From the NCBI RefSeq assembly GCF_900095265.1, contig NZ_LT607662.1, positions 101,910-165,909 on the forward strand: a stretch of 64,000 nucleotides of DNA, given 5' to 3'. The position numbers were made by a program, and so were the translations under genes. A model generated the notes under the pieces. The model saw only the letters and a program-made list of their open reading frames with translations. It did no database searches and was not told the origin of the DNA. The DNA comes from Janthinobacterium sp. UMAB-56 (lineage in GTDB: Bacteria > Pseudomonadota > Gammaproteobacteria > Burkholderiales > Burkholderiaceae_D). Positions 1-64,000 of the stretch are shown in pieces; position 1 is the first letter of the stretch, and each line of letters starts with the position of its first letter.

Positions 1-2367
1 AACGACGGCTACGGCTGCGGCTACACGAATTTACCGGAAACGGTGAAGGGGCTGGCCGGCTACGGTTTTCGCACGGGCCTGTGGACGGAAAACGGCGTCG
101 ACAAGATCGCCTGGGAAGTGGGCCAGGCGGGCAGCCGCGTGCAAAAGCTGGACGTGGCGTGGACGGGCAAGGGCTACCAGTTCGCCATGGACGCGAACAA
201 GTCGGCCTATGACGGCATCCTGAACAACTCCGACAGCCGACCGTTTTTGTGGACGGTGATGGGCTGGGCCGGCATCCAGCGCTACGCCGTGGCGTGGACG
301 GGCGACCAAAGCGCCAGCTGGGACTACATCCGCTGGCACATCCCGACCCTGATCGGCTCGGGCCTGTCGGGCCAGGCGTATGCATCGGGCGACGTGGATG
401 CCATCTTCGGCGGCAGCCCGGAAACCTATTTGCGCGACTTGCAGTGGAAAAGTTTTACGCCAGTCCTGATGGGCATGTCGGGCTGGGCCGCGGCCGAGCG
501 CAAGCATCCGTGGTGGTTCGAGCAGCCGTACCGTGACATCAACCGCCGCTACCTGAAGCTGAAGATGCGTTTGACGCCGTATATGTACACGCTGGTACGC
601 GAAGCGGAGCAATCGGGCGCGCCGCTGGTGCGCGGCCTGATGTGGGATTATCCGCAAGACCCGGCCGCCTACACGGAAGCCTACAAATATCAATTCCTGC
701 TGGGCCGCGACGTGCTGGTGGCGCCCGTCTACCGCAGCCAGGCCGTCAGCGGCGGCTGGCGCAAGGGCATCCACCTGCCGCAGGGCACGTGGTACGACTA
801 CTGGGATGGCCGCCAGGCCACGGCCGACGCCAAGGGCCGCGATCTGGATATGCAAGTGACGCTGGACAAGCTGCCCGTGTTCGTGCGCGCCGGCGCCATC
901 CTGCCCATGTATCCGGAAATGCTGTACGACGGCCAGAAGCCTAAGGACCAGCTCACGCTGGACGTGTATCCGCACGGCGATTCCGAGTACACCCTGTATG
1001 AAGACGACGGCAACACGCGCCAGTACCAGGGCGGCGCCTTCAGCCAGCAAGTCATCCGCATGCGCCAAACGGGCGGCCAGGTGCAGGTCGACATCGGCGC
1101 CGTGGCAGGTAAGTACGCGGGCCAGGAAGCGCGCCGTAGCTATGCGCTGCGCATGCTGGCAGGCCAGGCACCGGCCGCCGTGCGCGCCGGTGAACGGCTG
1201 ATCGCGGCATCCGGCGACCGTGCCGCCTACGACAAGGCGTTTGAAGCCTGGTATTTTGACGCGGCCGACCGGCGAGGCACCCTGCACGTGAAAGTGGCGG
1301 CGCAGGATATCCGCCAGCCCTTGACCTTGCAGGTCGATGGCGCGCTGGCCGTGGCGCGACTGGACGCCGACTTCCCGGCTGCTCCCGTGCCGGGCCGCGC
1401 CTTGCCGGCCGATGCGATGCAGGTGGTGGCGCGTCCTTCAGAGGAAAGCGGCTATCCGCTGGAGAATGCCTTCGATGGCAAGCCCGAGACCTGGTTCCGC
1501 ACCGTGCGCAGCCCCTCGGTGAAAAGCGGTCCGCATGAATGGGTGATCGGCTTTACGGAGCGGCGCCTGGTGGACGGCATCGAACTGGCGCCGCGCAACG
1601 ACCAGCACTGGAAGCATGGTCAGGTGCGCGACTATGAAATCTACATCGGCGACAACAATGGCGAATGGGGCGCGCCGCTTGCGCGCGGCACCCTGACATT
1701 GCAAGAGGGCATGCAGACGATCAATTTCCCTGCCACGGCCGGGCGCTTGCTGCGTTTCCGCGTCATGAGCACGCAGAATCCGGAAGGCGATGGCGCGGCG
1801 TCCACCGATCCGATGGTCACGGCGGCGCAAGCGGGGCCGGTGGCGCGCGCGTTTGACGCGGCACTGGCGACCGACGTGGCGCCGGTCACCCTGTCCGAAT
1901 TCCGCGTGCTTGAGCATCGCGTGGCCGAAGGCGCCGAAGTGCAGCGCTACCTGTCGGACCTGGCGCTGCCGAAGGCTGTCGCGAAAGACCGGCCAGCCGG
2001 CAAGGCGGCCGAAATGCGCATGAACGGGCTGTGGTTCCGCAAGGGCCTCGGCGTGGGACCTGCCAGCCGCATCGACTTGCAACTGGCGGGTAACTGGAAT
2101 CTGCTGCGCGCCGACCTGGGCGTGGACGATAGCTGCCGCAGCGCGGGTGGCTTGCAATTCCAGGTATGGAGCGGTGAGCGGCTGCTGTACGACAGCGGTC
2201 TGGTCACGGCTCCCGGGGTGGTCAAACCCGAAATCGACGTGCGCGGCCTGAGCCAGCTCAGTTTGCGCACCCTGGGCGCGCGTGGCGCCCACCCGGCCCA
2301 GGTCTGCGGTAACTGGGCCAACGCCGTGCTGACCGGCACGGAAGGCGCGACAGTCAAGCCGCGCTAG
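1..2367 (+). CDS. GH31 family alpha-glycosidase, 3' part, with F5/8-type C and NPCBM modules
   Basis: The reading frame is open from base 1, so the 5' end lies outside the window and no start is called. The visible 788 codons begin inside a glycoside hydrolase family 31 barrel: the WTGDQSASW segment carries the expected acid/base Asp (codon 304-306), followed by the GGSPETYLRDLQW and LLGRDVLVAPVY blocks typical of GH31 and then a beta-sandwich. The nucleophile region is upstream of the window. Two accessory domains follow: a discoidin-like F5/8-type C module (about 1414-1790, with NAFDGKPETWF) and an NPCBM module (about 1935-2345, with GLWFRKGLGVGPASRIDLQL and ADLGVDD). GH31 enzymes are retaining alpha-glucosidases or alpha-xylosidases; the substrate cannot be read from sequence alone. 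Two TonB receptors and two exported carbohydrate-related proteins follow on the same strand, so a role in glycan utilisation is inferred. Confidence 0.88.
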   Translation, partial: NDGYGCGYTNLPETVKGLAGYGFRTGLWTENGVDKIAWEVGQAGSRVQKLDVAWTGKGYQFAMDANKSAYDGILNNSDSRPFLWTVMGWAGIQRYAVAWTGDQSASWDYIRWHIPTLIGSGLSGQAYASGDVDAIFGGSPETYLRDLQWKSFTPVLMGMSGWAAAERKHPWWFEQPYRDINRRYLKLKMRLTPYMYTLVREAEQSGAPLVRGLMWDYPQDPAAYTEAYKYQFLLGRDVLVAPVYRSQAVSGGWRKGIHLPQGTWYDYWDGRQATADAKGRDLDMQVTLDKLPVFVRAGAILPMYPEMLYDGQKPKDQLTLDVYPHGDSEYTLYEDDGNTRQYQGGAFSQQVIRMRQTGGQVQVDIGAVAGKYAGQEARRSYALRMLAGQAPAAVRAGERLIAASGDRAAYDKAFEAWYFDAADRRGTLHVKVAAQDIRQPLTLQVDGALAVARLDADFPAAPVPGRALPADAMQVVARPSEESGYPLENAFDGKPETWFRTVRSPSVKSGPHEWVIGFTERRLVDGIELAPRNDQHWKHGQVRDYEIYIGDNNGEWGAPLARGTLTLQEGMQTINFPATAGRLLRFRVMSTQNPEGDGAASTDPMVTAAQAGPVARAFDAALATDVAPVTLSEFRVLEHRVAEGAEVQRYLSDLALPKAVAKDRPAGKAAEMRMNGLWFRKGLGVGPASRIDLQLAGNWNLLRADLGVDDSCRSAGGLQFQVWSGERLLYDSGLVTAPGVVKPEIDVRGLSQLSLRTLGARGAHPAQVCGNWANAVLTGTEGATVKPR

Positions 2368-2398
2368 ACACACTTCACTTCATCATTTCAGTAAAAAC

Positions 2399-2427
2399 GA
2401 GCCCCTCTTCGGACCGGGGAGGGGCTC
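2399..2427. terminator. Hairpin after the GH31 gene
   Basis: The sequence contains a perfect 9-bp stem (GAGCCCCTC with GAGGGGCTC) around an 11-nt loop, 31 nt past the GH31 stop. The 3' side lacks a good T run, but the minus strand has a T-rich flank. It is most likely a terminator or an mRNA-stabilising structure between the glycosidase and the receptor. Confidence 0.55.
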
Positions 2428-2471
2428 TTGCAGCCTGACGAAAACAAATCACTTATAAGAGGGAGATGGGA

Positions 2472-5417
2472 ATGCACTTGAAAAAACTGATGGCCGCCAT
2501 GGTGGCGGTAGGATTGGCGTCAACGGCGCTGGCAGCGGAGGAGGAGAAACTGGCGCGCGTCGAAGTGACGGGCTCCAGCCTGAAGCGCATCAACGCGGAG
2601 ACGGCGTCGCCCGTCCAGGTGATCAATGCCAAGCAGATTGAAAACATGGGTGCGCTCACCTTGCTGCAAGTGCTGGACAACCTGCCGGCCGCTCGCCCGG
2701 CGCAGCAGGATTTCCGCTCGATGTTCACGGGCTCCGATGGCGGTTCGCAAGCAAACCTGCGCGGCCTTGGCGCGCAGGGCACGCTGGTGCTGCTGAATGG
2801 GCGCCGCCTGTCGTTCTATGGCGCGCCCGCAGGTTTCCAGACCATGTTCGTCAATATCGACGCCATCCCTGCCGCCGCCATCGAGCGCATGGAAATCCTG
2901 ACGGACGGCGCGTCGGCCGTGTATGGCTCCGATGCCGTGGCAGGGGTCATCAATGTGATTACCAAGAAGTCGTATCAAGGCCTGGAAGCGCGCGCCAATG
3001 GCGAGTTTTCGCCCAGCGTGAAGGCCTATGGCGAGCGCCAGGCCAGCGTGCTGTACGGCCTCGGCGACCTGGCCAGCGACGGCTACAACATCTACGGTTC
3101 CGTGAACGTCTACCAGCGCGACCGCATCGCGCTGGCCGATACCTACCAGAAGCGTCCCGCGTATTTTTATGCGAACAATCCCAATTTCATTCCCAATATG
3201 CGCGTGGGCGTCGGCAGCGAACCGGGCGTGATGAACCCGGGGACCTTCTTTGTCTTCGACAAGGCCAACAACAATGCGCGCACCCAGCGCGCTGCGCCCG
3301 GCTGCAACAACAGCATCACCGAGGCGTCGGGCACGCGTTGCGTGTGGAATGCGCTGCCCAACCAGCTCGACACGGGCCCGACCTCGGAGCGCGCCACGGC
3401 CTATCTGAGCGGCCGGCTGAAACTGGGCGGCGACATGGAAGCGTTCGCGGAAGGCGCCTACACCCACATCAAGATGCGTGGCGAGAATGGCCCGTCCAGT
3501 TTCAATAGCGGCAGCACGAGTAACTGGTTTTCGCGCAACACGGGCAACACCCTGAACACCTTCGCCACGCCTTTTCTCAGCCCGAACAACGTTTACCTGA
3601 AAGGCAAGCTCGATGCCGACATGCTGGCCAAGATGGGCGGCGCGGCCGGTTTGAACTACCTGCTGCAGGATGCGACGGGCCACTTCGGCCAGAAGAATGT
3701 CGATGAAAATTACCGCGCGCTCGTCGGCCTGCGCGGCAGCATCGGCGGCGGCTGGGATTTTGAAACGGCGCTCAGCGTGGCGGGCAGCCATTCCACGCTG
3801 TTCCAGACGGCCAATCTGAATATCAATGGCTTCAAGCAGGCGTTTGGCCCGTTCACGAAAGATCCCGTCAGCGGCCGCACGTATATCTCCGACAATCCCG
3901 CCTACAAGTTCGGCGAAATCAGCGACGCCAACGCGGCGCTCCTGCGTGCCGCCTACCCGACCTTCGCCATCGAATCCTGGACCAAGCTGATGACCTGGGA
4001 CGCCAAGCTGGAAGGCACCCTGTTCAAGCTCGGTGAGCGCGAAGTGCGCGCCGCCGTGGGCACCAACATCATGCGCGAGAGCTTTCTGACGCCCGGCAAC
4101 GCGGACGCGGCCAACGGCCTGATCACGCAGCAGGGCGGTTCCTGGTTCGATGGCAGGCGCACCATCGCCGCCGTGTTTGGCGAAGTGGTGGTGCCGCTCA
4201 GCGACACGCTGGAAGTCAATGCGGCCGCGCGCCTGGATAAATACCCGCATTTCGTCGCCAACCTGGCACCCAAGCTGGGCGTGATCTGGCGCGCGCGGCC
4301 CGACCTGATGCTGCGCGGGACGTATTCGGAAGGCTTCCGCGCGCCCAACCTGGCTGAATCGGGTTCGGGCGGCGTCTTTGCGCAGGTGGGCGGCATCCGC
4401 GACACGGTGCGCTGCGACGAAACGAACGCCATGGCGCGCGCCTTGATGAAGTCCAGGGTGGCGACGGATGCGGACCTGGGCAAGAGTTTGCTCAATTCGA
4501 ACTGCTCGACGACGGTGGGCGGCCTGACGCCGCCGAACCAGAACCTGCGCCCGGAAAAAGCCAAGATTTCGACCGTGGGCCTGGTCCTGCAGCCGGTCAA
4601 GGACCTGAGCATCTCCATCGATTACTGGTTCATCAACCGCCGCGACGAAATCGTGCGCCAGGACTTCAACGAGCTGTTTACGGAACTGGTGGACAAGTAC
4701 GGGCCGTCCCTGGCAGGCACCTCGAGCGCCATCCGCAACGACCTGACGGACGCGGACCGGGGCAATATGGCGGCGGTGGCGGCCATGTGCGCCAATCCGG
4801 CCAACGCGGGCGTGTGCGCCGCTGGGGTGCCGGGCTACTCGGTGGGTAACCTGGGTGGCTTGATCAACTCGTATTCGAACCGTGGCCGCACCCTGATGGA
4901 CGGCGTGGACATCGATGCGCGTACGCGCTTTGCGCTCGGTGACTGGGGCAAGCTGAGCACCGGCATCGCCGCCACCATCCGCAAGCGCGACACCCATGAC
5001 GGCGAAGACGGCAGCGACATCAAGGGCAATACCGTCGGCTACTACGATTCGCCGCGCTACCGCGCTACGGTGAATGCCGACTGGAGCTACCGCAACTTTG
5101 TCAGCAGTGTCTTCGTCAATTATTCGGGCAAGACGCGCTGGGCCTACGGTCCCTGGGACAAGGACAACACGCCGGAAAACTGCACTGCCGCCTCGGTCGC
5201 GCTGCCGGCCGGCCAGTGCAAGGGCGCGCCATCGTACACCACGGTGAACCTGGCGTTCAGCTGGAAGCCGATCAAGCATCTGGACGTGGGCCTGAACGTG
5301 AAAAACGCGTTCAACAAGCGGCCGTACTACGACCCGAACGGCTGGGAAGGCTACAACCATAGCCAGGATCTGTTCGGCCGCCAGTTCGCCCTCTCGGCCA
5401 GCTACAAGTTCTTTTAA
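2472..5417 (+). CDS. TonB-dependent outer-membrane receptor
   Basis: This 981-residue protein is a TonB-dependent receptor, moving a substrate across the outer membrane with TonB-ExbBD energy. The chosen ATG at 2472 sits 7 nt after the AAGAGGGA ribosome site; an ATG at 2466 is too close to it. A Sec signal peptide ends near ALA|AEEE. The plug domain follows (VEVTGSSLKRIN, then the NLRGLGAQGTLVLLNGRR and TDGASAVYGSDAVAGVINVI blocks), then the 22-strand barrel ending in the outer-membrane signature SYKFF. It belongs to the large receptor subgroup found beside glycosidases rather than to siderophore receptors. Its position directly after a GH31 enzyme suggests an oligosaccharide ligand, which is inference. 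The hairpin at 5434-5465 follows the stop. Confidence 0.93.
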   Translation: MHLKKLMAAMVAVGLASTALAAEEEKLARVEVTGSSLKRINAETASPVQVINAKQIENMGALTLLQVLDNLPAARPAQQDFRSMFTGSDGGSQANLRGLGAQGTLVLLNGRRLSFYGAPAGFQTMFVNIDAIPAAAIERMEILTDGASAVYGSDAVAGVINVITKKSYQGLEARANGEFSPSVKAYGERQASVLYGLGDLASDGYNIYGSVNVYQRDRIALADTYQKRPAYFYANNPNFIPNMRVGVGSEPGVMNPGTFFVFDKANNNARTQRAAPGCNNSITEASGTRCVWNALPNQLDTGPTSERATAYLSGRLKLGGDMEAFAEGAYTHIKMRGENGPSSFNSGSTSNWFSRNTGNTLNTFATPFLSPNNVYLKGKLDADMLAKMGGAAGLNYLLQDATGHFGQKNVDENYRALVGLRGSIGGGWDFETALSVAGSHSTLFQTANLNINGFKQAFGPFTKDPVSGRTYISDNPAYKFGEISDANAALLRAAYPTFAIESWTKLMTWDAKLEGTLFKLGEREVRAAVGTNIMRESFLTPGNADAANGLITQQGGSWFDGRRTIAAVFGEVVVPLSDTLEVNAAARLDKYPHFVANLAPKLGVIWRARPDLMLRGTYSEGFRAPNLAESGSGGVFAQVGGIRDTVRCDETNAMARALMKSRVATDADLGKSLLNSNCSTTVGGLTPPNQNLRPEKAKISTVGLVLQPVKDLSISIDYWFINRRDEIVRQDFNELFTELVDKYGPSLAGTSSAIRNDLTDADRGNMAAVAAMCANPANAGVCAAGVPGYSVGNLGGLINSYSNRGRTLMDGVDIDARTRFALGDWGKLSTGIAATIRKRDTHDGEDGSDIKGNTVGYYDSPRYRATVNADWSYRNFVSSVFVNYSGKTRWAYGPWDKDNTPENCTAASVALPAGQCKGAPSYTTVNLAFSWKPIKHLDVGLNVKNAFNKRPYYDPNGWEGYNHSQDLFGRQFALSASYKFF

Positions 5418-5433
5418 GGCGTGACCTTGCCCC

Positions 5434-5465
5434 GGCCCGCCAGTGCGGTCGCATGCTGGCGGGCC
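5434..5465 (+). terminator. Terminator-like hairpin after the first TonB receptor
   Basis: A perfect 10-bp stem (GGCCCGCCAG with CTGGCGGGCC) with a 12-nt loop lies 16 nt after the receptor stop. The downstream T content is weak, so it may terminate inefficiently or protect the transcript end. Confidence 0.6.
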
Positions 5466-5636
5466 GCTGTCTTGCCGTAAAAAAGAAAAGACAATATTCT
5501 GAAATGCATAATACGAAAGATAAACGTAAGCGAAAGACGATGACCCAGTCTTCTTTCGCGTTTTTCTCCGTCAATTACTGCGGGGATTGTGCCCTGCTGA
5601 CCATCTTCCTGCGTACGCGTGTATCTGTCTTACCAC

Positions 5637-5652
5637 GATAACGAAAGTTATC
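5637..5652. promoter_or_regulatory. Candidate operator, perfect inverted repeat GATAAC-GAAA-GTTATC
   Basis: Six-base perfect arms separated by 4 nt form a 16-nt dyad inside the A+T-rich leader of the second receptor. Dimeric regulators often bind dyads of this size, but no matching regulator is in the window, so the function is inferred. Confidence 0.3.
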
Positions 5653-5925
5653 TGCCGCAACACTCATTAAATCGAAAGATAAATTGCAGTTATTTTCTCA
5701 ATTTGGCGATAAATTTGCGTTACAACTTTCTTTTTGTTGACGCTGCTTATTTTTCTTTTTAAAGTAATCCCAAGAAAACGAAAATCAGCCAAAACGGACT
5801 GATTTCCAGACAGGTGCAACTGCCTGCCTGCACCTGTCGACGACCACCATAAAATTGCATCCCCCCGACTCCGCCCCGGGGCGGGGAGGGCGCGTATAAC
5901 CCTCGATATAGACGGAGAGACCACC

Positions 5926-8900
5926 ATGCATACCACCCGACTCAAATTGCGCGACATCAGCCGCGCCGCCGCGATCGTGATCGCACTGGCGGCCGGCGTG
6001 CCAGGCCAGGCCTGGGCACAGTCGAACGCCACGAGTACCATTTTCGGCGAAGTGAGCGCGCCGGTCGGCGCCACCGTGGTGCTGGAAAACCTGGCGACGG
6101 GCGTGCAGCGCAGCTTGACGCCCAACACCGCGGGCCGCTATGTGGCGAACTCCATGCCGCCAGGCCGCTATGCGGTGCGCGTGCTGCGTGCAGGTTCGGT
6201 CGAAGCGTCGCAGGAAGTCGAGGCCCTGATCGGCGCCGGTGCCGAAGCGAACTTCGGCCCGCCCAGCGCGGGTGGACCCGTCAGCCAGGCGCAGACCGTC
6301 GTGGTGAAAGCTACGCGCAATCCGATCGACGTGTCGAATACGAACAATGGCGTGATCTTTACGGCCAAGGAATTGAAGGCGCTGCCAGTCGGTAACGACG
6401 TGGCCTCCATCGTGCAGCTGACGCCGGGCGTGGCACGCGGCACCAACAGCGTGTATGGCAATGCGCCATCGATCGGCGGCTCGGGCCAGTCGGAAAACGC
6501 GTTCTACGTGAACGGCTTCCCCATCACGAATATCCTGACCCAGGTGGGCGCGTCGGAACTGCCGTTTGGCGCAATCTCGAACCTGCAAGTGCTGTCGGGC
6601 GGCTACGGTTCCGAATTCGGCCGTTCCACGGGTGGCGTGATCAACATCACCACCAAGAGCGGCGGCAACAAGGTCGAATTCGGCGGCAAGGTCTCCATCA
6701 TCCCGCGTTCGCTGAAGGGCACAACGGAGAACAGGTACTACCCGAACACGGGCGCCAATCCTAAGACGGACGGGACCTTGAAGTACTGGAACCGCGACAA
6801 TGGCAGCACCAGCAAGGTCGTCGGCTTGTACGGCAGCGGTCCACTGATCAAGAACAAGCTGTTTGCCTTCGTGGCGCTGGAGCAGACGCGCACGGATGGC
6901 GGCTCCGTCGCCGGTGCGCGCGACGACTTGCTGGACAAGGTGCTGCCGAACGGCTGGCGCGAGAGCAAGAGCAAGGTTGACCGCATGATGGCAAAGCTGG
7001 ACTACAATCTGACGGATGACCACCACTTTGAATACACCAAGCTGTATGACCGCACGACAACGGACAGCCAGAGCTATGGCTTTGATTATGCCACGCTGAA
7101 ACGCAATAACGTGCCTGGCGGCGGCAGCGAGACCACCATCAATTGCTGCGGTTCGTCGGCTGCGCCAGGCGCGAATGTCGACATCTTCAAGTACACGGGT
7201 TACCTGACCGATAATTTGACGGTGACGGCCATGATGGGCCAGTCGCGCACTTCACACACCCGTACGCCGAATGGCTACGATCCCCTGCTGGCGCAAACGT
7301 CGTCGAACACCTCGACCCAGGTGCCTGGCCTGAGCTATTCCAATCCGCAAACGGTGACGGGTACCCTGGTCGACCCATCGTCGGAAGACCGCCAGAAAGC
7401 CAAGCGCCTGGACCTGGAATACAAGCTGGGCAAGCACTCGCTGCGTGGCGGCATCGACCGCATCGACGTGGAATCGAAAGTGGGCCTGAGCCTGGCCGGC
7501 GGCTACCGCTGGAGCTACCATCGGGCCCCGGATCCGAATCTGCCGATCAATGGCGCCTTTGAAACGCCGTACCAGGGCGACGGCTATGGCAAGCAGGGCT
7601 ATTATGTCAGCAAGGACTTGAACGCCAACCTGTCGCGTCCGACCAGCGTGCAATCGGCGCAATACATCCAGGATCACTACCAGGTCACGGAACGGGTGCT
7701 GCTGGACCTGGGCCTGCGCCGCGAGCAGTTCACCAACTACAGCACCGATGGCGTGGCCTTCATTTCGCAGCGCAACATGATTGCCCCGCGCGTGGGCGCG
7801 ACCTGGGATTACCTGGGCGACGGCACCCTGAAATTCTTCGCCAACGGTGGCCGCTACCATTTGCCGGTGCCGTCCAACCTGTCGAGCAACATGGCCAGCC
7901 CTTTCCTGGCCACCAGCGAAATGTTCACCTACACGGGTGTCGATCCGGTCACTGGCGCGCCGACGGGCCTGCATGCGATCAGCAAGCCGTATTCGGCCAA
8001 CAACGCGTATGGCCAGAGCCGCGACGCGCGCGAAGTGACGGCCGTTGGTTTGAAGCCGCTGTCGCAGGATGAATTCTCGCTGGGCTTCGAACGCGCCCTG
8101 AGCAAGAAGCTGGTGGTGGGCGCCAGCGTCCTGTATCGCAAGCTGAACGACACCAACGATGACGTCTGCGACGCGCGTCCGCTGGAAGCCTGGGCCACGC
8201 GCAACGGCGTCGATACGGGCAACTGGAGCGGCTTCCAGTGCGCCATCATCAACCCGGGCCGCGACAATAGCCTGATGGTGGACTTTGACGATGGCAAGGG
8301 CCTGCGCCGCGTGGACATTTCGGCGGCAGAGTGGGGTAACCCGCTGCCATCGCGCACTTACCGCGCCTTGAACATGTTCGTCGAGCACCCGTACACGAAC
8401 GGCTGGTATGGCAAGCTGACCTATACCTTGTCTGGGCTGAAGGGCAATATGGAAGGCCAGACGGACAGCATCGGCGGCGGCGACGTGGGCCTGACGGTCA
8501 GCGACGACCACAAGGAACTGATGTACAACGCCTATGGCTACCTGCCGGGCGATCATCGCCACGCCTTCAAGGCTTACGGCTTCATGCAGGTCATCCCGGA
8601 CGTGATGGTGGGTGCCAACCTGTCGCTGACCTCGGGCGCGCCGCGCAACTGCATCGGCGCGCTGCCCGATAACCTGAAGTTCGAGAATGATTACGGCGAT
8701 TCCTACTTCTATTGCAACGGCAAGCCGGCGCCACGCGGCAGCCAGGGTCGCCTGCCGTGGCAAGCACAGCTGGACATGAATGTGGCCTATACTCCCGCCG
8801 CCGTCAAAGGCCTGAGCCTGAAAGTGGACGTCTTCAATGTGTTCAACAGCCAGACCGTGACCCGCTACACCGAAACGCGTGAAGACCATGGCGCCATCTC

Positions 8901-8973
8901 CCGCAATTACCTGCAGGTCGATGGACGCACGGCGCCGCGTTCGGTGCGCTTCACGGCGGAATACACCTATTAA
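5926..8973 (+). CDS. TonB-dependent receptor with N-terminal carboxypeptidase-regulatory-like domain (Oar-like)
   Basis: This 1015-residue outer-membrane receptor starts at an ATG preceded by GGAGAGA. A signal peptide ends near GQAWAQ. Residues about 35-100 form a carboxypeptidase-D regulatory-like beta domain (VGATVVLENLATGVQRSL, then PPGRYAVRVLRAG). The plug follows (VVVKATRNPIDVSN, then LQVLSGGYGSEFGRSTGGVI), then a large barrel ending VRFTAEYTY with a terminal aromatic residue. This layout matches the Oar/SusC-like receptors that import oligosaccharides or peptides. With the first receptor, the GH31 enzyme and the exported oxidoreductase it forms a plausible glycan-uptake locus. It has its own 5' region with candidate operator palindromes, so it may be expressed separately from the upstream genes. 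The substrate is unknown. Confidence 0.92.
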   Translation: MHTTRLKLRDISRAAAIVIALAAGVPGQAWAQSNATSTIFGEVSAPVGATVVLENLATGVQRSLTPNTAGRYVANSMPPGRYAVRVLRAGSVEASQEVEALIGAGAEANFGPPSAGGPVSQAQTVVVKATRNPIDVSNTNNGVIFTAKELKALPVGNDVASIVQLTPGVARGTNSVYGNAPSIGGSGQSENAFYVNGFPITNILTQVGASELPFGAISNLQVLSGGYGSEFGRSTGGVINITTKSGGNKVEFGGKVSIIPRSLKGTTENRYYPNTGANPKTDGTLKYWNRDNGSTSKVVGLYGSGPLIKNKLFAFVALEQTRTDGGSVAGARDDLLDKVLPNGWRESKSKVDRMMAKLDYNLTDDHHFEYTKLYDRTTTDSQSYGFDYATLKRNNVPGGGSETTINCCGSSAAPGANVDIFKYTGYLTDNLTVTAMMGQSRTSHTRTPNGYDPLLAQTSSNTSTQVPGLSYSNPQTVTGTLVDPSSEDRQKAKRLDLEYKLGKHSLRGGIDRIDVESKVGLSLAGGYRWSYHRAPDPNLPINGAFETPYQGDGYGKQGYYVSKDLNANLSRPTSVQSAQYIQDHYQVTERVLLDLGLRREQFTNYSTDGVAFISQRNMIAPRVGATWDYLGDGTLKFFANGGRYHLPVPSNLSSNMASPFLATSEMFTYTGVDPVTGAPTGLHAISKPYSANNAYGQSRDAREVTAVGLKPLSQDEFSLGFERALSKKLVVGASVLYRKLNDTNDDVCDARPLEAWATRNGVDTGNWSGFQCAIINPGRDNSLMVDFDDGKGLRRVDISAAEWGNPLPSRTYRALNMFVEHPYTNGWYGKLTYTLSGLKGNMEGQTDSIGGGDVGLTVSDDHKELMYNAYGYLPGDHRHAFKAYGFMQVIPDVMVGANLSLTSGAPRNCIGALPDNLKFENDYGDSYFYCNGKPAPRGSQGRLPWQAQLDMNVAYTPAAVKGLSLKVDVFNVFNSQTVTRYTETREDHGAISRNYLQVDGRTAPRSVRFTAEYTY

Positions 8974-8979
8974 ACTGCA

Positions 8980-9005
8980 GCCGGCCCACCGTGCGGCGGG
9001 CCGGC
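8980..9005 (+). terminator. Intercistronic hairpin without T run
   Basis: A perfect 8-bp stem (GCCGGCCC with GGGCCGGC) and 10-nt loop begins 6 nt after the receptor stop, and the next ribosome site follows within 30 nt. Without a T run it is more likely an attenuating or stabilising structure inside an operon than a full terminator. Confidence 0.45.
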
Positions 9006-9039
9006 GAAGAACATTACCAATGGAAGCGAGTAGAGACCA

Positions 9040-10431
9040 ATGACAACACAAATCAATCGACGCAATTTCCTCTCCGCCAGCGCCGCGCTGGCCGGTGGCG
9101 CCATGGCCGGCAGTGCCTTGCTGCCGGGCGGCGCCGTTGCTGCGCCGGCAGCCGGCCGTGACAAGGTCCGCCTGGGCGTGATCGGCACGGGCATGCGCGG
9201 CCAGGTACTGCTGGCGGAACTGGTGCGCCGCGACGATGTGGAAGTGGTGGCGCTGTGCGATATCGAACCGATCATGCTGAAACACGCGCTGGGCCAGGTG
9301 GCCAAGGCTGGCAAGCCGCGTCCGCGCACGTATGGCGAAGACCGCGACGAGAAAGCCTACAAGCGCATGCTGGACGCGGGCGGTCTCGATGGCGTGATCA
9401 TCGCCACGCCGTGGGAATTCCACGCGCCCATGGCGATCGCCGCCATGCAGGCGAAGATAGCCGTCGGTTGCGAAGTGGTGGCCGGCATCACCCTGCAAGA
9501 CCACTGGGATGTCCTGAATACCCAGTTGAAGACGGGTACGCCCTATATGTTGCTGGAAAATGTGTGCTACCGCCGCGACGTGATGGCTGCGCTGCAGATG
9601 GTGCGCGCGGGCCTGTTCGGCGAACTGCTGCACCTGCAGGGCGGCTACCAGCATGATTTGCGCGCCGTCAAATTCAATAGCGGCAATCCGGCCAAGCCGT
9701 ATGGCGGCGGCGTGGAATTCGGCGAAAAAGGCTGGTCGGAAGCGCATTGGCGCACGCAGCACTCGGTCGAACGCAATGGCGAGCTGTATCCGAGCCACGG
9801 CATCGGCCCCTGCGCCATGTACACGAATATCAACCGCGGCAACCGTTTTACGCGCATCAATGCCTTCGCCACCAAAGCGCGCGGCTTGCACGACTACATC
9901 GTCAAGCAGCCGGGCGGCGCGCAGCATGCGAACGCCAAGGTGAAATTCAAGCTGGGTGACGTGGTCACGACCACGCTGGCCTGCGAGAACGGCGAAACCA
10001 TCATCCTGCAGCACGATACCAGCCTGCCGCGCCCGTATTCGCTGGGCTTTCGCGTGCAAGGCACGGACGGCCTGTGGATGGACCTGAACAATTCGATTCA
10101 CATCGAAGGCGTCAGCAAGCCGCACCAGTGGGATGACTTCCAGGCTTACCAGGACAAGTATGAGCACCCGGTTTGGCGCAAGTACGCGGCGCAGGCAGAA
10201 GGCGCGGGCCACGGCGGCATGGACTTCTTCGTCATCCACGCCTTTGTCGAAGCCCTCAAGGCCAATGCACCGATGCCGATCGATATCTACGATGCCGTGA
10301 CATGGAGCGCGATCACGCCACTGTCCGAGCAATCGATCGCCGCCAACTTCCAGACCCTGGACTTCCCCGATTTCACGGGTGGCCAGTGGAAATCGCGCAA
10401 GCCGATCTTCGCCCTCGACGGCAAGTACTAA
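9040..10431 (+). CDS. Tat-exported Gfo/Idh/MocA-family oxidoreductase, GH109-like
   Basis: The 463-residue product begins with a twin-arginine signal (INRRNFLSASAAL) and an Ala-rich h-region, so it is probably exported folded with its cofactor. After it comes a Rossmann nucleotide-binding segment (VRLGVIGTGMRGQVLLAEL) with the GxGxRG fingerprint, then the TPWEFHAP and EVVAGITLQDHW segments of the Gfo/Idh/MocA fold. The pattern of Tat signal, tightly bound NAD and a C-terminal GHGGMDFFV segment resembles GH109 enzymes, which hydrolyse glycosides (first described on alpha-N-acetylgalactosaminides) by a redox-assisted mechanism. Many relatives are simple sugar dehydrogenases, so the reaction is uncertain. 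It follows the second receptor after a 66-nt gap and is followed by a strong terminator. Confidence 0.85.
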   Translation: MTTQINRRNFLSASAALAGGAMAGSALLPGGAVAAPAAGRDKVRLGVIGTGMRGQVLLAELVRRDDVEVVALCDIEPIMLKHALGQVAKAGKPRPRTYGEDRDEKAYKRMLDAGGLDGVIIATPWEFHAPMAIAAMQAKIAVGCEVVAGITLQDHWDVLNTQLKTGTPYMLLENVCYRRDVMAALQMVRAGLFGELLHLQGGYQHDLRAVKFNSGNPAKPYGGGVEFGEKGWSEAHWRTQHSVERNGELYPSHGIGPCAMYTNINRGNRFTRINAFATKARGLHDYIVKQPGGAQHANAKVKFKLGDVVTTTLACENGETIILQHDTSLPRPYSLGFRVQGTDGLWMDLNNSIHIEGVSKPHQWDDFQAYQDKYEHPVWRKYAAQAEGAGHGGMDFFVIHAFVEALKANAPMPIDIYDAVTWSAITPLSEQSIAANFQTLDFPDFTGGQWKSRKPIFALDGKY

Positions 10432-10441
10432 GCACCATACG

Positions 10442-10476
10442 CCCGCTACCGCGCTTGCCGCCGTAGCGGGTTTTTT
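10442..10476 (+). terminator. Rho-independent terminator
   Basis: A perfect 8-bp stem CCCGCTAC/GTAGCGGG with a 13-nt loop is followed directly by six T residues. It starts 11 nt after the oxidoreductase stop and should end the receptor/oxidoreductase transcript. Confidence 0.88.
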
Positions 10477-10494
10477 CTATCCCAGGAGACATCG

Positions 10495-11802
10495 ATGAAA
10501 CACAGAAGTTCATTACTCTATGCAGTCCTTCCCGCCATGCCGATGCTGCTGGCAGCCTGCGGCGGCGCCACCGCCACGGGGAGCGGCAATACCGCCTTGC
10601 TGGCCACCAGCGTGGCCGCGCCGGCGACGCCCGCAACGGTGGAACTGGCCGGCAATGCCTTCATCACCAGCGCAGAGACAGGGGCCATCATCAACGAACA
10701 AGGCCTGGCCGGCTGGAGCAATCCGGCTGCCATCGCCAGCACGTATTTCCGCGTGGCCGAAGCGGGCCCCGTCCAGGTGGCGCTCGACGCCAGCCTGGCC
10801 GATGGCGGCAACAGCACCATCCGCGTGAAGATCAACGGCACGCCGTTCGACGTCAAGCTGGCCGGCAAGGCGCGCAAGACCTACGCCGTGGGCACGGTGA
10901 ACGTGGCGGCGGCCGGCTATGTGAAGGTGGACTTGCAGGGGCTGTCGCGCGTGAAGGGCACGTTTGGCGACGTTCCGGCGCTGAAGGTGACGGCCGGCGC
11001 CGCGCTCAACTACGCCAACGACCCCGCCAATTATTACTGGTCGCGGCGCGGGCCGTCCGTGCACATGGGCTACACGGTGCCGGCCAATACCGAGTATTTT
11101 TATAACGAGATGACGATACCCAAGGGGCACGATGCCATCGGCTCCTATTTCATGGCCAACGGCTTCGGCCAGGGCTACATGGGCATTCAGGTAAAGTCGC
11201 CCAGCGAGCGCTGGATATTGTTTTCCGTGTGGGACGCCGACAATGGCGCGAAGACCACCCTGGTCAGCAAGGGCGCCGGCGTGGTCGACAATGCGTTTGG
11301 CGGCGAGGGCACGGGGGGCCAGACCTACCTTTCATACAATTGGGCGGCTGGCACGACGTACCGCTTCATCACGCGCGCACGGCCCGATGGCAAGGGCGGC
11401 AGCGATTACTCGGCCTGGTTCTTTGCGCCCGAGACTGGCAAGTGGCGCTACATCGCTACCTGGAAGCGGCCGGCGATTTCCACCTATTTGACGGGCGTGC
11501 ATTCCTTCCTCGAGAACTTCATCGATACCCTGGGCTACACGGAGCGCCGCGTCCAGTTTGGCAACCAGTGGGCAAGGAACGTATCCGGCACCTGGTCGGA
11601 AGTGACGGCAGGGCGCTACACTGGCGACGCCACGGCCAGCAACGCGCAGCGCATGGATTACGCGGGTGGCCTGGAAAATGGCAAATTCTACCTGCGTAAC
11701 GGCGGTTTCTTTGCCGATGTCGTGAAAACCGGCCAGAATTTCACGCGCCCGGCCACGGGCCAGGCGCCGGGCGTCGATGTGGCGGCCTTGCCGATGCAGT
11801 AA
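10495..11802 (+). CDS. DUF5077/DUF3472 domain lipoprotein
   Basis: The 435-residue product starts at an ATG preceded by CCCAGGAGA. The N-terminus is a lipoprotein signal with lipobox LLAAC (Cys about residue 20), so it is expected to be lipid-anchored on the cell envelope. Residues about 48-165 fit a DUF5077-type beta-sandwich (LAGNAFITSAETGAIINEQG, WSNPAAIASTYF), and about 175-420 fit DUF3472 (YYWSRRGPSVHMGYTVP, FYNEMTIPKGHDAIGSYFMA). These two domains often occur together in proteins near glycoside hydrolases and probably bind or process glycans; no activity can be stated. A terminator separates it from the upstream gene, yet the content fits the same carbohydrate locus. It may have its own weak promoter or depend on read-through. 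Confidence 0.82.
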   Translation: MKHRSSLLYAVLPAMPMLLAACGGATATGSGNTALLATSVAAPATPATVELAGNAFITSAETGAIINEQGLAGWSNPAAIASTYFRVAEAGPVQVALDASLADGGNSTIRVKINGTPFDVKLAGKARKTYAVGTVNVAAAGYVKVDLQGLSRVKGTFGDVPALKVTAGAALNYANDPANYYWSRRGPSVHMGYTVPANTEYFYNEMTIPKGHDAIGSYFMANGFGQGYMGIQVKSPSERWILFSVWDADNGAKTTLVSKGAGVVDNAFGGEGTGGQTYLSYNWAAGTTYRFITRARPDGKGGSDYSAWFFAPETGKWRYIATWKRPAISTYLTGVHSFLENFIDTLGYTERRVQFGNQWARNVSGTWSEVTAGRYTGDATASNAQRMDYAGGLENGKFYLRNGGFFADVVKTGQNFTRPATGQAPGVDVAALPMQ

Positions 11803-11809
11803 TAGCTTT

Positions 11810-12140
11810 ACCTTGGCCGCTTGCCCACCATCGCTTCGATGCCGCGATAGTAAGCGAGCGGCCGGCCTATCGTCACCCCCATCAAGGCCGCAGCATCGAT
11901 GATGTCGGTCGTATCGCGCCGCTACACCACCAGCGCATCCATTTCATCGCTGCCGTTGCCATCGATCTGGATCAGCTCATGGCCGCCGTCTTCCACGGCG
12001 CGCCGCGCCAGTTCCGTGTCCCGCCACTCGAAATAGGGCAACGCGCCGGTCCCGCCATGCTCCCGCCGGCCAGGTCGCCTTGCAGCATGTCTTGCCAAAA
12101 GTGCCTACGGGCAAGGGCAGGACCTTTGCGCCACATGTTC
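11810..12140 (-). pseudogene. Decayed unidentified coding sequence
   Basis: On the minus strand, conserved-looking protein is split across frames and stops. A segment LARRAVEDGGHELIQIDG and DEMDALVV (about 11934-12047) ends at a TAG, then the same frame continues with RRDTTDIIDAAALMGV and GRPLAYYRGIEAMVGKRPR to a TAA near 11812. Just upstream another frame has FWQDMLQGDLAGGSMAG. One nonsense change and one frameshift would rejoin them. I do not recognise the family. There is no other gene in this stretch between the lipoprotein and the sirB-like gene. Confidence 0.4.
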
Positions 12141-12155
12141 TGATGCTGTTACTTG

Positions 12156-12536
12156 CTATGGCAGTGGCCAGGCCTGCCTGGTGACCGCCACGGCGACGAT
12201 GTAGGCGAATACCAGCACGGCGAGCGCGAAGGCGGCGCCGCGCACGGCTGGCGTCTTGCCCCGTTTCAGGGCGATGGTGCCCAGCGCGATGTAAGCCACC
12301 AGCGCGCACAGCTTGGCGGCCAGCCACGGCTGGCTGCCCGGCGACTGGCCGCTCCACACGGCCAGGATAATGGCGCTGGCCAGCAGCGCCGTGTCGACCA
12401 GGTGCGGCAGGATTTTCACCCAGCGCTGCTGCAATGCAGGCGAGGCGCGCAGCATCCAGGCGCCGCGCAAGAGGAAAAGACAGCCGCTGGCGGCGGCGCA
12501 ACCCATGTGGAAATGCTTGAGGCTCAGATAATCCAT
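12156..12536 (-). CDS. SirB2-type small integral membrane protein
   Basis: The 126-residue product starts MDYLSLKHFHMGCA, the usual start of SirB2-family proteins, which fixes the ATG at 12536 despite a weak ribosome site. Four hydrophobic helices are visible (about residues 10-30, 45-65, 73-90 and 100-120). SirB was named for an effect on Salmonella invasion gene expression, but the family is widespread in proteobacteria and its biochemical role is unknown. The gene is divergent from narK1 across a 330-bp spacer, and a pseudogene remnant lies downstream. Nothing ties it functionally to nitrate metabolism. Confidence 0.85.
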   Translation of the reverse strand: MDYLSLKHFHMGCAAASGCLFLLRGAWMLRASPALQQRWVKILPHLVDTALLASAIILAVWSGQSPGSQPWLAAKLCALVAYIALGTIALKRGKTPAVRGAAFALAVLVFAYIVAVAVTRQAWPLP

Positions 12537-12866
12537 GCGTGTGTCGGGGGCGTTGATTGACGGTGGCCACAGCATAGCCGCCTTTGGCGCACCGCGCCAT
12601 ACGTCGTCGGGATAAGGCGTTGCCAAGGCAGGAATCTGGCCAGCTCCTTCTTGCGAAGGGCGCCGAGTGTGCCAAGAATATCTGCGTTTGTAAAACGCCC
12701 GCCATCCAGCCTAGCTCCGCACCCCGCCATCTAGTCATTTTTGCCGATGCGGCTATCCAGATTGCCTTTCCAGAATCACCCTGTGGCCGATAGTGGCTTT
12801 CGCCTCTGCCACGTAAGCTGGTCGGGACGGCTGGCCAGACGGCCAGTGCATTCATGGAGAAACATC
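12537..12866. other. Divergent intergenic region sirB-like / narK1
   Basis: These 330 bp separate two divergent starts and should hold the narK1 promoter. A CTGGCC-AGAC-GGCCAG hairpin (12831-12846) sits just upstream of the narK1 ribosome site. I looked for an FNR dyad (TTGAT-N4-ATCAA) and saw no acceptable copy. No open frame is supported. Confidence 0.4.
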
Positions 12867-14168
12867 GTGGCTACCCTAGATGGCACTAAGAACAACAGTA
12901 GTAACAAGGCAGTCGAACCGGGCATGCGGCGCAAGCAGGCGTCCGTGCTGATTAGCAGTACCTTCGCGTTTGCCATCTGCTTTGCAGTCTGGATGATGTT
13001 TGCCGTACTGGGCATCCCCATCAAGACCAGCCTGGGCTTGACAGAAACACAATTCGGCCTGCTGGCCGCCATGCCCGTGCTGACGGGTTCCCTCGTGCGC
13101 GTGCCGCTGGGCATCTGGACGGACAAATACGGCGGACGCCGCGTCTTCTTTTGGCTGATGCTGGCCAGCGTGGTGCCGATCTATCTGATCTCCTACGCCA
13201 CCGCCTACTGGCACTTCCTCGTGCTGGGCATGTTCGTGGGCCTGGCGGGCGGCTCGTTTTCCGTCGGCACGCCGTATGTGGCGCGCTGGTATGAAAAGGA
13301 GCGCCGCGGCCTGGCGATGGGCATCTTCGGCGCCGGCAACTCCGGTTCCGCGTTGACCAAGTTCGTCGCGCCGGGCATCGTCGCCGCCTTCGGTTGGCAA
13401 ATGCTGCCGAAGGTGTATGCGGTGGCCATGCTGGCCACGGCCATCCTCTTCTGGCTGTTTTCGTACACGGACAAAGCGCATCTGGCGCCATCGGGCGAAA
13501 GTTTTTCGGCGCAGATGAAGGTGCTGAAGGACCCGCGCGTGTGGCGCTACTGCCAGTACTACTCGGTGGTGTTTGGCGGCTATGTGGCGCTGGCTTTGTG
13601 GATGACGAAGTATTACGTGGCCGAATACGGTTTTGATTTGAAGCACGCGGCGCTACTGGCCGCCTGCTTCTCGCTGCCGGGCGGCGTGCTGCGCGCGCTG
13701 GGCGGCTGGATCTCCGACAAATACGGTGCGGCGAAAGTCACCTGGGCCGTGATGTGGGTGTGCTGGGTGTGCTTCTTCCTGCTGTCGTATCCACAAACGC
13801 AGATGGTGGTGGAAACCGTCACGGGGCCGCTGGCTTTCCATATCGGCCTGTCGCCGCTGTGGTTCACGGCGCTGCTGTTTATCGTCGGCATCGCCATGGC
13901 CGTGGGCAAGGCGTCCGTCTTCAAGTTCATCGGCGATGACTTTTCCGACAACATCGGCGCCGTCTCGGGCGTGGTGGGCCTGGCCGGCGGCTTGGGTGGC
14001 TTCATCCTGCCCGTGATGTTCGGCGCCCTGGTGGATGTCACCGGCGTGCGTTCGAGCGCCTTCATGCTCCTGTATGGCACCGTCTGCGTTTCCCTCGTCT
14101 GGATGTATTTCTCGTTCAAGCCGCTGCGCGCGGCACCAACCAATCAACCTGCAGGAGTAACGTTATGA
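12867..14168 (+). CDS. narK1: NarK1-type nitrate/nitrite transporter (MFS)
   Basis: This major-facilitator protein has about 12 membrane helices and carries nitrate (probably with protons) across the inner membrane. The GTG at 12867 is chosen because GGAG lies 7 nt upstream; it gives 433 residues, starting VATLDGTKNNSS. Family marks include the helix-1 Arg/Phe region FAICFAVWMMFAVLGI, the loop 2-3 motif GIWTDKYGGRR, and two Gly-rich nitrate signature segments (GMFVGLAGGSFSVGTPYVA and VVGLAGGLGGFILPVMFG). It is the first gene of the nitrate island and overlaps narK2 by 4 nt (ATGA), so the two are translationally coupled. In other proteobacteria the NarK1/NarK2 pair feeds the respiratory nitrate reductase. 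Confidence 0.93.
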   Translation: MATLDGTKNNSSNKAVEPGMRRKQASVLISSTFAFAICFAVWMMFAVLGIPIKTSLGLTETQFGLLAAMPVLTGSLVRVPLGIWTDKYGGRRVFFWLMLASVVPIYLISYATAYWHFLVLGMFVGLAGGSFSVGTPYVARWYEKERRGLAMGIFGAGNSGSALTKFVAPGIVAAFGWQMLPKVYAVAMLATAILFWLFSYTDKAHLAPSGESFSAQMKVLKDPRVWRYCQYYSVVFGGYVALALWMTKYYVAEYGFDLKHAALLAACFSLPGGVLRALGGWISDKYGAAKVTWAVMWVCWVCFFLLSYPQTQMVVETVTGPLAFHIGLSPLWFTALLFIVGIAMAVGKASVFKFIGDDFSDNIGAVSGVVGLAGGLGGFILPVMFGALVDVTGVRSSAFMLLYGTVCVSLVWMYFSFKPLRAAPTNQPAGVTL

Positions 14169-15562
14169 GTAAGCCCGTGAGCCGCTACATGATCAATACC
14201 TGGGAGCCGGAAACCCCGAGCTTCTGGCAAAGCACCGGCAAGGCCACGGCCGCGCGTAATCTGTGGATTTCGATTCCCGCGCTGCTGCTGGCGTTCGCCG
14301 TGTGGATGGTGTGGAGCGTGGTGGTGGTCAACCTGCCCAACATCGGTTTCACCTACAGTAACAACCAGCTGTTCTGGCTGACGGCCTTGCCGGGCCTGTC
14401 CGGCGCCACCTTGCGCATCTTTTATTCGTTCATGGTACCGATCTTTGGCGGCCGCCGCTGGACGGCCATTTCCACAGGCTCGCTCCTGATTCCCGCCATC
14501 GGCATCGGCCTGGCCGTGCAGGATGTGAACACGGGCTATCCGACCATGCTGATTCTGGCGCTGCTGTGCGGCTTTGGCGGCGGCAACTTTGCCTCGTCGA
14601 TGGCCAATATCAGCTTTTTCTATCCGAAGGCGAGCAAGGGTTTCGCGCTGGGCATGAATGCGGGCCTGGGCAACCTGGGCGTGTCGGTGGTGCAGTTTGT
14701 CGTGCCGCTGGTGATCACCGTTGCCGTCTTCGGCGCCTGGGGCGGCGATTCGCTCACCTGGCTCAAGAATGGCGTGAGCAAGGACATGTGGCTGCAAAAC
14801 GCGGGCTACATCTGGGTGCCATTCATCGCCTTGAGTACCTTGCTGGCCTGGTTCGGCATGAATGACCTGGCCTCGGCCAAGGCTTCGTTTTCCGAGCAGG
14901 CCGTGATCTTCAAGCGCAAGCACAACTGGCTCATGTGCTGGCTGTACACGGGCACCTTTGGTTCCTTCATCGGATATTCGGCCGCGTTTCCGCTGCTGAT
15001 CAAGATCCAGTTCCCCGACGTCAATCCGCTCGATTACGCCTTCCTTGGCCCCCTGGTCGGGGCGCTGGCGCGCGTGGCCGGCGGCGTGATTTCCGACAAA
15101 CTGGGCGGTGCCAGAGTCACCCTGTGGTCTTTCCTGCTGATGATAGGCGCCGTGCTGGGCGTGCTGTATTTCATGCCGCATGCGGGAGTGGGTGGCAGCT
15201 TCAGTGGCTTCTTCTGGATGTTCATGCTGCTGTTCGCCGGCACGGGCATCGGCAATGCCTCGACCTTCCGCATGATCCCCGTGATCTTCCTGACGGAGCA
15301 CCAGCGCGCGTCTGCCGGCAAGGGCAAGGCGGCGCAGGAGCAAGCCATCGTCGACGCCAACAAGGAAGGCGCCGCCGTCCTGGGCTTCACGTCGGCCGTG
15401 GCGGCCTATGGCGCCTTCTTCATCCCGAAAAGCTATGGCACTTCGATTTCGCTGACGGGCAGCCCCGATGCAGCCCTGTGGTGCTTCATCGGCTTCTATG
15501 TGAGCTGCATCGCGATTACCTGGTGGTGCTATGCGCGCAAGAATGCGCCCATGCCTTGCTAA
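14165..15562 (+). CDS. narK2: NarK2-type nitrate/nitrite antiporter (MFS)
   Basis: The 465-residue membrane protein starts at an ATG overlapping the narK1 stop; its ribosome site CAGGAG lies within the end of narK1. Roughly 12 helices are visible with the nitrate signatures GFGGGNFASSMANISFF and NAGLGNLGVSVVQFVVP. The N-terminal MINTWEPETPSFW segment is usual for the NarK2 type. These transporters exchange nitrite for nitrate, removing the toxic product of cytoplasmic NarG. A longer loop around residues 375-400 (QRASAGKGKAAQEQAIVDAN) is also usual for the group. The carbonic anhydrase gene starts 15 nt after the stop. Confidence 0.94.
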   Translation: MSKPVSRYMINTWEPETPSFWQSTGKATAARNLWISIPALLLAFAVWMVWSVVVVNLPNIGFTYSNNQLFWLTALPGLSGATLRIFYSFMVPIFGGRRWTAISTGSLLIPAIGIGLAVQDVNTGYPTMLILALLCGFGGGNFASSMANISFFYPKASKGFALGMNAGLGNLGVSVVQFVVPLVITVAVFGAWGGDSLTWLKNGVSKDMWLQNAGYIWVPFIALSTLLAWFGMNDLASAKASFSEQAVIFKRKHNWLMCWLYTGTFGSFIGYSAAFPLLIKIQFPDVNPLDYAFLGPLVGALARVAGGVISDKLGGARVTLWSFLLMIGAVLGVLYFMPHAGVGGSFSGFFWMFMLLFAGTGIGNASTFRMIPVIFLTEHQRASAGKGKAAQEQAIVDANKEGAAVLGFTSAVAAYGAFFIPKSYGTSISLTGSPDAALWCFIGFYVSCIAITWWCYARKNAPMPC

Positions 15563-15577
15563 ATGCCAGGGGGCGTC

Positions 15578-16273
15578 ATGGAAGAACTGGAAAAATTCGT
15601 CAACGGCTTCAGCCTGTTTCAGCAGCAGTATTTCAGTGAGCCGCAGACCTTGTACGACAGCCTGCGCGACGGGCAGCGGCCCACGACCTTGCTGATCGGC
15701 TGCTGCGATTCGCGCGTCGATCCCATGCTGCTGACGGGCAGCGACCCGGGCGACATGTTCGTCGTGCGCAATATCGCCAACCTGGTGCCGCCGTGCACGC
15801 CCGATGCGCCGCCCGGCGTCAGTTCGGCCATCGAGTTCGCCGTCTGCAAGCTCGAAGTGGCCAGGGTCATCGTGCTCGGACATGCGCGCTGCGGCGGCAT
15901 CCGCGCGCTGCTGGAACCGCAGCCGCGCGCGCAAGGCCAGGAAACGGACTTCGTGGGACAGTGGATGCGCATCGCCGAACCGGTGGCGCAAAGGGTGCGC
16001 CGCGAGCTGGCGCACCGTTCGTCGGAAGAACAGCACCATGCGTGCGAACTGGCCAGTATTTTGCAGTCGCTGGACAACCTGCTGACCTACCCCTGGCTCA
16101 AGCGGCGGGTGGAGCAGGGGGTGTTAAAACTACATGGCTGGTATTTCGACATCGACAGCGGCGCCCTGATGGCGTATTCGGCCCGCCAGCAGCAGTTCTT
16201 GCCGCTGGTCTGTCCGATAGAAAGGGCGCGTCATCTGCATGAACGCCCTTGGCCGGATTCAGCTAAAACGTAA
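15578..16273 (+). CDS. Beta-class carbonic anhydrase
   Basis: The 231-residue enzyme interconverts carbon dioxide and bicarbonate in the cytoplasm. The ATG at 15578 is preferred over one at 15563 because a CCAGGGGG ribosome site lies just before it. The zinc-site residues are all present: Cys42 and the Asp44/Arg46 dyad in CCDSR, and His102 and Cys105 in GHARCGG. It lies 15 nt after narK2 and is likely co-transcribed with the transporters. Carbonic anhydrase next to narK genes is also remembered from other betaproteobacterial nar clusters; the link to nitrate respiration is unproven and could concern pH or bicarbonate balance. The last 15 nt overlap the convergent small gene. Confidence 0.93.
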   Translation: MEELEKFVNGFSLFQQQYFSEPQTLYDSLRDGQRPTTLLIGCCDSRVDPMLLTGSDPGDMFVVRNIANLVPPCTPDAPPGVSSAIEFAVCKLEVARVIVLGHARCGGIRALLEPQPRAQGQETDFVGQWMRIAEPVAQRVRRELAHRSSEEQHHACELASILQSLDNLLTYPWLKRRVEQGVLKLHGWYFDIDSGALMAYSARQQQFLPLVCPIERARHLHERPWPDSAKT

Positions 16274-16630
16274 CAGATCCCCGCTGCGGTCAAACGCCAG
16301 CAGGCTGTCGATGCGGCCTTGCTCGATGGCCGTCACCATGGCGCGCAGGGGCGCCTCGCATGCCTGCGCCGCAGGTGGCTGGCCGTGCTGGCCCGCCAAT
16401 CCCGCCACGAAGACCACGTCCCAGTGCGTCTGCATCTGTTTCGACTCCTCCATCAATGTCTCGAAGCTGCCCAGTTCCTCGGGCAGCTTGTCGGCGCACA
16501 TCACCGGTGTGAGGGACTTGCCCTGGCCGCCTGGCTGGGCCTGCGCCTGGGTAAAGGTGAACAGCAGGCGTTGCGGCTGCTCCTGATCGCGGGCGCTGCG
16601 CAGCAGGCTGGCGTAATCGGTAATGGGCAT
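16259..16630 (-). CDS. Conserved small protein of nar clusters (relatives often mislabelled ribonucleotide reductase subunit alpha)
   Basis: The 123-residue protein starts at MPITDYASLL after a strong CCAGGAGA site. Readable marks are PQRLLFTFTQAQ, GKSLTPVMCADKLPEEL, WDVVFVAGLAG and a C-terminal IEQGRIDSLLAFDRSGDLLRF. It has no signal peptide or membrane helix. Similar proteins next to nar genes in Burkholderiales carry the database name ribonucleotide reductase subunit alpha, but the protein is far too short and has no reductase motif. The function is unknown. It is divergent from narG, and its tail overlaps the carbonic anhydrase gene by 15 nt on the opposite strand. Confidence 0.8.
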   Translation of the reverse strand: MPITDYASLLRSARDQEQPQRLLFTFTQAQAQPGGQGKSLTPVMCADKLPEELGSFETLMEESKQMQTHWDVVFVAGLAGQHGQPPAAQACEAPLRAMVTAIEQGRIDSLLAFDRSGDLLRFS

Positions 16631-16779
16631 GGTTTTTCTCCTGGTTGAACGATGGCGACAGGTATACCGCAGCACGCTCGCCGCGCCCATAGGCAAGAGT
16701 GACTATCCGGGTGACTACGCGCCTATGCATTCCTGGTGCGGGAAACCGACTTCTTGCCAATACCGCCGCGCGGGGCGCA

Positions 16780-16800
16780 TCGATAGACTGTTTGTATCGA
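16780..16800. promoter_or_regulatory. Inverted repeat TCGATA-N9-TATCGA upstream of narG
   Basis: Perfect 6-nt arms 9 nt apart lie about 70 nt before the narG start, in the 242-bp divergent region. It is a candidate regulator site for narG or for the divergent small gene. It does not match the FNR or NarL consensus. Confidence 0.3.
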
Positions 16801-16872
16801 CGCTTGAGCCATCGTGCTTGCAGCGTTTTTTAAGACCTGGCGCCGCTGCCTGCGGCGCAATGTGGAGGTAGC

Positions 16873-19800
16873 ATGAGTCACTTTCTGGACCGCCTGAAAT
16901 TTTTTAGCAAGCCCGCCGAGCCGTTTTCCAACGGCCATGGCACCGTGGTCGATGAAGACCGTACCTGGGAAAATGCCTACCGCCAGCGCTGGCAGCACGA
17001 CAAGATCGTGCGTTCCACGCATGGCGTGAATTGCACCGGCTCGTGCAGCTGGAAGGTGTATGTCAAGAATGGCTTGATCACCTGGGAAACCCAGCAGACC
17101 GATTACCCGCGCACGCGTCCCGACCTGCCCAACCACGAGCCGCGCGGCTGCCCGCGCGGCGCCAGCTATTCCTGGTATGTGTATTCGGCCCAGCGCGTAA
17201 AGTATCCGATGGTGCGCGGCCGCCTGATGGAAATGTGGCGCGAAGCGCGCAAGACCATGGACCCCGTCACCGCCTGGGACTGGATCAGCCAGGACCCCGT
17301 GCGCTCGCAGCAGTACAAATCCATCCGTGGCCTGGGCGGCTTCGTGCGCGCCACCTGGGAAGAGTCGAATGAAATCATCGCCGCTGCGAATGCGCTGACG
17401 ATCAAGAAATACGGCCCGGACCGCATCGTCGGCTTCTCGCCGATTCCCGCCATGTCCATGGTCAGCTATGCCTCCGGCACGCGTTACCTGTCGCTGATCG
17501 GTGGCGTGGCCCTGAGCTTCTACGACTGGTACTGCGACTTGCCGCCCGCCAGTCCGCAAGTGTGGGGCGAGCAGACGGACGTGCCGGAATCGGCCGACTG
17601 GTACAACTCGACTTATCTGATGGTGTGGGGTTCGAACGTGCCGATGACGCGCACGCCGGATGCCCACTTCTACACGGAAGTGCGCTACAAGGGCACGAAA
17701 ACCGTGGCCATCTCGCCCGATTACGGCGAAATGGTGAAGTTCGGCGACATCTGGCTGGCGCCGAAACAGGGCACGGACGCGGCGCTGGCGCTGGCCATGG
17801 GCCACGTGATCCTGAAGGAATTCCATGCCGAAGGGCAGAGCGCCTACTTCCGCGACTATGCGCGCCAGTACACGGACTTCCCCATGCTGGTGCTGCTCAA
17901 GGAGCATAACGGCACCCTGGTGCCCGATTACTTCCTGCGCGCTTCGCACCTGGACAACAACCTCGACGAGATCAACAATCCGGAATGGAAAACCCTGGTC
18001 ATTGACGAAACCACGGGTGCGATTACGGCGCCGGCCGGCACCATCGGCTTCCGCTGGGGCGAGTCGGGCAAGTGGAACCTGGAGCAGAAGGCGGGTGGCA
18101 GCGGCGTGCCTATCGTGCCGATGCTGTCCCTGATTAACGACAGCGACGCCGTCACGGAAGTGGGTTTCGCCTACTTCGGCGGCAAGGATGCGGCCGACAT
18201 GCTGCTGCGCAAAGTGCCGGTGAAAACCATCCGTCTGGCCGACGGCACGACGGGCCTCGTTACCACCGTGTTCGACCTGACCCTGGCCAACTACGGTATC
18301 GACCGTGGCCTCGGTGGCGCCAATGTTGCGGAAAGCTATGACGACGACGTGCCCTATACCCCGGCTTGGCAGGAAAAGCACACGGGCGTGAAACGCGCCG
18401 ACGTCATCACCGTGGCGCGCCAGTTCGCGCAAAACGCGGACCAGACGCGCGGCAAGAGCATGGTCATCGTGGGCGCCGGCCTGAATCACTGGTACCACAT
18501 GGACATGACCTATCGCGGCATCATCAACATGCTGATGATGTGCGGCTGTATCGGCCAGTCCGGCGGCGGCTGGGCCCATTACGTGGGCCAGGAAAAACTG
18601 CGTCCGCAAACGGGATGGACGCCATTGGCCTTCGCCCAGGACTGGGTGCGTCCGATGCGCCAGATGAACGGCACCTCGTTCTTCTATGCGCACACCAGCC
18701 AGTGGCGCCACGAAAAGCTGGAAACGGGCGACATCGCCTCGCCATCGGCGGCCAGCGGCACGGGCGAGCTGACGCTGCTCGATTACAACGCCAAGGCTGA
18801 ACGCATGGGCTGGCTGCCATCGGCGCCGCAGCTGCAAACCAATCCGCTGGAAGTGGCCAAGGCCGCCAAGGCGGCAGGGCAGGCACCGGCCGCGTATGCG
18901 CTAGCCCAGATCAAGGCGGGCCAGCTGCAGTTTTCGTGCGACGACCCGGACAATCCAGCCAACTTCCCGCGCAATATGTTTGTCTGGCGTTCGAACATCC
19001 TGGGCAGTTCGGGCAAGGGCCACGAATACTTCCTCAAGTATTTGCTGGGCACGCAGAATGGCTTGCTCAGCGACGAAGACGACTGCATCACGCCCAAACA
19101 GGTGAAAGTGCGTCCCGCCGCCGAAGGCAAGCTCGATCTGCTGGTGGTGCTGGACTTCCGCATGTCAACCACGTGTCTGTATGGCGACGTGGTGCTGCCG
19201 ACGGCCACCTGGTATGAAAAAGACGATCTGAACACCTCCGACATGCATCCCTTCATCCACCCCTTGTCGGAAGCCGTGCAGCCCTTGTGGCAATCGAAGT
19301 CGGACTGGGAAATCTACAAGGGCATCGCCGAGAAATTCTCGGAAATCGGCGGCGAATTGCTGGGCACCCAGCAAGACATCATCCTCACGCCGCTGATGCA
19401 CGATACCCCTGGTGAGTTGGGCCAGCCTTTCGATCCCAAGGATTGGCGCGCCGGCGAATGCGACGCCATTCCCGGCAAGACCATGCCGAACATGACGGTG
19501 GTCGAACGCAATTACCGCGACGTCTACAAGAAGTTCACCTCGATCGGGCCGCTGCTGGAAAGCGTCGGCAATGGCGGCAAGGGCATTTCCTGGAAAACGG
19601 GCCATGAAGTGGACGTGTTGCGCGGCATCAACCGCACGGTGCTCGAAGAAGGCGTGTCGCAGGGCCAGCCGCGCCTCGATACGGCCATCGATGCGGCTGA
19701 AATGATACTCACGCTGGCGCCGGAAACGAATGGCCACGTGGCCGTCAAGGCCTGGGCCGCGCTGTCTTCCATCACGGGACGCGAGCATACGCATCTGGCC

Positions 19801-20571
19801 AAGCCGCGCGAGCATGACAGCATCCGTTTCCGCGACGTGCAGGCGCAGCCGCGCAAGATCATTTCCTCGCCTACGTGGTCGGGCCTGGAAAGCGAAGAAG
19901 TCAGCTACACGGCCGGCTATACCAATGTGCATGAACTGATCCCATGGCGCACCTTGACGGGCCGCCAGCAGTTTTACCAGGATCATTTGTGGATGCGCGA
20001 TTTTGGCGAGGGACTGTGCGTGTACAAGCCTGCCATCAACACGAAGACGACGCAAGCGCTGCTGGGCACCAAGCCGAATGGCAACAAGGAACTGGCGCTG
20101 AACTTTTTGACATCGCACCAGAAGTGGGGCATCCACTCCACGTATTCGGACAACCTGCGCATGTTGACGCTGTCGCGCGGCGGGCCGCACGTGTGGCTGT
20201 CGGAAATTGACGCGAAGACGGCCGGCATCGTCGACAACGACTGGATCGAGGTCTTCAACGTGAATGGCAGCCTGACGGCGCGCGCCATCGTCAGCCAGCG
20301 CATCCCGGCCGGCATGACGATGATGTATCACGCGCAGGAAAAAATCATCAACGTGCCAGGCGCGGAGATGACGGGCAAGCGGGGCGGCATCCATAACTCG
20401 GTGACGCGCGCCGTGCCCAAGCCGACGCACATGATAGGCGGCTATGCCCAGCTGGCCTACGGCTTCAATTACTACGGCACGGTGGGCTCCAACCGCGATG
20501 AATTCGTATTGGTGCGCAAGATGAACAAGGTTGACTGGCTCGAAGGCCCGTTGCAGGAAGAAGGAGCATAG
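16873..20571 (+). CDS. narG: Respiratory nitrate reductase, alpha subunit (Mo-bisMGD)
   Basis: NarG reduces nitrate to nitrite at a molybdenum bis-MGD centre on the cytoplasmic face of the inner membrane. The 1232-residue length is normal. The start follows a strong GGAGGT site. The FS0 cluster ligands His50, Cys54, Cys58 and Cys93 are present in HGVNCTGSC and RGCPRG, and the molybdenum ligand Asp222 lies in WYCDLPPASP. NWGSNVP-like and TRTPDAHFYTEVRYKG blocks match the family. There is no classical Tat signal: the N-terminus keeps the vestigial form used by cytoplasm-facing NarG. It is first of narGHJI, one base from narH. It faces away from the small minus-strand gene, so it probably has its own promoter besides read-through from narK1K2. 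Confidence 0.98.
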   Translation: MSHFLDRLKFFSKPAEPFSNGHGTVVDEDRTWENAYRQRWQHDKIVRSTHGVNCTGSCSWKVYVKNGLITWETQQTDYPRTRPDLPNHEPRGCPRGASYSWYVYSAQRVKYPMVRGRLMEMWREARKTMDPVTAWDWISQDPVRSQQYKSIRGLGGFVRATWEESNEIIAAANALTIKKYGPDRIVGFSPIPAMSMVSYASGTRYLSLIGGVALSFYDWYCDLPPASPQVWGEQTDVPESADWYNSTYLMVWGSNVPMTRTPDAHFYTEVRYKGTKTVAISPDYGEMVKFGDIWLAPKQGTDAALALAMGHVILKEFHAEGQSAYFRDYARQYTDFPMLVLLKEHNGTLVPDYFLRASHLDNNLDEINNPEWKTLVIDETTGAITAPAGTIGFRWGESGKWNLEQKAGGSGVPIVPMLSLINDSDAVTEVGFAYFGGKDAADMLLRKVPVKTIRLADGTTGLVTTVFDLTLANYGIDRGLGGANVAESYDDDVPYTPAWQEKHTGVKRADVITVARQFAQNADQTRGKSMVIVGAGLNHWYHMDMTYRGIINMLMMCGCIGQSGGGWAHYVGQEKLRPQTGWTPLAFAQDWVRPMRQMNGTSFFYAHTSQWRHEKLETGDIASPSAASGTGELTLLDYNAKAERMGWLPSAPQLQTNPLEVAKAAKAAGQAPAAYALAQIKAGQLQFSCDDPDNPANFPRNMFVWRSNILGSSGKGHEYFLKYLLGTQNGLLSDEDDCITPKQVKVRPAAEGKLDLLVVLDFRMSTTCLYGDVVLPTATWYEKDDLNTSDMHPFIHPLSEAVQPLWQSKSDWEIYKGIAEKFSEIGGELLGTQQDIILTPLMHDTPGELGQPFDPKDWRAGECDAIPGKTMPNMTVVERNYRDVYKKFTSIGPLLESVGNGGKGISWKTGHEVDVLRGINRTVLEEGVSQGQPRLDTAIDAAEMILTLAPETNGHVAVKAWAALSSITGREHTHLAKPREHDSIRFRDVQAQPRKIISSPTWSGLESEEVSYTAGYTNVHELIPWRTLTGRQQFYQDHLWMRDFGEGLCVYKPAINTKTTQALLGTKPNGNKELALNFLTSHQKWGIHSTYSDNLRMLTLSRGGPHVWLSEIDAKTAGIVDNDWIEVFNVNGSLTARAIVSQRIPAGMTMMYHAQEKIINVPGAEMTGKRGGIHNSVTRAVPKPTHMIGGYAQLAYGFNYYGTVGSNRDEFVLVRKMNKVDWLEGPLQEEGA

Positions 20572-20572
20572 T

Positions 20573-22123
20573 ATGAAAATCAGAGCGCAAATCGGCATGG
20601 TGCTGAACCTGGACAAGTGCATCGGCTGCCACACCTGTTCCGTCACGTGCAAGAACGTGTGGACCAGCCGTGACGGCGTCGAGTACGCATGGTTCAACAA
20701 CGTCGAAACCAAGCCGGGCATCGGCTATCCGAAGCAGTGGGAAAACCAGGACAAGTGGAATGGCGGCTGGCGCCGCACGGACGCGGGCAAGATCGAGCCA
20801 CGCCAGGGCAGCCGCCTGAAAATCCTGGCCAATATCTTCGCCAACCCGAACCTGCCCGCCATCGACGAATACTACGAGCCGTTCACCTACGACTACGAGC
20901 ACCTGCAAAGCGCGCCGTTGTCGCAGACGCCGCCGACGGCCCGTCCGATCTCCGTGCTGACGGGGAAAAAGATGGAAAAAATCGAGTGGGGTCCGAATTG
21001 GGAAGATGACCTGGGCGGTGAATTTGCCCAGCGCAGCAAGGACAAGCTGTTCGACAACATGCAGAAGGAGATGTACGGCACCTTCGAAAACACCTTCATG
21101 ATGTATCTGCCGCGCCTGTGCGAGCATTGTCTCAACCCGACGTGCGTGGCGTCCTGCCCTTCCGGCTCCGTGTACAAGCGCGAAGACGACGGCATCGTGC
21201 TGATCGACCAGGACAAGTGCCGCGGCTGGCGCATGTGCATCTCCGGTTGTCCGTACAAGAAGATTTACTACAATTGGTCGTCAGGCAAGGCGGAGAAGTG
21301 CACCTTCTGCTTCCCCCGCATCGAAGCTGGCCAGCCTACCGTGTGCTCGGAAACGTGCGTGGGCCGCATCCGCTACCTGGGCGTGCTGCTGTACGACGCC
21401 GACAAGATCGAGGCTGCCGCCTCCGTGCCGCAAGAGCAGGACCTGTACCAGGCGCAGCTGGACCTGTTCCTCGATCCGCACGACCCGGCCATCATCGCCG
21501 AAGCGCGCCGCCAGGGCATCCCGGACCTGTGGCTGGAAGCGGCCGTCAAGTCGCCCGTCTACAAGATGGCCGTCGAATGGAAAGTGGCGTTTCCGCTGCA
21601 TCCCGAATACCGCACCTTGCCGATGGTGTGGTACGTGCCACCCCTGTCGCCGATCCAGGCGGCGGCCGAATCGGGCAAGCTGGGCGTGAACGGCATGCTG
21701 CCCGACACGCAAAGCCTGCGCATTCCCGTGCAGTACCTGGCCAATCTGCTGACGGCAGGCGACCAGCCGCCCATCGTCTCGGCGCTGGACCGCATGCTGG
21801 CCATGCGCGCCTATATGCGCAGCAAGACGGTCGAGAAGGTGGAAAACCTCACGGTCCTCAAGCAGGTGGGCTTGAGCAAGGCGCAGGTGGAGGACATGTA
21901 CCACATCATGGCCATCGCCAATTACGAAGACCGCTTCGTCATCCCCAGCAGCCACAAGGAAATGGCCGAGGACAGCTTCAACGAGAAGGGTTCGTGCGGC
22001 TTCAGCTTCGGCAACGGCTGCTCGGACGGCAGCAGCGAGCCGACCTTGTTCGGCAAGAAAAAACACGGTTCGGCCATCTTCATGCAGATGCCGAAGTCGC
22101 GCAAAACGGCGCCAGGCGCCTAA
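20573..22123 (+). CDS. narH: Respiratory nitrate reductase, beta subunit (Fe-S)
   Basis: NarH passes electrons from the NarI hemes to NarG through one 3Fe-4S and three 4Fe-4S clusters. The 516-residue frame starts at MKIRAQIGMVLNLDKCIGCH one base after the narG stop, with AGGAAGAAGGAG upstream. The first motif has Cys16, Cys19, Cys22 and Cys26. Further groups are CEHCLNPTCVASC, CRGWRMCISGCPYKK (Trp in place of Cys, the expected 3Fe-4S pattern) and CTFCFPRIEAGQPTVCSETC. A Gly/Ser/Cys-rich tail (SCGFSFGNGCSDGSSE) is present. All expected ligands are visible. Confidence 0.98.
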   Translation: MKIRAQIGMVLNLDKCIGCHTCSVTCKNVWTSRDGVEYAWFNNVETKPGIGYPKQWENQDKWNGGWRRTDAGKIEPRQGSRLKILANIFANPNLPAIDEYYEPFTYDYEHLQSAPLSQTPPTARPISVLTGKKMEKIEWGPNWEDDLGGEFAQRSKDKLFDNMQKEMYGTFENTFMMYLPRLCEHCLNPTCVASCPSGSVYKREDDGIVLIDQDKCRGWRMCISGCPYKKIYYNWSSGKAEKCTFCFPRIEAGQPTVCSETCVGRIRYLGVLLYDADKIEAAASVPQEQDLYQAQLDLFLDPHDPAIIAEARRQGIPDLWLEAAVKSPVYKMAVEWKVAFPLHPEYRTLPMVWYVPPLSPIQAAAESGKLGVNGMLPDTQSLRIPVQYLANLLTAGDQPPIVSALDRMLAMRAYMRSKTVEKVENLTVLKQVGLSKAQVEDMYHIMAIANYEDRFVIPSSHKEMAEDSFNEKGSCGFSFGNGCSDGSSEPTLFGKKKHGSAIFMQMPKSRKTAPGA

Positions 22124-22132
22124 GGAACCGAT

Positions 22133-22813
22133 ATGACACTCGCCATGCATCACTATCAAATCCTCTCGCGCCTGCTGCTGTATCCGGAGCCAGAGCTGAT
22201 CGCGCACCTGCCGCAGCTGGACGCGGCGCTGGCCGCCATGCCGGAGCAGCACGCCTTGATGACCCCCTTGCTGCGGCCCTTGCTGGCGCACCTGGAAAGC
22301 AGCAGCCTGATCGACCTGCAGCAGCAGTACGTGGCCACCTTCGACCGCAATCCGTCGCACTCGCTGCACCTGTTCGAGCATATCCACGGCGAATCGCGCG
22401 ACCGGGGCCAGGCCATGGTCGATCTGATGGAGGAGTACAAGCGCCACGGCCTGCAAATGGTGGGCGACGACTTGCCCGACTTCGTGCCCCTGTTCCTGGA
22501 ATTTTTGGCGCAGCTCGATGAAGCGGTATCGGCGCCGTTGCTGGGCGACGCCGTCCACGTGCTGGCGCACATCGGCCGCAAGCTGACGGCCAACGGCAGT
22601 GCGTATGCGCCCGTCTTCTCGGTGCTTGAACGCCTGAGTCCCGTGGCGGCCGAAATGCTGGCCGAACCGCCGATTCGCGACATGGATGAAGCGCTGGAAA
22701 CCTTCGGTCCCGGCGCGGACGGTGTCGAGCCCTTGCTGCGCCAAGGCCAGGGCCAGTTCGCCGGCGGCGTCCATCCCGTGCATTTTCACCCGCAGCCGCG
22801 GCGCGCCGCTTGA
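22133..22813 (+). CDS. narJ: Nitrate reductase assembly chaperone NarJ
   Basis: NarJ is a cytoplasmic chaperone that holds apo-NarGH until the molybdenum cofactor and Fe-S clusters are inserted and the complex docks on NarI. The 226-residue protein starts 9 nt after narH, with AAGGA upstream. The all-helical TorD/NarJ fold is suggested by ILSRLLLYPEPELIAHLP, the YVATFDRNPSHSLHLFEHIHGESRDRG block (typical of NarJ) and LPDFVPLFLEFLAQL. The C-terminal tail after about residue 195 is Gly/His/Arg-rich and likely disordered. Confidence 0.95.
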   Translation: MTLAMHHYQILSRLLLYPEPELIAHLPQLDAALAAMPEQHALMTPLLRPLLAHLESSSLIDLQQQYVATFDRNPSHSLHLFEHIHGESRDRGQAMVDLMEEYKRHGLQMVGDDLPDFVPLFLEFLAQLDEAVSAPLLGDAVHVLAHIGRKLTANGSAYAPVFSVLERLSPVAAEMLAEPPIRDMDEALETFGPGADGVEPLLRQGQGQFAGGVHPVHFHPQPRRAA

Positions 22814-22847
22814 ACGGCCGCCTGCGCCCGCATGAGGAGAGTACATC

Positions 22848-23534
22848 ATGAGTAATTATCTGCATCAATTTGTGTATGGCATTTATCCATACATCGCGCT
22901 GGCCATCTTTTTTCTCGGTAGCCTGATTCGCTACGACCGCGAGCAATATACGTGGAAGTCCGATTCCAGCCAGCTGCTGCACCGTGGCAGCCTGCGCCTG
23001 GGTAATATCCTGTTCCACCTTGGCATCATCGGCCTGCTGTTCGGCCATGCGGCCGGCCTGCTCACCCCCGTCTGGGTGTGGGATACGCTGGGCGTGTCGC
23101 ATAGCCTGAAACAGGGCGTGGCCATGGCGGCCGGCGGCGTGATGGGCGGCCTGTGCCTGGCTGGCCTGCTGATCCTGCTGGTGCGCCGCTTTTCCAATGA
23201 CCGGTTGCGCGCCGTCACCACGGCCGGCGACAAGCTGGTGATGCTGTGGATACTGCTGACCTTGCTGCTGGGCCTGTCGTCGATTTCTGTCTCGGCTTCG
23301 CACATGGATGGCCACATGATGGTCTTGCTGATGCACTGGGCACAGCACATCGTCACCTTCCGCATCGACGCCGCCAGCTTCATCGTCGATGCACCGCTGG
23401 TGTTCAAGCTGCATCTGTTCATGGGCATGTCGCTGTTCGTCATCTTCCCGTTCACCCGCCTGGTGCACGTGTGGAGCGGCTTTGGCGCCATCGGATACCT
23501 GGGCCGTGCCTATCAACTGGTTCGCCGCCGCTAA
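22848..23534 (+). CDS. narI: Respiratory nitrate reductase, gamma subunit (cytochrome b)
   Basis: NarI is the diheme membrane anchor that oxidises quinol. The 228-residue protein starts after GAGGAGAG and has five hydrophobic helices. The four heme histidines line up with the known pattern: His57 and His67 in FHLGIIGLLFGH, and His189 and His207 in KLHLFMGMSLF and LVHVWSG. The C-terminus is short and basic. It completes narGHJI and is followed 15 nt later by a peptidyl-prolyl isomerase gene. Confidence 0.97.
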   Translation: MSNYLHQFVYGIYPYIALAIFFLGSLIRYDREQYTWKSDSSQLLHRGSLRLGNILFHLGIIGLLFGHAAGLLTPVWVWDTLGVSHSLKQGVAMAAGGVMGGLCLAGLLILLVRRFSNDRLRAVTTAGDKLVMLWILLTLLLGLSSISVSASHMDGHMMVLLMHWAQHIVTFRIDAASFIVDAPLVFKLHLFMGMSLFVIFPFTRLVHVWSGFGAIGYLGRAYQLVRRR

Positions 23535-23549
23535 GAAAGGAGCTACATC

Positions 23550-24296
23550 ATGGGAATCTCTGTCAATGGCATCGATATCGACGATGCCGACATCGCGCAG
23601 GAACTGCCGCATCACGACAGCGCCGGCAATCCGCTGAAACAGGCCGTGCATGAATTGGTGCTGCGCCGGCTGCTACTGGACGAAGCCGAACGCCTCGGCG
23701 TGCCGGGCGGCAGCGATGACGATCGCATCGAGGCGCTGTTTGCGCAGGAAGTGCGCGTGCCGCCCGCCGACGATGCCGCTTGCCGCACCTTTCATGCGCA
23801 GCGCCCGCAGCTGTTTCGCAGCGGCGCGCTGGTCGAGGCGCGCCACATCCTGTTCCAGGTGACGCCGGAAGCGCCGCTGGAGCTGCTGCGCGCGACGGCG
23901 CAAGCCGTGCTCGATGCCTTGAAACTGGCGCCAGAGCGCTTCGGCGAACTGGCGGCGCAGTATTCGAACTGCCCGTCCGGCGCCCTGGGCGGGAGCCTGG
24001 GCCAGCTGTCGCCGGGCCAGAGCGTGCCGGAGTTCGACGCGCTGCTGTTCCGCCTGGAGGCGGGCGCGCTGGCCGGGCATTTGCTGGAAACGCGCTTCGG
24101 CTATCACATCGTGCAGGTGCAGCGCCGCGTCGAAGGCCAGGCCATGCCGTATGAAACGGTGCAGGCGCAGATCGCCGACCGCCTGTCGCGCGCCGCGTGG
24201 CAGCGCGCCGTGCACCAGTATCTGCATTTGCTGGTGGGACGGGCCGACATCGCCGGCGTCGCGCTGGAAGGCACAGCCAGTGCGCTGGTTCAGTAG
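23550..24296 (+). CDS. Parvulin-type peptidyl-prolyl cis-trans isomerase of the nar operon
   Basis: The 248-residue protein begins at an ATG after AGAAAGGAGC. Residues about 95-200 form a parvulin rotamase domain (ARHILFQV, FGELAAQYSNCPSGALGGSLG, FGYHIVQVQRR). The N-terminal part is helical, as in NifM-like and SurA-like isomerases. There is no signal peptide, so it should act in the cytoplasm, which fits a folding role for the cytoplasmic NarGHJ complex. A parvulin gene after narI recurs in betaproteobacteria, which supports but does not prove a maturation role. A 14-bp tandem repeat follows the stop. Confidence 0.9.
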   Translation: MGISVNGIDIDDADIAQELPHHDSAGNPLKQAVHELVLRRLLLDEAERLGVPGGSDDDRIEALFAQEVRVPPADDAACRTFHAQRPQLFRSGALVEARHILFQVTPEAPLELLRATAQAVLDALKLAPERFGELAAQYSNCPSGALGGSLGQLSPGQSVPEFDALLFRLEAGALAGHLLETRFGYHIVQVQRRVEGQAMPYETVQAQIADRLSRAAWQRAVHQYLHLLVGRADIAGVALEGTASALVQ

Positions 24297-24297
24297 A

Positions 24298-24325
24298 CTG
24301 AAATGCGTAGGCTGAAATGCGTAGG
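24298..24325 (+). repeat. Two exact tandem copies of a 14-bp unit
   Basis: The unit CTGAAATGCGTAGG occurs twice head to tail, followed by a degenerate third copy (CCGGAAGGCGTAG). It begins 2 nt after the isomerase stop codon in the gap before moaA. Simple slippage is the likeliest origin. Confidence 0.85.
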
Positions 24326-24412
24326 CCGGAAGGCGTAGTGCGCTAGGCCTTATGGGGCACAGCCAGATCGTGCCCCAGCCCTTACAATCGAGGATGAAAC
24401 AGGAGTTGTGTC

Positions 24413-25399
24413 ATGGGTAGCGTCAAGTTGCAGGACCGATTTGGCCGTTCGATCGATTATGTGCGGCTGTCCGTCACCGACCGCTGCGATTTGCGCTGCA
24501 GTTATTGCATGCCCAAGGGATTTCGCGGCTTCGAAGAGCCGAAGGATTGGCTGACGTTCGACGAGATCGAGCGCCTGCTGGGAATTTTTGTACGCCTCGG
24601 CACGCGCCGCGTGCGCCTGACGGGCGGCGAGCCGCTGTTGCGGCGCGACCTGCCCGAGCTGGCGCAGCGGCTGTCCGCGCTGCCCGGCTTGCAGGATCTG
24701 TCGCTGTCGACGAATGCCACCCAATTGGGCAAGCACGCCGCAGCCTTGCGCGCGGCGGGCGTGGACCGCATCAATGTCAGCCTGGACTCCCTGGACCGCG
24801 CCTGCATGCAGCAGATCACGGGGCGCGACAGCTTGCAGCCTATCCTGGACGGCCTGGTGGCGGGCAAGGCGGCCGGTTTTGACCCCATCAAGATCAATAT
24901 GGTGGCCATGCGCGGCATCAATGACAGCCAGATCGAGGCCATGGCCGGGTTTTGCATCGAGCAGCAGTTCATCCTGCGCCTGATCGAAGCCATGCCCATG
25001 GGCAGCACGGGCCGCAATGCCCGCTACCTGCCGCTCGGTCCCGTGCGCGAGCGCCTGGCGGCCCGCTTTGGCCTGGTGCCGCAGGCGATGGAGCTCGGTG
25101 GCGGGCCGGCGCGCTATATGGCGACCCCCGATGGGCGCTCGAGCATAGGCTTCATCACGCCCATGTCGCAGCATTTTTGCGCCAGTTGCAACCGCGTGCG
25201 CCTGTCCGTCGATGGTACCCTGTACCTGTGCCTGGGCCAGGAAGAGAAGTTCGCCTTCGGTCCCATGCTGCGCGGCGGGGCCACCGATGCGCAGATCGAA
25301 GCGGCGATCCGCGCCGCCATCGAACTGAAGCCGCAGCAGCATGATTTCAATACGCAGCCCGATAAAATTATCCGGTTCATGGCACAGACGGGCGGCTGA
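24413..25399 (+). CDS. moaA: GTP 3',8-cyclase MoaA
   Basis: MoaA is the radical-SAM enzyme that, with MoaC, makes cyclic pyranopterin from GTP, the first step of molybdenum cofactor synthesis. The 328-residue protein starts after ACAGGAG. The SAM cluster cysteines are Cys25, Cys29 and Cys32 (CDLRCSYC). RLTGGEPLLR is the SAM-binding GGE block. The substrate cluster CASCNRVRLSVDGTLYLC lies near the C-terminus, and the chain ends with the conserved GG. A moaA copy inside a nar island supplies extra cofactor when nitrate reductase is induced (inference). No other moa, moe or mob gene is in the window. Confidence 0.96.
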   Translation: MGSVKLQDRFGRSIDYVRLSVTDRCDLRCSYCMPKGFRGFEEPKDWLTFDEIERLLGIFVRLGTRRVRLTGGEPLLRRDLPELAQRLSALPGLQDLSLSTNATQLGKHAAALRAAGVDRINVSLDSLDRACMQQITGRDSLQPILDGLVAGKAAGFDPIKINMVAMRGINDSQIEAMAGFCIEQQFILRLIEAMPMGSTGRNARYLPLGPVRERLAARFGLVPQAMELGGGPARYMATPDGRSSIGFITPMSQHFCASCNRVRLSVDGTLYLCLGQEEKFAFGPMLRGGATDAQIEAAIRAAIELKPQQHDFNTQPDKIIRFMAQTGG

Positions 25400-25416
25400 G
25401 TGGAGGTGTCACTGCT

Positions 25417-25443
25417 GGGGTCAGATCCGCCGGGTCTGACCCC
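25417..25443. repeat. REP-like palindrome GGGGTCAGA-N9-TCTGACCCC
   Basis: Perfect 9-bp arms with a 9-nt loop lie 17 nt after moaA. GGGGTCAGACCC-type palindromes are scattered between genes in many betaproteobacteria and are often linked to REP-associated transposases. Here it could also end the moaA transcript. Only one copy is in the window. Confidence 0.65.
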
Positions 25444-25521
25444 GGATCTTGGCCTGTGGGTGGAGTGATGTCGCTGACTTGACTGCATAGGGGCCACAAA
25501 CAGGCATTTATTAGGGGTAGT

Positions 25522-27423
25522 ATGAAATTGAAGGCGATGTTTTCCTCCTGGCAGAAGCTGTCGACCAAGATCGTCGGCGCGCTGCTGCTCATGCTGGTGC
25601 TGGCCTTAAGTGCCATCGGCTGCACCCTGTTCTTGTCGTGGCAGCTCGAAGGCAGTGCGGCCGCCATCAACGAGACGGGCCGCTTGCGCATGCAGACCTA
25701 TCGCCTGACCCTGCTGCTGGCCAGCGACGCCGGCGAGCAGGCGCGCCAGCAGGTGCTGCTGATCGACGAGACCCTGGCCAAGATCGGCCACGGCGACCCG
25801 CAACGCCCCTTGTTCCTGCCCCCCAGCCGCGCCATCAAGTCCGAATTCGAGCGCATTGCCACCGCCTGGCGTAGCGCCTTGCGCCCGACCGCCCTGGCCG
25901 CCGACGGCAGCGCGCGCGCGCGCCAGTTCGGGCATGATGCGGATATTTTTGTCGGCCAGGTGGACCAGCTGGTGCGCCTGATCGAGCACGATAGCGAACA
26001 GCGCACCTTCTGGCTGCGCGCCTCGCAGCTGATACTGGTCGGCATGGCCGTCATCGGCACGGTCAGCATGATCTACCTGATGTTCATGCTCATCATCGAA
26101 CCTGTCACCCGGCTGCGCCTGGGCATGCAGCGCATGAAGGAGCGCGATTTCAGCGTGCGCCTGGCAGTCGACAGCAATGACGAATTCGGCCAGCTGGCCA
26201 GTGGCTTCAACCAGATGGCCGACCGCCTGCAGGCGCTGTACGGCAACCTGGAAGAGGGCGTGCGCAGCAAGACGGCCACCCTTGAATATCGCAACCGCGA
26301 ACTGGCGCTGCTGTACGAAAGCGCGGCCTTCGTGCAACGCCCGCAGCCCCTGGAAGACATCTGCGGCGGCTTCATGCAGCGCATCGTCGATTATTTCGAG
26401 GCCGACGGCTCCACCGTGCGCGTGCTCGACGCCGAGCGCGGCAACCTGCACATGGTGGTGCACCATGGCCTGTCGGAAGAACTGGTGGCATCCGAGCATT
26501 GCCTGAAGGTGGGCGAGTGCCTGTGCGGCACGGCCGTCGAGATGAACGTGGCGAAGGTGCACGACATGCGCCGCATCGACAAGGCGCATGAGCTGCGCTG
26601 TCACCGCGAGGGCTTTGCCACCGTCTCGGTCTTCCAGCTCCACGCGCACGAACAGCACCTGGGCTTCTTCAACCTGCATTTCCGCCATGCGCGCGTGTTT
26701 TCCGCGCGCGAGCTGGCCTTGCTGGAAACCCTGGGGCAGCTGCTGGGCATTGCCCTGGAAAACCTGCGCCTGGCGGCGCGCGAGCGCGAAATGGCCATTT
26801 CCGAAGAGCGCAACCTGGTGGCGCAGGGCTTGCACGACAGCATCGCGCAAAGCCTCAATTTCCTTAACCTGCAAGTGCAGATGCTCGACGACTCCGTGCG
26901 CAATGCGCGCTTCGACGAGGTGGCGGGCATCGTGCCGGCCCTGCATGCGGGCGTGAAGGAAAGCTATGAAGACGTGCGCGAATTGCTGGCCAACTTCCGC
27001 AGTCGCCTGATGGAAGATGACCTGATCGGCTCCCTGCGCGCTGCGGTCGACAAATTCCGTCGCCAGACCGGCATCGACGCCGAGCTGCTGGCCGATGTCG
27101 ACGGCGCGCCATTTCCCCGCGAGCAGCAATTGCAGTTATTATTTATTGTGCAAGAGGCGCTGTCGAACATTCGCAAGCACGCCCAGGCCAGCCACGTCGA
27201 GGTGCGCCTTGCCGATCACCAGGACTTCATGCTGACGATCAGCGACGATGGCGTCGGCTTCGACGCTGGCGCCGTGCTGGAAAAGGGCGACAGCCATGTC
27301 GGCATCCATATCATGCGCGAGCGCGCTCAGCGCATCGATGCCACGTTCGACGTACACGCCGCTCCCGGTGGCGGCACGACCGTCGAACTGCATCTGTCGC
27401 GCGAGCAGCGCCGCGCTGCCTAA
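25522..27423 (+). CDS. narX: Nitrate/nitrite sensor histidine kinase NarX
   Basis: The 633-residue kinase senses periplasmic nitrate and phosphorylates NarL. Order of parts: first membrane helix about 17-40; periplasmic sensor starting with the P-box GSAAAINETGRLRMQTYRL (44-62), the family's nitrate-binding element; second helix about 170-192; HAMP about 193-245; a GAF-like module about 263-415 with cysteines 327, 333, 335 and 360; dimerisation helix with the phospho-accepting His438 (LHDSIAQSLNFLNLQ, HisKA_3 class); and a C-terminal ATPase domain with DDGVGFD. The central cysteines recall the cysteine cluster of NarX/NarQ; whether they bind a cofactor is unknown. narL follows after 24 nt. 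Confidence 0.94.
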   Translation: MKLKAMFSSWQKLSTKIVGALLLMLVLALSAIGCTLFLSWQLEGSAAAINETGRLRMQTYRLTLLLASDAGEQARQQVLLIDETLAKIGHGDPQRPLFLPPSRAIKSEFERIATAWRSALRPTALAADGSARARQFGHDADIFVGQVDQLVRLIEHDSEQRTFWLRASQLILVGMAVIGTVSMIYLMFMLIIEPVTRLRLGMQRMKERDFSVRLAVDSNDEFGQLASGFNQMADRLQALYGNLEEGVRSKTATLEYRNRELALLYESAAFVQRPQPLEDICGGFMQRIVDYFEADGSTVRVLDAERGNLHMVVHHGLSEELVASEHCLKVGECLCGTAVEMNVAKVHDMRRIDKAHELRCHREGFATVSVFQLHAHEQHLGFFNLHFRHARVFSARELALLETLGQLLGIALENLRLAAREREMAISEERNLVAQGLHDSIAQSLNFLNLQVQMLDDSVRNARFDEVAGIVPALHAGVKESYEDVRELLANFRSRLMEDDLIGSLRAAVDKFRRQTGIDAELLADVDGAPFPREQQLQLLFIVQEALSNIRKHAQASHVEVRLADHQDFMLTISDDGVGFDAGAVLEKGDSHVGIHIMRERAQRIDATFDVHAAPGGGTTVELHLSREQRRAA

Positions 27424-27447
27424 GCCACTATCTGAAAGTACAAAAAA

Positions 27448-28110
27448 ATGGAGACTCCCGATCAACCGATCACCGTCATGCTGGTGGACGATCACGCGCT
27501 GTTCCGCAGCGGCATACGTTCACTGTTGCAGCGCAATACGGACTTTTCCGTCGTGGGCGAGGCGGCCGATGGCGTGGAAGGCATCAAGCGCGCCATCCAG
27601 CTGCAACCCGACGTGGTGCTGCTGGACCTGAACATGGCCGGCATGTCCGGCGTCGAGGCGCTGCAGCTGATGCAGCACGACTGTCCCGACACGGCCATCG
27701 TCATGCTCACCGTCTCCGAAGACGCCGAAGACCTGGCGACGGCGCTGCGCGCGGGCGCCTGCGGCTACCTGATCAAGAACATCGACGCCGATTACCTGGT
27801 GCGCGCCATCCGCCGCGCGGCGGCCGGCGAAGTCGTCATCGCCGAAGCCATGACGGGCAAACTGGTGGCGCAGCTGCAGGCGGGCACGCGGCGCGAGGAA
27901 CCGGTGTCGGAGCTCGACAAGCTCACGCCGCGCGAAAAGGAGATCATCGACTGCCTGTCGCGCGGCGAGAGCAACAAGGGCATCGCGCGCACCCTGGACC
28001 TGGCCGAAAGCACCGTCAAGATCCACGTGCAGAACGTGCTGAAAAAACTCAAGCTGACCAGCCGCGTGCAGGCGGCCGTGTATGCGGTCGAGCACCGCCA
28101 GGGCAAATAG
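27448..28110 (+). CDS. narL: Nitrate/nitrite response regulator NarL
   Basis: The 220-residue regulator has a receiver domain (phospho-acceptor Asp60 in VVLLDLNM, acidic pair in LVDDH, Lys in YLIKNID) and a C-terminal LuxR-type helix-turn-helix (LTPREKEIIDCLSRGESNKG, then AESTVKIHVQNVLKKL). As partner of NarX it would activate nitrate respiration genes in this island. The ribosome site is weak (GAAAG), so its translation may depend on coupling to narX. Confidence 0.95.
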   Translation: METPDQPITVMLVDDHALFRSGIRSLLQRNTDFSVVGEAADGVEGIKRAIQLQPDVVLLDLNMAGMSGVEALQLMQHDCPDTAIVMLTVSEDAEDLATALRAGACGYLIKNIDADYLVRAIRRAAAGEVVIAEAMTGKLVAQLQAGTRREEPVSELDKLTPREKEIIDCLSRGESNKGIARTLDLAESTVKIHVQNVLKKLKLTSRVQAAVYAVEHRQGK

Positions 28111-28120
28111 ACTGCGCCGT

Positions 28121-28144
28121 CGGCTAGTCATTGCGACCTAGCCG
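28121..28144 (+). terminator. Hairpin after narL
   Basis: A perfect 7-bp stem CGGCTAG/CTAGCCG with a 10-nt loop lies 10 nt after narL, followed by a pyrimidine-rich stretch (CTTACTCCTTTTACC). It probably ends the narXL transcript. Confidence 0.6.
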
Positions 28145-28196
28145 CTTACTCCTTTTACCGTTGGTGAGCTTTGCGCATTTAAAGTAGTATATTGGA

Positions 28197-28220
28197 TATA
28201 TCTTTAACGACTATATCTTT
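28197..28220 (+). promoter_or_regulatory. Direct repeat TATATCTTT in the nnrS leader
   Basis: Two exact TATATCTTT copies, 15 nt apart start to start, lie just before the nnrS start in an A+T-rich stretch. They could be part of the promoter or a regulator site. No clear NsrR or FNR consensus is visible. Confidence 0.3.
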
Positions 28221-28235
28221 CACTACGAGTTCACC

Positions 28236-29459
28236 ATGGCCATCACCCCGCTCAGCGAAGCTACCCCATCCTCCACGACAGGCGGCGCCGCGCCCTGGCA
28301 TGCCCGCCACGCCGTCTGGCAACTGGGTTTCCGCCCGTTTTACCTGTTGGCGGCCGTGTTTGCGGCCATCAGCATTCCCCTGTGGCTGGCCAGCTATGCC
28401 GGCTTGCTGGCCGATGGCATGCACGTGGGCCTGGGCTGGCATATGCATGAGATGGTATTCGGCTTCGCGCTGGCCGTCGTCGTGGGCTTTTTGTACACGG
28501 CGGGGCGCAACTGGACGGGCTTGCCCACGCCGCACGGCGCGCAACTGATGGCGCTGGTGGCGTTGTGGCTGGCGGGGCGCGTGGCCATGCTGTGCGGCGT
28601 CGGCCTCCTGGCAGCCCTGGTCGAGTGGCTGTTCCTGCCGCTGGCCGCCTGGCCCCTGTACCTGGTGCTGCGTCGCTCGGGCAATACGCGCAACCTGTTT
28701 CTGGTCGGCTTGCTGGCCCTGCTGGCGCTGGCCAATGGCCTGTTTCACGCGGCCGTGCTGGGCGTACTGCCGCTGTCGCTGTTCGTGCCAGTGCAGGCGG
28801 CCATCTTCCTCATCGTGCTGATCGAATCGGTGATCGGCGCGCGCGTGATTCCCATGTTTACGCGCAATGGGGCGCCCGATATCAATCCCAATCGTACGCC
28901 CGTGGCCAAGCCTGAGCGGGCGCTCGTGGCCGTGGCCTGCATGGCGGCGGCTGCGATTGCCTGGCTGGCAGGCGCGCCAGCGTGGCTGACGGCGCCGCTG
29001 GCTTTCTGCGCTGCCGGCGTCTCGCTGTCCAATATGCTGGCCTGGCAGCCGCAGCGCACCTTGCGCGTGCCGCTGCTGTGGATCTTGCACCTGTCGTATG
29101 CGTGGATAGGCGTCGGTTTTGCGCTGCTGGCGGCCGCCAGCCTGGGGCTGCTGCCGGCCAGCGCCGCGTTTCACGCGCTGACGGTGGGCTCGATGGCGGG
29201 TCTGATCATCGGCATGATGACGCGTACTACCCTGGGACACACAGGGCGCCCGCTCCAGGGCGGCAGGGCGGAAACGGCGATGTACTGGCTGATCCAGCTG
29301 GGCGCGCTGGCGCGCCTGCTGGCCGCCGTCGGCCCCGCCGCGCTGGCCATGCCGCTGTTGCTGGCAGCGGGTGCCTGCTGGTCGCTGGCCTTTGGCCTGT
29401 ATGCCTACGTGTATGCGCCGTATCTGTGGCGCGCCAGGGTGGATGGCCGCGAAGGCTAG
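28236..29459 (+). CDS. nnrS: NnrS family membrane protein
   Basis: The 407-residue protein has about 12 hydrophobic helices and the NnrS marks WQLGFRPFYLLAA, GWHMHEMVFGFALAVVVGFL, ARVIPMFTRNG and GLIIGMMTRTTLGHTGRP. NnrS is a heme- and copper-associated inner-membrane protein linked to tolerance of nitric oxide and nitrosative stress. Its placement after narXL suggests protection against NO arising from nitrite. Its ribosome site is weak (GAG, 8 nt before the ATG). It is convergent with the kinase cluster. Confidence 0.94.
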   Translation: MAITPLSEATPSSTTGGAAPWHARHAVWQLGFRPFYLLAAVFAAISIPLWLASYAGLLADGMHVGLGWHMHEMVFGFALAVVVGFLYTAGRNWTGLPTPHGAQLMALVALWLAGRVAMLCGVGLLAALVEWLFLPLAAWPLYLVLRRSGNTRNLFLVGLLALLALANGLFHAAVLGVLPLSLFVPVQAAIFLIVLIESVIGARVIPMFTRNGAPDINPNRTPVAKPERALVAVACMAAAAIAWLAGAPAWLTAPLAFCAAGVSLSNMLAWQPQRTLRVPLLWILHLSYAWIGVGFALLAAASLGLLPASAAFHALTVGSMAGLIIGMMTRTTLGHTGRPLQGGRAETAMYWLIQLGALARLLAAVGPAALAMPLLLAAGACWSLAFGLYAYVYAPYLWRARVDGREG

Positions 29460-29466
29460 GCGGGCG

Positions 29467-29592
29467 TCAGAAAGGACGCCAGGCCAGCAGTTTTTTGATG
29501 TCCGGCGCCCAGTAGGAAAGCGATTCGGCCACGACGAATAGCAGCATGCCCAGCATGAAGGCACGCAGCAGCAAATCCCTGAGCCAGATCAT
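29467..29592 (-). CDS. 41-residue single-helix membrane peptide
   Basis: A short frame starts at an ATG with a good GGGAGA site 5 nt upstream and encodes a 41-residue peptide: MIWLRDLLLRA, then the hydrophobic stretch FMLGMLLFVVA, then ESLSYWAPDIKKLLAWRPF. One membrane helix (about residues 7-24) is expected. It lies 33 nt after the large hybrid kinase gene on the same strand, so it is probably the last cistron of that operon. It ends 7 nt from nnrS, which converges on it. I do not recognise the family. Confidence 0.6.
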   Translation of the reverse strand: MIWLRDLLLRAFMLGMLLFVVAESLSYWAPDIKKLLAWRPF

Positions 29593-29625
29593 AGTGTCTC
29601 CCAAATTTTTATATTGACAAGTTTA

Positions 29626-32600
29626 TCATTGGCATGCCCGGCCATGTTGCGTTTCCGGCATCGCCGGCTGGCCGGGCGGCGGCGTCTGTGCCGTGAAGGC
29701 GCTGACGGCATCGATGGCGTGCGCCAGCGCCTGTTCCAGTGTGTCGAGGGCTGCTGCGGCATCGTCGCCGGCGTGCAGCAGCTGTTCGGCTTGCTGGGCC
29801 GCCTGCAGGGTGGCGGGCAGGGCCAGGCTACCGGCCACGCCGGCCAGCTTGTGCGCCAGCGCGGCGGCGTCGCTGCGGGCATTGGCCGCCAGCAGAGCGC
29901 GCATGGCGCCGACCGTGTTGCGGTAGGTGTCGCGAAAGCGCGACAGGTGCTGACGGTAGGGCGCTTCATCGAGCCATTGCGCCATCCCTTGCGCCAGGTC
30001 GATCGCGGGCGCCGCACCGTTCGGCGGCACGCGCGTCGTCCCTTCGTCCATGGGTGGTGGCAGGGCCGGCAAGCCTTGTGCATGGCGCCGGTGCGCGCGC
30101 GCGATCAGGGCGATGGTCTGCGGCACGTCGAACGGTTTGCTGATGAAATGATTCACGCCCGCTTCCAGTGCCGCCGTGCGCTGGGTCTGGAAGGCGCCGG
30201 CCGTCAGCGCCACCACGGGCAGATCCTGAAACTGCGGCAACTGGCGCAGCGCGCGCGTCGCTGCCAATCCATCCATGACGGGCATCTGCACATCCATCAG
30301 CACGATGTCGACATCGGCGGGGTGGGCCAGCAGCCAGTCCAGCGCTTGCTGGCCATCGCAGGCGAACGAGGGCAGGGCACCCTGGTCGCACAGGATATGC
30401 TTGACCACATCGCGGTTGATCTCGCTGTCGTCGACCACCAGCACGCGCACGCCGGCCAGCTGGCGTTCTTGCAGCGAACCGGAGCTGGCGTCCAGGCCGG
30501 CGGCCCTGGCGCGCTGCTGGCGCGCCTCCATTGTGGCGTTGTACAGGCTGGAAGCCGTCACCGGTTCGTTGAGGATGGCATCGGTCGGATCGGCCAGGTC
30601 AGTATGGCGCCGCGCTGGCCGCGTGGCTGGCACGTCGCTGGCCGCCAAAATGACGACGGGGCAGTGCTGCGGTGGCAAGTACTCGCGCAGCGCGCGCGCC
30701 GTGGCTACGCCGTCCAGCTCCGGCATGCGCGCGGCCAGCAGGACGACGCCGGGCCGCGCGTCCTCGGCGCAGGCCAGCGCATAATCGAGTGCAGCCTGGC
30801 CGCCGGACACGGCATGCACGCTCCAGCCCAGGCCCCGCGCCACGGCGCCCACCGCTTCGCGCGTGCCAGCGTTGCTATCGGCCAGCAAGACACGTAGGCC
30901 CTGCAGGCCCTGCATGTCGGGCGAGGACAGGGCACCGGCGGGCAGTCGTTGCAGCGGCACCGTGAAACTGAATGCGCTGCCCTGGCCCAGGCCGCTTGTC
31001 AGGTGCAGGCTACCGCCCATCAGGCGCACCAGTTGGCGGCAGATGGTCAGGCCCAGGCCCGTGCCGCCGAAGCGGCGCGTGGTGGAGCTGTCGGCCTGGG
31101 CGAAGGCGGAAAAGATCGTTTCCTGCACCTCGGGGGCGATGCCGATGCCCGTGTCGCGCACGCAAAAGCGCAGCACCGCAGCGTCGCCGTCGCGGCTTTC
31201 CAGCGTGCTCAACAACTCGACTGTGCCCTGCGGCGTGAACTTGATGGCATTGCTGCCCAGATTGACCAGCACCTGTTCCAGCCGCAGCGCGTCGCCCAGC
31301 ACGTGGTCGATGCCATCGGGTAGCGGTCCGATCCGCACGTCGATGGGCTTGTCGTGCGCGGCAACGCCCATGCTGGCGGCAATCTTCTCGATCACCTCGG
31401 CCAGGCGGAACGGCGCCTGCTCGATGCGCATGTGGCCCGCCTCGATTTTCGAGACGTCCAGCACGTCGTTGATGATGCCCAGCAGCGACTGCCCGGCGGC
31501 GCGGATCTTGCGCGTCATCTGCAATCCTTCCTCATCCTGGCTGCCTCTTTCCAGCAGCCAGGCCATGCCGAGGATGGCGTTGAGCGGCGAGCGGATTTCA
31601 TGGCTCATGTTGGCGAGGAATTCCGCCTTGCTGCGGTTGGCCGCTTCGGCGGCATCGCGCGCCAGCAGCATGGCCGCCTCAGCCTGCTTTTGCGCGGAAA
31701 TATCCTGGGCAAAGATCAAGGTGGCCGGTCCATCCTTGAGCATCACGCGCGTGCTGGTCTTGAGGGTGGGCACTGGCCTGCCTTGCTTGTCCAGTCCGAC
31801 GGCTTCAAACATCTGTTCGCTGGCAGAATCGGCCTCGATCAGCGCTTCGTTACTTGCCAGCGCAACTTGCGAGGCGGCCGTGAGCATGGCGCGCCAGGGC
31901 AGGCCGCTCAGGTCGTCCTCGGGGGCGTAGCCATGCAGGTGGCGGTAGCGCGGATTGGAATACACGAAGCGCCCGTGGCGCAGGATGGCGATGGCCACGG
32001 GTGCATCTTCGATCAAGGTGCGAAAGCGCGTTTCGCTGTCGGACACGGCTTGCATGGCCTGGCGCGTCCTTTCCTGTTTCACCTGCCAGGCAGCTTGCTG
32101 CCGGCGTCGGCGCTGCCGCCAGAACAGCAGGCTGGTCCCGGCCAGGGCCAGCGTGGCAAAGGCGAGGATGTAGCCCAGTGCCTGTCGCTGCAGCGGGGCG
32201 GCGATGGCCGCTTCCTCGCGGCTCAGGCCGATGATCAGGGCGCGGTCCATATGCAGTGCGGCGGGGGCGATCCTGGCCATCGCCATGACGCGCGGCGTGC
32301 CGGCGCCGGCAATCTCGACACCGCTCAGCACACCCGCCTGATAGCCGCTGTCGCGGAAGCGCCGCAGGAAACTGCCAGGGACGTCGACATTGCCACCATT
32401 GGCGCTCCTGGGCGGATAGTTCAGGAATTGCCGGCCGTCGCCATGCAAGACCACGGCCCAGACATCGGCGGCATACATGGCGGTGCGGAACTTGGCCGTG
32501 AAGTATTCGGGGTCGAAGGTGGCCACCACGACGCCGGCAAAGCGGCCCTGTTGGTCCTGTACCATGCGTGCCGCCGTGATGACCAGGTCCCGCTTGAAGG

Positions 32601-33069
32601 TCAGGAAAGGCGCCGAGATGTACAGCATGCGCGCGTCAGGGGCGTCGCGCGCCGTCTGGAAATAGGCGCGGCGCGAAAAATCCTGGCCCGCCAGTTCCGC
32701 GATGTTGGTGGCGACCGGCTTGCCTTTCGCATCGATGACCAGTATGGTGCGTACGCCCGGCATGGCATCGACCAGCGCGGCCAGGCGCCGGGGCAGGGCT
32801 TGCCCTGCGTCGGGCGCGGCGCCAGCGGCGAGATAGTCGCGGATCACGCCGCCGAGCACCAGGTTGGTTGCCTCCAGGTCGACTTCGATATTTTTTGCCA
32901 GCAGCGCCGTCAGTACGCTCAGCCGCTCGCGTTCGGCCGCGTCATGCCGCTCCGCTTCCGCCAGATGTGTGTAGGCCAGGGCGGCAGCCACGATGAGCAG
33001 CCCGAGGAGAAAAAACAGCCATTCGATCCATTCTCTGCGCACCGCTGCTGCATCTGTGTGATAGCTCAT
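29626..33069 (-). CDS. CACHE-PAS hybrid histidine kinase with two receivers and an Hpt domain
   Basis: The 1147-residue inner-membrane kinase has, in order: helix 1 (about 17-35), a periplasmic double-CACHE sensor (about 40-295), helix 2 (about 298-317), PAS (about 340-460), HisKA with His490 (MSHEIRSPLNAILGM), ATPase (GTGLGLTIC), receiver 1 (about 725-845), receiver 2 (about 873-990, acceptor Asp926 in VLMDVQMPVMDG) and Hpt with His1073 (AHKLAGVAGS). Receiver 1 is degenerate: the acceptor position is Ala779 (VVLLAARMPELDG) and the conserved Lys is Glu835 (ILNEPV), so it cannot be phosphorylated in the usual way. The His490-Asp926-His1073 route remains intact. No strong ribosome site precedes the ATG; a GTG/ATG further out is not excluded. 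Confidence 0.93.
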   Translation of the reverse strand: MSYHTDAAAVRREWIEWLFFLLGLLIVAAALAYTHLAEAERHDAAERERLSVLTALLAKNIEVDLEATNLVLGGVIRDYLAAGAAPDAGQALPRRLAALVDAMPGVRTILVIDAKGKPVATNIAELAGQDFSRRAYFQTARDAPDARMLYISAPFLTFKRDLVITAARMVQDQQGRFAGVVVATFDPEYFTAKFRTAMYAADVWAVVLHGDGRQFLNYPPRSANGGNVDVPGSFLRRFRDSGYQAGVLSGVEIAGAGTPRVMAMARIAPAALHMDRALIIGLSREEAAIAAPLQRQALGYILAFATLALAGTSLLFWRQRRRRQQAAWQVKQERTRQAMQAVSDSETRFRTLIEDAPVAIAILRHGRFVYSNPRYRHLHGYAPEDDLSGLPWRAMLTAASQVALASNEALIEADSASEQMFEAVGLDKQGRPVPTLKTSTRVMLKDGPATLIFAQDISAQKQAEAAMLLARDAAEAANRSKAEFLANMSHEIRSPLNAILGMAWLLERGSQDEEGLQMTRKIRAAGQSLLGIINDVLDVSKIEAGHMRIEQAPFRLAEVIEKIAASMGVAAHDKPIDVRIGPLPDGIDHVLGDALRLEQVLVNLGSNAIKFTPQGTVELLSTLESRDGDAAVLRFCVRDTGIGIAPEVQETIFSAFAQADSSTTRRFGGTGLGLTICRQLVRLMGGSLHLTSGLGQGSAFSFTVPLQRLPAGALSSPDMQGLQGLRVLLADSNAGTREAVGAVARGLGWSVHAVSGGQAALDYALACAEDARPGVVLLAARMPELDGVATARALREYLPPQHCPVVILAASDVPATRPARRHTDLADPTDAILNEPVTASSLYNATMEARQQRARAAGLDASSGSLQERQLAGVRVLVVDDSEINRDVVKHILCDQGALPSFACDGQQALDWLLAHPADVDIVLMDVQMPVMDGLAATRALRQLPQFQDLPVVALTAGAFQTQRTAALEAGVNHFISKPFDVPQTIALIARAHRRHAQGLPALPPPMDEGTTRVPPNGAAPAIDLAQGMAQWLDEAPYRQHLSRFRDTYRNTVGAMRALLAANARSDAAALAHKLAGVAGSLALPATLQAAQQAEQLLHAGDDAAAALDTLEQALAHAIDAVSAFTAQTPPPGQPAMPETQHGRACQ

Positions 33070-33117
33070 GTGGCGATGCTATACCCGATAGGCACGGAGA
33101 ACAACTTTTGTGCACAA

Positions 33118-34818
33118 CTATGCATGTGATAGTGTGGTCAATTTGCCGCCCAGCGGCAGGTGCAGGCGGAAGATGGCGCCGCAGCCCGGCGCGGAGCTCA
33201 CGCCGATGCTGCCGCCCATCAGGGCGACGAGCTGGCGCGCGATGGCCAGGCCCATGCCGGCGCCGTCATGGGGGCGGCTCGGCGAGTCGTCCGCTTGCGT
33301 GAATTTGTCGAAGATATCGCCCTGCCGCGCCTGCGCGATGCCGATGCCCGTATCGCGCACCTCGATCTGCAGGTCGGCGCCGCTGTGCCAGACGTGCACA
33401 TCGACCCGTCCCGTGGCCGTGTAGCCGATGGCGTTGTCGAGCAGGATATCGAGTACGCGCACCAGGCGGACGCGGTCGCAATCGATGCTGCGCGGTGTGG
33501 CGGGCGCAACGTGCGCCGCCAGTTGCAAACCCTTGTGGGCCGCGCGCGGCCGGTGCGGCGCCAGCGCCAGTTCCAGCAACTGCTGGAGTGGCACGGCGCT
33601 CGATTCAAGCCGCACCCGGTCGTGCTCGAGCGCGCTCAATTCCATCGCCGCCTCGATCATGGCCAGCAATTGGCGGCCGCTGCCCTGTATCGTTTGCGCG
33701 TAGGCGGCCAGTTCCGGCTCGCGCAGCTTTTCCAGCAGCAGCTCGGAGAAACCGAGGATGCCGTTCAGGGGCGTGCGCAATTCATGCGACATGTTCGACA
33801 GGAAGCGCGATTTGGCTTCGCTGGCGGCGATGGCCCTGGCGCGGCTGGCGACCAGGCGGCCGATCAGCAGCACCAGCGCAGCCCACGCCAGCACGATCAG
33901 CACGCTCGTGATGGCCGCCATCAGCAAGGCCTGGTTGCGGCGCGAGACATAGTCAGCCAATACGCTGTCGCGGCTCAGGCCAACCAGCATGTAGAGCGGG
34001 TAGCCGGCCAGTTTTTCGAATGCATAAAAGCGCAGCGTGCCATCGACGGGACTGCGCTCGCTGAAACTGCCCCGCGTGCCGCCGCGCATCAGGGAAAATA
34101 CCGTGCTGCCGGCGATATCCTGGCCGATGGTATTGACGGCGCCGACCCGGCGCGCGCGCACCACGCCATCGCTGCCGACGAGCGTGATGGAGCTGTTGTC
34201 GCCCAGGTCGACTTCGTCGTACAGGCGCGTAAAGTAATACGGGTCCATCGACACCACCACCACGCCCTTGAAGCTGCCATCGTCATGGTTGATGCGGCGC
34301 GTCAGCTGGATCGACCATTTTTTCGACACGCGGCCCAGCACCGGCTTGCTGATATACAGTTCGCCGCTGTCGTGCTGCATGTGGACCCGGATGTGTTCGC
34401 GGTCGGCCAGCTTGGTCGGCTTGAAGGGGCGGCTCGACAGTACCGTGTCGCCGTGTTCGTCGATGATGCTGAACAGGTTGTACAGTGGGCCGGGATTGAG
34501 GCCTTGCTGCAGGTCGGCCACGATGTCGAGGCGGCTGCCCAGGGCCTGGTAGCGGCTGCGCAGGTAGGTGGCCGCCTGGTCCGCCGCCTCGATCGTGCGG
34601 ATCGCGTGCTCGTCGAAGACGCGCGCCATGCTGCGCGCATCGCGCCCGGCGCTGGTGATGGCGGCGTCGTAGGCGTGCCGCAGTTGCAGCAGGGTGATGC
34701 TCCACAGCCCCGCCAGCAGGATGGCCACGAAGAGCGACAGCAGGGTGCGCGTATCCCAACCCTCCCAACGCTCCCAACGCTCCCAAGTCATGGCCTTCCA
34801 GTATCTGTCCATCCGCAT
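33118..34818 (-). CDS. CACHE-domain sensor histidine kinase
   Basis: The 566-residue kinase starts at an ATG after GCGGAG. The short cytoplasmic N-terminus contains WERWERWEGWD, encoded by a 9-bp tandem repeat, then helix 1 (about 25-46), a periplasmic double-CACHE sensor (about 50-290), helix 2 (about 297-323), HisKA with His345 (NMSHELRTPLNGILGF) and an ATPase domain (DTGIGIA, GAGMGLAIARQL). It has no receiver or Hpt domain and so needs a separate partner, perhaps one of the receivers or the Hpt protein nearby. The gene sits 48 nt before the large hybrid kinase and 150 nt after the next kinase, with a palindrome-rich spacer upstream. Confidence 0.92.
   Translation of the reverse strand: MRMDRYWKAMTWERWERWEGWDTRTLLSLFVAILLAGLWSITLLQLRHAYDAAITSAGRDARSMARVFDEHAIRTIEAADQAATYLRSRYQALGSRLDIVADLQQGLNPGPLYNLFSIIDEHGDTVLSSRPFKPTKLADREHIRVHMQHDSGELYISKPVLGRVSKKWSIQLTRRINHDDGSFKGVVVVSMDPYYFTRLYDEVDLGDNSSITLVGSDGVVRARRVGAVNTIGQDIAGSTVFSLMRGGTRGSFSERSPVDGTLRFYAFEKLAGYPLYMLVGLSRDSVLADYVSRRNQALLMAAITSVLIVLAWAALVLLIGRLVASRARAIAASEAKSRFLSNMSHELRTPLNGILGFSELLLEKLREPELAAYAQTIQGSGRQLLAMIEAAMELSALEHDRVRLESSAVPLQQLLELALAPHRPRAAHKGLQLAAHVAPATPRSIDCDRVRLVRVLDILLDNAIGYTATGRVDVHVWHSGADLQIEVRDTGIGIAQARQGDIFDKFTQADDSPSRPHDGAGMGLAIARQLVALMGGSIGVSSAPGCGAIFRLHLPLGGKLTTLSHA
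34754..34789 (-). repeat. 9-bp tandem repeat in a kinase gene
   Basis: Four adjacent 9-bp units (plus strand TCCCAACCC, TCCCAACGC, TCCCAACGC, TCCCAAGTC) encode the Trp-Glu-Arg/Gly repeats just before the first membrane helix of the kinase. Because the unit is a multiple of three, copy number can change without breaking the frame. Confidence 0.85.
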
Positions 34819-34887
34819 GCTGTCTCCGCAAGGTCTGCCCAGTTTGCCTTTGTGCGCGTATGCGCGGCGTCACTGGCGCGTTGATTT

Positions 34888-34926
34888 ATCAATTATAGTG
34901 AATATAATTGATTTTATCGAATAAAA
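34888..34926. promoter_or_regulatory. Palindrome-rich A+T spacer between two kinase genes
   Basis: The perfect inverted repeat ATCAATTATA-GTGAA-TATAATTGAT (34888-34912) is followed at once by TTTTAT-CGA-ATAAAA (34912-34926). The stretch is very A+T-rich inside GC-rich sequence. It lies 70 nt upstream of the 566-residue kinase gene. It may be an operator and promoter, or a bidirectional terminator for the upstream gene. Confidence 0.5.
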
Positions 34927-34968
34927 TGATTTTTTGTGGGGTGTGGTATGCAGTACGGCCCGGGGCGG

Positions 34969-37182
34969 CTAGCGCATTTCCGCCCTGTGTGCCAGCCAGC
35001 GCTCGACCATCGCGCGCAGCTGTACCGCCGTGAAGGGCTTGGACAGGTAGTCGTCCATGCCGGCCGCCACGCAGCGCTGCCGGTCGTCCTCGGTGACGCC
35101 GGCCGTGAGGGCGATGACGGGCAGGCGCGGCCCGCCGCAGGCCGCTTCCCGGGCACGCAGGGCCTGGCATGCCTGGTAGCCGTCCATGACGGGCATCATG
35201 CAATCCATCAGGACCAGGTCGTACTGTTGCGCGGCCAGGGCTTCAAGGCCCAGCGCGCCGTTCTCCGCCGTGTCGATGCTGTAGCCGCTGGCGCCCAGTT
35301 GCAAACACACCAGTTGGCGGTTCAGCGCCGTATCCTCGACCAGCAGGATGCGTGCGCCCGGCGCCGGCGCGGATGCAGTTAGGGATGCGGGTGCCACTGG
35401 CGCCGCTATCTCTGGCTCCGGCGCCTGGCCCGCCTGGCAGGGGAGGCGCACGGTGAAGCGGGAGCCGGCGCCGGGCGCGCTGCTGCAGGTGATCTCGCCG
35501 CCCAGCAGCGTCACCAGTTGCTGGCAAATGGCCAGGCCCAGTCCCGTGCCGCCATAGGCGCCGCTGATGCTGTCGTCGGCCTGGCAGAACGGCGCGAAGA
35601 TGCGGCTCAGCTGTTGGGCGTTCATGCCGATGCCCTGGTCGCTGACCATGGCGACGAGGCAGGCGCTGGCGCCGTCCGGCGTGGCCGGTGCCAGGTGCAG
35701 GCGCACGGTCACGCTGCCGAAGGGCGCAAACTTGATCGCATTGCTGAGCAGGTTGCCGAGGATTTGCGCGAGGCGCGTGCGGTCCGAGCAGATGTACCGT
35801 GGCACGCCGGGGTCGACCTCGGCCTCCAGCAGCAAGCCTTTCCGGTCCGCTGGCGCGCGGTGCAGCGCCAGCACGTCGTCGAGCAGCAGGCGCGGGTCGA
35901 AGTCGCGCAGCTCGATGCCCATCTGGCCTGCCTCGACCTTGGACAGGTCGAGGATGTCGTTCAGGATACGCATCAGCTGTTGCACGCCATCGCCGATGCG
36001 CTGTGCATGCTGCTGCTGCGTCGCATCGAGCGGGGTGTCTTGCAGCAGTTCGGCCATGCCGGCGATGCCTGCCATCGGCGTGCGGATCTCGTGGCTCATG
36101 ATGGCCAGGAAGCGCGACTTGGCCGCATTCGCCGCTTCCGCGCGCGTCTGCAACGCCAGCGCCATGGCCGCGTCGCGCTCCTGGCGCCGCAGCAGGGAAA
36201 GGATCAGCGCGACGGCCCCGGCCAGCACGAGCAGGCTGACCAAGGCCGCGCCGCCCATGGTGCGCAACATGCGCCGCCAGCCGGCCAGGTAGACCTCGTC
36301 CGTCACGGTCACGTTGACGGCCAGCGGGTAGTCGCGCACCAGGCGTATGGCGGCCAGCCGGGCGACCGTGCGGCCCTGTTCGGCCGCGCGTGGCAAGTCC
36401 ACCTGCAGCACGCCAGCGCTCTTGCCCTGTTCCAGCAGGCGGTAGGTACTGCCAGTGAGGTTGCGCTTGCCCATCATGGAGGGCACGGCCGGCCAGCGGG
36501 CCAGCAGCGTGTAGTCGCTGCGGTACAGGGAAAAGGCCGTATGTTCGCCGATACTGGTGCTCTGGAAGAATTTACTGAAGAAGTCGCACGACAGGCCGAC
36601 CAGTACCACGCCCAGGAAGCGGCCGTCCGGCCCGCTGATACGCCGGCTGATATAGAAGGTCCAGGCGCCATTGCCCTTGTTTTGCACGGGCGCGCTGACA
36701 TGCATGCCGCCATCCGGGTGCCGCCGGTGATACTCGAAGTAATCGCGCTCGTCGAGGCGGATGGGGGGCACGGGAAAGGCGCGGCTGAAGGCCAGCACGG
36801 TCGCATCGGCGCCGACGATGGACACCACGTCCACTTGCGGCACGCCGCCGATCTTGTGCAGCAGCCTCTGGTGCATGGCCGGGGTGGCAACGGCGGTGGC
36901 CAGCGCGGCCGCGTCCGCAGGGGCAGCAGCCTGGATGTCCTTGCTGACGCTGTCGAGCACCAGGCTGGCCGCCGTCATGCTCTGCGCCGTGTTTTCCGCC
37001 AGCAGCAGCGACAGGTTGGACAGGTCCTGTTGCCAGTCATCGACGGCTTCGCGGTGCAGCAGCACGCCGGAAACGACGATGCCCAGTGCCAGCAGGCCCA
37101 CCAGCACCAGGCCCACCACGGCTGCCGTGCTGCGCGGCCGGTAGCGGTGTAGCAGGCGCAGGGCGGCCCGGCGCGCGTTCAT
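34969..37182 (-). CDS. CACHE-domain hybrid histidine kinase with one receiver
   Basis: The 737-residue kinase has helix 1 (about 20-42), a periplasmic double-CACHE sensor (about 50-295; DERDYFEYHRRHPDGG is typical), helix 2 (about 310-332), HisKA with His364 (IMSHEIRTPMAGIAGM), ATPase (GTGLGLAICQQL), a Pro/Ala linker (about 585-608) and a receiver with acceptor Asp660 (VLMDCMMPVMDG) and Lys in LSKPF. Its start overlaps the Hpt gene by 4 nt (ATGA), so the two are coupled and the free Hpt protein is the likely phosphotransfer partner of this receiver. Confidence 0.93.
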   Translation of the reverse strand: MNARRAALRLLHRYRPRSTAAVVGLVLVGLLALGIVVSGVLLHREAVDDWQQDLSNLSLLLAENTAQSMTAASLVLDSVSKDIQAAAPADAAALATAVATPAMHQRLLHKIGGVPQVDVVSIVGADATVLAFSRAFPVPPIRLDERDYFEYHRRHPDGGMHVSAPVQNKGNGAWTFYISRRISGPDGRFLGVVLVGLSCDFFSKFFQSTSIGEHTAFSLYRSDYTLLARWPAVPSMMGKRNLTGSTYRLLEQGKSAGVLQVDLPRAAEQGRTVARLAAIRLVRDYPLAVNVTVTDEVYLAGWRRMLRTMGGAALVSLLVLAGAVALILSLLRRQERDAAMALALQTRAEAANAAKSRFLAIMSHEIRTPMAGIAGMAELLQDTPLDATQQQHAQRIGDGVQQLMRILNDILDLSKVEAGQMGIELRDFDPRLLLDDVLALHRAPADRKGLLLEAEVDPGVPRYICSDRTRLAQILGNLLSNAIKFAPFGSVTVRLHLAPATPDGASACLVAMVSDQGIGMNAQQLSRIFAPFCQADDSISGAYGGTGLGLAICQQLVTLLGGEITCSSAPGAGSRFTVRLPCQAGQAPEPEIAAPVAPASLTASAPAPGARILLVEDTALNRQLVCLQLGASGYSIDTAENGALGLEALAAQQYDLVLMDCMMPVMDGYQACQALRAREAACGGPRLPVIALTAGVTEDDRQRCVAAGMDDYLSKPFTAVQLRAMVERWLAHRAEMR

Positions 37183-37541
37183 GCCTGCGCGCCCGTGTAG
37201 TCAAGCATGCTGCGGCGTACTTCCTGCTCCACAGCGTCGATCAGCGCTGCCGTTTCGGCCAGCCAGCCCGCTGCCGCCACGCCCTGGTGGCGCACCAGCT
37301 GCTCGAGTTCCGCCAGGCGCGCTACCAGGGCCCTGGCGCCCAGCAGGGCCACGGTGCCGCGCAAGGTATGGCAGCTATGCACGATGGCTTGCGCCGCACC
37401 GCTGCTTACGGCTTGCTGCACGCGCGCGAACATGGCTGGCGATGTGTCGAGGTAGGTCTGCGACAGGGCGCGGAACAGCTCAAGGTCGTGGCCGGTGGCC
37501 TGGAACAGCACGGCAGGATCGATGTGGCGATAAGCTGGCAT
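37179..37541 (-). CDS. Free-standing Hpt phosphotransfer protein
   Basis: The 120-residue helical protein starts at MPAYRHIDPAVLF after CGGAG. The Hpt motif is HSCHTLRGTVALLGA, with His58 as the expected phospho-acceptor. It lies between the HTH-receiver gene (33-nt gap) and the hybrid kinase it overlaps, so the inferred route is kinase to its receiver, to this Hpt, to the HTH response regulator. It is soluble, with no signal peptide. Confidence 0.87.
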   Translation of the reverse strand: MPAYRHIDPAVLFQATGHDLELFRALSQTYLDTSPAMFARVQQAVSSGAAQAIVHSCHTLRGTVALLGARALVARLAELEQLVRHQGVAAAGWLAETAALIDAVEQEVRRSMLDYTGAQA

Positions 37542-37575
37542 GGCGGCTCCGTGGCAAGGGAAAATGGGTGGCGGG

Positions 37576-38202
37576 CTAGGCGGCCAGGCTGTTGCGCCGC
37601 GCATGGCCGGCGCAGCACGCGCGCAGATAGCCGCGCAGCTCGTCGTAATTGACGGGCTTGGCAAAGAACACCACCCCGGGCGGCACGCCGCCGCGCTCTT
37701 CCAGTTCCTCCGGCGTCAGGCTCGACAGCATGGCGATGTGCATGTCCGCCAGCAGCGGGTCGGCCAGGATGGTGCGGATCACCTCGTAGCCGTCGATGCC
37801 TTCCATGATGATGTCGGCCAGCAGGATGTCGGGCTGGTCGCGGGTAATTTCTATCAGCGCCTGGTAGCCGTTTTCGCAAAAGCGCAAGTGCGCCTGCAAG
37901 CCCCATGAGCCGATCTGCTTTTCATACAGCGCGCGTTCGATCGGATTGTCTTCGATGACCAGGATGGAGGGCGGACGGCCCGATGCAGCAGGGCGGTTGG
38001 CCCGTGCCGCGCGCTGGTCCTGGCCTGGATGGCCGGGATTGCCCTTGTAGGCCTCGACGGCCGCCAGGGGAATGCGCCGGTGGCCGCCCTTGGTCTTCCA
38101 GGCTTCGATCACACCCGCCTCGACCAGTTGCTGCACCGATGTCACCGAAATGCCGAGGATTTCGGCGGCTTTTTGAGTAGTGCAAACGTCTGCAGTGTGC
38201 AT
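37576..38202 (-). CDS. Response regulator with N-terminal excisionase-like HTH and C-terminal receiver
   Basis: The 208-residue protein has an unusual order for a regulator: residues 7-55 form an excisionase/MerR-like DNA-binding domain (TTQKAAEILGISVTSVQQLV, then WKTKGGHRRIPLAAVEAY), then a 25-residue linker, then a receiver (about 78-205) with acidic pair in VIEDN, acceptor Asp130 in LLADIIMEGIDG and Lys in FFAKPV. All key receiver residues are present. It is the only DNA-binding protein of the cluster and the likely transcriptional output; its targets are unknown. Confidence 0.9.
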   Translation of the reverse strand: MHTADVCTTQKAAEILGISVTSVQQLVEAGVIEAWKTKGGHRRIPLAAVEAYKGNPGHPGQDQRAARANRPAASGRPPSILVIEDNPIERALYEKQIGSWGLQAHLRFCENGYQALIEITRDQPDILLADIIMEGIDGYEVIRTILADPLLADMHIAMLSSLTPEELEERGGVPPGVVFFAKPVNYDELRGYLRACCAGHARRNSLAA

Positions 38203-38276
38203 GATGGGCTTTATGGTCGCGGATGAAGTTAACGGGAATGATACGCAATCGCGCTCAAAAAATCAATTTCAACGAA

Positions 38277-39191
38277 TTAGATGAATTCACTAAAAACCTG
38301 GGCAGCGGCGGGCCGGACTCTCGTGCGCGTGCGCCAGGCGTCGACACGGGCTGGCGGCTCCAGTATCTCGCGCCATTCGCTCCATTCGGCGTTGCTGTGG
38401 CGTAGCAGGGTTTCCATGTGTTCCGCGTCCAGGCCCAGCACCCGCGCGGCGGCCAGGGCCGGCCCGCGCGGCCCTGCGCCATTGCACAGTATCAGCTTGG
38501 CGAAGCAGCTGGCCAACTTCAGCAGCCAGGCCAGTTCCGTCATGCGTCCGGCACGCCCGATGCCGGGAGGCGCGGCATGGCAGCGCACGGCGTCGCACAG
38601 GATGTCCGGCATGCCCCAGTCCCGCATGAGGACGGCCGACAGCGCCAGCCGGTGGTGGCCGAAGCGTTGCGACTCCGCGCACAGCAGCCGTGCCCTGGCG
38701 GCTTGGCCGTACTGCCCCAGCAGTTGTCCATATTCCAGCGGATGCAAGGTGGCCAGGGCCAGTTGGCCGCAGTTGGCCAGCAAGCCGCAAGTGTATAGCT
38801 CATCGGCTGGCCTCAGCTGCAGCGCATCGCCTGCCACGCGGGCAGCGCACGCCATGGCCAGCGCATGCGACCAGTAGCGCTGCACGTCGAAGTGTGCACA
38901 CGAGGTCGCTGGCAGGGCCGGGGTGGCGAATGCCTGTTGCAATGCGGGCAAGCCGATGGCCGCCAGCATCGCCGCATTGACTGCCGCATGCCTGCGCTCG
39001 CCTGGTGGCACGGCGGCATTCGCCAGACCGATGACCTTGCCGGTCAGGGCCGGATCGCAGCCTAGTTGTTCTGCCAATTTATCGAGCGGCACCTGCTGCT
39101 GGCACCGGCTTGCCAGCCAGTCGCTCCGGCCGGCGGGCGACGGCAGGCTGGCGCCGTCGAGCAAGCGCGCCAGGTCGATGTGCGCGCTCAT
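38277..39191 (-). CDS. HDOD domain protein
   Basis: The 304-residue cytoplasmic protein carries an HDOD domain (about residues 15-215), seen in VPLDKLAEQLGCDPALTGKV, AAMLAAIGLPALQQAF, the YWSHALAMACAARV helix and ELYTCGLLANCGQLAL. HDOD domains resemble HD phosphohydrolases but lack the metal site and are thought to act as signalling scaffolds. The first residues overlap the end of the upstream gene (ATGA), so the pair is coupled. It connects the phosphorelay genes with the chemoreceptor gene. Confidence 0.88.
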   Translation of the reverse strand: MSAHIDLARLLDGASLPSPAGRSDWLASRCQQQVPLDKLAEQLGCDPALTGKVIGLANAAVPPGERRHAAVNAAMLAAIGLPALQQAFATPALPATSCAHFDVQRYWSHALAMACAARVAGDALQLRPADELYTCGLLANCGQLALATLHPLEYGQLLGQYGQAARARLLCAESQRFGHHRLALSAVLMRDWGMPDILCDAVRCHAAPPGIGRAGRMTELAWLLKLASCFAKLILCNGAGPRGPALAAARVLGLDAEHMETLLRHSNAEWSEWREILEPPARVDAWRTRTRVRPAAAQVFSEFI

Positions 39192-39829
39192 GGCTGGCTG
39201 CCTACGCCGCTGCGCTCATCGGCCAGCGCCGCGCCCGTTTGTAGCGCCGTGACGGCTTGCGACAGCGCATCGAGCGCGAACAGCAGTTCCGCATGCAGGC
39301 GGCGCAGCGCGCCGATATCGTTGGCAAAGCCCGCAAGCACGGCCTGGCGCGCCAGCTTCTGCAAGGGAAGCAGGCCCATGGCCTGGCTGCCGTCGAGGAT
39401 CTCTTGCGCCAGCACGCGCGCAGGAGCGGCCCGCTCGCAGCGCAGCGCATGGGCGATGCCGGCGAGGCGGTCGCGTGTTTCGGACACGAACAGGGCCAGG
39501 ATCTCGCCCTGCAGGCGCCGGTCGTAGCCGAACATGGCGTCCAGGCGGGCCAGCTCGAAGGGCAGCGTATCGGGCGCCTTGGGCGCTTGCTGGGGCGGTG
39601 CCGTCTGCGCTGCCTTGGCTGGCGGGGCCGCCTTGCGCATTTTCAGCAGCAGATGCAGATCGGACGGCGTGCCATCTGCAGCCGGGGCGCGGCCGGCCTG
39701 GCGCCAGCGGGTGCGGCGCCAGAGCAGGGCGGCCAGCAGCAAGAGCAAGCCTGCCAGTGCCAGCGCCGGGCGCATCAGCGAGAGATCTTCGCAGCGTAGC
39801 AAGGGGTGGATGGCGAGGAAGGCGTTCAT
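39188..39829 (-). CDS. Membrane-anchored Hpt-like protein without the phospho-acceptor histidine
   Basis: The 213-residue protein begins at an ATG after TGGAGC. One membrane helix (about 21-38) is followed by a basic stretch, a Pro/Ala-rich linker (about 45-88) and a helical domain (about 92-197) that reads like Hpt: MFGYDRRLQGEILALFVSET, then the motif region LAQEILDGSQAMGLLPL. Where Hpt proteins have His in a HTLKGS motif, this one appears to have Glu143 (QEILDGS). It would then be unable to pass phosphate and may act as a binding or decoy module. The domain call is by pattern only. Confidence 0.6.
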   Translation of the reverse strand: MNAFLAIHPLLRCEDLSLMRPALALAGLLLLLAALLWRRTRWRQAGRAPAADGTPSDLHLLLKMRKAAPPAKAAQTAPPQQAPKAPDTLPFELARLDAMFGYDRRLQGEILALFVSETRDRLAGIAHALRCERAAPARVLAQEILDGSQAMGLLPLQKLARQAVLAGFANDIGALRRLHAELLFALDALSQAVTALQTGAALADERSGVGSQP

Positions 39830-39878
39830 GGCAGTGCTCCAGTGCGGACTATGCGAGTGATGCTGCGTGATGGCAGGC

Positions 39879-41558
39879 CTAAAATACTTCCCAGTCGCCG
39901 GCATCGGCGGCGGCCGGCGCCTTGCTGCTGGCCTGGGCAGCGGGGCGCGTGGCGACCAGCTTGAGCGTGGTCTTGGGCTGCGTGGGCCGCGAGGCAGCAG
40001 GCGCGCGCGGTGCCGCACCAGCTGGGCCTTGCGCCAGCTTGAAGGTGGCCACCACGCCGGCCAGATTGCCTGCCTGCTCTTGCAGCGATTGCGATGCCGC
40101 CGCCGCTTCTTCGACCAGGGCCGCATTCTGCTGCGTGACTTCATCCATTTGCGTGATGGCGCGGTTGATTTCCTCGATGCCCGTGCTTTGCTCCACGCTG
40201 GCGGCCGAGATTTCGTTGACGATGTCGGTGACGCTGCGCACCGTGTCGACCACTTCCGTCATGGTCGCGCCGGCCTGCTGGACCAGCTTGCCGCCTTGCT
40301 CCACCTGTTGCACGGAGTCGCTGATGAGTACCTTGATTTCCTTGGCGGCGGCCGCCGAACGGTGCGCCAGGTTGCGCACTTCGGTTGCCACGACGGCAAA
40401 GCCGCGTCCCTGTTCCCCGGCGCGCGCCGCTTCCACGGCCGCATTCAGGGCCAGGATATTGGTTTGGAAGGCGATGCCGTCGATGACGCCGATGATGTCG
40501 GCGATTTTGTTGGACGAGCTGTCGATCGCTTGCATGGTGCGTATCACGTCGCCCATCACCTGGCCGCCCCGCTGCGCCTTGTCCGAGGCGCTGATGGCCA
40601 TTTGCTGGGCCTGGCGGGCATTGTCCGCGTTTTGCCGCACGGTGGCCGTCAGTTCTTCCATGGCCGAGGCGGTTTCTTCCAGCGAGCCGGCCTGCTGTTC
40701 CGTGCGTGCCGACAGGTCCAGGTTGCCCGCCGCGATCTCGCTCGACGCCGTGCTGATGGTGTCCGTGCCGGAGCGTACTTCGGCCACGATGCGCACCAGG
40801 CTCTCGCTCATCTCGGCCAGGGCGGTCATCAGTTGGCCCACCTCGTCATTCGAGCTGGCTTCGGCTTGCACGCTGAGGTCGCCGCCCGCGATGGTGCGGG
40901 CCACATCGATGGCGCTGGCCAGCGAAGCGGCGATGCGCCGCGCCAGCAGCAGACCCATGCCAGCCACCAGGGCCGTCACGGCCACGGCCAGGCCGATGGA
41001 AATCCAGCGCGCGCTGGCCGCGGCACCGGCGGCATCGGCCGCGCCCTTGTTGCCCAGGGTCTCGTTGTAACGGTGGTGGGCGGCGAGGGCGTCGACCAGC
41101 TCCTTGATGAGTGGCTGGCTCGCCATCAGCAAGTCGCGTGCCGTGTCGAGTTCGCCCGCCTTCGACAGCGCCAGCACCTTGTCGCGCACGCCATCGTAGC
41201 GCAGCAGCACGGCACGGTCGGCGGCCAGCAGCGCGCGGTCCTGGTCATCGGTGATCGCTTCTTTTTCATACTGGTCGAGCGCCTTGCCGACAGCCGCGCG
41301 CGCTTCCCTGATGCCCGCTTCCAGCTTGTCGCGCACGGCCGCATCCTTGTTGCCCATGTGCTGCCAGACGGCCGTGCGCATCTGCGCGAACGGCACGAAA
41401 GCCTGGTTCAAGATCAGCAGGCTGGGAATGGTGTTGAAGGTGGAATAGCTGGCTGCCGTGTACACGCGGTCCATCTGGTAGATGCCAAAGCCCGTGAGGG
41501 CGGCCAGCCCCAGGACGACGGAAAGGATCAGGGTGTACAGGCGTTGGGCGATAGTCAT
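39879..41558 (-). CDS. Methyl-accepting chemotaxis protein
   Basis: The 559-residue chemoreceptor has helix 1 (about 7-28), a four-helix-bundle ligand domain (about 35-185), helix 2 (about 187-210), HAMP (about 211-265) and a signalling coiled coil whose tip is [31 protein letters not shown]. The C-terminus ends GDWEVF, resembling the NWETF-type tether for CheR/CheB. It is the first gene of the minus-strand cluster, 49 nt before the Hpt-like gene, so the cluster may link chemoreceptor-type sensing with the phosphorelay. No cheA, cheW or flagellar gene is in the window. Confidence 0.95.
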
Positions 41559-41870
41559 GATGGGTGCCGGTCTAGATGAAGGTTGAAAATCGGGGAAATT
41601 GTTTTTCAGAGTTTATGATTTTTATTTTACGCCATATATTTGATTTATTCGAGAAATTTGTGATTTATTTGTTTTATTTTGTTTTTTGACGTGGCGCGCT
41701 GAAGGGCGAGCTGAGCGGGGGATGGGGTGTGATGAAAAGCAACACCGCGCAGATATCGCGTTCTGGCGTGTGCCACGTCAGGCCAATTAGTGAAAAAATG
41801 GGACTCCTTGATCACCATCAAATACGGTGCGCAGGCGCGTGCCGCCGACTGACTCTTGTGAAGGAGCATC
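41559..41870. other. Divergent intergenic region chemoreceptor / glucose dehydrogenase
   Basis: These 312 bp lie between divergent starts. Bases 41600-41690 are very A+T-rich, with T runs and repeated GATTTAT, and probably hold the promoter of the minus-strand cluster. I found no clear sigma-28 (flagellar) promoter and no supported open frame. Confidence 0.4.
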
Positions 41871-44321
41871 ATGACTGCCTCTGCCCGGCCTGGACCCTTG
41901 CTTGTCATCACTGCCGTCATCTTCATCTTGCTGGGCCTGGCGCTTGCCGGCGGCGGCGCCTGGCTCATCAGCCTTGGCGGTTCCTGGTATTACGTCGTGG
42001 CCGGCATCGGCATGCTGCTTACCGGCGCGCTGGTATGGAGGGAGCGGCGCCGCGCCCAGCTGTTTCTCGCGCTGCTGCTGTTCGCCACCTTGATCTGGTC
42101 CGTCATCGAAGTGAAGTTCGACTGGTGGCAATTGCTGCCGCGCCTCGATATCTGGTTCGCCGCCGCCGTCTGGCTGCTGCTGCCGTTCGTCGACCGGCGG
42201 CTCGATCCGCCATTGATGGCCGGGACAAAACCGCGCGACGCTGGCAAGAGCGCCCTGGCCGCCGCCGTGGTGCTGACGGCCGTCGTGGGCGTGTACTCGC
42301 TGTTCCAGGATTACTATACTTTGCACGGCGACGTGCCGGCCGAGAACATGGCTGCCGTGCCGCAAGGCGACTTTGCACCCGGCGTGGCGCCCAACGACTG
42401 GGCCGCATATGGTCGCTCCGGCTATGGCGACCGCTACGCGCCTGCCGCGCAGATCACGCCCGCCAACGCTGCGCAGCTGAAGCAGGCGTGGGTGTACAAC
42501 ACGGGCGACTTCAAGGGGCCGAACGACCCGGGCGAGATCGCCAACGAAGTCACGCCCCTGAAAGTGAATGGCATGCTGTATCTGTGCACGCCGCACAATA
42601 TCGTCATTGCGCTGGACCCGGACACGGGCAAGGAGCTGTGGCGCCACGATCCGAAGATCAACCGCGACGCCTCCAGCTACCAGCACATGATCTGCCGCGG
42701 CGTGGCCTACTGGGACGTCAACGCGGGCCGCGCCAAGGGCGACCCGGCGCCGCAGGCGGCCGGCATGGAGTGTCCGCGCCGCATTTTTGCGCCCACCATG
42801 GACGCCACCCTGATCGCCGTGAATGCCGACACGGGCGAAGCGTGCAAAAGCTTTGGCGACAATGGCGTGATCGGCCTGTATCACGGCATGGGCATGAAAA
42901 AGCGGGGCTTTTTGATGCCGACGTCGCCGCCGGCCGTGGCGCAGAACGTGGTGGTGATGGCCGCCAGCGTGACGGACAATTTTTCCACGGAAGAGCCGTC
43001 AGGCGTGATCCGCGGTTACGATCCCGTCACCGGCAAGCTGATGTGGAACTGGGATGCCTCGAACCCGGATGACACGGCGCCGATTGCCGATGGCAAGACC
43101 TATACCAATAATTCGCCCAATTCCTGGGGCGTCTCCAGCGTGGATGAAAAGCTGGGCATGGTGTACATCCCGATGGGCAATGAAACGCCTGACACGTGGG
43201 GCGGTAACCGTAATCCCCATGGCGAGAAATATAATAGCGCCATCGTCGCACTGGACCTGGCCAGCGGCAAGCTGCGCTGGGCTTACCAGACCGTGCACCA
43301 CGATATCTGGGACATGGATATCGGCGGCCAGCCGACCCTGGTCGACATCGACACGCCCAAGGGCAAGGTGCCGTCCGTGGTGGCAACCACCAAGCGCGGC
43401 GATATCTATGTGATCGACCGCCGCGATGGCAGCCTGGTGGTGCCGGCGCCGGAAAAAGCCGTGCCGACCGCCAACGCCGCACCCGGCGACCGTTTATCGC
43501 CCACGCAACCGTTTTCCGCCCTCACTTTCCTGCCCGAGAAAAACATCAGCGAAACGGATATGTGGGGCACGACGCCGTTCGACCAACTGGCGTGCCGCAT
43601 CATCTTCCGCCAGCACCGTTATGAGGGGCCGTTCACGCCGCAAACGGTGGCGGAAGGCAAGATCAAGGGCGCCATCATCTCGCCGGGTCCGCTGGGCATC
43701 TTCGAGTGGGGCGGCGCGGCCGTCGATCCGGTGCGTCAGTTGCTGCTGCTCAACCCCGACTACATGGGCTTTCTGGAACGCCTGGTGCCGCGCGCGCAAG
43801 CCGACGCGAAGGGCGGCACGGGCACGGAAATGGGCTTGCAGCCGCAGACGGGCGTGCCGTTTGCCGTGGAAATCAATCCCTTCCTGTCGCCGCTGGGCTT
43901 CCCATGCCAGGCGCCGCCCTGGGGCTACATCGCCGCCGTCGACTTGCGCACCATGAAAAAAGTATGGATGCACAAGAACGGCACCACGCGCGACAGCGCT
44001 CCCGTGCCCATCGCCTTGCCGCTGGGCGTGCCCAGCCTGGGCGGCATGAGCACCACGGGCGGTGGCGTGGCTTTCCTCAGCAGCACGCTCGACTACTACA
44101 TCCGCGGCTACGACGTGCGCAACGGCAAGACCGTATGGAAAGCCCGCTTGCCGGCCGGCGGCCAGGCCACGCCGATGAGCTATGTCTCCGACAAGACGGG
44201 CAAGCAATATGTGGTCGTCATGGCCGGCGGCCACGGTTCCCTGGGCACGAAGATGGGCGATAGCCTGGTGGCGTTTGCCTTGCCGGATGAGGCGGTGAAG
44301 GAGGCGGGGAAAGCGAAATAG
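41871..44321 (+). CDS. gcd: Membrane-bound PQQ-dependent glucose dehydrogenase
   Basis: Gcd oxidises glucose (and other aldoses) to the lactone in the periplasm and passes electrons to ubiquinone. The 816-residue size fits. The start follows GAAGGAG. Five hydrophobic helices occupy residues about 10-150. The PQQ beta-propeller follows: WAAYGRSGYGDRYAPAAQI, EVTPLKVNGMLYLCTPHN, then HHDIWDMDIGGQPTLVDI (about 475-492), which holds the expected catalytic Asp region, and GGGVAFLSSTLDYYIRGYD near the end. Gluconate production by this enzyme is a common cause of phosphate solubilisation. No pqq synthesis gene is in the window. Confidence 0.95.
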   Translation: MTASARPGPLLVITAVIFILLGLALAGGGAWLISLGGSWYYVVAGIGMLLTGALVWRERRRAQLFLALLLFATLIWSVIEVKFDWWQLLPRLDIWFAAAVWLLLPFVDRRLDPPLMAGTKPRDAGKSALAAAVVLTAVVGVYSLFQDYYTLHGDVPAENMAAVPQGDFAPGVAPNDWAAYGRSGYGDRYAPAAQITPANAAQLKQAWVYNTGDFKGPNDPGEIANEVTPLKVNGMLYLCTPHNIVIALDPDTGKELWRHDPKINRDASSYQHMICRGVAYWDVNAGRAKGDPAPQAAGMECPRRIFAPTMDATLIAVNADTGEACKSFGDNGVIGLYHGMGMKKRGFLMPTSPPAVAQNVVVMAASVTDNFSTEEPSGVIRGYDPVTGKLMWNWDASNPDDTAPIADGKTYTNNSPNSWGVSSVDEKLGMVYIPMGNETPDTWGGNRNPHGEKYNSAIVALDLASGKLRWAYQTVHHDIWDMDIGGQPTLVDIDTPKGKVPSVVATTKRGDIYVIDRRDGSLVVPAPEKAVPTANAAPGDRLSPTQPFSALTFLPEKNISETDMWGTTPFDQLACRIIFRQHRYEGPFTPQTVAEGKIKGAIISPGPLGIFEWGGAAVDPVRQLLLLNPDYMGFLERLVPRAQADAKGGTGTEMGLQPQTGVPFAVEINPFLSPLGFPCQAPPWGYIAAVDLRTMKKVWMHKNGTTRDSAPVPIALPLGVPSLGGMSTTGGGVAFLSSTLDYYIRGYDVRNGKTVWKARLPAGGQATPMSYVSDKTGKQYVVVMAGGHGSLGTKMGDSLVAFALPDEAVKEAGKAK

Positions 44322-44515
44322 AGCATGGGTGGTGCCGCATGGAATTGCACATGGTGGTATTCGGAAACCTGAAAGGCACCATGGGTAGATTGAGTGGAGC
44401 GCTCAGTGCCGTACTGAGCTTTCTTGCGGTATTTCTCGACTCGGTAGCCATTTGCGCGCGTCCGGTTTGCCGGTCCGCATAGCAATCCGCCGCCACTGCT
44501 GCTGCCGCTTGCATG

Positions 44516-44544
44516 GCGTTGCCGCAAACTTGTTGCGGCAACGC
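44516..44544. terminator. Strong hairpin between convergent genes
   Basis: A perfect 12-bp stem GCGTTGCCGCAA/TTGCGGCAACGC with a 5-nt loop lies 7 nt beyond the stop of the minus-strand DUF748 gene and about 200 nt after gcd. It has no T run on either side. It probably stabilises or ends the DUF748 transcript. Confidence 0.6.
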
Positions 44545-44551
44545 CGATCGT

Positions 44552-47500
44552 TTACTGCGCCGCCAATCCCAGCTTCAGGCCCACCAGCTTGCCCGGAGCG
44601 GCCTGCGTTTTTTCCGGCGCGCCCGCGCTGACCCTGGCTGCCGGCGTGCCGTCCTGCTGCAGGGCGGCCAGGATCGCTGCGCTGCGCTGGGCGCCCAGCT
44701 TGCTCAAGGCGTCGGCAGGCAGGGGCTGTCTGGCTTCCAGTTGCTGGCGCAAGCCGTTGTAGAACGTGCCCGTGTCGGCCACTTGCGGTTCGCCTTCGAT
44801 CAGCTTGCCCAGGCGTTGCCAGACGGGGATTTTTGCCGCCGCCGTAGCCGAGGCGCCGGTCGATGCCGCTGCACCCGCCGCTGTGGCTGGGACGGCCGCC
44901 TCCGCCGCCTTCTTCTGCTTGTCCAGCTCGGCCTTGCCGAAGCGCTCGCCATACAGGTCGCGCAGGGCGCCCCGTATCTTGCGTTCGCCCAGGTTCAACG
45001 GCCCGGGTTCTTCGCCTGCTTCCAGCTTGATGCCGGCCTTGGCGGCGACGGCGCGGCGCACGGCCTGGGCGCGCAGGGCGGCCGCATCCGTGTCGCTGTA
45101 CTGGCCCGGCACGGCCAGCGTCAGCTGTTCGCGCTTGGCGAGAATTTGCGCCACTTGCTTGAGCTTTTCCCGCTCGGGCGGCAGCAGCACGGCGCTGCCC
45201 GCATCGAAGTCGATGGATTCGAGCTTGTCGGCGCTGATGCCCAGCAAATTGCCCAGCGCGCGGAAGGGCGCCGTGACGATCTTCGTCAATACATTGCCCA
45301 CGGCTTTCCAGATCAGGGCGCCATAGCTGAATTGCGGGTCGTTCATGTCGCCCGACACGGGCAGGCCGAGGTCGATGCGCCCATCGCTATCCTTGAGGAT
45401 GGCCAGCGCCAGTTCCAACGGCAGTTTCAGGGCGTCCGGGCTGTCGATGCGCTCGCCCAGGGTCAGCTTGTCGAGCACGATCTGGTTGGTGCCGTCGAGC
45501 TGGCGGTTGCGCACCTTGTATTGCAAGTCCAGCGAAATCTTGCCTTCGGCCACCTTGTAGCCGGCGAACTTCATCGTGTACGGCGAGGCGGACACCATGT
45601 CGACGTTCTTGAAGACGACGTTCAAGTCCGTGTTGTCGGTCGGGGAAAACGGGTTCAGCTTGCCACGCACGCGGGCCAGGCCGAATTCGTCGATACGGCC
45701 GTCGAGTTCGATCTGGCTGCGCGCATCGCGCTGCGTCGACAGGCCCGTGATGACGCCATTGAGTTCATAAATCTTGGCGGCGAACTGGGGCCGCAAGCTG
45801 AGGTCGGCAAAGTCCAGCTTGGCGTTTTGCAGGCGCACGCGGCGCACGCGCACGGGGAAGGCGGCGTCGGCTGCTGTTGGCGTCGCCGTGGTCGCTGGTG
45901 CGACAGCTGGCTCCGGCGCCTTGACCAGCAGGCGCTGCGCGTTCAGGCTGCGGTCGTTTTCGATGATCAGCTGGGCGTTCGGTTCGACCACGCGCAGTTC
46001 GGGGATATCGACAAAATCGGGGCCCACGCTGGCGGTCAGCTTGTCGGCGCGCACGCTTTTCCACGAGGCAAAACGCTTGCCATCCGTTTCATTGAGCACC
46101 AGGCCGGCGATATCCACGCCGCCTTCATAGCGTACTTTCGGTGCTTTCGGCGCGCCGCCGCCCGTCGTCAGGCGGCCGCTGCCGGAGAGCGAGCCGCTTG
46201 CCAGTTTCAGTTTCACATGCTGCGCCAGCAAGGCTTGCACGGGCGCCAGGGTCAGCTGTTTCAAATTCAGTTGCGCATCGACGGCGCCCGTGCCCGGCAC
46301 GAACTTGCCCTTGGCCGTGAGCAAGCCACCTTCGCGCAAGCCCACGCCCAGCTCGAACGGCAGCGCCTGTTGCATATCATTGCTGACCTTGCGCAGGGAG
46401 AGGTGGGCATCCTGCAGCGTACCCTTGATGCCCGTGTCCGCATCGTCGACGCGGGCGGCGAACTTGCTCAGTTCCACCTGGTCTACCGTGGCAGACCATG
46501 GCGCGGACGGGGCATCCGCCGTCGCGTCGGCCTTGCCGGCGGCGAACACGGGCAGCTTTTGCGCAATCTCAAACTCCCCCTGGCGGTTGCGCGCCAGGTC
46601 GATCTGCGCGCCGCTGGCCGTCACGGCGCCCAGGTGCACGGTATGGGCCGCCAGGTCGATCTTGCCATCGGTAAAACCCAACTGGGCCAGCTTGAACGGT
46701 GTTTGCGCGCCCCGTTGCATGGCCAGATCGGCCAGGCTGGCATTCGCGCCGTCGATGACGGTAGCCATGCCCGCTGGCGCTTGCTGCAAGGCCAGTTGCA
46801 AGTTCAGCTGCAGCTGTCTGGCGCTCAGCTGCAGGGCAGGCGAGACGGTTTCATCGATGGCGTAGACGTCCACATTGGCCAAGGCCACTTGCTTCAGGTC
46901 CACTTTCCACTTGCCAGGCTTGGCTGCCGCTGCCGCTGCTGCTGGCGCGTCGGCTGGCGCCGGTTTGCCAGGCAGCATCAGGTTCGCCACGTCGATTTCG
47001 CCTTTGCTGTCGCGCCGCACGGCCACCTTGCCGCCATACAGGTTGACCTTGTCGACCGTGACGCTCTGGCGCGCCAGGTCGGCGTTGACGCCGGCGATGC
47101 CCAGGGTGGCGAGCGAGGCAAACGGTTCTCCCTTGCCCTTTACCTCGTCTCGCACCAGCGCCAGGTCGCGCAAGGCCAGGCCGGCGCCTTTGACGCTCGC
47201 TTCGAGCTTGCCGTCGGCATAGGAAAAGGCGTAGGGCAGGCGCGCCGACAGCTTGCCGCTGCTGACAGTGGCGCGCGTGTAGGCTTTCAAATATGCGGCA
47301 AGGCCGGGCAGGGACGCGTCGTTCAGTATCAGTTCGCCTTCGCCGCGAATCGGGTTGAGCGAGGCCGTGCCGCGCCAGTGCAGCTTGCCGCCGCGCGCCG
47401 CGTCGGCGCTCAGGCTGTAGCTGCCGTTGGCATCGGGCAGGGTGGAGATCTGATCGAGCGTAAAGTTGATCGGCGTGAAGTTGTCCGCATAGCCCGCCTT

Positions 47501-48043
47501 CTGGTCGTGCCAGTCCACTTTGCCTTGTTCCAGCGCAAAGTGGGCAATGACGAGGCGCGGCATGCCGCCTTCGCTCTTCTCCGGGTGGCGGCTTTGCCAG
47601 GTGGCCAGCACTTCGGCCAGGTTGAACTTGCCGTCCGGCGTGATGGTCAGCTGCGCTTGCGGCGCCGTGATGCGGATTTCCGCCAGGCTCCAGGCGCGGC
47701 GCACGATGGATTTCCATTCCAGTTGCACGGCCAGGGCGCCGATGGACAGCAGGGGCGCACTCGCGCCGCTCTTGCCATCCGCGCTGGCCGCTTCCTTGAA
47801 AACGATCTGCTCCGCTTCCAGGCGCAGGGTAAACGGGTTGAAGCGCACGTCAGCGATGCTGGCCTGGCGCGCGAGTTCTTTCTCGGCAAATTTGGGTAGC
47901 TGGTTTTTAATAACGTAGGGCACCAGCCAGAAGCCGGCCGCGCTGTAGGCGGCCAGGGCGCAGCCTGTGCCGACGGCCCAGCGCTGCCAGCGTTTCCAGC
48001 GAAATGATTTCGTCTGCACGCTTTTGTTGTCGATTGTGTTCAC
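44552..48043 (-). CDS. DUF748 (AsmA-like) envelope protein
   Basis: The product is about 1163 residues from a GTG at 48043, chosen because AAAGG lies 7 nt upstream; a GTG at 48076 would add 11 residues but has no ribosome site. A membrane helix (about 20-44) anchors a long periplasmic chain of repeated beta-rich DUF748 segments (VRFNPFTLRLEAEQIVF, ITPDGKFNLAEVLATW, VDMVSASPYTMKFAGYKVAE, LPVSGDMNDPQFSYG). The pattern GKISLDLQYKV/DKLTLGERIDSPDA is characteristic. AsmA-like proteins are proposed to bridge the inner and outer membranes and move lipids; that role is inferred here. Ala-rich linkers occur at several points. Confidence 0.88.
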   Translation of the reverse strand: MNTIDNKSVQTKSFRWKRWQRWAVGTGCALAAYSAAGFWLVPYVIKNQLPKFAEKELARQASIADVRFNPFTLRLEAEQIVFKEAASADGKSGASAPLLSIGALAVQLEWKSIVRRAWSLAEIRITAPQAQLTITPDGKFNLAEVLATWQSRHPEKSEGGMPRLVIAHFALEQGKVDWHDQKAGYADNFTPINFTLDQISTLPDANGSYSLSADAARGGKLHWRGTASLNPIRGEGELILNDASLPGLAAYLKAYTRATVSSGKLSARLPYAFSYADGKLEASVKGAGLALRDLALVRDEVKGKGEPFASLATLGIAGVNADLARQSVTVDKVNLYGGKVAVRRDSKGEIDVANLMLPGKPAPADAPAAAAAAAKPGKWKVDLKQVALANVDVYAIDETVSPALQLSARQLQLNLQLALQQAPAGMATVIDGANASLADLAMQRGAQTPFKLAQLGFTDGKIDLAAHTVHLGAVTASGAQIDLARNRQGEFEIAQKLPVFAAGKADATADAPSAPWSATVDQVELSKFAARVDDADTGIKGTLQDAHLSLRKVSNDMQQALPFELGVGLREGGLLTAKGKFVPGTGAVDAQLNLKQLTLAPVQALLAQHVKLKLASGSLSGSGRLTTGGGAPKAPKVRYEGGVDIAGLVLNETDGKRFASWKSVRADKLTASVGPDFVDIPELRVVEPNAQLIIENDRSLNAQRLLVKAPEPAVAPATTATPTAADAAFPVRVRRVRLQNAKLDFADLSLRPQFAAKIYELNGVITGLSTQRDARSQIELDGRIDEFGLARVRGKLNPFSPTDNTDLNVVFKNVDMVSASPYTMKFAGYKVAEGKISLDLQYKVRNRQLDGTNQIVLDKLTLGERIDSPDALKLPLELALAILKDSDGRIDLGLPVSGDMNDPQFSYGALIWKAVGNVLTKIVTAPFRALGNLLGISADKLESIDFDAGSAVLLPPEREKLKQVAQILAKREQLTLAVPGQYSDTDAAALRAQAVRRAVAAKAGIKLEAGEEPGPLNLGERKIRGALRDLYGERFGKAELDKQKKAAEAAVPATAAGAAASTGASATAAAKIPVWQRLGKLIEGEPQVADTGTFYNGLRQQLEARQPLPADALSKLGAQRSAAILAALQQDGTPAARVSAGAPEKTQAAPGKLVGLKLGLAAQ

Positions 48044-48224
48044 GAACTGACCTTTTAGTATCTTGTTAGGCGGCACACTTGTGCGCCGTGACTGTCAGTA
48101 TGCCTCTTTGCGGCCTGGTCTGCAAAATCCAAACGTGTTCATGTGATAACAGGTGCTGTGGACAGCTGTTTATCTTGTGAAACTTGCCTATTTTTCGCAA
48201 TTATCTCCAATTGTCACTTATTCA

Positions 48225-48243
48225 TTGCGAATGATTATCGTTA
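48225..48243. promoter_or_regulatory. Fur box upstream of the siderophore receptor
   Basis: The 19-nt TTGCGAATGATTATCGTTA closely follows the Fur consensus GATAATGATAATCATTATC, with the core AATGATTATCGTT. It lies about 70 nt upstream of a TonB-dependent siderophore receptor start, the expected place for iron repression. Confidence 0.75.
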
Positions 48244-48309
48244 CGGATATGATGCCGCGTAACTTGAAGTTTCCTTTCATTACTTTTTTCTGTTGAAGGT
48301 CCTGTCTTT

Positions 48310-50454
48310 ATGCGCGCTGTTTTTCCTTCCTTGCAACTACTTCCAGTGGCCGCCGCCTTGTCGCTGGCCTTCACTTCCCATGCGGCCAGTGCAGCCGATG
48401 GCGCCAGCGGCCAGGACGATTTGACGGCTGGCGATGTGAAAGTCATGCAGGCCGTGCAGGTGACCGGCGCGCGCGCGCAAGGCTTGGTGCCGCTCACCAC
48501 GGAGGCGGGCAGTTTTCGTGGCGCCAACATGATGGATGTACCATCGACCGTCAACGTGATCACGCGCGAATTGCTGGAGCAGCAAGCCGTGTCCGGCCTG
48601 TACGATGCCGTGCGCAATACGGCGGGCGTGACGCGCCAGCAAAACGGCGGCGAGACGTGGGATCAGTTGGTGATACGCGGCATTGCCGTGGAAAACCGCA
48701 CGAATTACCGCCTCAACGGCTCCTTGCCCATCATGAACTTCTCACAAGTGCCCATGGAAAACAAGGAGAGGGTGGAAGTGCTGAAGGGCGCGTCGGCCCT
48801 CTACTATGGCTTCACGTCGCCGGCCGGCGTGGTCAACTTCGTAAGCAAGCGGGCCGGCAGTCGACCTGTCACCAGCATGGGCTTGAGTCTCGATGACCGT
48901 GGCAGTGCCGTGGCGACTGTGGACGTGGGCCGGCGTTTTGGCGCGCAGCAAGAGTTCGGCGTGCGTCTCAATGCCGCTGGCGGCACCCTGGGTTCTTACC
49001 TCGACAAGGCCGGCAACGGCAAGCGCCGTTTCATTTCCACGGCGCTGGACTGGAGAGTGACGAACAAGCTGCTGCTGAAAGCGGACCTGGAATACGAGCG
49101 CCGCAAAGTGACGGAGCAGGCGGGCGTGGCCTTGCCCACGGCCGTGAAAGGCGTGATCAGTTTGCCGCGCGCCGTCGATCCGCGCCAGTTGATCGGTCCC
49201 GATTGGTCGCATTTCGAGACGCAAACGAAAAACGCGCAGGTGCGCGCCGACTACGCCATCGCGGAGGGCTGGGCACTGACGGTGGAAGCGGGTCACTCGG
49301 AAACAGCGCGCGACCGCCGCCTGGCGATCTTCCGCCTGAACAACGCGGCGGCGCTGGCCACGGGCGCGGGCCGCATCACGGGCAATATCCAGCACAGCGT
49401 GACGGCGTCCGACTTGCTGCGCGCGGAACTTGCCGGCAGTTTCAAGACTGGTGTCATCGCGCATGAACTGACCCTGGGCGCTACGCGCACGGACAAGTCG
49501 CAAGACCCTATTTACCAAAGCAATTACACGATTGCTTCGCAAAATCTGTACCAGCCCGTGCCCGTGACGAATGTCGTGTTCGGTCCCAAGCCCACTGCGC
49601 CCACGACGGCCGCGCTCGACACGCGTGATACGGGCGTGTATGCGCTCGACCGCATGGTCTTCGGCCCGCATTGGCAAAGCGTCATTGGCGTGCGCCGCAG
49701 CAGTTACCAGAGCGACCAGGGCGCCAGCCACTACGACGTCAGCAAGACGACGCCGATGGCCTCATTGATTTACAAGGCCACGCCCGAACTGTCGATCTAC
49801 GCGTCCACGGCGCGCGGGCTGGAAGAGGGTGAAACGGGGCCGACGGGCACGGCCAACCAGGGCGTCAAGATGGCGCCTGGCGTGAGCAAACAGCAAGAAT
49901 TGGGTGCGCGCTGGCTGACGCCGGGCGGCACCTTGGTCTCCGCCGCATTGTTCGAAATCACGCGCCCTGGCTATTACACCAACAGCAGCAATGTGTTTAC
50001 CTCGGATGGCGAACAACGCTACCGTGGCCTGGAACTGTCGACCCAGGGCAAGCTGACGCGCCAGTTGTCGTGGCAGACGTCGGCCCAGTTTCTCGACCCC
50101 AAGTTTGCCCACATCAATGCCGATTACAACGGCAAGGCGCCGGAAAATGCATCGAAACGCACGGCTAGCGCCTTTTTGGTCTATGCGTTGGACGCCGTGC
50201 CGGGCCTGTCCGTCAACGGCGGCGCGTATTACTACAGCGCCCGTCCCGTCAACGACTTGAACCAGGCCTTCCTCGGTGGCGTCAGCCTGTTCAGTGCGGG
50301 CGCCCGCTATGCAAGCCGCGTGCTGGACAAGGCCGTCGTGTGGCAACTGAATGTGGAAAACGCGGCCGACAAGCGCTACTGGGCCGGCGCCGGCACGCGT
50401 TTGGCGTCCGGTGCGCCGCGTGCCATTAAGCTGTCGATGAAGATGGATTTGTAA
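48310..50454 (+). CDS. TonB-dependent siderophore receptor
   Basis: The 714-residue outer-membrane receptor has a signal peptide ending near HAASAA, a TonB-proximal stretch (MQAVQVTGARAQG), the plug (FRGANMMDVPSTVNVITREL, GETWDQLVIRGI, VEVLKGASALYYGFTSPAGV) and a barrel. The plug blocks are those of ferric-siderophore receptors (FhuE/FpvA type). The Fur box upstream supports iron control. The C-terminus ends MKMDL rather than the usual Phe. The specific siderophore cannot be inferred, and no biosynthesis genes are nearby. A 120-bp palindromic repeat begins 1 nt after the stop. Confidence 0.93.
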   Translation: MRAVFPSLQLLPVAAALSLAFTSHAASAADGASGQDDLTAGDVKVMQAVQVTGARAQGLVPLTTEAGSFRGANMMDVPSTVNVITRELLEQQAVSGLYDAVRNTAGVTRQQNGGETWDQLVIRGIAVENRTNYRLNGSLPIMNFSQVPMENKERVEVLKGASALYYGFTSPAGVVNFVSKRAGSRPVTSMGLSLDDRGSAVATVDVGRRFGAQQEFGVRLNAAGGTLGSYLDKAGNGKRRFISTALDWRVTNKLLLKADLEYERRKVTEQAGVALPTAVKGVISLPRAVDPRQLIGPDWSHFETQTKNAQVRADYAIAEGWALTVEAGHSETARDRRLAIFRLNNAAALATGAGRITGNIQHSVTASDLLRAELAGSFKTGVIAHELTLGATRTDKSQDPIYQSNYTIASQNLYQPVPVTNVVFGPKPTAPTTAALDTRDTGVYALDRMVFGPHWQSVIGVRRSSYQSDQGASHYDVSKTTPMASLIYKATPELSIYASTARGLEEGETGPTGTANQGVKMAPGVSKQQELGARWLTPGGTLVSAALFEITRPGYYTNSSNVFTSDGEQRYRGLELSTQGKLTRQLSWQTSAQFLDPKFAHINADYNGKAPENASKRTASAFLVYALDAVPGLSVNGGAYYYSARPVNDLNQAFLGGVSLFSAGARYASRVLDKAVVWQLNVENAADKRYWAGAGTRLASGAPRAIKLSMKMDL

Positions 50455-50455
50455 G

Positions 50456-50575
50456 AACGCCTATCAAAACCTACTGCGCGTCGGTATAGGCGGCCTGCGA
50501 TGCTCACCGTGCTCAAGCACGGTTGCGCTTCTCAGCCACCTCTTCCGTCCGCTCGCTACGGTTTTGTTAGGCGTT
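50456..50575. repeat. 120-bp palindromic repeat element with terminal inverted repeats
   Basis: The ends are 16-nt inverted repeats, AACGCCTATCAAAACC and GGTTTTGTTAGGCGTT, with one mismatch. Inside is a hairpin ACCGTGC-TCAA-GCACGGT (50506-50523). The element has no coding capacity and sits directly after a stop codon. The inner phrase with GCGATGCTCACCGT and GGTTGCGCTTCTC is one I associate with dispersed intergenic repeats of Oxalobacteraceae, so it is probably a small non-autonomous (MITE/REP-like) element. Confidence 0.65.
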
Positions 50576-50634
50576 GTCAGTCAGGTTTGACCTGCGCCCT
50601 GTGCGCAGGGGGCTTGCTCTGATACAATGTTGCC

Positions 50635-51033
50635 ATGTTTATCAGCAAAGGCAAGGCCAGCATCGTCCTGTGGATCGCGTGTATCGCCATCTTCCTGGCC
50701 ACGCTCGCCCCTACGCTGTCGCGCGCGCTGACGGTCGCCAGCGGCATGGCCGTGCCCAGTCTGGAAATCTGTTCGGTGGCCGGGGGCATGCAAGCCATGC
50801 GCGCCCGCGACGACGCGCAAGAACCTTCCGCGCCTGAAAAATCGGGCATGCGCATGGGAGATTGCCCTTGCTGCAGCATGCATGCCGACACTTTATCGAT
50901 TCCGCCCACCTCCCTCGTGCTCGCTTCCGGCGAACTGATCACGGGCTTGTTGCCCGAACTGTTCTACCAGTCCGCCACGCCGCTGTTCGCCTGGACGCCC
51001 GTCCAGCCCCGTGGGCCACCCGCCGCTTTCTGA
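50635..51033 (+). CDS. DUF2946-type small membrane protein
   Basis: The 132-residue protein has an N-terminal hydrophobic helix (about 8-30; SIVLWIACIAIFLATLAPTL) and the CPCCSMHAD motif (about residues 77-85) characteristic of DUF2946 proteins, with other Met residues nearby. The Cys/Met/His cluster suggests metal binding, copper being likely since an OprC-like copper receptor follows 89 nt downstream. A TACAAT element lies 7 nt before the ATG and there is no clear ribosome site, so the mRNA leader may be very short. The molecular role is unknown. Confidence 0.75.
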   Translation: MFISKGKASIVLWIACIAIFLATLAPTLSRALTVASGMAVPSLEICSVAGGMQAMRARDDAQEPSAPEKSGMRMGDCPCCSMHADTLSIPPTSLVLASGELITGLLPELFYQSATPLFAWTPVQPRGPPAAF

Positions 51034-51122
51034 TCTGTCCCTTTCCCTGAACTGCCTTGCGCCGAGCGTATCGTGCGCTTGCGCCTGTTCGTCTTACCTC
51101 TACAGAATCTGAAAGCAGCACC

Positions 51123-53216
51123 ATGAAACATGTACCGTTATTGATTTCCCTTGCCATCGCCATGCCCGCCGTGGCGCAATCCCGCAGTGAAGCGGACACC
51201 ACCGTACTGCCCGAGATGAAAGTCATCGTCATGGGCGTCAAGGACGGCTACCGGCCTGCCGCCGACACGGCGTTGATGCTCAGCAGCACGCCCGGCTACA
51301 GCGTGGCGACAGGCGGCGGCGTGTCCGGCTTGCCGGTGGTCAATGGCTTTGCCGATGACCGCATCAAGATTCGCATCGATGGCATGGAACTGACGTCGGC
51401 CTGTGCCAATCACATGAATGCGCCGCTGTCCTATATCGATCCGCAACAAGTGCAGCGCATCGGCCTGATCGCGGGCGTGACGCCCGTCAGCGCGGGCGGC
51501 GACAGCATAGCCGGCAGCATCGAGGTGGAATCGAACGCGCCCGTGTTCGCCCAAGCCGGCACACCGCTGCTGACGCAAGGCAGCTTTGCCGTGTCGGGCC
51601 GCAGCGTCAACAATAGCGTGGCGACCAGCGTGCATGCCTCGGCCGCCAGCGACAGCTTGAGCATCGGCTACAGCGGCGCCTATACGCGCGGCCACAGCTA
51701 TGACGATGGTCACGGCAGCAAGGTGCTGGGCAGCCTGTTTGAAAGCATCAACCAGGCCATCGTGCTGGCGGCCAGGCGCGATGGTCAGCAACTGACCCTG
51801 CGCGCCGGCGTGCAGCACATCCCGTACCAGGGTTTTCCCAACCAGTACATGGACATGACGGATAACCATGGCCAGTTTGCCAACCTGGCCTACCAGGGCA
51901 CATTTGCCTGGGGCGTGCTTGACGCGCGTGCCTACTGGCAGCAGACGGACCATGAAATGGGCTTTTTCTCGCCCGAGCGCACGGGTACGATGCCGATGCT
52001 TACGCATGGACGCAATACGGGCTACGCGCTGATGGCCAGTCTGCCGACAGGGGCGGGCGAGTTGCGCCTGGGCCAGGAGTGGCACGGTTTCCGCCTCGAC
52101 GATTACTGGCCGGCCGTGCCCGGTTCCATGATGATGGGGCCGCGCAGCTATCTGAACATCAACGATGGCAAGCGCGAGCGCACCGTGCTGTTTGGCGAAC
52201 TCGAAACGCGCCATGGCCAGGATGCGCGCTGGACGAGCGTGCTGGGCCTGCGCGGCGAATCCGTGCGCATGGAGACGGGCGCCGTGCAATCGTATGGCAG
52301 CAACATGATGAACATGCCTGACCTGATGGCTGCCAGGGCCTTCAATGCGCGCAGCCGCAGCCAGCGCGACACGAATATCGATGCCACAGCGCAAGCCACT
52401 TTCACGCCGGACGCTGCCAGCAGCTATGCATATGCGCTGGCGCGCAAGGTGCGCTCGCCGAATCTTTACGAGCGTTACTCCTGGGGCCGCGGCTCGATGG
52501 CCATGACCATGACCAACTGGTTTGGCGATGGCAACGGCTATGTGGGCGATATCGACCTCAAGCCCGAGACGGCTTACACGGCGGCGTTGACGGCCGACTG
52601 GCATGGCGGCGGCGAAGAAGGCTGGTTCCTGCGCGTCAATCCCTATTACAGCAAGGTCGACAATTACATCGATGTCGATGTGCTGGCGTCTTTCCACCCG
52701 TACATGAAAATGGGCGCGAATGGCAACTTGCTGCGTTTCGCCAACCACGACGCCAGGCTGTACGGCGCCAATCTGGCGTGGCAGTTGCCTTTGGTGCGCA
52801 GCGCGCGCTGGGGCCGCTTCATGGCGATGGGCAATGCCGCTTATACGCGGGGCAAACGCAGCGATGGCGGCGACCTGTACCGCATGATGCCGTTCAACGC
52901 CTTGCTGGCCGTCGAGCACAAGCTGGGCGCCTGGAGCAGCCGCATCGAAACGAAGATCGTGACCCGCAAGGACAAGGTCGACGCCCGCCGCTTCGAACCC
53001 GAGACGGCAGGCTATGCCCTCGTCAACCTGCGCAGCAGCGTGGCCCTGAGCAAGATGGCCAGCCTGCATGCGGGCGTGAGCAACCTGTTCAACCGCGCCT
53101 ATGCGGACCCGCTCGGTGGCGTGTATTTGTCTGGCTTGAAGGCCAATGGCGGCGCGCTGCAAGCCTTGCCGGCCGAGGGCCGGTCGATCGATGTGGGCTT
53201 GCAGCTGACATTCTAA
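51123..53216 (+). CDS. OprC-like TonB-dependent copper receptor
   Basis: The 697-residue outer-membrane receptor starts at MKHVPLLISLAIAMPAVAQ, a clear signal peptide; its ribosome site is weak. The plug contains GVSGLPVVNGFADDRIKIRI and GDSIAGSIEVES, followed by a barrel ending DVGLQLTF. Both halves of the copper motif known from Pseudomonas OprC (CxxxM and HxM) are present at suitable positions: Cys94-Met98 in SACANHM and His277-Met279 in DHEMGFF. Met/His-rich loops (PGSMMMGPR, SYGSNMMNMPDL, GSMAMTMTNW) fit the same role. With the DUF2946 gene upstream it forms a probable copper-uptake unit. Confidence 0.9.
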   Translation: MKHVPLLISLAIAMPAVAQSRSEADTTVLPEMKVIVMGVKDGYRPAADTALMLSSTPGYSVATGGGVSGLPVVNGFADDRIKIRIDGMELTSACANHMNAPLSYIDPQQVQRIGLIAGVTPVSAGGDSIAGSIEVESNAPVFAQAGTPLLTQGSFAVSGRSVNNSVATSVHASAASDSLSIGYSGAYTRGHSYDDGHGSKVLGSLFESINQAIVLAARRDGQQLTLRAGVQHIPYQGFPNQYMDMTDNHGQFANLAYQGTFAWGVLDARAYWQQTDHEMGFFSPERTGTMPMLTHGRNTGYALMASLPTGAGELRLGQEWHGFRLDDYWPAVPGSMMMGPRSYLNINDGKRERTVLFGELETRHGQDARWTSVLGLRGESVRMETGAVQSYGSNMMNMPDLMAARAFNARSRSQRDTNIDATAQATFTPDAASSYAYALARKVRSPNLYERYSWGRGSMAMTMTNWFGDGNGYVGDIDLKPETAYTAALTADWHGGGEEGWFLRVNPYYSKVDNYIDVDVLASFHPYMKMGANGNLLRFANHDARLYGANLAWQLPLVRSARWGRFMAMGNAAYTRGKRSDGGDLYRMMPFNALLAVEHKLGAWSSRIETKIVTRKDKVDARRFEPETAGYALVNLRSSVALSKMASLHAGVSNLFNRAYADPLGGVYLSGLKANGGALQALPAEGRSIDVGLQLTF

Positions 53217-53232
53217 GGCAGGCCATCAGCAA

Positions 53233-53273
53233 GGGCGCTTTCCTGCTACCGACAGGGGAAGCGGAAGGCGCCC
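53233..53273 (+). terminator. Hairpin after the copper receptor
   Basis: An 11-bp stem with one G-T pair (GGGCGCTTTCC/GGAAGGCGCCC) and a 19-nt loop lies 16 nt after the receptor stop. It lacks a T run. It is probably the transcript end. Confidence 0.5.
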
Positions 53274-53449
53274 GCTGAAATCGCCGCATCGCGAACGCGA
53301 GGTATGCGTGATTATGTGTGCATGTTTCTTTTAGGTAATCTGCTATTCTCTCTTGCGCCTGCTTCAGGCCTTTGGCGCACGTGCGTGCGACAGCGCAGGC
53401 TGAAGGGCCTTATCTGCTGAAATGATGCTGACTGAATAATAAGGTGTAC

Positions 53450-53671
53450 ATGATCGCGTTCAGAGATTTTCGTTCGACTACCCGGGGCAGTCCTTCTTCC
53501 GATGGCATGGACAGATCGCTGGTGTTGGCAAATGAATGGCTGCTACAAACGGGCATTCGTCCTGTCTGCATCGAAACCATCACGGAAACCGGGGGCTGGA
53601 TGAAGTTCCTGCAGGTTGAACGAGGCTTGCGGGTGTGGTATGAAGTGGCTACTCTTCCTTTGCAACCCTGA
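53450..53671 (+). CDS. Hypothetical small protein
   Basis: The ATG at 53450 has TAAGG 5 nt upstream and gives a 73-residue protein; a GTG at 53444 is in frame but overlaps that site. Readable parts are SLVLANEWLLQTGIRPVCIE and the basic/aromatic FLQVERGLRVWYE. It has no signal peptide or membrane helix, and I do not recognise the family. It stands alone between the copper receptor and a convergent small gene, after an A+T-rich promoter-like stretch. Confidence 0.5.
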   Translation: MIAFRDFRSTTRGSPSSDGMDRSLVLANEWLLQTGIRPVCIETITETGGWMKFLQVERGLRVWYEVATLPLQP

Positions 53672-53713
53672 GCTGTTCAAGCAGGCTGCCCCAGCTAATC
53701 CGGCACAGAGCCA

Positions 53714-53938
53714 TCAATTGCCGTCTCCGCTCTTTTTTCGCCGTGACCCCGTCAGGACGCGCAGCGCGGTGGCGATCGGTACCCTGTTCTTGGCAAGGTA
53801 GGCGGCGGCCGTGGCAGTATCGAGCATTTCCTGGAAAATAATGCCGACCTCGACCTTTTGAGCCGTCAAGTCATCCTGCCTTGCACAGTCAAGCATATCG
53901 ATATTAGTATCTGCGGCCTTGTTGTTCCTGGAGTGCAT
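53714..53938 (-). CDS. Hypothetical small protein
   Basis: A 74-residue frame starts at an ATG preceded by CCGAGGC, with an A+T-rich region upstream that could be its promoter. The C-terminal half (IIFQEMLDTATAAAYLAKNR, then VPIATALRVLTGSRRKK) is helical and basic. No domain is recognised. It is convergent with the preceding small gene. Confidence 0.5.
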   Translation of the reverse strand: MHSRNNKAADTNIDMLDCARQDDLTAQKVEVGIIFQEMLDTATAAAYLAKNRVPIATALRVLTGSRRKKSGDGN

Positions 53939-54152
53939 TTTTGCCTCGGTAGTAAAGAGAAAAAATGTCTCCTTTTATTTGCCTTAAAGATAACTTATTT
54001 TTATGCCTTTGTGGAAATTTTTCTTTAATCGATAGTGCACTCAGGAATTAAATTTAGCTATGGGCTAAGTTTAGCGCCTGGCGATGACTGCGCGATACAT
54101 GACCTTCCGTCACCCATAGCCTGATCAACCATCCTTTGCCAGGCGCGCCCGG

Positions 54153-55511
54153 ATGCGGTCTAATCATGGCTTGTTCCTTGACGAGCTTGCCATGCTGCCC
54201 ACTCCCGCCATCGCCGCGCTGTGCGAAAAATTTCCCCTGATGACAGAACTGATGGCCTTGCAGCCCTTGAGCTGGTTCAATCCCGCCATCGCGCCGGCGG
54301 CCGTCGCCTTGCGCGACGTGGGCTTGACGGCGGACGACGTGGCAGACGCCAGCGCCCGCCTGGCGCGCTTTGCGCCCTACCTGGCCAAGGCCTTCCCGGA
54401 AACCGGCGCCAGCGGCGGCATCATCGAGTCGCCCGTCGTGCCGCTGCCGGGCATGCAGGCGGCCCTGGGCATCGCGCCTGGCAAGTTGTGGCTCAAGCTC
54501 GATAGCCATTTGCCCATTTCCGGCTCGATCAAGGCGCGCGGCGGCATCTATGAAGTGCTGAAACATGCGGAAATGCTGGCGCTGGACGCCGGCTTGCTTC
54601 AGCCGGGCGCTGACTGCAGCCTGCTGGCCAGCGACGCCGTGCGGGCCTTCTTTGGCCAGTACGCGATCGCCGTCGGTTCCACGGGCAATTTGGGCTTGTC
54701 GATCGGCATCATGAGCGCGCGCCTGGGCTTTCGCGCCACTGTCCACATGTCGGCTGATGCGCGCCAGTGGAAGAAGGATAAATTGCGCAGCCATGGCGTC
54801 ACGGTCGTCGAATACGCGACCGACTACAGCGTGGCCGTGGAAGCGGGGCGCGAACAGGCGCAGAATGATCCGACGTGCCATTTCGTCGACGATGAAAACT
54901 CGCACGATCTGTTTCTCGGCTACGCGGTGGCGGGCGAACGCTTAAAAAGACAGTTTGCAGCGGCCGGCGTCACGGTCGATGCCGGGCACCCCCTGTTCGT
55001 GTACTTGCCGTGTGGCGTGGGCGGCGGCCCCGGCGGCGTGGCTTTTGGCTTGAAGCTGGCCTTTGGCGATGCTGTGCATTGCGTGTTCGTCGAGCCGACC
55101 CACTCGCCATGCATGTTGCTGGGCGTGTACACGGGCTTGCACGAGCGCATCAGTGTGCAGGAGATCGGCATCGACAACCTCACTGCCGCCGATGGTCTGG
55201 CCGTGGGACGCCCGTCCGGCTTCGTCGGGCGCGCCATGCAGCGCTTGATCGACGGCTACGCCACCGTCAGCGATGAAGAACTGTACCGCTTGCTGGCGAC
55301 GCTTGAGCAAACGCAAGGTTTTCGCCTGGAGCCGTCCGCCGTGGCCGGTTTCGCTGGCATAGCACCCGTGCTGGCGGCGCCGCAATACCAGGCGCAACTG
55401 GAAATGGCCACGCACCTGGTGTGGGGCACGGGCGGCAGCATGGTGCCGGAGCAAGAGATGGCGGCTTACGTCGCGCGCGGTCGCACGCTGCTGGCGGCAG
55501 GAGACGTTTGA
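54153..55511 (+). CDS. dsdA: D-serine ammonia-lyase
   Basis: This 452-residue PLP enzyme converts D-serine to pyruvate and ammonia. The PLP lysine is Lys127 in [11 protein letters not shown]; further family blocks are [54 protein letters not shown] and [12 protein letters not shown]. The start is not firm: no good ribosome site precedes the ATG, and an internal start such as MLPTPAI (codon 14) is possible. The gene overlaps its regulator dsdC by one base, and no D-serine transporter gene is adjacent. Confidence 0.93.
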
Positions 55512-56443
55512 TGCCAGCCGGTGCGCCGCTCACGGCCAGCCAGTTCGCCAATCTGCACACCTTCCTGGTGGCGGCGCGCCATGGCAGCTTTGCGCGGGCA
55601 GCGCAGGAACTGGCGCTCACGCCCAGCGCCGTCAGCCACCGCATCGCCCGCCTGGAGGCGAGCCTGGGCCTGCTGCTGTTCCAGCGCCTGACGCGGCAGG
55701 TAAAACTGACGCAGCATGGTGAGCGCATCTTTGTCGCCCTGCAGACAGGCTGGGATGACTTGCATGCGGCGCTGGCTGGTGGCGATGCGCTGGCGGGCAG
55801 CATCACCGTGCATGCGCGTCCCTCCATCGCTCAGTGTTGGCTGGTGCCGCGCCTGGCCGGTTTTACGGCCCAGTACCCGGAGTTGAGCATCGATTTGCGC
55901 GTGGGCAATGATAGCGTGGACTTCCGTGCCGGGCAGGTCGACCTTGCCTTGCATTATGGCGACGCCAGCTTCCCCGGCCTGGCCTCGCGCAAGCTGATGG
56001 ACGAATGGCTGGCGCCCGTGTGCAGCCCGGAATATGCGCGCGAACATGCCCTGTTTGCTGCGCCACAAAACTTGGCGGGCGCGACGGTGCTGCACGACAC
56101 CCTGGCCTGGCCCGCCTGCGCGCCCGATGCCGAGTGGCGGCTGTGGCTGGACGCGCAAGCGCCAGACGTGAGCTTGCCCGCGCGCAGCCTGCGTTTCGAC
56201 CGCGCCGACCTGTGCGCGCAGGCGGCCATCCACCACGCGGGCGTGGCCATGGGCCGACGCCAGCTGGTGCAGCCGTGGCTGGCCACCGGCCAGTTGGTCT
56301 TGCCATTCGGCGGTTTTACGCTGGCCAGCCCGCAAGCGTATTATCTCGTGCACGGTGTCCGTGCCGCGCTGCCGGCGAGAGTACAGGCGCTGCTGGACTG
56401 GCTGGCGGGGCAGGCACTTGATACACTGCGTCCCTCATTGTAA
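55511..56443 (+). CDS. dsdC: LysR-family regulator DsdC
   Basis: The 310-residue regulator starts at an ATG that shares its first base with the dsdA stop (TGATG). The N-terminal helix-turn-helix (NLHTFLVAARHGSFARAAQE, then LTPSAVSHRIARLEASLG) and the effector domain (ITVHARPSIAQCWLVPRL, FDRADLCAQAAIHHAGVAMG) match the D-serine regulator DsdC closely. In Escherichia coli dsdC is divergent from dsdXA; here it is on the same strand directly after dsdA, so translation may be coupled and the regulator may control its own operon. Confidence 0.92.
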   Translation: MPAGAPLTASQFANLHTFLVAARHGSFARAAQELALTPSAVSHRIARLEASLGLLLFQRLTRQVKLTQHGERIFVALQTGWDDLHAALAGGDALAGSITVHARPSIAQCWLVPRLAGFTAQYPELSIDLRVGNDSVDFRAGQVDLALHYGDASFPGLASRKLMDEWLAPVCSPEYAREHALFAAPQNLAGATVLHDTLAWPACAPDAEWRLWLDAQAPDVSLPARSLRFDRADLCAQAAIHHAGVAMGRRQLVQPWLATGQLVLPFGGFTLASPQAYYLVHGVRAALPARVQALLDWLAGQALDTLRPSL

Positions 56444-56463
56444 ACGCGCACGAAAGAATTCCC

Positions 56464-57285
56464 ATGCAGTCATCCCCGTCGACCACCACCGCGCCAGCGG
56501 AATTGCGCGAGTTACGTACAACAGCGCTCGCCTGCCTGCTCGAACCGGACCCGGCCACCAAGGTGGCGATGGTGGCGGCCATGGCCGGGGCGCAACTTTC
56601 GCTCGATGCGCAGGCGGCGTTGGCGCCAAGCGGCGCCGTACCGGGCCGTCCCGAGCGCCCGGAACTGGTGCCGCCGCGCCTGGTGGGGCGGCGCTCGATG
56701 ATCACGCCGGAAGGGCGCGCCATGCTGGTCCACGCGCTCGCGCATATCGAATTCAACGCCATGAATCTGGCGCTGGACGCCCTGTGGCGCTTCCCGGACT
56801 TGCCCTTTGACTACTACACGGACTGGCTGCGCGTGGCGCAAGAGGAAGCGACGCACTTCGCCATGCTGCAGGCGCACCTGCAAGTGCTGGGCTACACGTA
56901 TGGCGACTTTCCTGGCCACGACAGCCTGTGGGAAATGGTCGACAAGACGCGCGGCGACGTGCTGGCGCGCATGGCGCTGGTGCCGCGCACCCTGGAAGCG
57001 CGGGGTCTCGATGCGATTCCGCCGCTGCGCGCCAAGCTGGCGCAGGCGGGCGACATGGCCGCCGCCGCCATCCTCGACATCATCTTGCGCGATGAAGTGG
57101 GGCATGTGGAAATCGGCAACCGCTGGTACGGCTACCTGTGCGATCAAAGGGGCCTGGAATTGCGCGCCACGTATGCCGAGCTGGCGCTGCGCTACGAGGC
57201 GCCCACCCTGCGCGGCCCGTTCAACCTGGAAGCGCGGCGCCGGGCCGGGTTTTCGGAACTGGAATTGTCCGACTTACCCGCCTGA
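56464..57285 (+). CDS. DUF455 ferritin-like protein
   Basis: The 273-residue cytoplasmic protein follows dsdC after 20 nt. It has a ferritin-like four-helix core with metal-ligand motifs HIEFNAMNLALD, EEATHFAMLQAHL and DEVGHVEIGNRWY; the two ExxH pairs and the lone Glu suggest a di-iron (or similar) site related to the tRNA hydroxylase MiaE. A conserved GDFPGHDSLWEMVDKT segment is typical of DUF455. The substrate is unknown. Its ribosome site (AAAGAA) is weak. Confidence 0.9.
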   Translation: MQSSPSTTTAPAELRELRTTALACLLEPDPATKVAMVAAMAGAQLSLDAQAALAPSGAVPGRPERPELVPPRLVGRRSMITPEGRAMLVHALAHIEFNAMNLALDALWRFPDLPFDYYTDWLRVAQEEATHFAMLQAHLQVLGYTYGDFPGHDSLWEMVDKTRGDVLARMALVPRTLEARGLDAIPPLRAKLAQAGDMAAAAILDIILRDEVGHVEIGNRWYGYLCDQRGLELRATYAELALRYEAPTLRGPFNLEARRRAGFSELELSDLPA

Positions 57286-57298
57286 ATCTGTCGCGGCG

Positions 57299-57691
57299 TC
57301 ACGGGTGGGCCGTGATGCTGATCTGCCAGTTTCGGCTTTTGCGCGGGGTTGGCCACCCGCGCCGTCCGCGTAGCGCAAGTCGACCTGCTGGCCGTCGCTG
57401 TGGCCGCCTCGCCGCCATTGTTGCGGATATGCACGCGGTAAGTGTCGTCCCGGGCCGTGCGGCTGACGCGCTGTTCGGCCACTCTTCCAGCTGCGTCACT
57501 TCGAAGTCCCCGGCGGGCTGGACGGTGGTGCTGGTATCCGCTGCCGCGGCCAGCATGACTTTCGGCGCGGGCGGTTGCGTGGGATCGTTCGGGCCGCCGC
57601 AGGTGCACAGGCCCAGCGTCAGGCCCGTGGCCAGCGCGGCGGACTGTGCGCACAGCAGCAGCGCCAGCAGTGCCTGTTTGATAAATCGCAT
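57299..57691 (-). CDS. Exported protein, probably frameshifted
   Basis: The frame starts at MRFIKQALLALLLCAQSAALA after GGGGA and has a clear signal peptide with a possible lipobox before a Cys (LGLCTCGG). It reads 130 residues, but the second half (AARRPQRRPAGRLALRGRRG) looks like wrong-frame, Arg-rich translation. In the other two minus frames the same DNA gives better sequence: DDTYRVHIRNNGGEA (about 57405-57455), then DGQQVDLRYADGAGG (about 57350-57395). One or two frameshifts are therefore likely and the gene may be inactive. The family is not recognised. A CAGGAA-GCG-TTCCTG palindrome (57742-57756) lies 50 nt upstream. Confidence 0.45.
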   Translation of the reverse strand: MRFIKQALLALLLCAQSAALATGLTLGLCTCGGPNDPTQPPAPKVMLAAAADTSTTVQPAGDFEVTQLEEWPNSASAARPGTTLTACISATMAARRPQRRPAGRLALRGRRGWPTPRKSRNWQISITAHP

Positions 57692-57956
57692 GATCGTTTC
57701 CCCCGTGACTGGCGCCAAGCGTGCCCGGGAAAGAGGTCGAGCAGGAAGCGTTCCTGAGTAAAAAATCCTTATAAAACATGCGCTTGACTGGAGAGGGGGG
57801 GTGCCGGCGTCAAATCTGCCGACACTGACCCTGATAGCTGAACGTTGTCAGCGCTGTCCTACCCATCTTGTCGAAAGCGTCTGATTGTGTGCCTTGCGGA
57901 AACACGCGATGATCGTGTCCATGCTGTAACACCTAACCAATCCGACGGAGTATGCG

Positions 57957-58181
57957 ATGCACAAGCCAGACCAGTCCCACCACGTGAACAAGCCGTTCCT
58001 GCTGATCTGCCTGTTCACCTGCGCTACCCTGGCGGCGTCGCTGATGACTACGGGCGATGCGCAGACGAACGATGGCGCGCCAGCCGCCGTGGCGAGTGAT
58101 GCTGGCCACGGCGCCTTGCCTGTCTGCCGTAGCGATGCCCTCAAGCTGTCGGCACACTGCCAGCCTGGGCGCCAGGCTTGA
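57957..58181 (+). CDS. Hypothetical small membrane or exported protein
   Basis: The 74-residue frame starts after GACGGAG with good spacing. A hydrophobic stretch (residues about 13-30, FLLICLFTCATLAASLM) follows a short basic/His-rich N-terminus, so a signal peptide or single helix is expected. The remainder is low-complexity with two Cys residues. No family is recognised. Its end abuts the topoisomerase remnant on the other strand. Confidence 0.4.
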   Translation: MHKPDQSHHVNKPFLLICLFTCATLAASLMTTGDAQTNDGAPAAVASDAGHGALPVCRSDALKLSAHCQPGRQA

Positions 58182-58485
58182 CCTGAGCGGCCCCTTGTAG
58201 CCGTTGCTGCAACAAGGCCAGCACGGCTGCTTCTGCCATCCAGTTACGACTCCAGCACGGCCGGGCGCACATAACACTTGCGGCAGATCGTCGGCGTCTT
58301 GCCGAGTCTTTTTTGCCACCGACCCGATCGCCTGTGCGATGTTCTTCTTGGCTTGCATATCGGAATCGACCTGTTTCGCAGTAGCGGAACTTGCCGGGCG
58401 TGCCCAGGCGGGCGATGCCGTACTGGTGGTCGCGCGTGTAGCGCAGGCCGGCGGCGCGGGGCGTGGTGGTGGCAGATATGTCCAT
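58180..58485 (-). pseudogene. Remnant of DNA topoisomerase IB with internal deletion
   Basis: Three minus-strand frames together spell both ends of a type IB topoisomerase. From an ATG at 58485, AAGLRYTRDHQYGI and GTPGKFRYC match the N-terminus. A second frame gives MQAKKNIAQAIGSVAKK, and after a frameshift at a six-T run (58309-58314) the third gives LGKTPTICRKCYVRPAVLES, then a TAA at 58244-58246, then LDGRSSRAG. CRKCYVxPAVLE is the C-terminal signature of the family. About 300 bp remain of a gene normally near 1 kb, so the catalytic middle is deleted. Called by recall of the family, without a search. Confidence 0.68.
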
Positions 58486-58577
58486 GACGATAGCTTACCT
58501 TGCATGCCGCGCGCCCGGTGCGCCGTTATGCTAAGGTGCGCCTTCGTAACGCCGTGCGCGGCAGACAGGAGCAGCAG

Positions 58578-58961
58578 ATGTTTGGCAGAAAAAAGAATCT
58601 GGAAGAAGACCACGCCGCCCAGGCCGACAAACAGTATGAAAAGAAATATACGGAAGACAGTTTCTGGGACAAGGTCGTCAAGTTCGCCAGGACGGCGGGG
58701 CGCGAAGTCATCGAAAAAGCCCTGTGGCTGTATTACGCGGCCCAGCAGCCGAATACCCCGCTGTGGGCCAAGACGGCGATTTATGGCGCGCTCGGCTATT
58801 TCATTTCGCCCATCGATGCAATTCCCGACATCACGCCCGTGATCGGCTATGCGGATGACCTGGCCGTGCTGGCGGCCGCCGTCGCCACGGTCGCCACCTA
58901 CATCACGGCCGAGGTCAAGGAACGCGCGGCCGACAAGCTGCGCGGCTGGTTCGGCGCCTAG
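58578..58961 (+). CDS. YkvA family (DUF1232) protein
   Basis: The 127-residue protein starts MFGRKKNLEED after CAGGAG. After a charged N-terminus comes the DUF1232 core: LWLYYAAQQPNTPLWAKTAI, then GALGYFISPIDAIPDITPVI and GYADDLAVLAAAV. The ISPIDAIPD motif is diagnostic. These are small proteins with one or two hydrophobic helices and no known function. Its last 4 nt overlap the convergent serine hydrolase gene. Confidence 0.88.
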   Translation: MFGRKKNLEEDHAAQADKQYEKKYTEDSFWDKVVKFARTAGREVIEKALWLYYAAQQPNTPLWAKTAIYGALGYFISPIDAIPDITPVIGYADDLAVLAAAVATVATYITAEVKERAADKLRGWFGA

Positions 58962-60148
58962 CCTTTCTGTGCCGCCGGCGCGCCGCTGCCACCATGGGCC
59001 AGCAGGCGCAGCACGACTTCTTTCTGGAATGAACGAAACTCCTTGTCCGCGCTGACGTTGGCGAAGGCCAGCACGGCCGTCCTGCTGGCCCGGTCGACGC
59101 AGACGACGGACGCGGCGCCCGGGTCGCCGCCGCTGTGCGTGGCCAGCGTCTTGCCATCGACATCGCGCAGCAGCCATACCAGGGCTTGCTGCACGGACGA
59201 GTCAGCGGGCACGACGGGGGCCGCTTGCGGGGCAAAAAACAATTGCAAGGTGGCATCTTGCAGGTAGCGGTGGCCATCGACCCGGCCGCCATTGCTGTAG
59301 ATGGCCAGGAAACGGGCAAAGTCGTGCGCCGAACTGCGCAGCAGGCCGGCCGGCCAGTCAGGATAGCCGACGGGCGGCAGCACTTGCAGGCCCGGTTCCT
59401 TGTGCGCATACGGCTGGGCGATGACGGCGCGCCGTGGCAGGCCGGCCAGCTTCCACGCCGTGCTGTCCATGCCCAGCGGCTCGAACAGGTGCTCTTGCGT
59501 ATACGCATCGAGGCCATCGGGGTTCAAACGGCCCACCAGATAGCCAAGCAGGGCGATGCCGACATTGCTGTAGCGCCATTGTGTGCCTGGCCGGGTCGCA
59601 AACGATGCCTCCGCGTCGTACCAGGCGCCGCCGCGCGACAGATAGCCCTTGAGGAAGTCGCGCAGGGGCAGGCGCGGGTCGCCCTGCACGGCAAACGCCG
59701 GCGTCTTGTCGTACACGGCGTCGGAAATGCCCGAGGTGTGGCTGAGCAAATGGCGAAAGGTGATCGGCACGTCGGGAAACTTCGGGTGCATGAGCGGGAA
59801 GTCCAGATAGGCCGCCACCTTGTCGTCGAGCTGGAAGGCCCCCTGTTCCAGCAGCATCATGACGGCCGTGGCCGTGACGAGCTTGCTGACGGAGGCGACA
59901 TGGAACACCGTGTTGGCATCGGCCTTCTTGCCGGCCTGGATATCTGCCCAGCCATAGCCGCGCGCGAAGATAGTTTGCTCGCCGCGTACCACGGCCACGC
60001 TCATGCCCGGCGTTTCCGTGCGGGCAAGGCCATCGTGCATGAAGCCGTCAAATTGCGTTTCCCACGCCAGCCTGGCCGGATCGGCGGCGCAGCCCGTTTG
60101 CAGCAGGGCCAGTGAGACGCCCAGTCCCAGCACGCTTCTTCGTTTCAT
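58958..60148 (-). CDS. Beta-lactamase-fold serine hydrolase (class C / DD-peptidase type) lipoprotein
   Basis: The 396-residue protein has a lipoprotein signal with lipobox LQTGC (Cys20), preceded by KRRSVLGLG, so Tat export is also possible. The active-site set of penicillin-recognising enzymes is present: Ser86 and Lys89 in SVSK, Tyr193 and Asn195 in YSN, and His338-Ser-Gly-Gly in place of KTG. Such proteins act as esterases, D-amino-peptidases or lactamases; resistance activity cannot be inferred. The upstream spacer holds ATTGCT-GTAT-AGCAAT (60220-60235). Confidence 0.88.
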   Translation of the reverse strand: MKRRSVLGLGVSLALLQTGCAADPARLAWETQFDGFMHDGLARTETPGMSVAVVRGEQTIFARGYGWADIQAGKKADANTVFHVASVSKLVTATAVMMLLEQGAFQLDDKVAAYLDFPLMHPKFPDVPITFRHLLSHTSGISDAVYDKTPAFAVQGDPRLPLRDFLKGYLSRGGAWYDAEASFATRPGTQWRYSNVGIALLGYLVGRLNPDGLDAYTQEHLFEPLGMDSTAWKLAGLPRRAVIAQPYAHKEPGLQVLPPVGYPDWPAGLLRSSAHDFARFLAIYSNGGRVDGHRYLQDATLQLFFAPQAAPVVPADSSVQQALVWLLRDVDGKTLATHSGGDPGAASVVCVDRASRTAVLAFANVSADKEFRSFQKEVVLRLLAHGGSGAPAAQKG

Positions 60149-60270
60149 TGATACTCTCTTTAGCCATTTTTAATTATCTTAACAATATTTCAGCCCGCCA
60201 TAGGGGCAATTGACGAAACATTGCTGTATAGCAATGACAAAGGGGACTGAGCAGCGCTTATTTGCACCAG

Positions 60271-61566
60271 TTATTTGCGCCAGTAACGTTCCAGCAGGGG
60301 CTTGACCGTCAGGCCGTGTGCGACGATGGACAGGATGACGACCACCAGAGTGATGTCGGTCAGTTCGCGCGCCAGGCCGCTTGGCAGACCATGCGCGATG
60401 GCATAGCTGAGGTAGTACAGCGAACCGATGCCGCGCACGCCGAACCAGGCGGCCAGTCCCCGCAGGCGCACGCTGGTGCCCGACGCCAGCAAGCCGAGCA
60501 TGACGCTGACCGGGCGCGCCACCAGCAGCAGGAACAGCGCCATGCTCCACGCTTGCCAGCTCCAGGCGGCGGCCGTGACGGCGCCGCCCAGCAACAGTAC
60601 CAGGGTCAGTTCGGACAGGCGTTCCAGGTGTTCCTTGAAGACGAGGGATTCGCCGCTGACGGTCAGCGGCACTTCGCTGTCGTGCGGCTTGGCGGCGGAC
60701 AGGGCATGGGCTTCCTCGGCCTGCAGCAAGCCTTGCCGGTCTTTCGGCGCGTCGGCCAGCCGCAGTTCCGTCTGGCGCAGGGCCACGCCGGCGAAGAACA
60801 CGGCCAAAAAGCCCCACGCGTGCAGCCAGCTGGCCACGCCATACACGAGGGCGATCAAGCCCAGGGCTGCCAGGTCGTCCAGCATGGCGTGTTTCGGCGC
60901 TTTGGCACGCACTTGCCAACCCAGCCAGGCCAGCAGTGCGCCGCCGGCAACGCCAAGGGCGATGGCCGCACCGCTGGCCCAGAATAGATCGCGCCACAGC
61001 CAGGTGGCGCCATGCGGCCCCAGCGCGTGCAAGCCAAGCAAGCCCAGGCCGAGCATGACGAAAGGAAAGCCGCTGCCATCGTTCATGCCCGCCTCGCTGG
61101 TCAGCATAAAGCGCAATTGCTCGCTGTCGCCCGCATGACGCAACTGCACGTCGGTGGCCAGTACGGGGTCGGTGGGCGCGAGGATGGCGCCGAGCAGCAC
61201 GCCCGCGCCCAAGGGCAGGCCCAGCACGAAACAGGCGAACACGGCCACCAGGGCCACGGAGATGGCCATCGACAGCCACGCCAGGCGCAGCGAGGGCAGC
61301 CAGCGTGCCAGGCTGAAGGGCACGGGCATCTTCACGCCGGCGGAAAACAGGGAGATGAGGACGGCGATTTCCGTCAAGGTTTCCAGCAGGGGGGCCTGGC
61401 GCACCAGGTTGAACGAGAACAGGCCGAGAAACATCGGGCCCAGCAGCAATCCCACGCCCAGGTAAGCCATGGCCGAGGTCAAGGGCAGGCGCGTGATGCT
61501 GGCTGCACCCAGGCCGCGCGCCAGCATCAGGCAGCCGATCAGGATGAACCAGGCGGTGGTGCTCAT
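60271..61566 (-). CDS. NhaP-type cation:proton antiporter (CPA1)
   Basis: The 431-residue inner-membrane protein has about 12 helices. Family marks are LLGAILAPTDPVLATDVQL (the conserved TDP in the ion pathway), SEAGMNDGSGFPFVMLGL (the ND pair) and AWFGVRGIGSLYYLSYAIA. It exchanges sodium or potassium for protons and supports pH and salt balance. The ATG at 61566 is preceded by a weak site (GGAAAC). The gene follows the MscS channel gene by 50 nt on the same strand, which fits an osmotic/ionic stress unit. Confidence 0.92.
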   Translation of the reverse strand: MSTTAWFILIGCLMLARGLGAASITRLPLTSAMAYLGVGLLLGPMFLGLFSFNLVRQAPLLETLTEIAVLISLFSAGVKMPVPFSLARWLPSLRLAWLSMAISVALVAVFACFVLGLPLGAGVLLGAILAPTDPVLATDVQLRHAGDSEQLRFMLTSEAGMNDGSGFPFVMLGLGLLGLHALGPHGATWLWRDLFWASGAAIALGVAGGALLAWLGWQVRAKAPKHAMLDDLAALGLIALVYGVASWLHAWGFLAVFFAGVALRQTELRLADAPKDRQGLLQAEEAHALSAAKPHDSEVPLTVSGESLVFKEHLERLSELTLVLLLGGAVTAAAWSWQAWSMALFLLLVARPVSVMLGLLASGTSVRLRGLAAWFGVRGIGSLYYLSYAIAHGLPSGLARELTDITLVVVILSIVAHGLTVKPLLERYWRK

Positions 61567-61616
61567 GTTTCCATTGTAGCGGCGCACGGGCCAGGGCAGC
61601 GCGCCGCAGGGTTTTG

Positions 61617-62744
61617 TTAAGCCTGGTCCTGCGCCTTGTGCAGCGACAGCGTATCGTTCTGCGCCTGCATGGCATGCACTTCGATCGGGTCTTGCGTGGC
61701 GCGCAAGCGGGGCAAGCAGTGCGGGTAATGGGTCGTGATGAAGGCCAGCATCTCCTCGCGCACGAGGCAGCGCAGCTCGAAGGCCATGCCCGAATCCTGC
61801 GCACTGATGAGGAAACGCACGCGCACGGCCCGCTCGTTCGAATCCGTCGCCTGCACCGTGCAGACCCGGCCGTCCCATTGCGGGGCGGACTCGCAGATGC
61901 GCGTCAGTTCGGCGCGCAGCGGTTCGAGCGGGATGCTGAAATCGAGCCACAGGAATACCGTGCCCAGCAGGGTGGATGAACTGTGCGTCCAGTTCTCGAA
62001 CGGATTTTCGATGAACCACTGCAGCGGCACGATCAAGCGGCGCTCGTCCCACACGCGCACGACCACATACGTGCCCTTGATTTCCTCGACCTTGCCCCAT
62101 TCGCCATTGACGATCAGCACGTCGTCGATGCGGATGGGTTGAGAAAACGCAATCTGCAAGCCGGCAATGAAATTGCCGAGCACGGGACGGGCGGCGATAC
62201 CGGCCACCAGGCCCGCCACGCCGGCCGAGGCCAGCAGGCTGGCGCCGATCTGCCGCGCTCCGGGCAGGGTCAGCAGTGCGAAGGCCAGGCCCAGGATGAC
62301 CACGATGGCGTGCGCGCTGCGCGTGAGCACGCGCGCTTGCGTGATCAGCCGGCGCGCGCGCAGGTTGTCGGCCACGTCGACCGGGTTGATTTCGGAAATC
62401 GTGATGGAGAGCGTTTTGATGCATTGCATGGCCAGCCAGGTCAACGCAACGATCAGCATGACGCTGGCCAGGTGCGACATGCCAACGAGGCCAGGCGTGT
62501 CGTCGGGCGCGCCGGCCAGCACCATGCGCAGGCCGAAGACGATCACGCACAGTTGGCTGGCGCGGAAGGCCACGCGCGTGACATTGGTGGTAAACGGGCG
62601 TCCATTGGCCAGTCTTTTCAGCAAGCCGATACCGGCCCTGTGCACGCCGATGGCGACCACGGTGACAATCAGGGCGGAAACGAGCACGGTCAGCGCCGAG
62701 CGCAGCGGGCCTCCCATCAGCGAGTGGAACGTGCTGAGATCCAT
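61617..62744 (-). CDS. MscS-family mechanosensitive channel
   Basis: The 375-residue protein starts MDLSTFHSLMGG at an ATG 9 nt after AAGGAG; an ATG at 62777 lacks a site. Four or five membrane helices precede the pore helix region (SLLASAGVAGLVAGIAARPV, then LGNFIAGLQIAFSQPIRIDD) and the cytoplasmic beta domain (VNGEWGKVEEIKGTYVVVRV, LQWFIENPFENWT). It releases solutes under osmotic downshock. It is upstream of the antiporter gene in the same transcript. Confidence 0.92.
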   Translation of the reverse strand: MDLSTFHSLMGGPLRSALTVLVSALIVTVVAIGVHRAGIGLLKRLANGRPFTTNVTRVAFRASQLCVIVFGLRMVLAGAPDDTPGLVGMSHLASVMLIVALTWLAMQCIKTLSITISEINPVDVADNLRARRLITQARVLTRSAHAIVVILGLAFALLTLPGARQIGASLLASAGVAGLVAGIAARPVLGNFIAGLQIAFSQPIRIDDVLIVNGEWGKVEEIKGTYVVVRVWDERRLIVPLQWFIENPFENWTHSSSTLLGTVFLWLDFSIPLEPLRAELTRICESAPQWDGRVCTVQATDSNERAVRVRFLISAQDSGMAFELRCLVREEMLAFITTHYPHCLPRLRATQDPIEVHAMQAQNDTLSLHKAQDQA

Positions 62745-62935
62745 AGGCGAAAACTCCTTTTTTTTAGTGAAATGCATGCTGGAAGCTGCTATTTTAAAGG
62801 TAGATGACGTCGCGCGGCCGTGCGTTGCCGAACGGACAAGGCTTGCAGCAAGGTCGATACTGGCTAGGATTGCTGCGATGCATCAAGCGGCGTTAATATT
62901 TCAGCATGGAAAGCAATCGAGCGTCGCCATATTGG

Positions 62936-62969
62936 AAACATGGTCATACTTGCCATGTTTTTCGTTTTT
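62936..62969 (+). terminator. Terminator-like hairpin in the leader of the trehalose synthase gene
   Basis: A perfect 8-bp stem AAACATGG/CCATGTTT with a 9-nt loop is followed by TTTTTCGTTTTT and ends 13 nt before the downstream ATG. Its position inside the leader, rather than after a gene, suggests attenuation or an operator. The neighbouring gene to the left runs the other way and cannot use it. Confidence 0.5.
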
Positions 62970-62982
62970 GCAAAGGAAACTG

Positions 62983-64000
62983 ATGATAGTACGATCACTA
63001 CGAATGTCCTTGCGCTTCATCCTGCCACTGGCCCTGGTGCTGGGATTGTTTGCTTATATTGTTGTACCCCTGCTCGATAATGTGACCTTGCGCTGGTATG
63101 TGCGTGACCTCGACAGCCGGGCTGAGTTGCTTGCTGGAACCCTTCGACCTTCGCTGGCCGAATACCTGCCCGAAAAAGATGCGGCCCGCATCGGCGAACT
63201 GTTCCAGGGCGCCACGCGCGATGAAAGACTGATTGCGCTGGGCTTTTGCGATAATGCGGGGCAGTTGCTGTACAAGACGTCCGAGTATCCCGCCTCGATC
63301 GGTTGCTGGAGTACCCCCACCAGCGGCGGGCTGTACAAGTCTCTGGCCCAATTGCCGCAAGGACGCGTGCATATCAGCGAAACGGCCGTGATGCACGATG
63401 CGGCCCAGCTGGGGCGCCTGGTGCTGGTGCAGGACATGAGTTTTGTCGAGCGCCGCAATGCCGATACCAAGTATTTCATCTTTGCCTTCCTGGCTATCCT
63501 GGCCGTCCTGATTTCCCTGATGACTGTATTCGTCGCTCATTTGAGCTGGCGCGGCTGGCTGGTCGCCGTGAAGGAAATATTGCGCGGAGAATTGTTGCCC
63601 CGCACTGCGCTGGGTGCGCAGGCCGCCGATGCGCCCGTGGCCGCGCCCGCGCCGCCGCCGGAAATGCAGCCGCTGATCGGCGACTTGCGCGAATTGCTGC
63701 AGGAATATCATCTGGAACGCCAGGGTGACAGTGGCTGGACCTCGGAGTGGACGCCGGAAAAACTACGCGGCTTGCTCGAGGCGGACCTGGCCGGTGACCA
63801 GGTGCTGGTGGTATCGAACCGCGAACCGTATATCCACACCAACACGGAGGCGGGCATTACCGTGCAGCGCCCGGCCAGCGGCCTGGTGACGGCCGTGGAA
63901 GCGGTGATGCGCGCCTGTTCCGGCACGTGGATCGCGCACGGCGCCGGTTCCGCCGACCGCGAGACGGTCGATAAGCTCGACCACGTGGCCGTGCCGCCCG
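62983..64000 (+). CDS. Trehalose-6-phosphate synthase (GT20) with N-terminal membrane sensor, 5' part
   Basis: The frame is open to the window end (339 codons), so the 3' part is missing. The ATG follows AAAGGAAAC. Residues about 10-32 and 163-186 are membrane helices flanking a periplasmic segment of about 130 residues (LRWYVRDLDSRAELLAGTLR, ALGFCDNAGQLLYKTSEYP) that resembles a sensor domain. A linker with PVAAPAPPPEM follows. From about residue 275 the GT20 fold begins: VLVVSNREPYIHTN, QRPASGLVTAVEAVM and SGTWIAHGAGSADRETVD. Trehalose-6-phosphate synthase joins UDP-glucose and glucose-6-phosphate. The fusion to a periplasmic sensor would tether it to the inner membrane. Confidence 0.85.
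   Translation, partial: MIVRSLRMSLRFILPLALVLGLFAYIVVPLLDNVTLRWYVRDLDSRAELLAGTLRPSLAEYLPEKDAARIGELFQGATRDERLIALGFCDNAGQLLYKTSEYPASIGCWSTPTSGGLYKSLAQLPQGRVHISETAVMHDAAQLGRLVLVQDMSFVERRNADTKYFIFAFLAILAVLISLMTVFVAHLSWRGWLVAVKEILRGELLPRTALGAQAADAPVAAPAPPPEMQPLIGDLRELLQEYHLERQGDSGWTSEWTPEKLRGLLEADLAGDQVLVVSNREPYIHTNTEAGITVQRPASGLVTAVEAVMRACSGTWIAHGAGSADRETVDKLDHVAVPP

Follow-up and report, generated by a model that had tools for sequence, protein, structure and literature searches.

The question raised by this locus is whether the nine genes on the minus strand at 29467–41558 of the window, a 64,000-nucleotide stretch of Janthinobacterium sp. UMAB-56 DNA analysed as a whole, form one signalling system in which several periplasmic signals converge through a shared Hpt step on a single DNA-binding output, as the initial annotation had proposed. 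All nine ORFs (A–I, Table 1) are present, and the compact codirectional layout described there was recovered, with 4-nt overlaps at B/C and E/F and remaining gaps of 33, 34, 48, 49, 74 and 150 nt. A promoter-like element lies inside the 74-nt gap between C and D, and a single transcript for the cluster is therefore not required. Domains were assigned with Pfam, which gave no family above the cut-off for B and I, and Rfam gave no match in 29000–42000. The gene content agrees with the earlier inventory, except that the start positions of E and I are 37541 and 29592, that the predicted Hpt fold of B has no His, and that the first receiver (REC) of H is without its phospho-Asp. The placing of several CACHE sensors beside one DNA-binding output is borne out by dCache domains in F, G and H and by HTH_17 plus Response_reg in D; dCache_1 is below the Pfam gathering score in all three kinases (E 7.6e-9, 4.9e-11 and 5.8e-11, respectively), and in G dCache_1_like is above its cut-off.

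Table 1. Features of the cluster, in window coordinates.
Feature	Position	Strand	Description	Basis
A	39879..41558	-	559-aa 4HB-HAMP methyl-accepting chemoreceptor (4HB-HAMP-MCP signal)	Pfam
B	39188..39829	-	candidate pseudo-Hpt with TM anchor; Hpt fold predicted, Glu143 at phospho-His place	
C	38277..39191	-	HDOD-domain protein	Pfam
D	37576..38202	-	208-aa response regulator, BldC-like HTH_17 + receiver; proposed output	Pfam, BldC alignment
E	37179..37541	-	120-aa Hpt protein, His58	Pfam
F	34969..37182	-	CACHE hybrid kinase: dCache + HisKA + HATPase + REC	Pfam
G	33118..34818	-	CACHE histidine kinase without REC: dCache + HisKA + HATPase	Pfam
H	29626..33069	-	CACHE-PAS-HisKA-HATPase-REC(Asp-less)-REC-Hpt kinase	Pfam
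I	29467..29592	-	41-aa single-TM peptide	
pD operator candidate	38265..38287	-	three AATT, 9- and 10-bp spacing; last overlaps -35	
pD sigma70-like promoter	38238..38266	-	TTGATT (38266-38261), 17 bp, TATCAT (38243-38238)	read from sequence
AT-rich island	41618..41700		precedes A, or B at sites lacking A; core AATTTCTCGAAT on the minus strand, 41658-41647	

Both the architecture of the cluster and its retention are established. Linkage was counted with custom-made profiles and score limits at 80 named loci, comprising 71 core loci and nine with distant relatives of D. Near D in the core loci the Hpt gene E is found 61 times, F 49 times and G 46 times, and E, F and G are near none of the nine distant relatives. 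Family-level absence gives a lower bound, with at most 21 candidates scored in each genome. The D-E-F-G linkage spans many genera with varying gene orders and flanks, and these genes are thus not scattered in the Oxalobacteraceae, the family in which a synteny check had been suggested; the recurrence of D-E(-F-G) there indicates that the gene set is not a chance grouping. D and E make up the constant pair, with F and G as the usual neighbouring CACHE sensor kinases and H, A, C, B and I as optional or lineage-limited additions. The idea of signals converging through a shared Hpt fits this linkage of D with an Hpt gene and one or two CACHE kinases in many genera. The conserved HisKA His, hybrid receiver Asp, Hpt His and output receiver Asp are all there in every aligned row.

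The nine genes as one indivisible system did not survive the comparison, A, C, H and I being present at some sites and missing at others. At the 25 matching Janthinobacterium sites D is always present (a D match is absent in 9 of 40 congeners), followed by E (24), I (22, including three kinase-free sites), A (18), G (17) and C (full at 14, partial at 2, absent at 9). The kinase-free sites belong to three species that retain B-D-E-I only and have no close counterpart of the F or G sensor elsewhere, so that E and D there need an unlinked partner or act unphosphorylated. The proposed HDOD branch is optional, and an HDOD gene 33–37% identical to C adjoins D in four Pseudoduganella/Burkholderiaceae loci. 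No CheA or CheW was found by Pfam among the nine genes, and the receptor stands alone. A-like matches of at least 288 aa occur within the fetched stretch at 24 of 55 loci (L121–L175), with a query that includes the general MCP signalling domain; 14 genomes carry 4–60 MCP genes each, and the density in the own genome predicts about 14% per 20 kb. The chemoreceptor branch is only suggestive, because many of the loci share one ancestral arrangement.

D has the strongest constraint among the cluster genes measured (dN/dS 0.06–0.07; less constrained, at 0.18, in the three species without a linked kinase), and its receiver residues Asp130, Glu84, Asp85 and Lys182 are kept in 31 of 31 aligned loci. 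A MerR-like wHTH with a GGHRR wing is found by Pfam HTH_17 and by a weak alignment to the BldC structures 6amk/6ama (E 0.2–0.3); with its receiver attached, D falls outside the small wHTH-only BldC type. Regulators with a BldC-like HTH and a receiver are common in Oxalobacteraceae, and no study of such BldC-like or excisionase HTH regulators was found in the open-access library searched. The phospho-His of E is present in all 28 aligned loci, three of the 31 giving no data. In H, where the same 31 loci were considered, Ala replaces the phospho-Asp of the first receiver in 21/21 aligned sequences, with the second receiver keeping its Asp in 23/23 and the Hpt domain its His in 24/24.

Gene F is repeatedly trimmed. 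It is kinase-complete at 13 of the 25 Janthinobacterium sites, a CACHE-receiver protein without kinase at 6, a bare receiver at 2 and absent at 4, which means that the kinase is lost and the receiver retained at 8 sites. Janthinobacterium sp. LM6 carries the CACHE-receiver form and J. lividum HSC-65S10 a bare receiver. All 21 retained F receivers keep the phospho-Asp, indicating that F probably works in trans; the eight species with a kinase-less F receiver all have a complete H, and four of them have G. The two bare receivers (L080 and L086) have differing joints and an intact Asp, and are single-domain response regulators. On the F tree the kinase trait changes five times, and well-supported branches force at least two of these changes; among 200 bootstrap trees there is none with a single change. 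Trees of four flanking genes conflict with those of single cluster genes, which indicates recombination; the count of kinase losses therefore rests on the F tree, and could be inflated by recombination. Nothing on kinase-less hybrid forms was found in the open-access library searched.

The promoter stretch of D is also seen in congeners, and its AATT repeats match what would be expected for a BldC-like HTH, making it a candidate operator. That both AT-rich islands are instead ordinary promoters or silencer sites of the H-NS type, and not D operators, is somewhat unlikely; they do precede genes, with 31–35% GC (31% over 41600–41710) in a cluster of 67% GC, and the exact AATT pattern is loose outside Janthinobacterium, with smaller spacing excesses at 8, 12, 22 and 30 bp and an exact 9/10-bp pair at just 17 of 45 thinned loci, where related loci are not independent. 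The sharp peaks at 9–10 and 18–21 bp nevertheless exceed local composition (28 pairs at 9–10 bp, against a mean of 1.9 and a maximum of 6 in 500 block shuffles), and BldC sites are built of nine-base AATTXXXX(C) units in the portion of the BldC report drawn on here (PMC5859096). The pattern common to both islands has three occurrences across the 6.1-Mb genome, against one for the reversed control, and two of the three are the islands from which it was derived; the third occurrence of the narrower pattern (L192) has no obvious partner gene downstream and was taken as chance. As a regulon finder the AATT triple was rejected, with five distinct places genome-wide (nine strand matches) against four control strand matches; for the four places besides pD the flanking reading frames were listed. 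The second rival concerns B, which by its predicted model is a pseudo-Hpt, with the Hpt helical-bundle fold and no phospho-accepting His. The His place was located from the Pfam register and a near gap-free span to HptB, whose phospho-His is His57, and it holds Glu in 120 of 120 homologues among the matches listed, so that phosphotransfer by B, a step in the initial annotation, is unlikely. We find it unlikely, too, that B is just a generic bundle of helices with no kinship to Hpt domains, a view favoured by the Pfam Hpt scores of the B family (below the cut-off, E<1 in 19 of 24 members, best 0.0084), by the Foldseek search with the B model (none below E 0.001, best 3.7e-3) and by the chance high scores typical of helical bundles. 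Neither hhalign nor a profile search against the E family gave similarity, which also speaks for a generic bundle, and a derivation of B from E was not shown.

Two further rivals concern the cluster as a whole. It might be degenerating in Janthinobacterium, the trimmed F genes being remnants on their way out, as the progressive gene losses across sites would allow, together with the site broken between D and the H tail (L085), the interrupted CACHE frame of F in L092 and an F receiver somewhat more relaxed after kinase loss (dN/dS 0.28 against 0.18). Decay is rather improbable, with the Asp, acidic pair, Thr and Lys of the F receiver conserved in 26/26 aligned sequences (of 31 loci), pN/pS of 0.24–0.40 in five pairs (0.24 in the bare-receiver pair), and with neither bare receiver having lost the start or the 4-nt overlap with E. 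In addition, 16 of the 120 matches listed, from 849 homologues, are protein clusters of the CACHE-REC form, the largest with 35 members (in each protein search the 8000 candidates sharing most words were scored and 120 matches listed). Improbable to a similar degree is that independent two-component genes have gathered here and that D is mainly served by unlinked kinases; the three species holding D-E without a linked kinase, and the inconstancy of A, C, H and I as companions of D, would suit this, while the linkage of D-E-F-G in many genera despite differing orders and flanks argues against it.

The reading we consider probable is a plug-in multi-sensor phosphorelay, autoregulated and with a pseudo-Hpt modulator, in which phosphotransfer and DNA binding are deduced from sequence and domain content. 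Periplasmic ligands would be sensed by the CACHE domains of the three kinases F, G and H. Phosphate from HisKA would pass to the F receiver, supplied by F as well as in trans by the receiver-less G and by H, and also to the second receiver and Hpt domain of H. E would carry it onward to Asp130 of D, and phosphorylated D would bind AATT-type direct repeats of 9–10 bp period at its own promoter and ahead of A/B, so that the cluster is proposed to be chiefly autoregulated. B would carry no phosphate and would most likely bind the same receivers, acting as a competitor or as a tether to the membrane; the Asp-less receiver of H may be a docking or regulatory domain, and kinase-less F could be a CACHE-gated or free acceptor supplied by H or G. 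More tentative is the specific proposal of a relay with its own membrane-anchored, His-less pseudo-Hpt whose hybrid kinase has repeatedly become a periplasm-gated CACHE-TM-REC protein fed by sister kinases; if true, CACHE-TM-REC would be a sensor working on the acceptor and not on the kinase.

The cluster bears on the open question of how partner exchange among kinases, receivers and Hpts goes together with specificity. Related species retain the switch and its carrier and repeatedly lose or trim the sensors, a natural dissection of relay rewiring. At one chromosomal site, matched natural variants range from the full kinase through the CACHE-receiver and the bare receiver to the lack of any kinase, with an output that is strongly conserved, which makes cross-phosphorylation and the role of the pseudo-Hpt directly testable, and the cluster supplies a candidate operator for regulators with a BldC-like HTH and a receiver.

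Among known systems, Vibrio LuxN/LuxQ-LuxU-LuxO is a multi-kinase phosphorelay through one Hpt. CckA-ChpT-CtrA is another, in the part of the account considered (PMC12471899). The likeness to both lies in sensor kinases, a single Hpt hub and one DNA-binding receiver; here the output receiver is preceded by a BldC-like HTH, the sensors are linked and repeatedly trimmed, and a pseudo-Hpt is encoded in the cluster. Streptomyces BldC, in the excerpt used (PMC5859096), shares with D the MerR-like wHTH with GGHRR wing and, on the side of D as a candidate operator, the AATT-type direct repeats of a nine-base unit, whereas it has 68 aa and no receiver, and its Lys26 and Arg30 base contacts are not kept in D, where Thr21 and Gln25 take these positions. 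The receiver of 3cnb ('DNA-binding response regulator, merR family'), which by title has a MerR-type output, matches the D profile (E 6.5e-9), the match being confined to the receiver. Plant pseudo-HPts such as AHP6 are Hpt proteins without the His, and plant TM-HPts combine Hpt with a membrane helix; B is bacterial and unites both features, and homology is not claimed. Aspartate-less receivers, in the section of the source drawn on (PMC4395418), resemble the first receiver of H in the Ala at its phospho-Asp site, but the latter sits in a hybrid kinase and is followed by an intact receiver and an Hpt domain.

The nine genes of the cluster are all located on the minus strand, flanked by nnrS and a PQQ dehydrogenase gene, here named gcd, and follow each other 5' to 3' as A (MCP chemoreceptor), B (small TM protein), C (HDOD), D (HTH_17-REC regulator), E (Hpt), F (CACHE-HK-REC), G (CACHE-HK), H (CACHE-PAS-HK-REC-REC-Hpt) and I (41-residue TM peptide). 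The genome is 6.1 Mb in size, and the nearest named relatives at the locus, among the best 80 of 228, are Janthinobacterium. The adjoining region 16873–29459 of the window contains nitrate reductase genes, a moaA-type gene, a narX/narL-type pair and nnrS; narX, narL and nnrS travel with the cluster in congeners.

Features of the cluster and its flanks in the window
Feature	Position	Strand	Remark
nnrS	28236–29459	+	flank of cluster
AATT repeats (candidate D operator)	38265–38287		last repeat overlaps promoter
pD promoter			TTGATT-17-TATCAT, upstream of D; overlapped by last AATT repeat
gcd (PQQ dehydrogenase gene)	41871–44321	+	opposite flank of cluster

At least 47 of 145 genomes of the family have a match to D at E≤1e-15, a lower bound since at most 21 candidates were scored per genome. 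In 40 stretches of 15.8–19.9 kb each, taken from genomes with such a match, E and F are linked to D, often G as well, with varying flanks, and some D relatives are solitary. A search of genome contigs confirmed 228 D relatives; the best 80 were kept, and 71 of these score as core D with a profile made for this analysis, the remaining nine being distant relatives. Near core D, E is found at 61 loci, F at 49, G at 46, E and F together at 46, all three at 38 and none of them at six; without the Janthinobacterium set 54 core loci are left, and the corresponding numbers are 45, 36, 36, 33, 29 and five. All three are absent near D in the nine distant relatives among the best 80 of 228. The order is D-E-F-G in Janthinobacterium and D-G-E-F in Duganella, Rugamonas and Herbaspirillum. 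Given this family-wide linkage with differing gene orders, the gene set is a real module and no chance neighbourhood. Four loci of other Oxalobacteraceae genera (L060, L070, L071, L073) have D-like regulators, 33–41% identical to D, adjoined by a different kinase and in part by ORFs of great length (about 1,600 residues); they form a distinct subfamily that has partners of its own.

An H-like kinase (56% over about 808 residues) adjoins D on the opposite strand in three Massilia-type loci (L158, L161, L163), and a HDOD gene 33–37% identical to C adjoins D divergently in four Pseudoduganella/Burkholderiaceae loci (L129, L130, L132, L141), thus H and C are not strictly limited to the genus. The divergent neighbours suggest an older HDOD-D association. 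In Herbaspirillum (L153) a HDOD gene 36% identical to C is located a few kb from D. B is found in Janthinobacterium alone among the named protein matches listed, and I in congeners alone among the 40 stretches, where the shortness of the peptide makes the test weak. Record P0226, from a eukaryote source, looks like a B-C (pseudo-Hpt-HDOD) fusion and is very probably bacterial contamination.

D is present in 31 of 40 congeners, and the locus was read in all 31 (the window and 30 others). nnrS adjoins 25 of them, and among these 25 sites gcd is detected on the far side in 24 (in L081 as no more than a fragment) and not at L091. The other six are located elsewhere (L044, L098, L099, L100, L101) or on a 3.5-kb contig (L102). 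At the 25 sites B and D are always present, E in 24, I is detected in 22, H is complete in 21, A is present in 18 and G in 17, and C is full in 14 and partial in two. F is complete in 13 (including L079 and L093, counted from the site survey and missed by the motif filter), reduced to CACHE-REC in six (L039, L040, L042, L087, L089 and L092, where an interruption breaks the N-terminal frame) and to a bare REC in two (L080, L086), and missing in four. Three species (L095, L096, L097) have B-D-E-I and nothing else of the cluster, and a search of these genomes for F and G gave no close sensor elsewhere, the best matches having 28–30% identity. In L085 unrelated sequence separates D from the tail of H and so breaks the cluster, with nnrS, I and gcd still in place; one stretch of its B copy is altered.

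Several kinase-less F come from one- or two-contig assemblies, such as the complete chromosome of L039. Among the best 120 of 849 protein matches to F there are 16 CACHE+REC proteins without HisKA/HATPase, and all those with an organism name are Janthinobacterium. On a tree of 45 listed proteins, 15 of them kinase-less, the kinase label requires five changes (4–6 in bootstrap trees, a single change in 0 of 200), and the starred branches force at least two; recombination may be among these changes. In kinase-less P0275 a remnant of the HisKA box seems to survive at the joint. The joints of the two bare receivers differ, which makes two separate losses of the CACHE domain probable. The phosphorylation residues of F-REC are all kept in the 26 aligned loci (of 31). 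Its dN/dS is 0.28 in species whose F lacks the kinase and 0.18 in those that have it, where the kinase domain shows 0.44. As all eight species with kinase-less F have an intact H, and four have G, we read F-REC as probably working in trans.

After 69 loci had been reduced by similarity to 45, their stretches upstream of D showed 28 AATT pairs spaced by 9–10 bp against a mean of 1.9 and a maximum of 6 in 500 block shuffles, with more peaks at 18–21 bp and a lesser surplus at 8, 12, 22 and 30 bp; 17 of the 45 have an exact 9/10 pair. A second AT-rich island is located upstream of A, or of B where A is absent (23 sites read). The motif AATTNNTCNAAT is common to both islands in 17 of 22 non-minimal sites, occurs at one or more islands in all 22, and is found upstream of B in one of the three minimal sites. 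Its extended form occurs three times genome-wide (reversed control one), two of them being these islands; since the motif was derived from the same sites, this count shows specificity and is no independent test. L089 (near 10320) and L042 (near 10313) have an additional copy on the other strand, by offset in the F-G gap. We infer that D would autoregulate the cluster, by activation or by repression.

REC1 of H has Ala in place of Asp in 21 of 21 aligned sequences, REC2 has Asp in 23 of 23, and the Hpt domain His in 24 of 24. D shows a dN/dS of 0.06–0.07, which rises to 0.18 in the three species without any cluster kinase. In the best reading of these sequences, the CACHE kinases F, G and H would signal to E through F-REC and H-REC2/Hpt, E would pass phosphate to D, which would then act on its own cluster, and B would be a competitor for receivers or a receiver tether.

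The HTH of D aligns to BldC structures 6ama/6amk, GGHRR wing included, as a weak match (E 0.2–0.3), but has Thr21 and Gln25 where BldC has Lys26 and Arg30; the BldC repeat is given as AATTXXXX(C) in PMC5859096. Multi-sensor phosphorelays are a known kind. A BldC-like receiver output combined with an encoded membrane pseudo-Hpt (predicted fold) and recurrent kinase excision sparing sensor and receiver was not found described in the open-access literature searched, and is to our knowledge a new combination.
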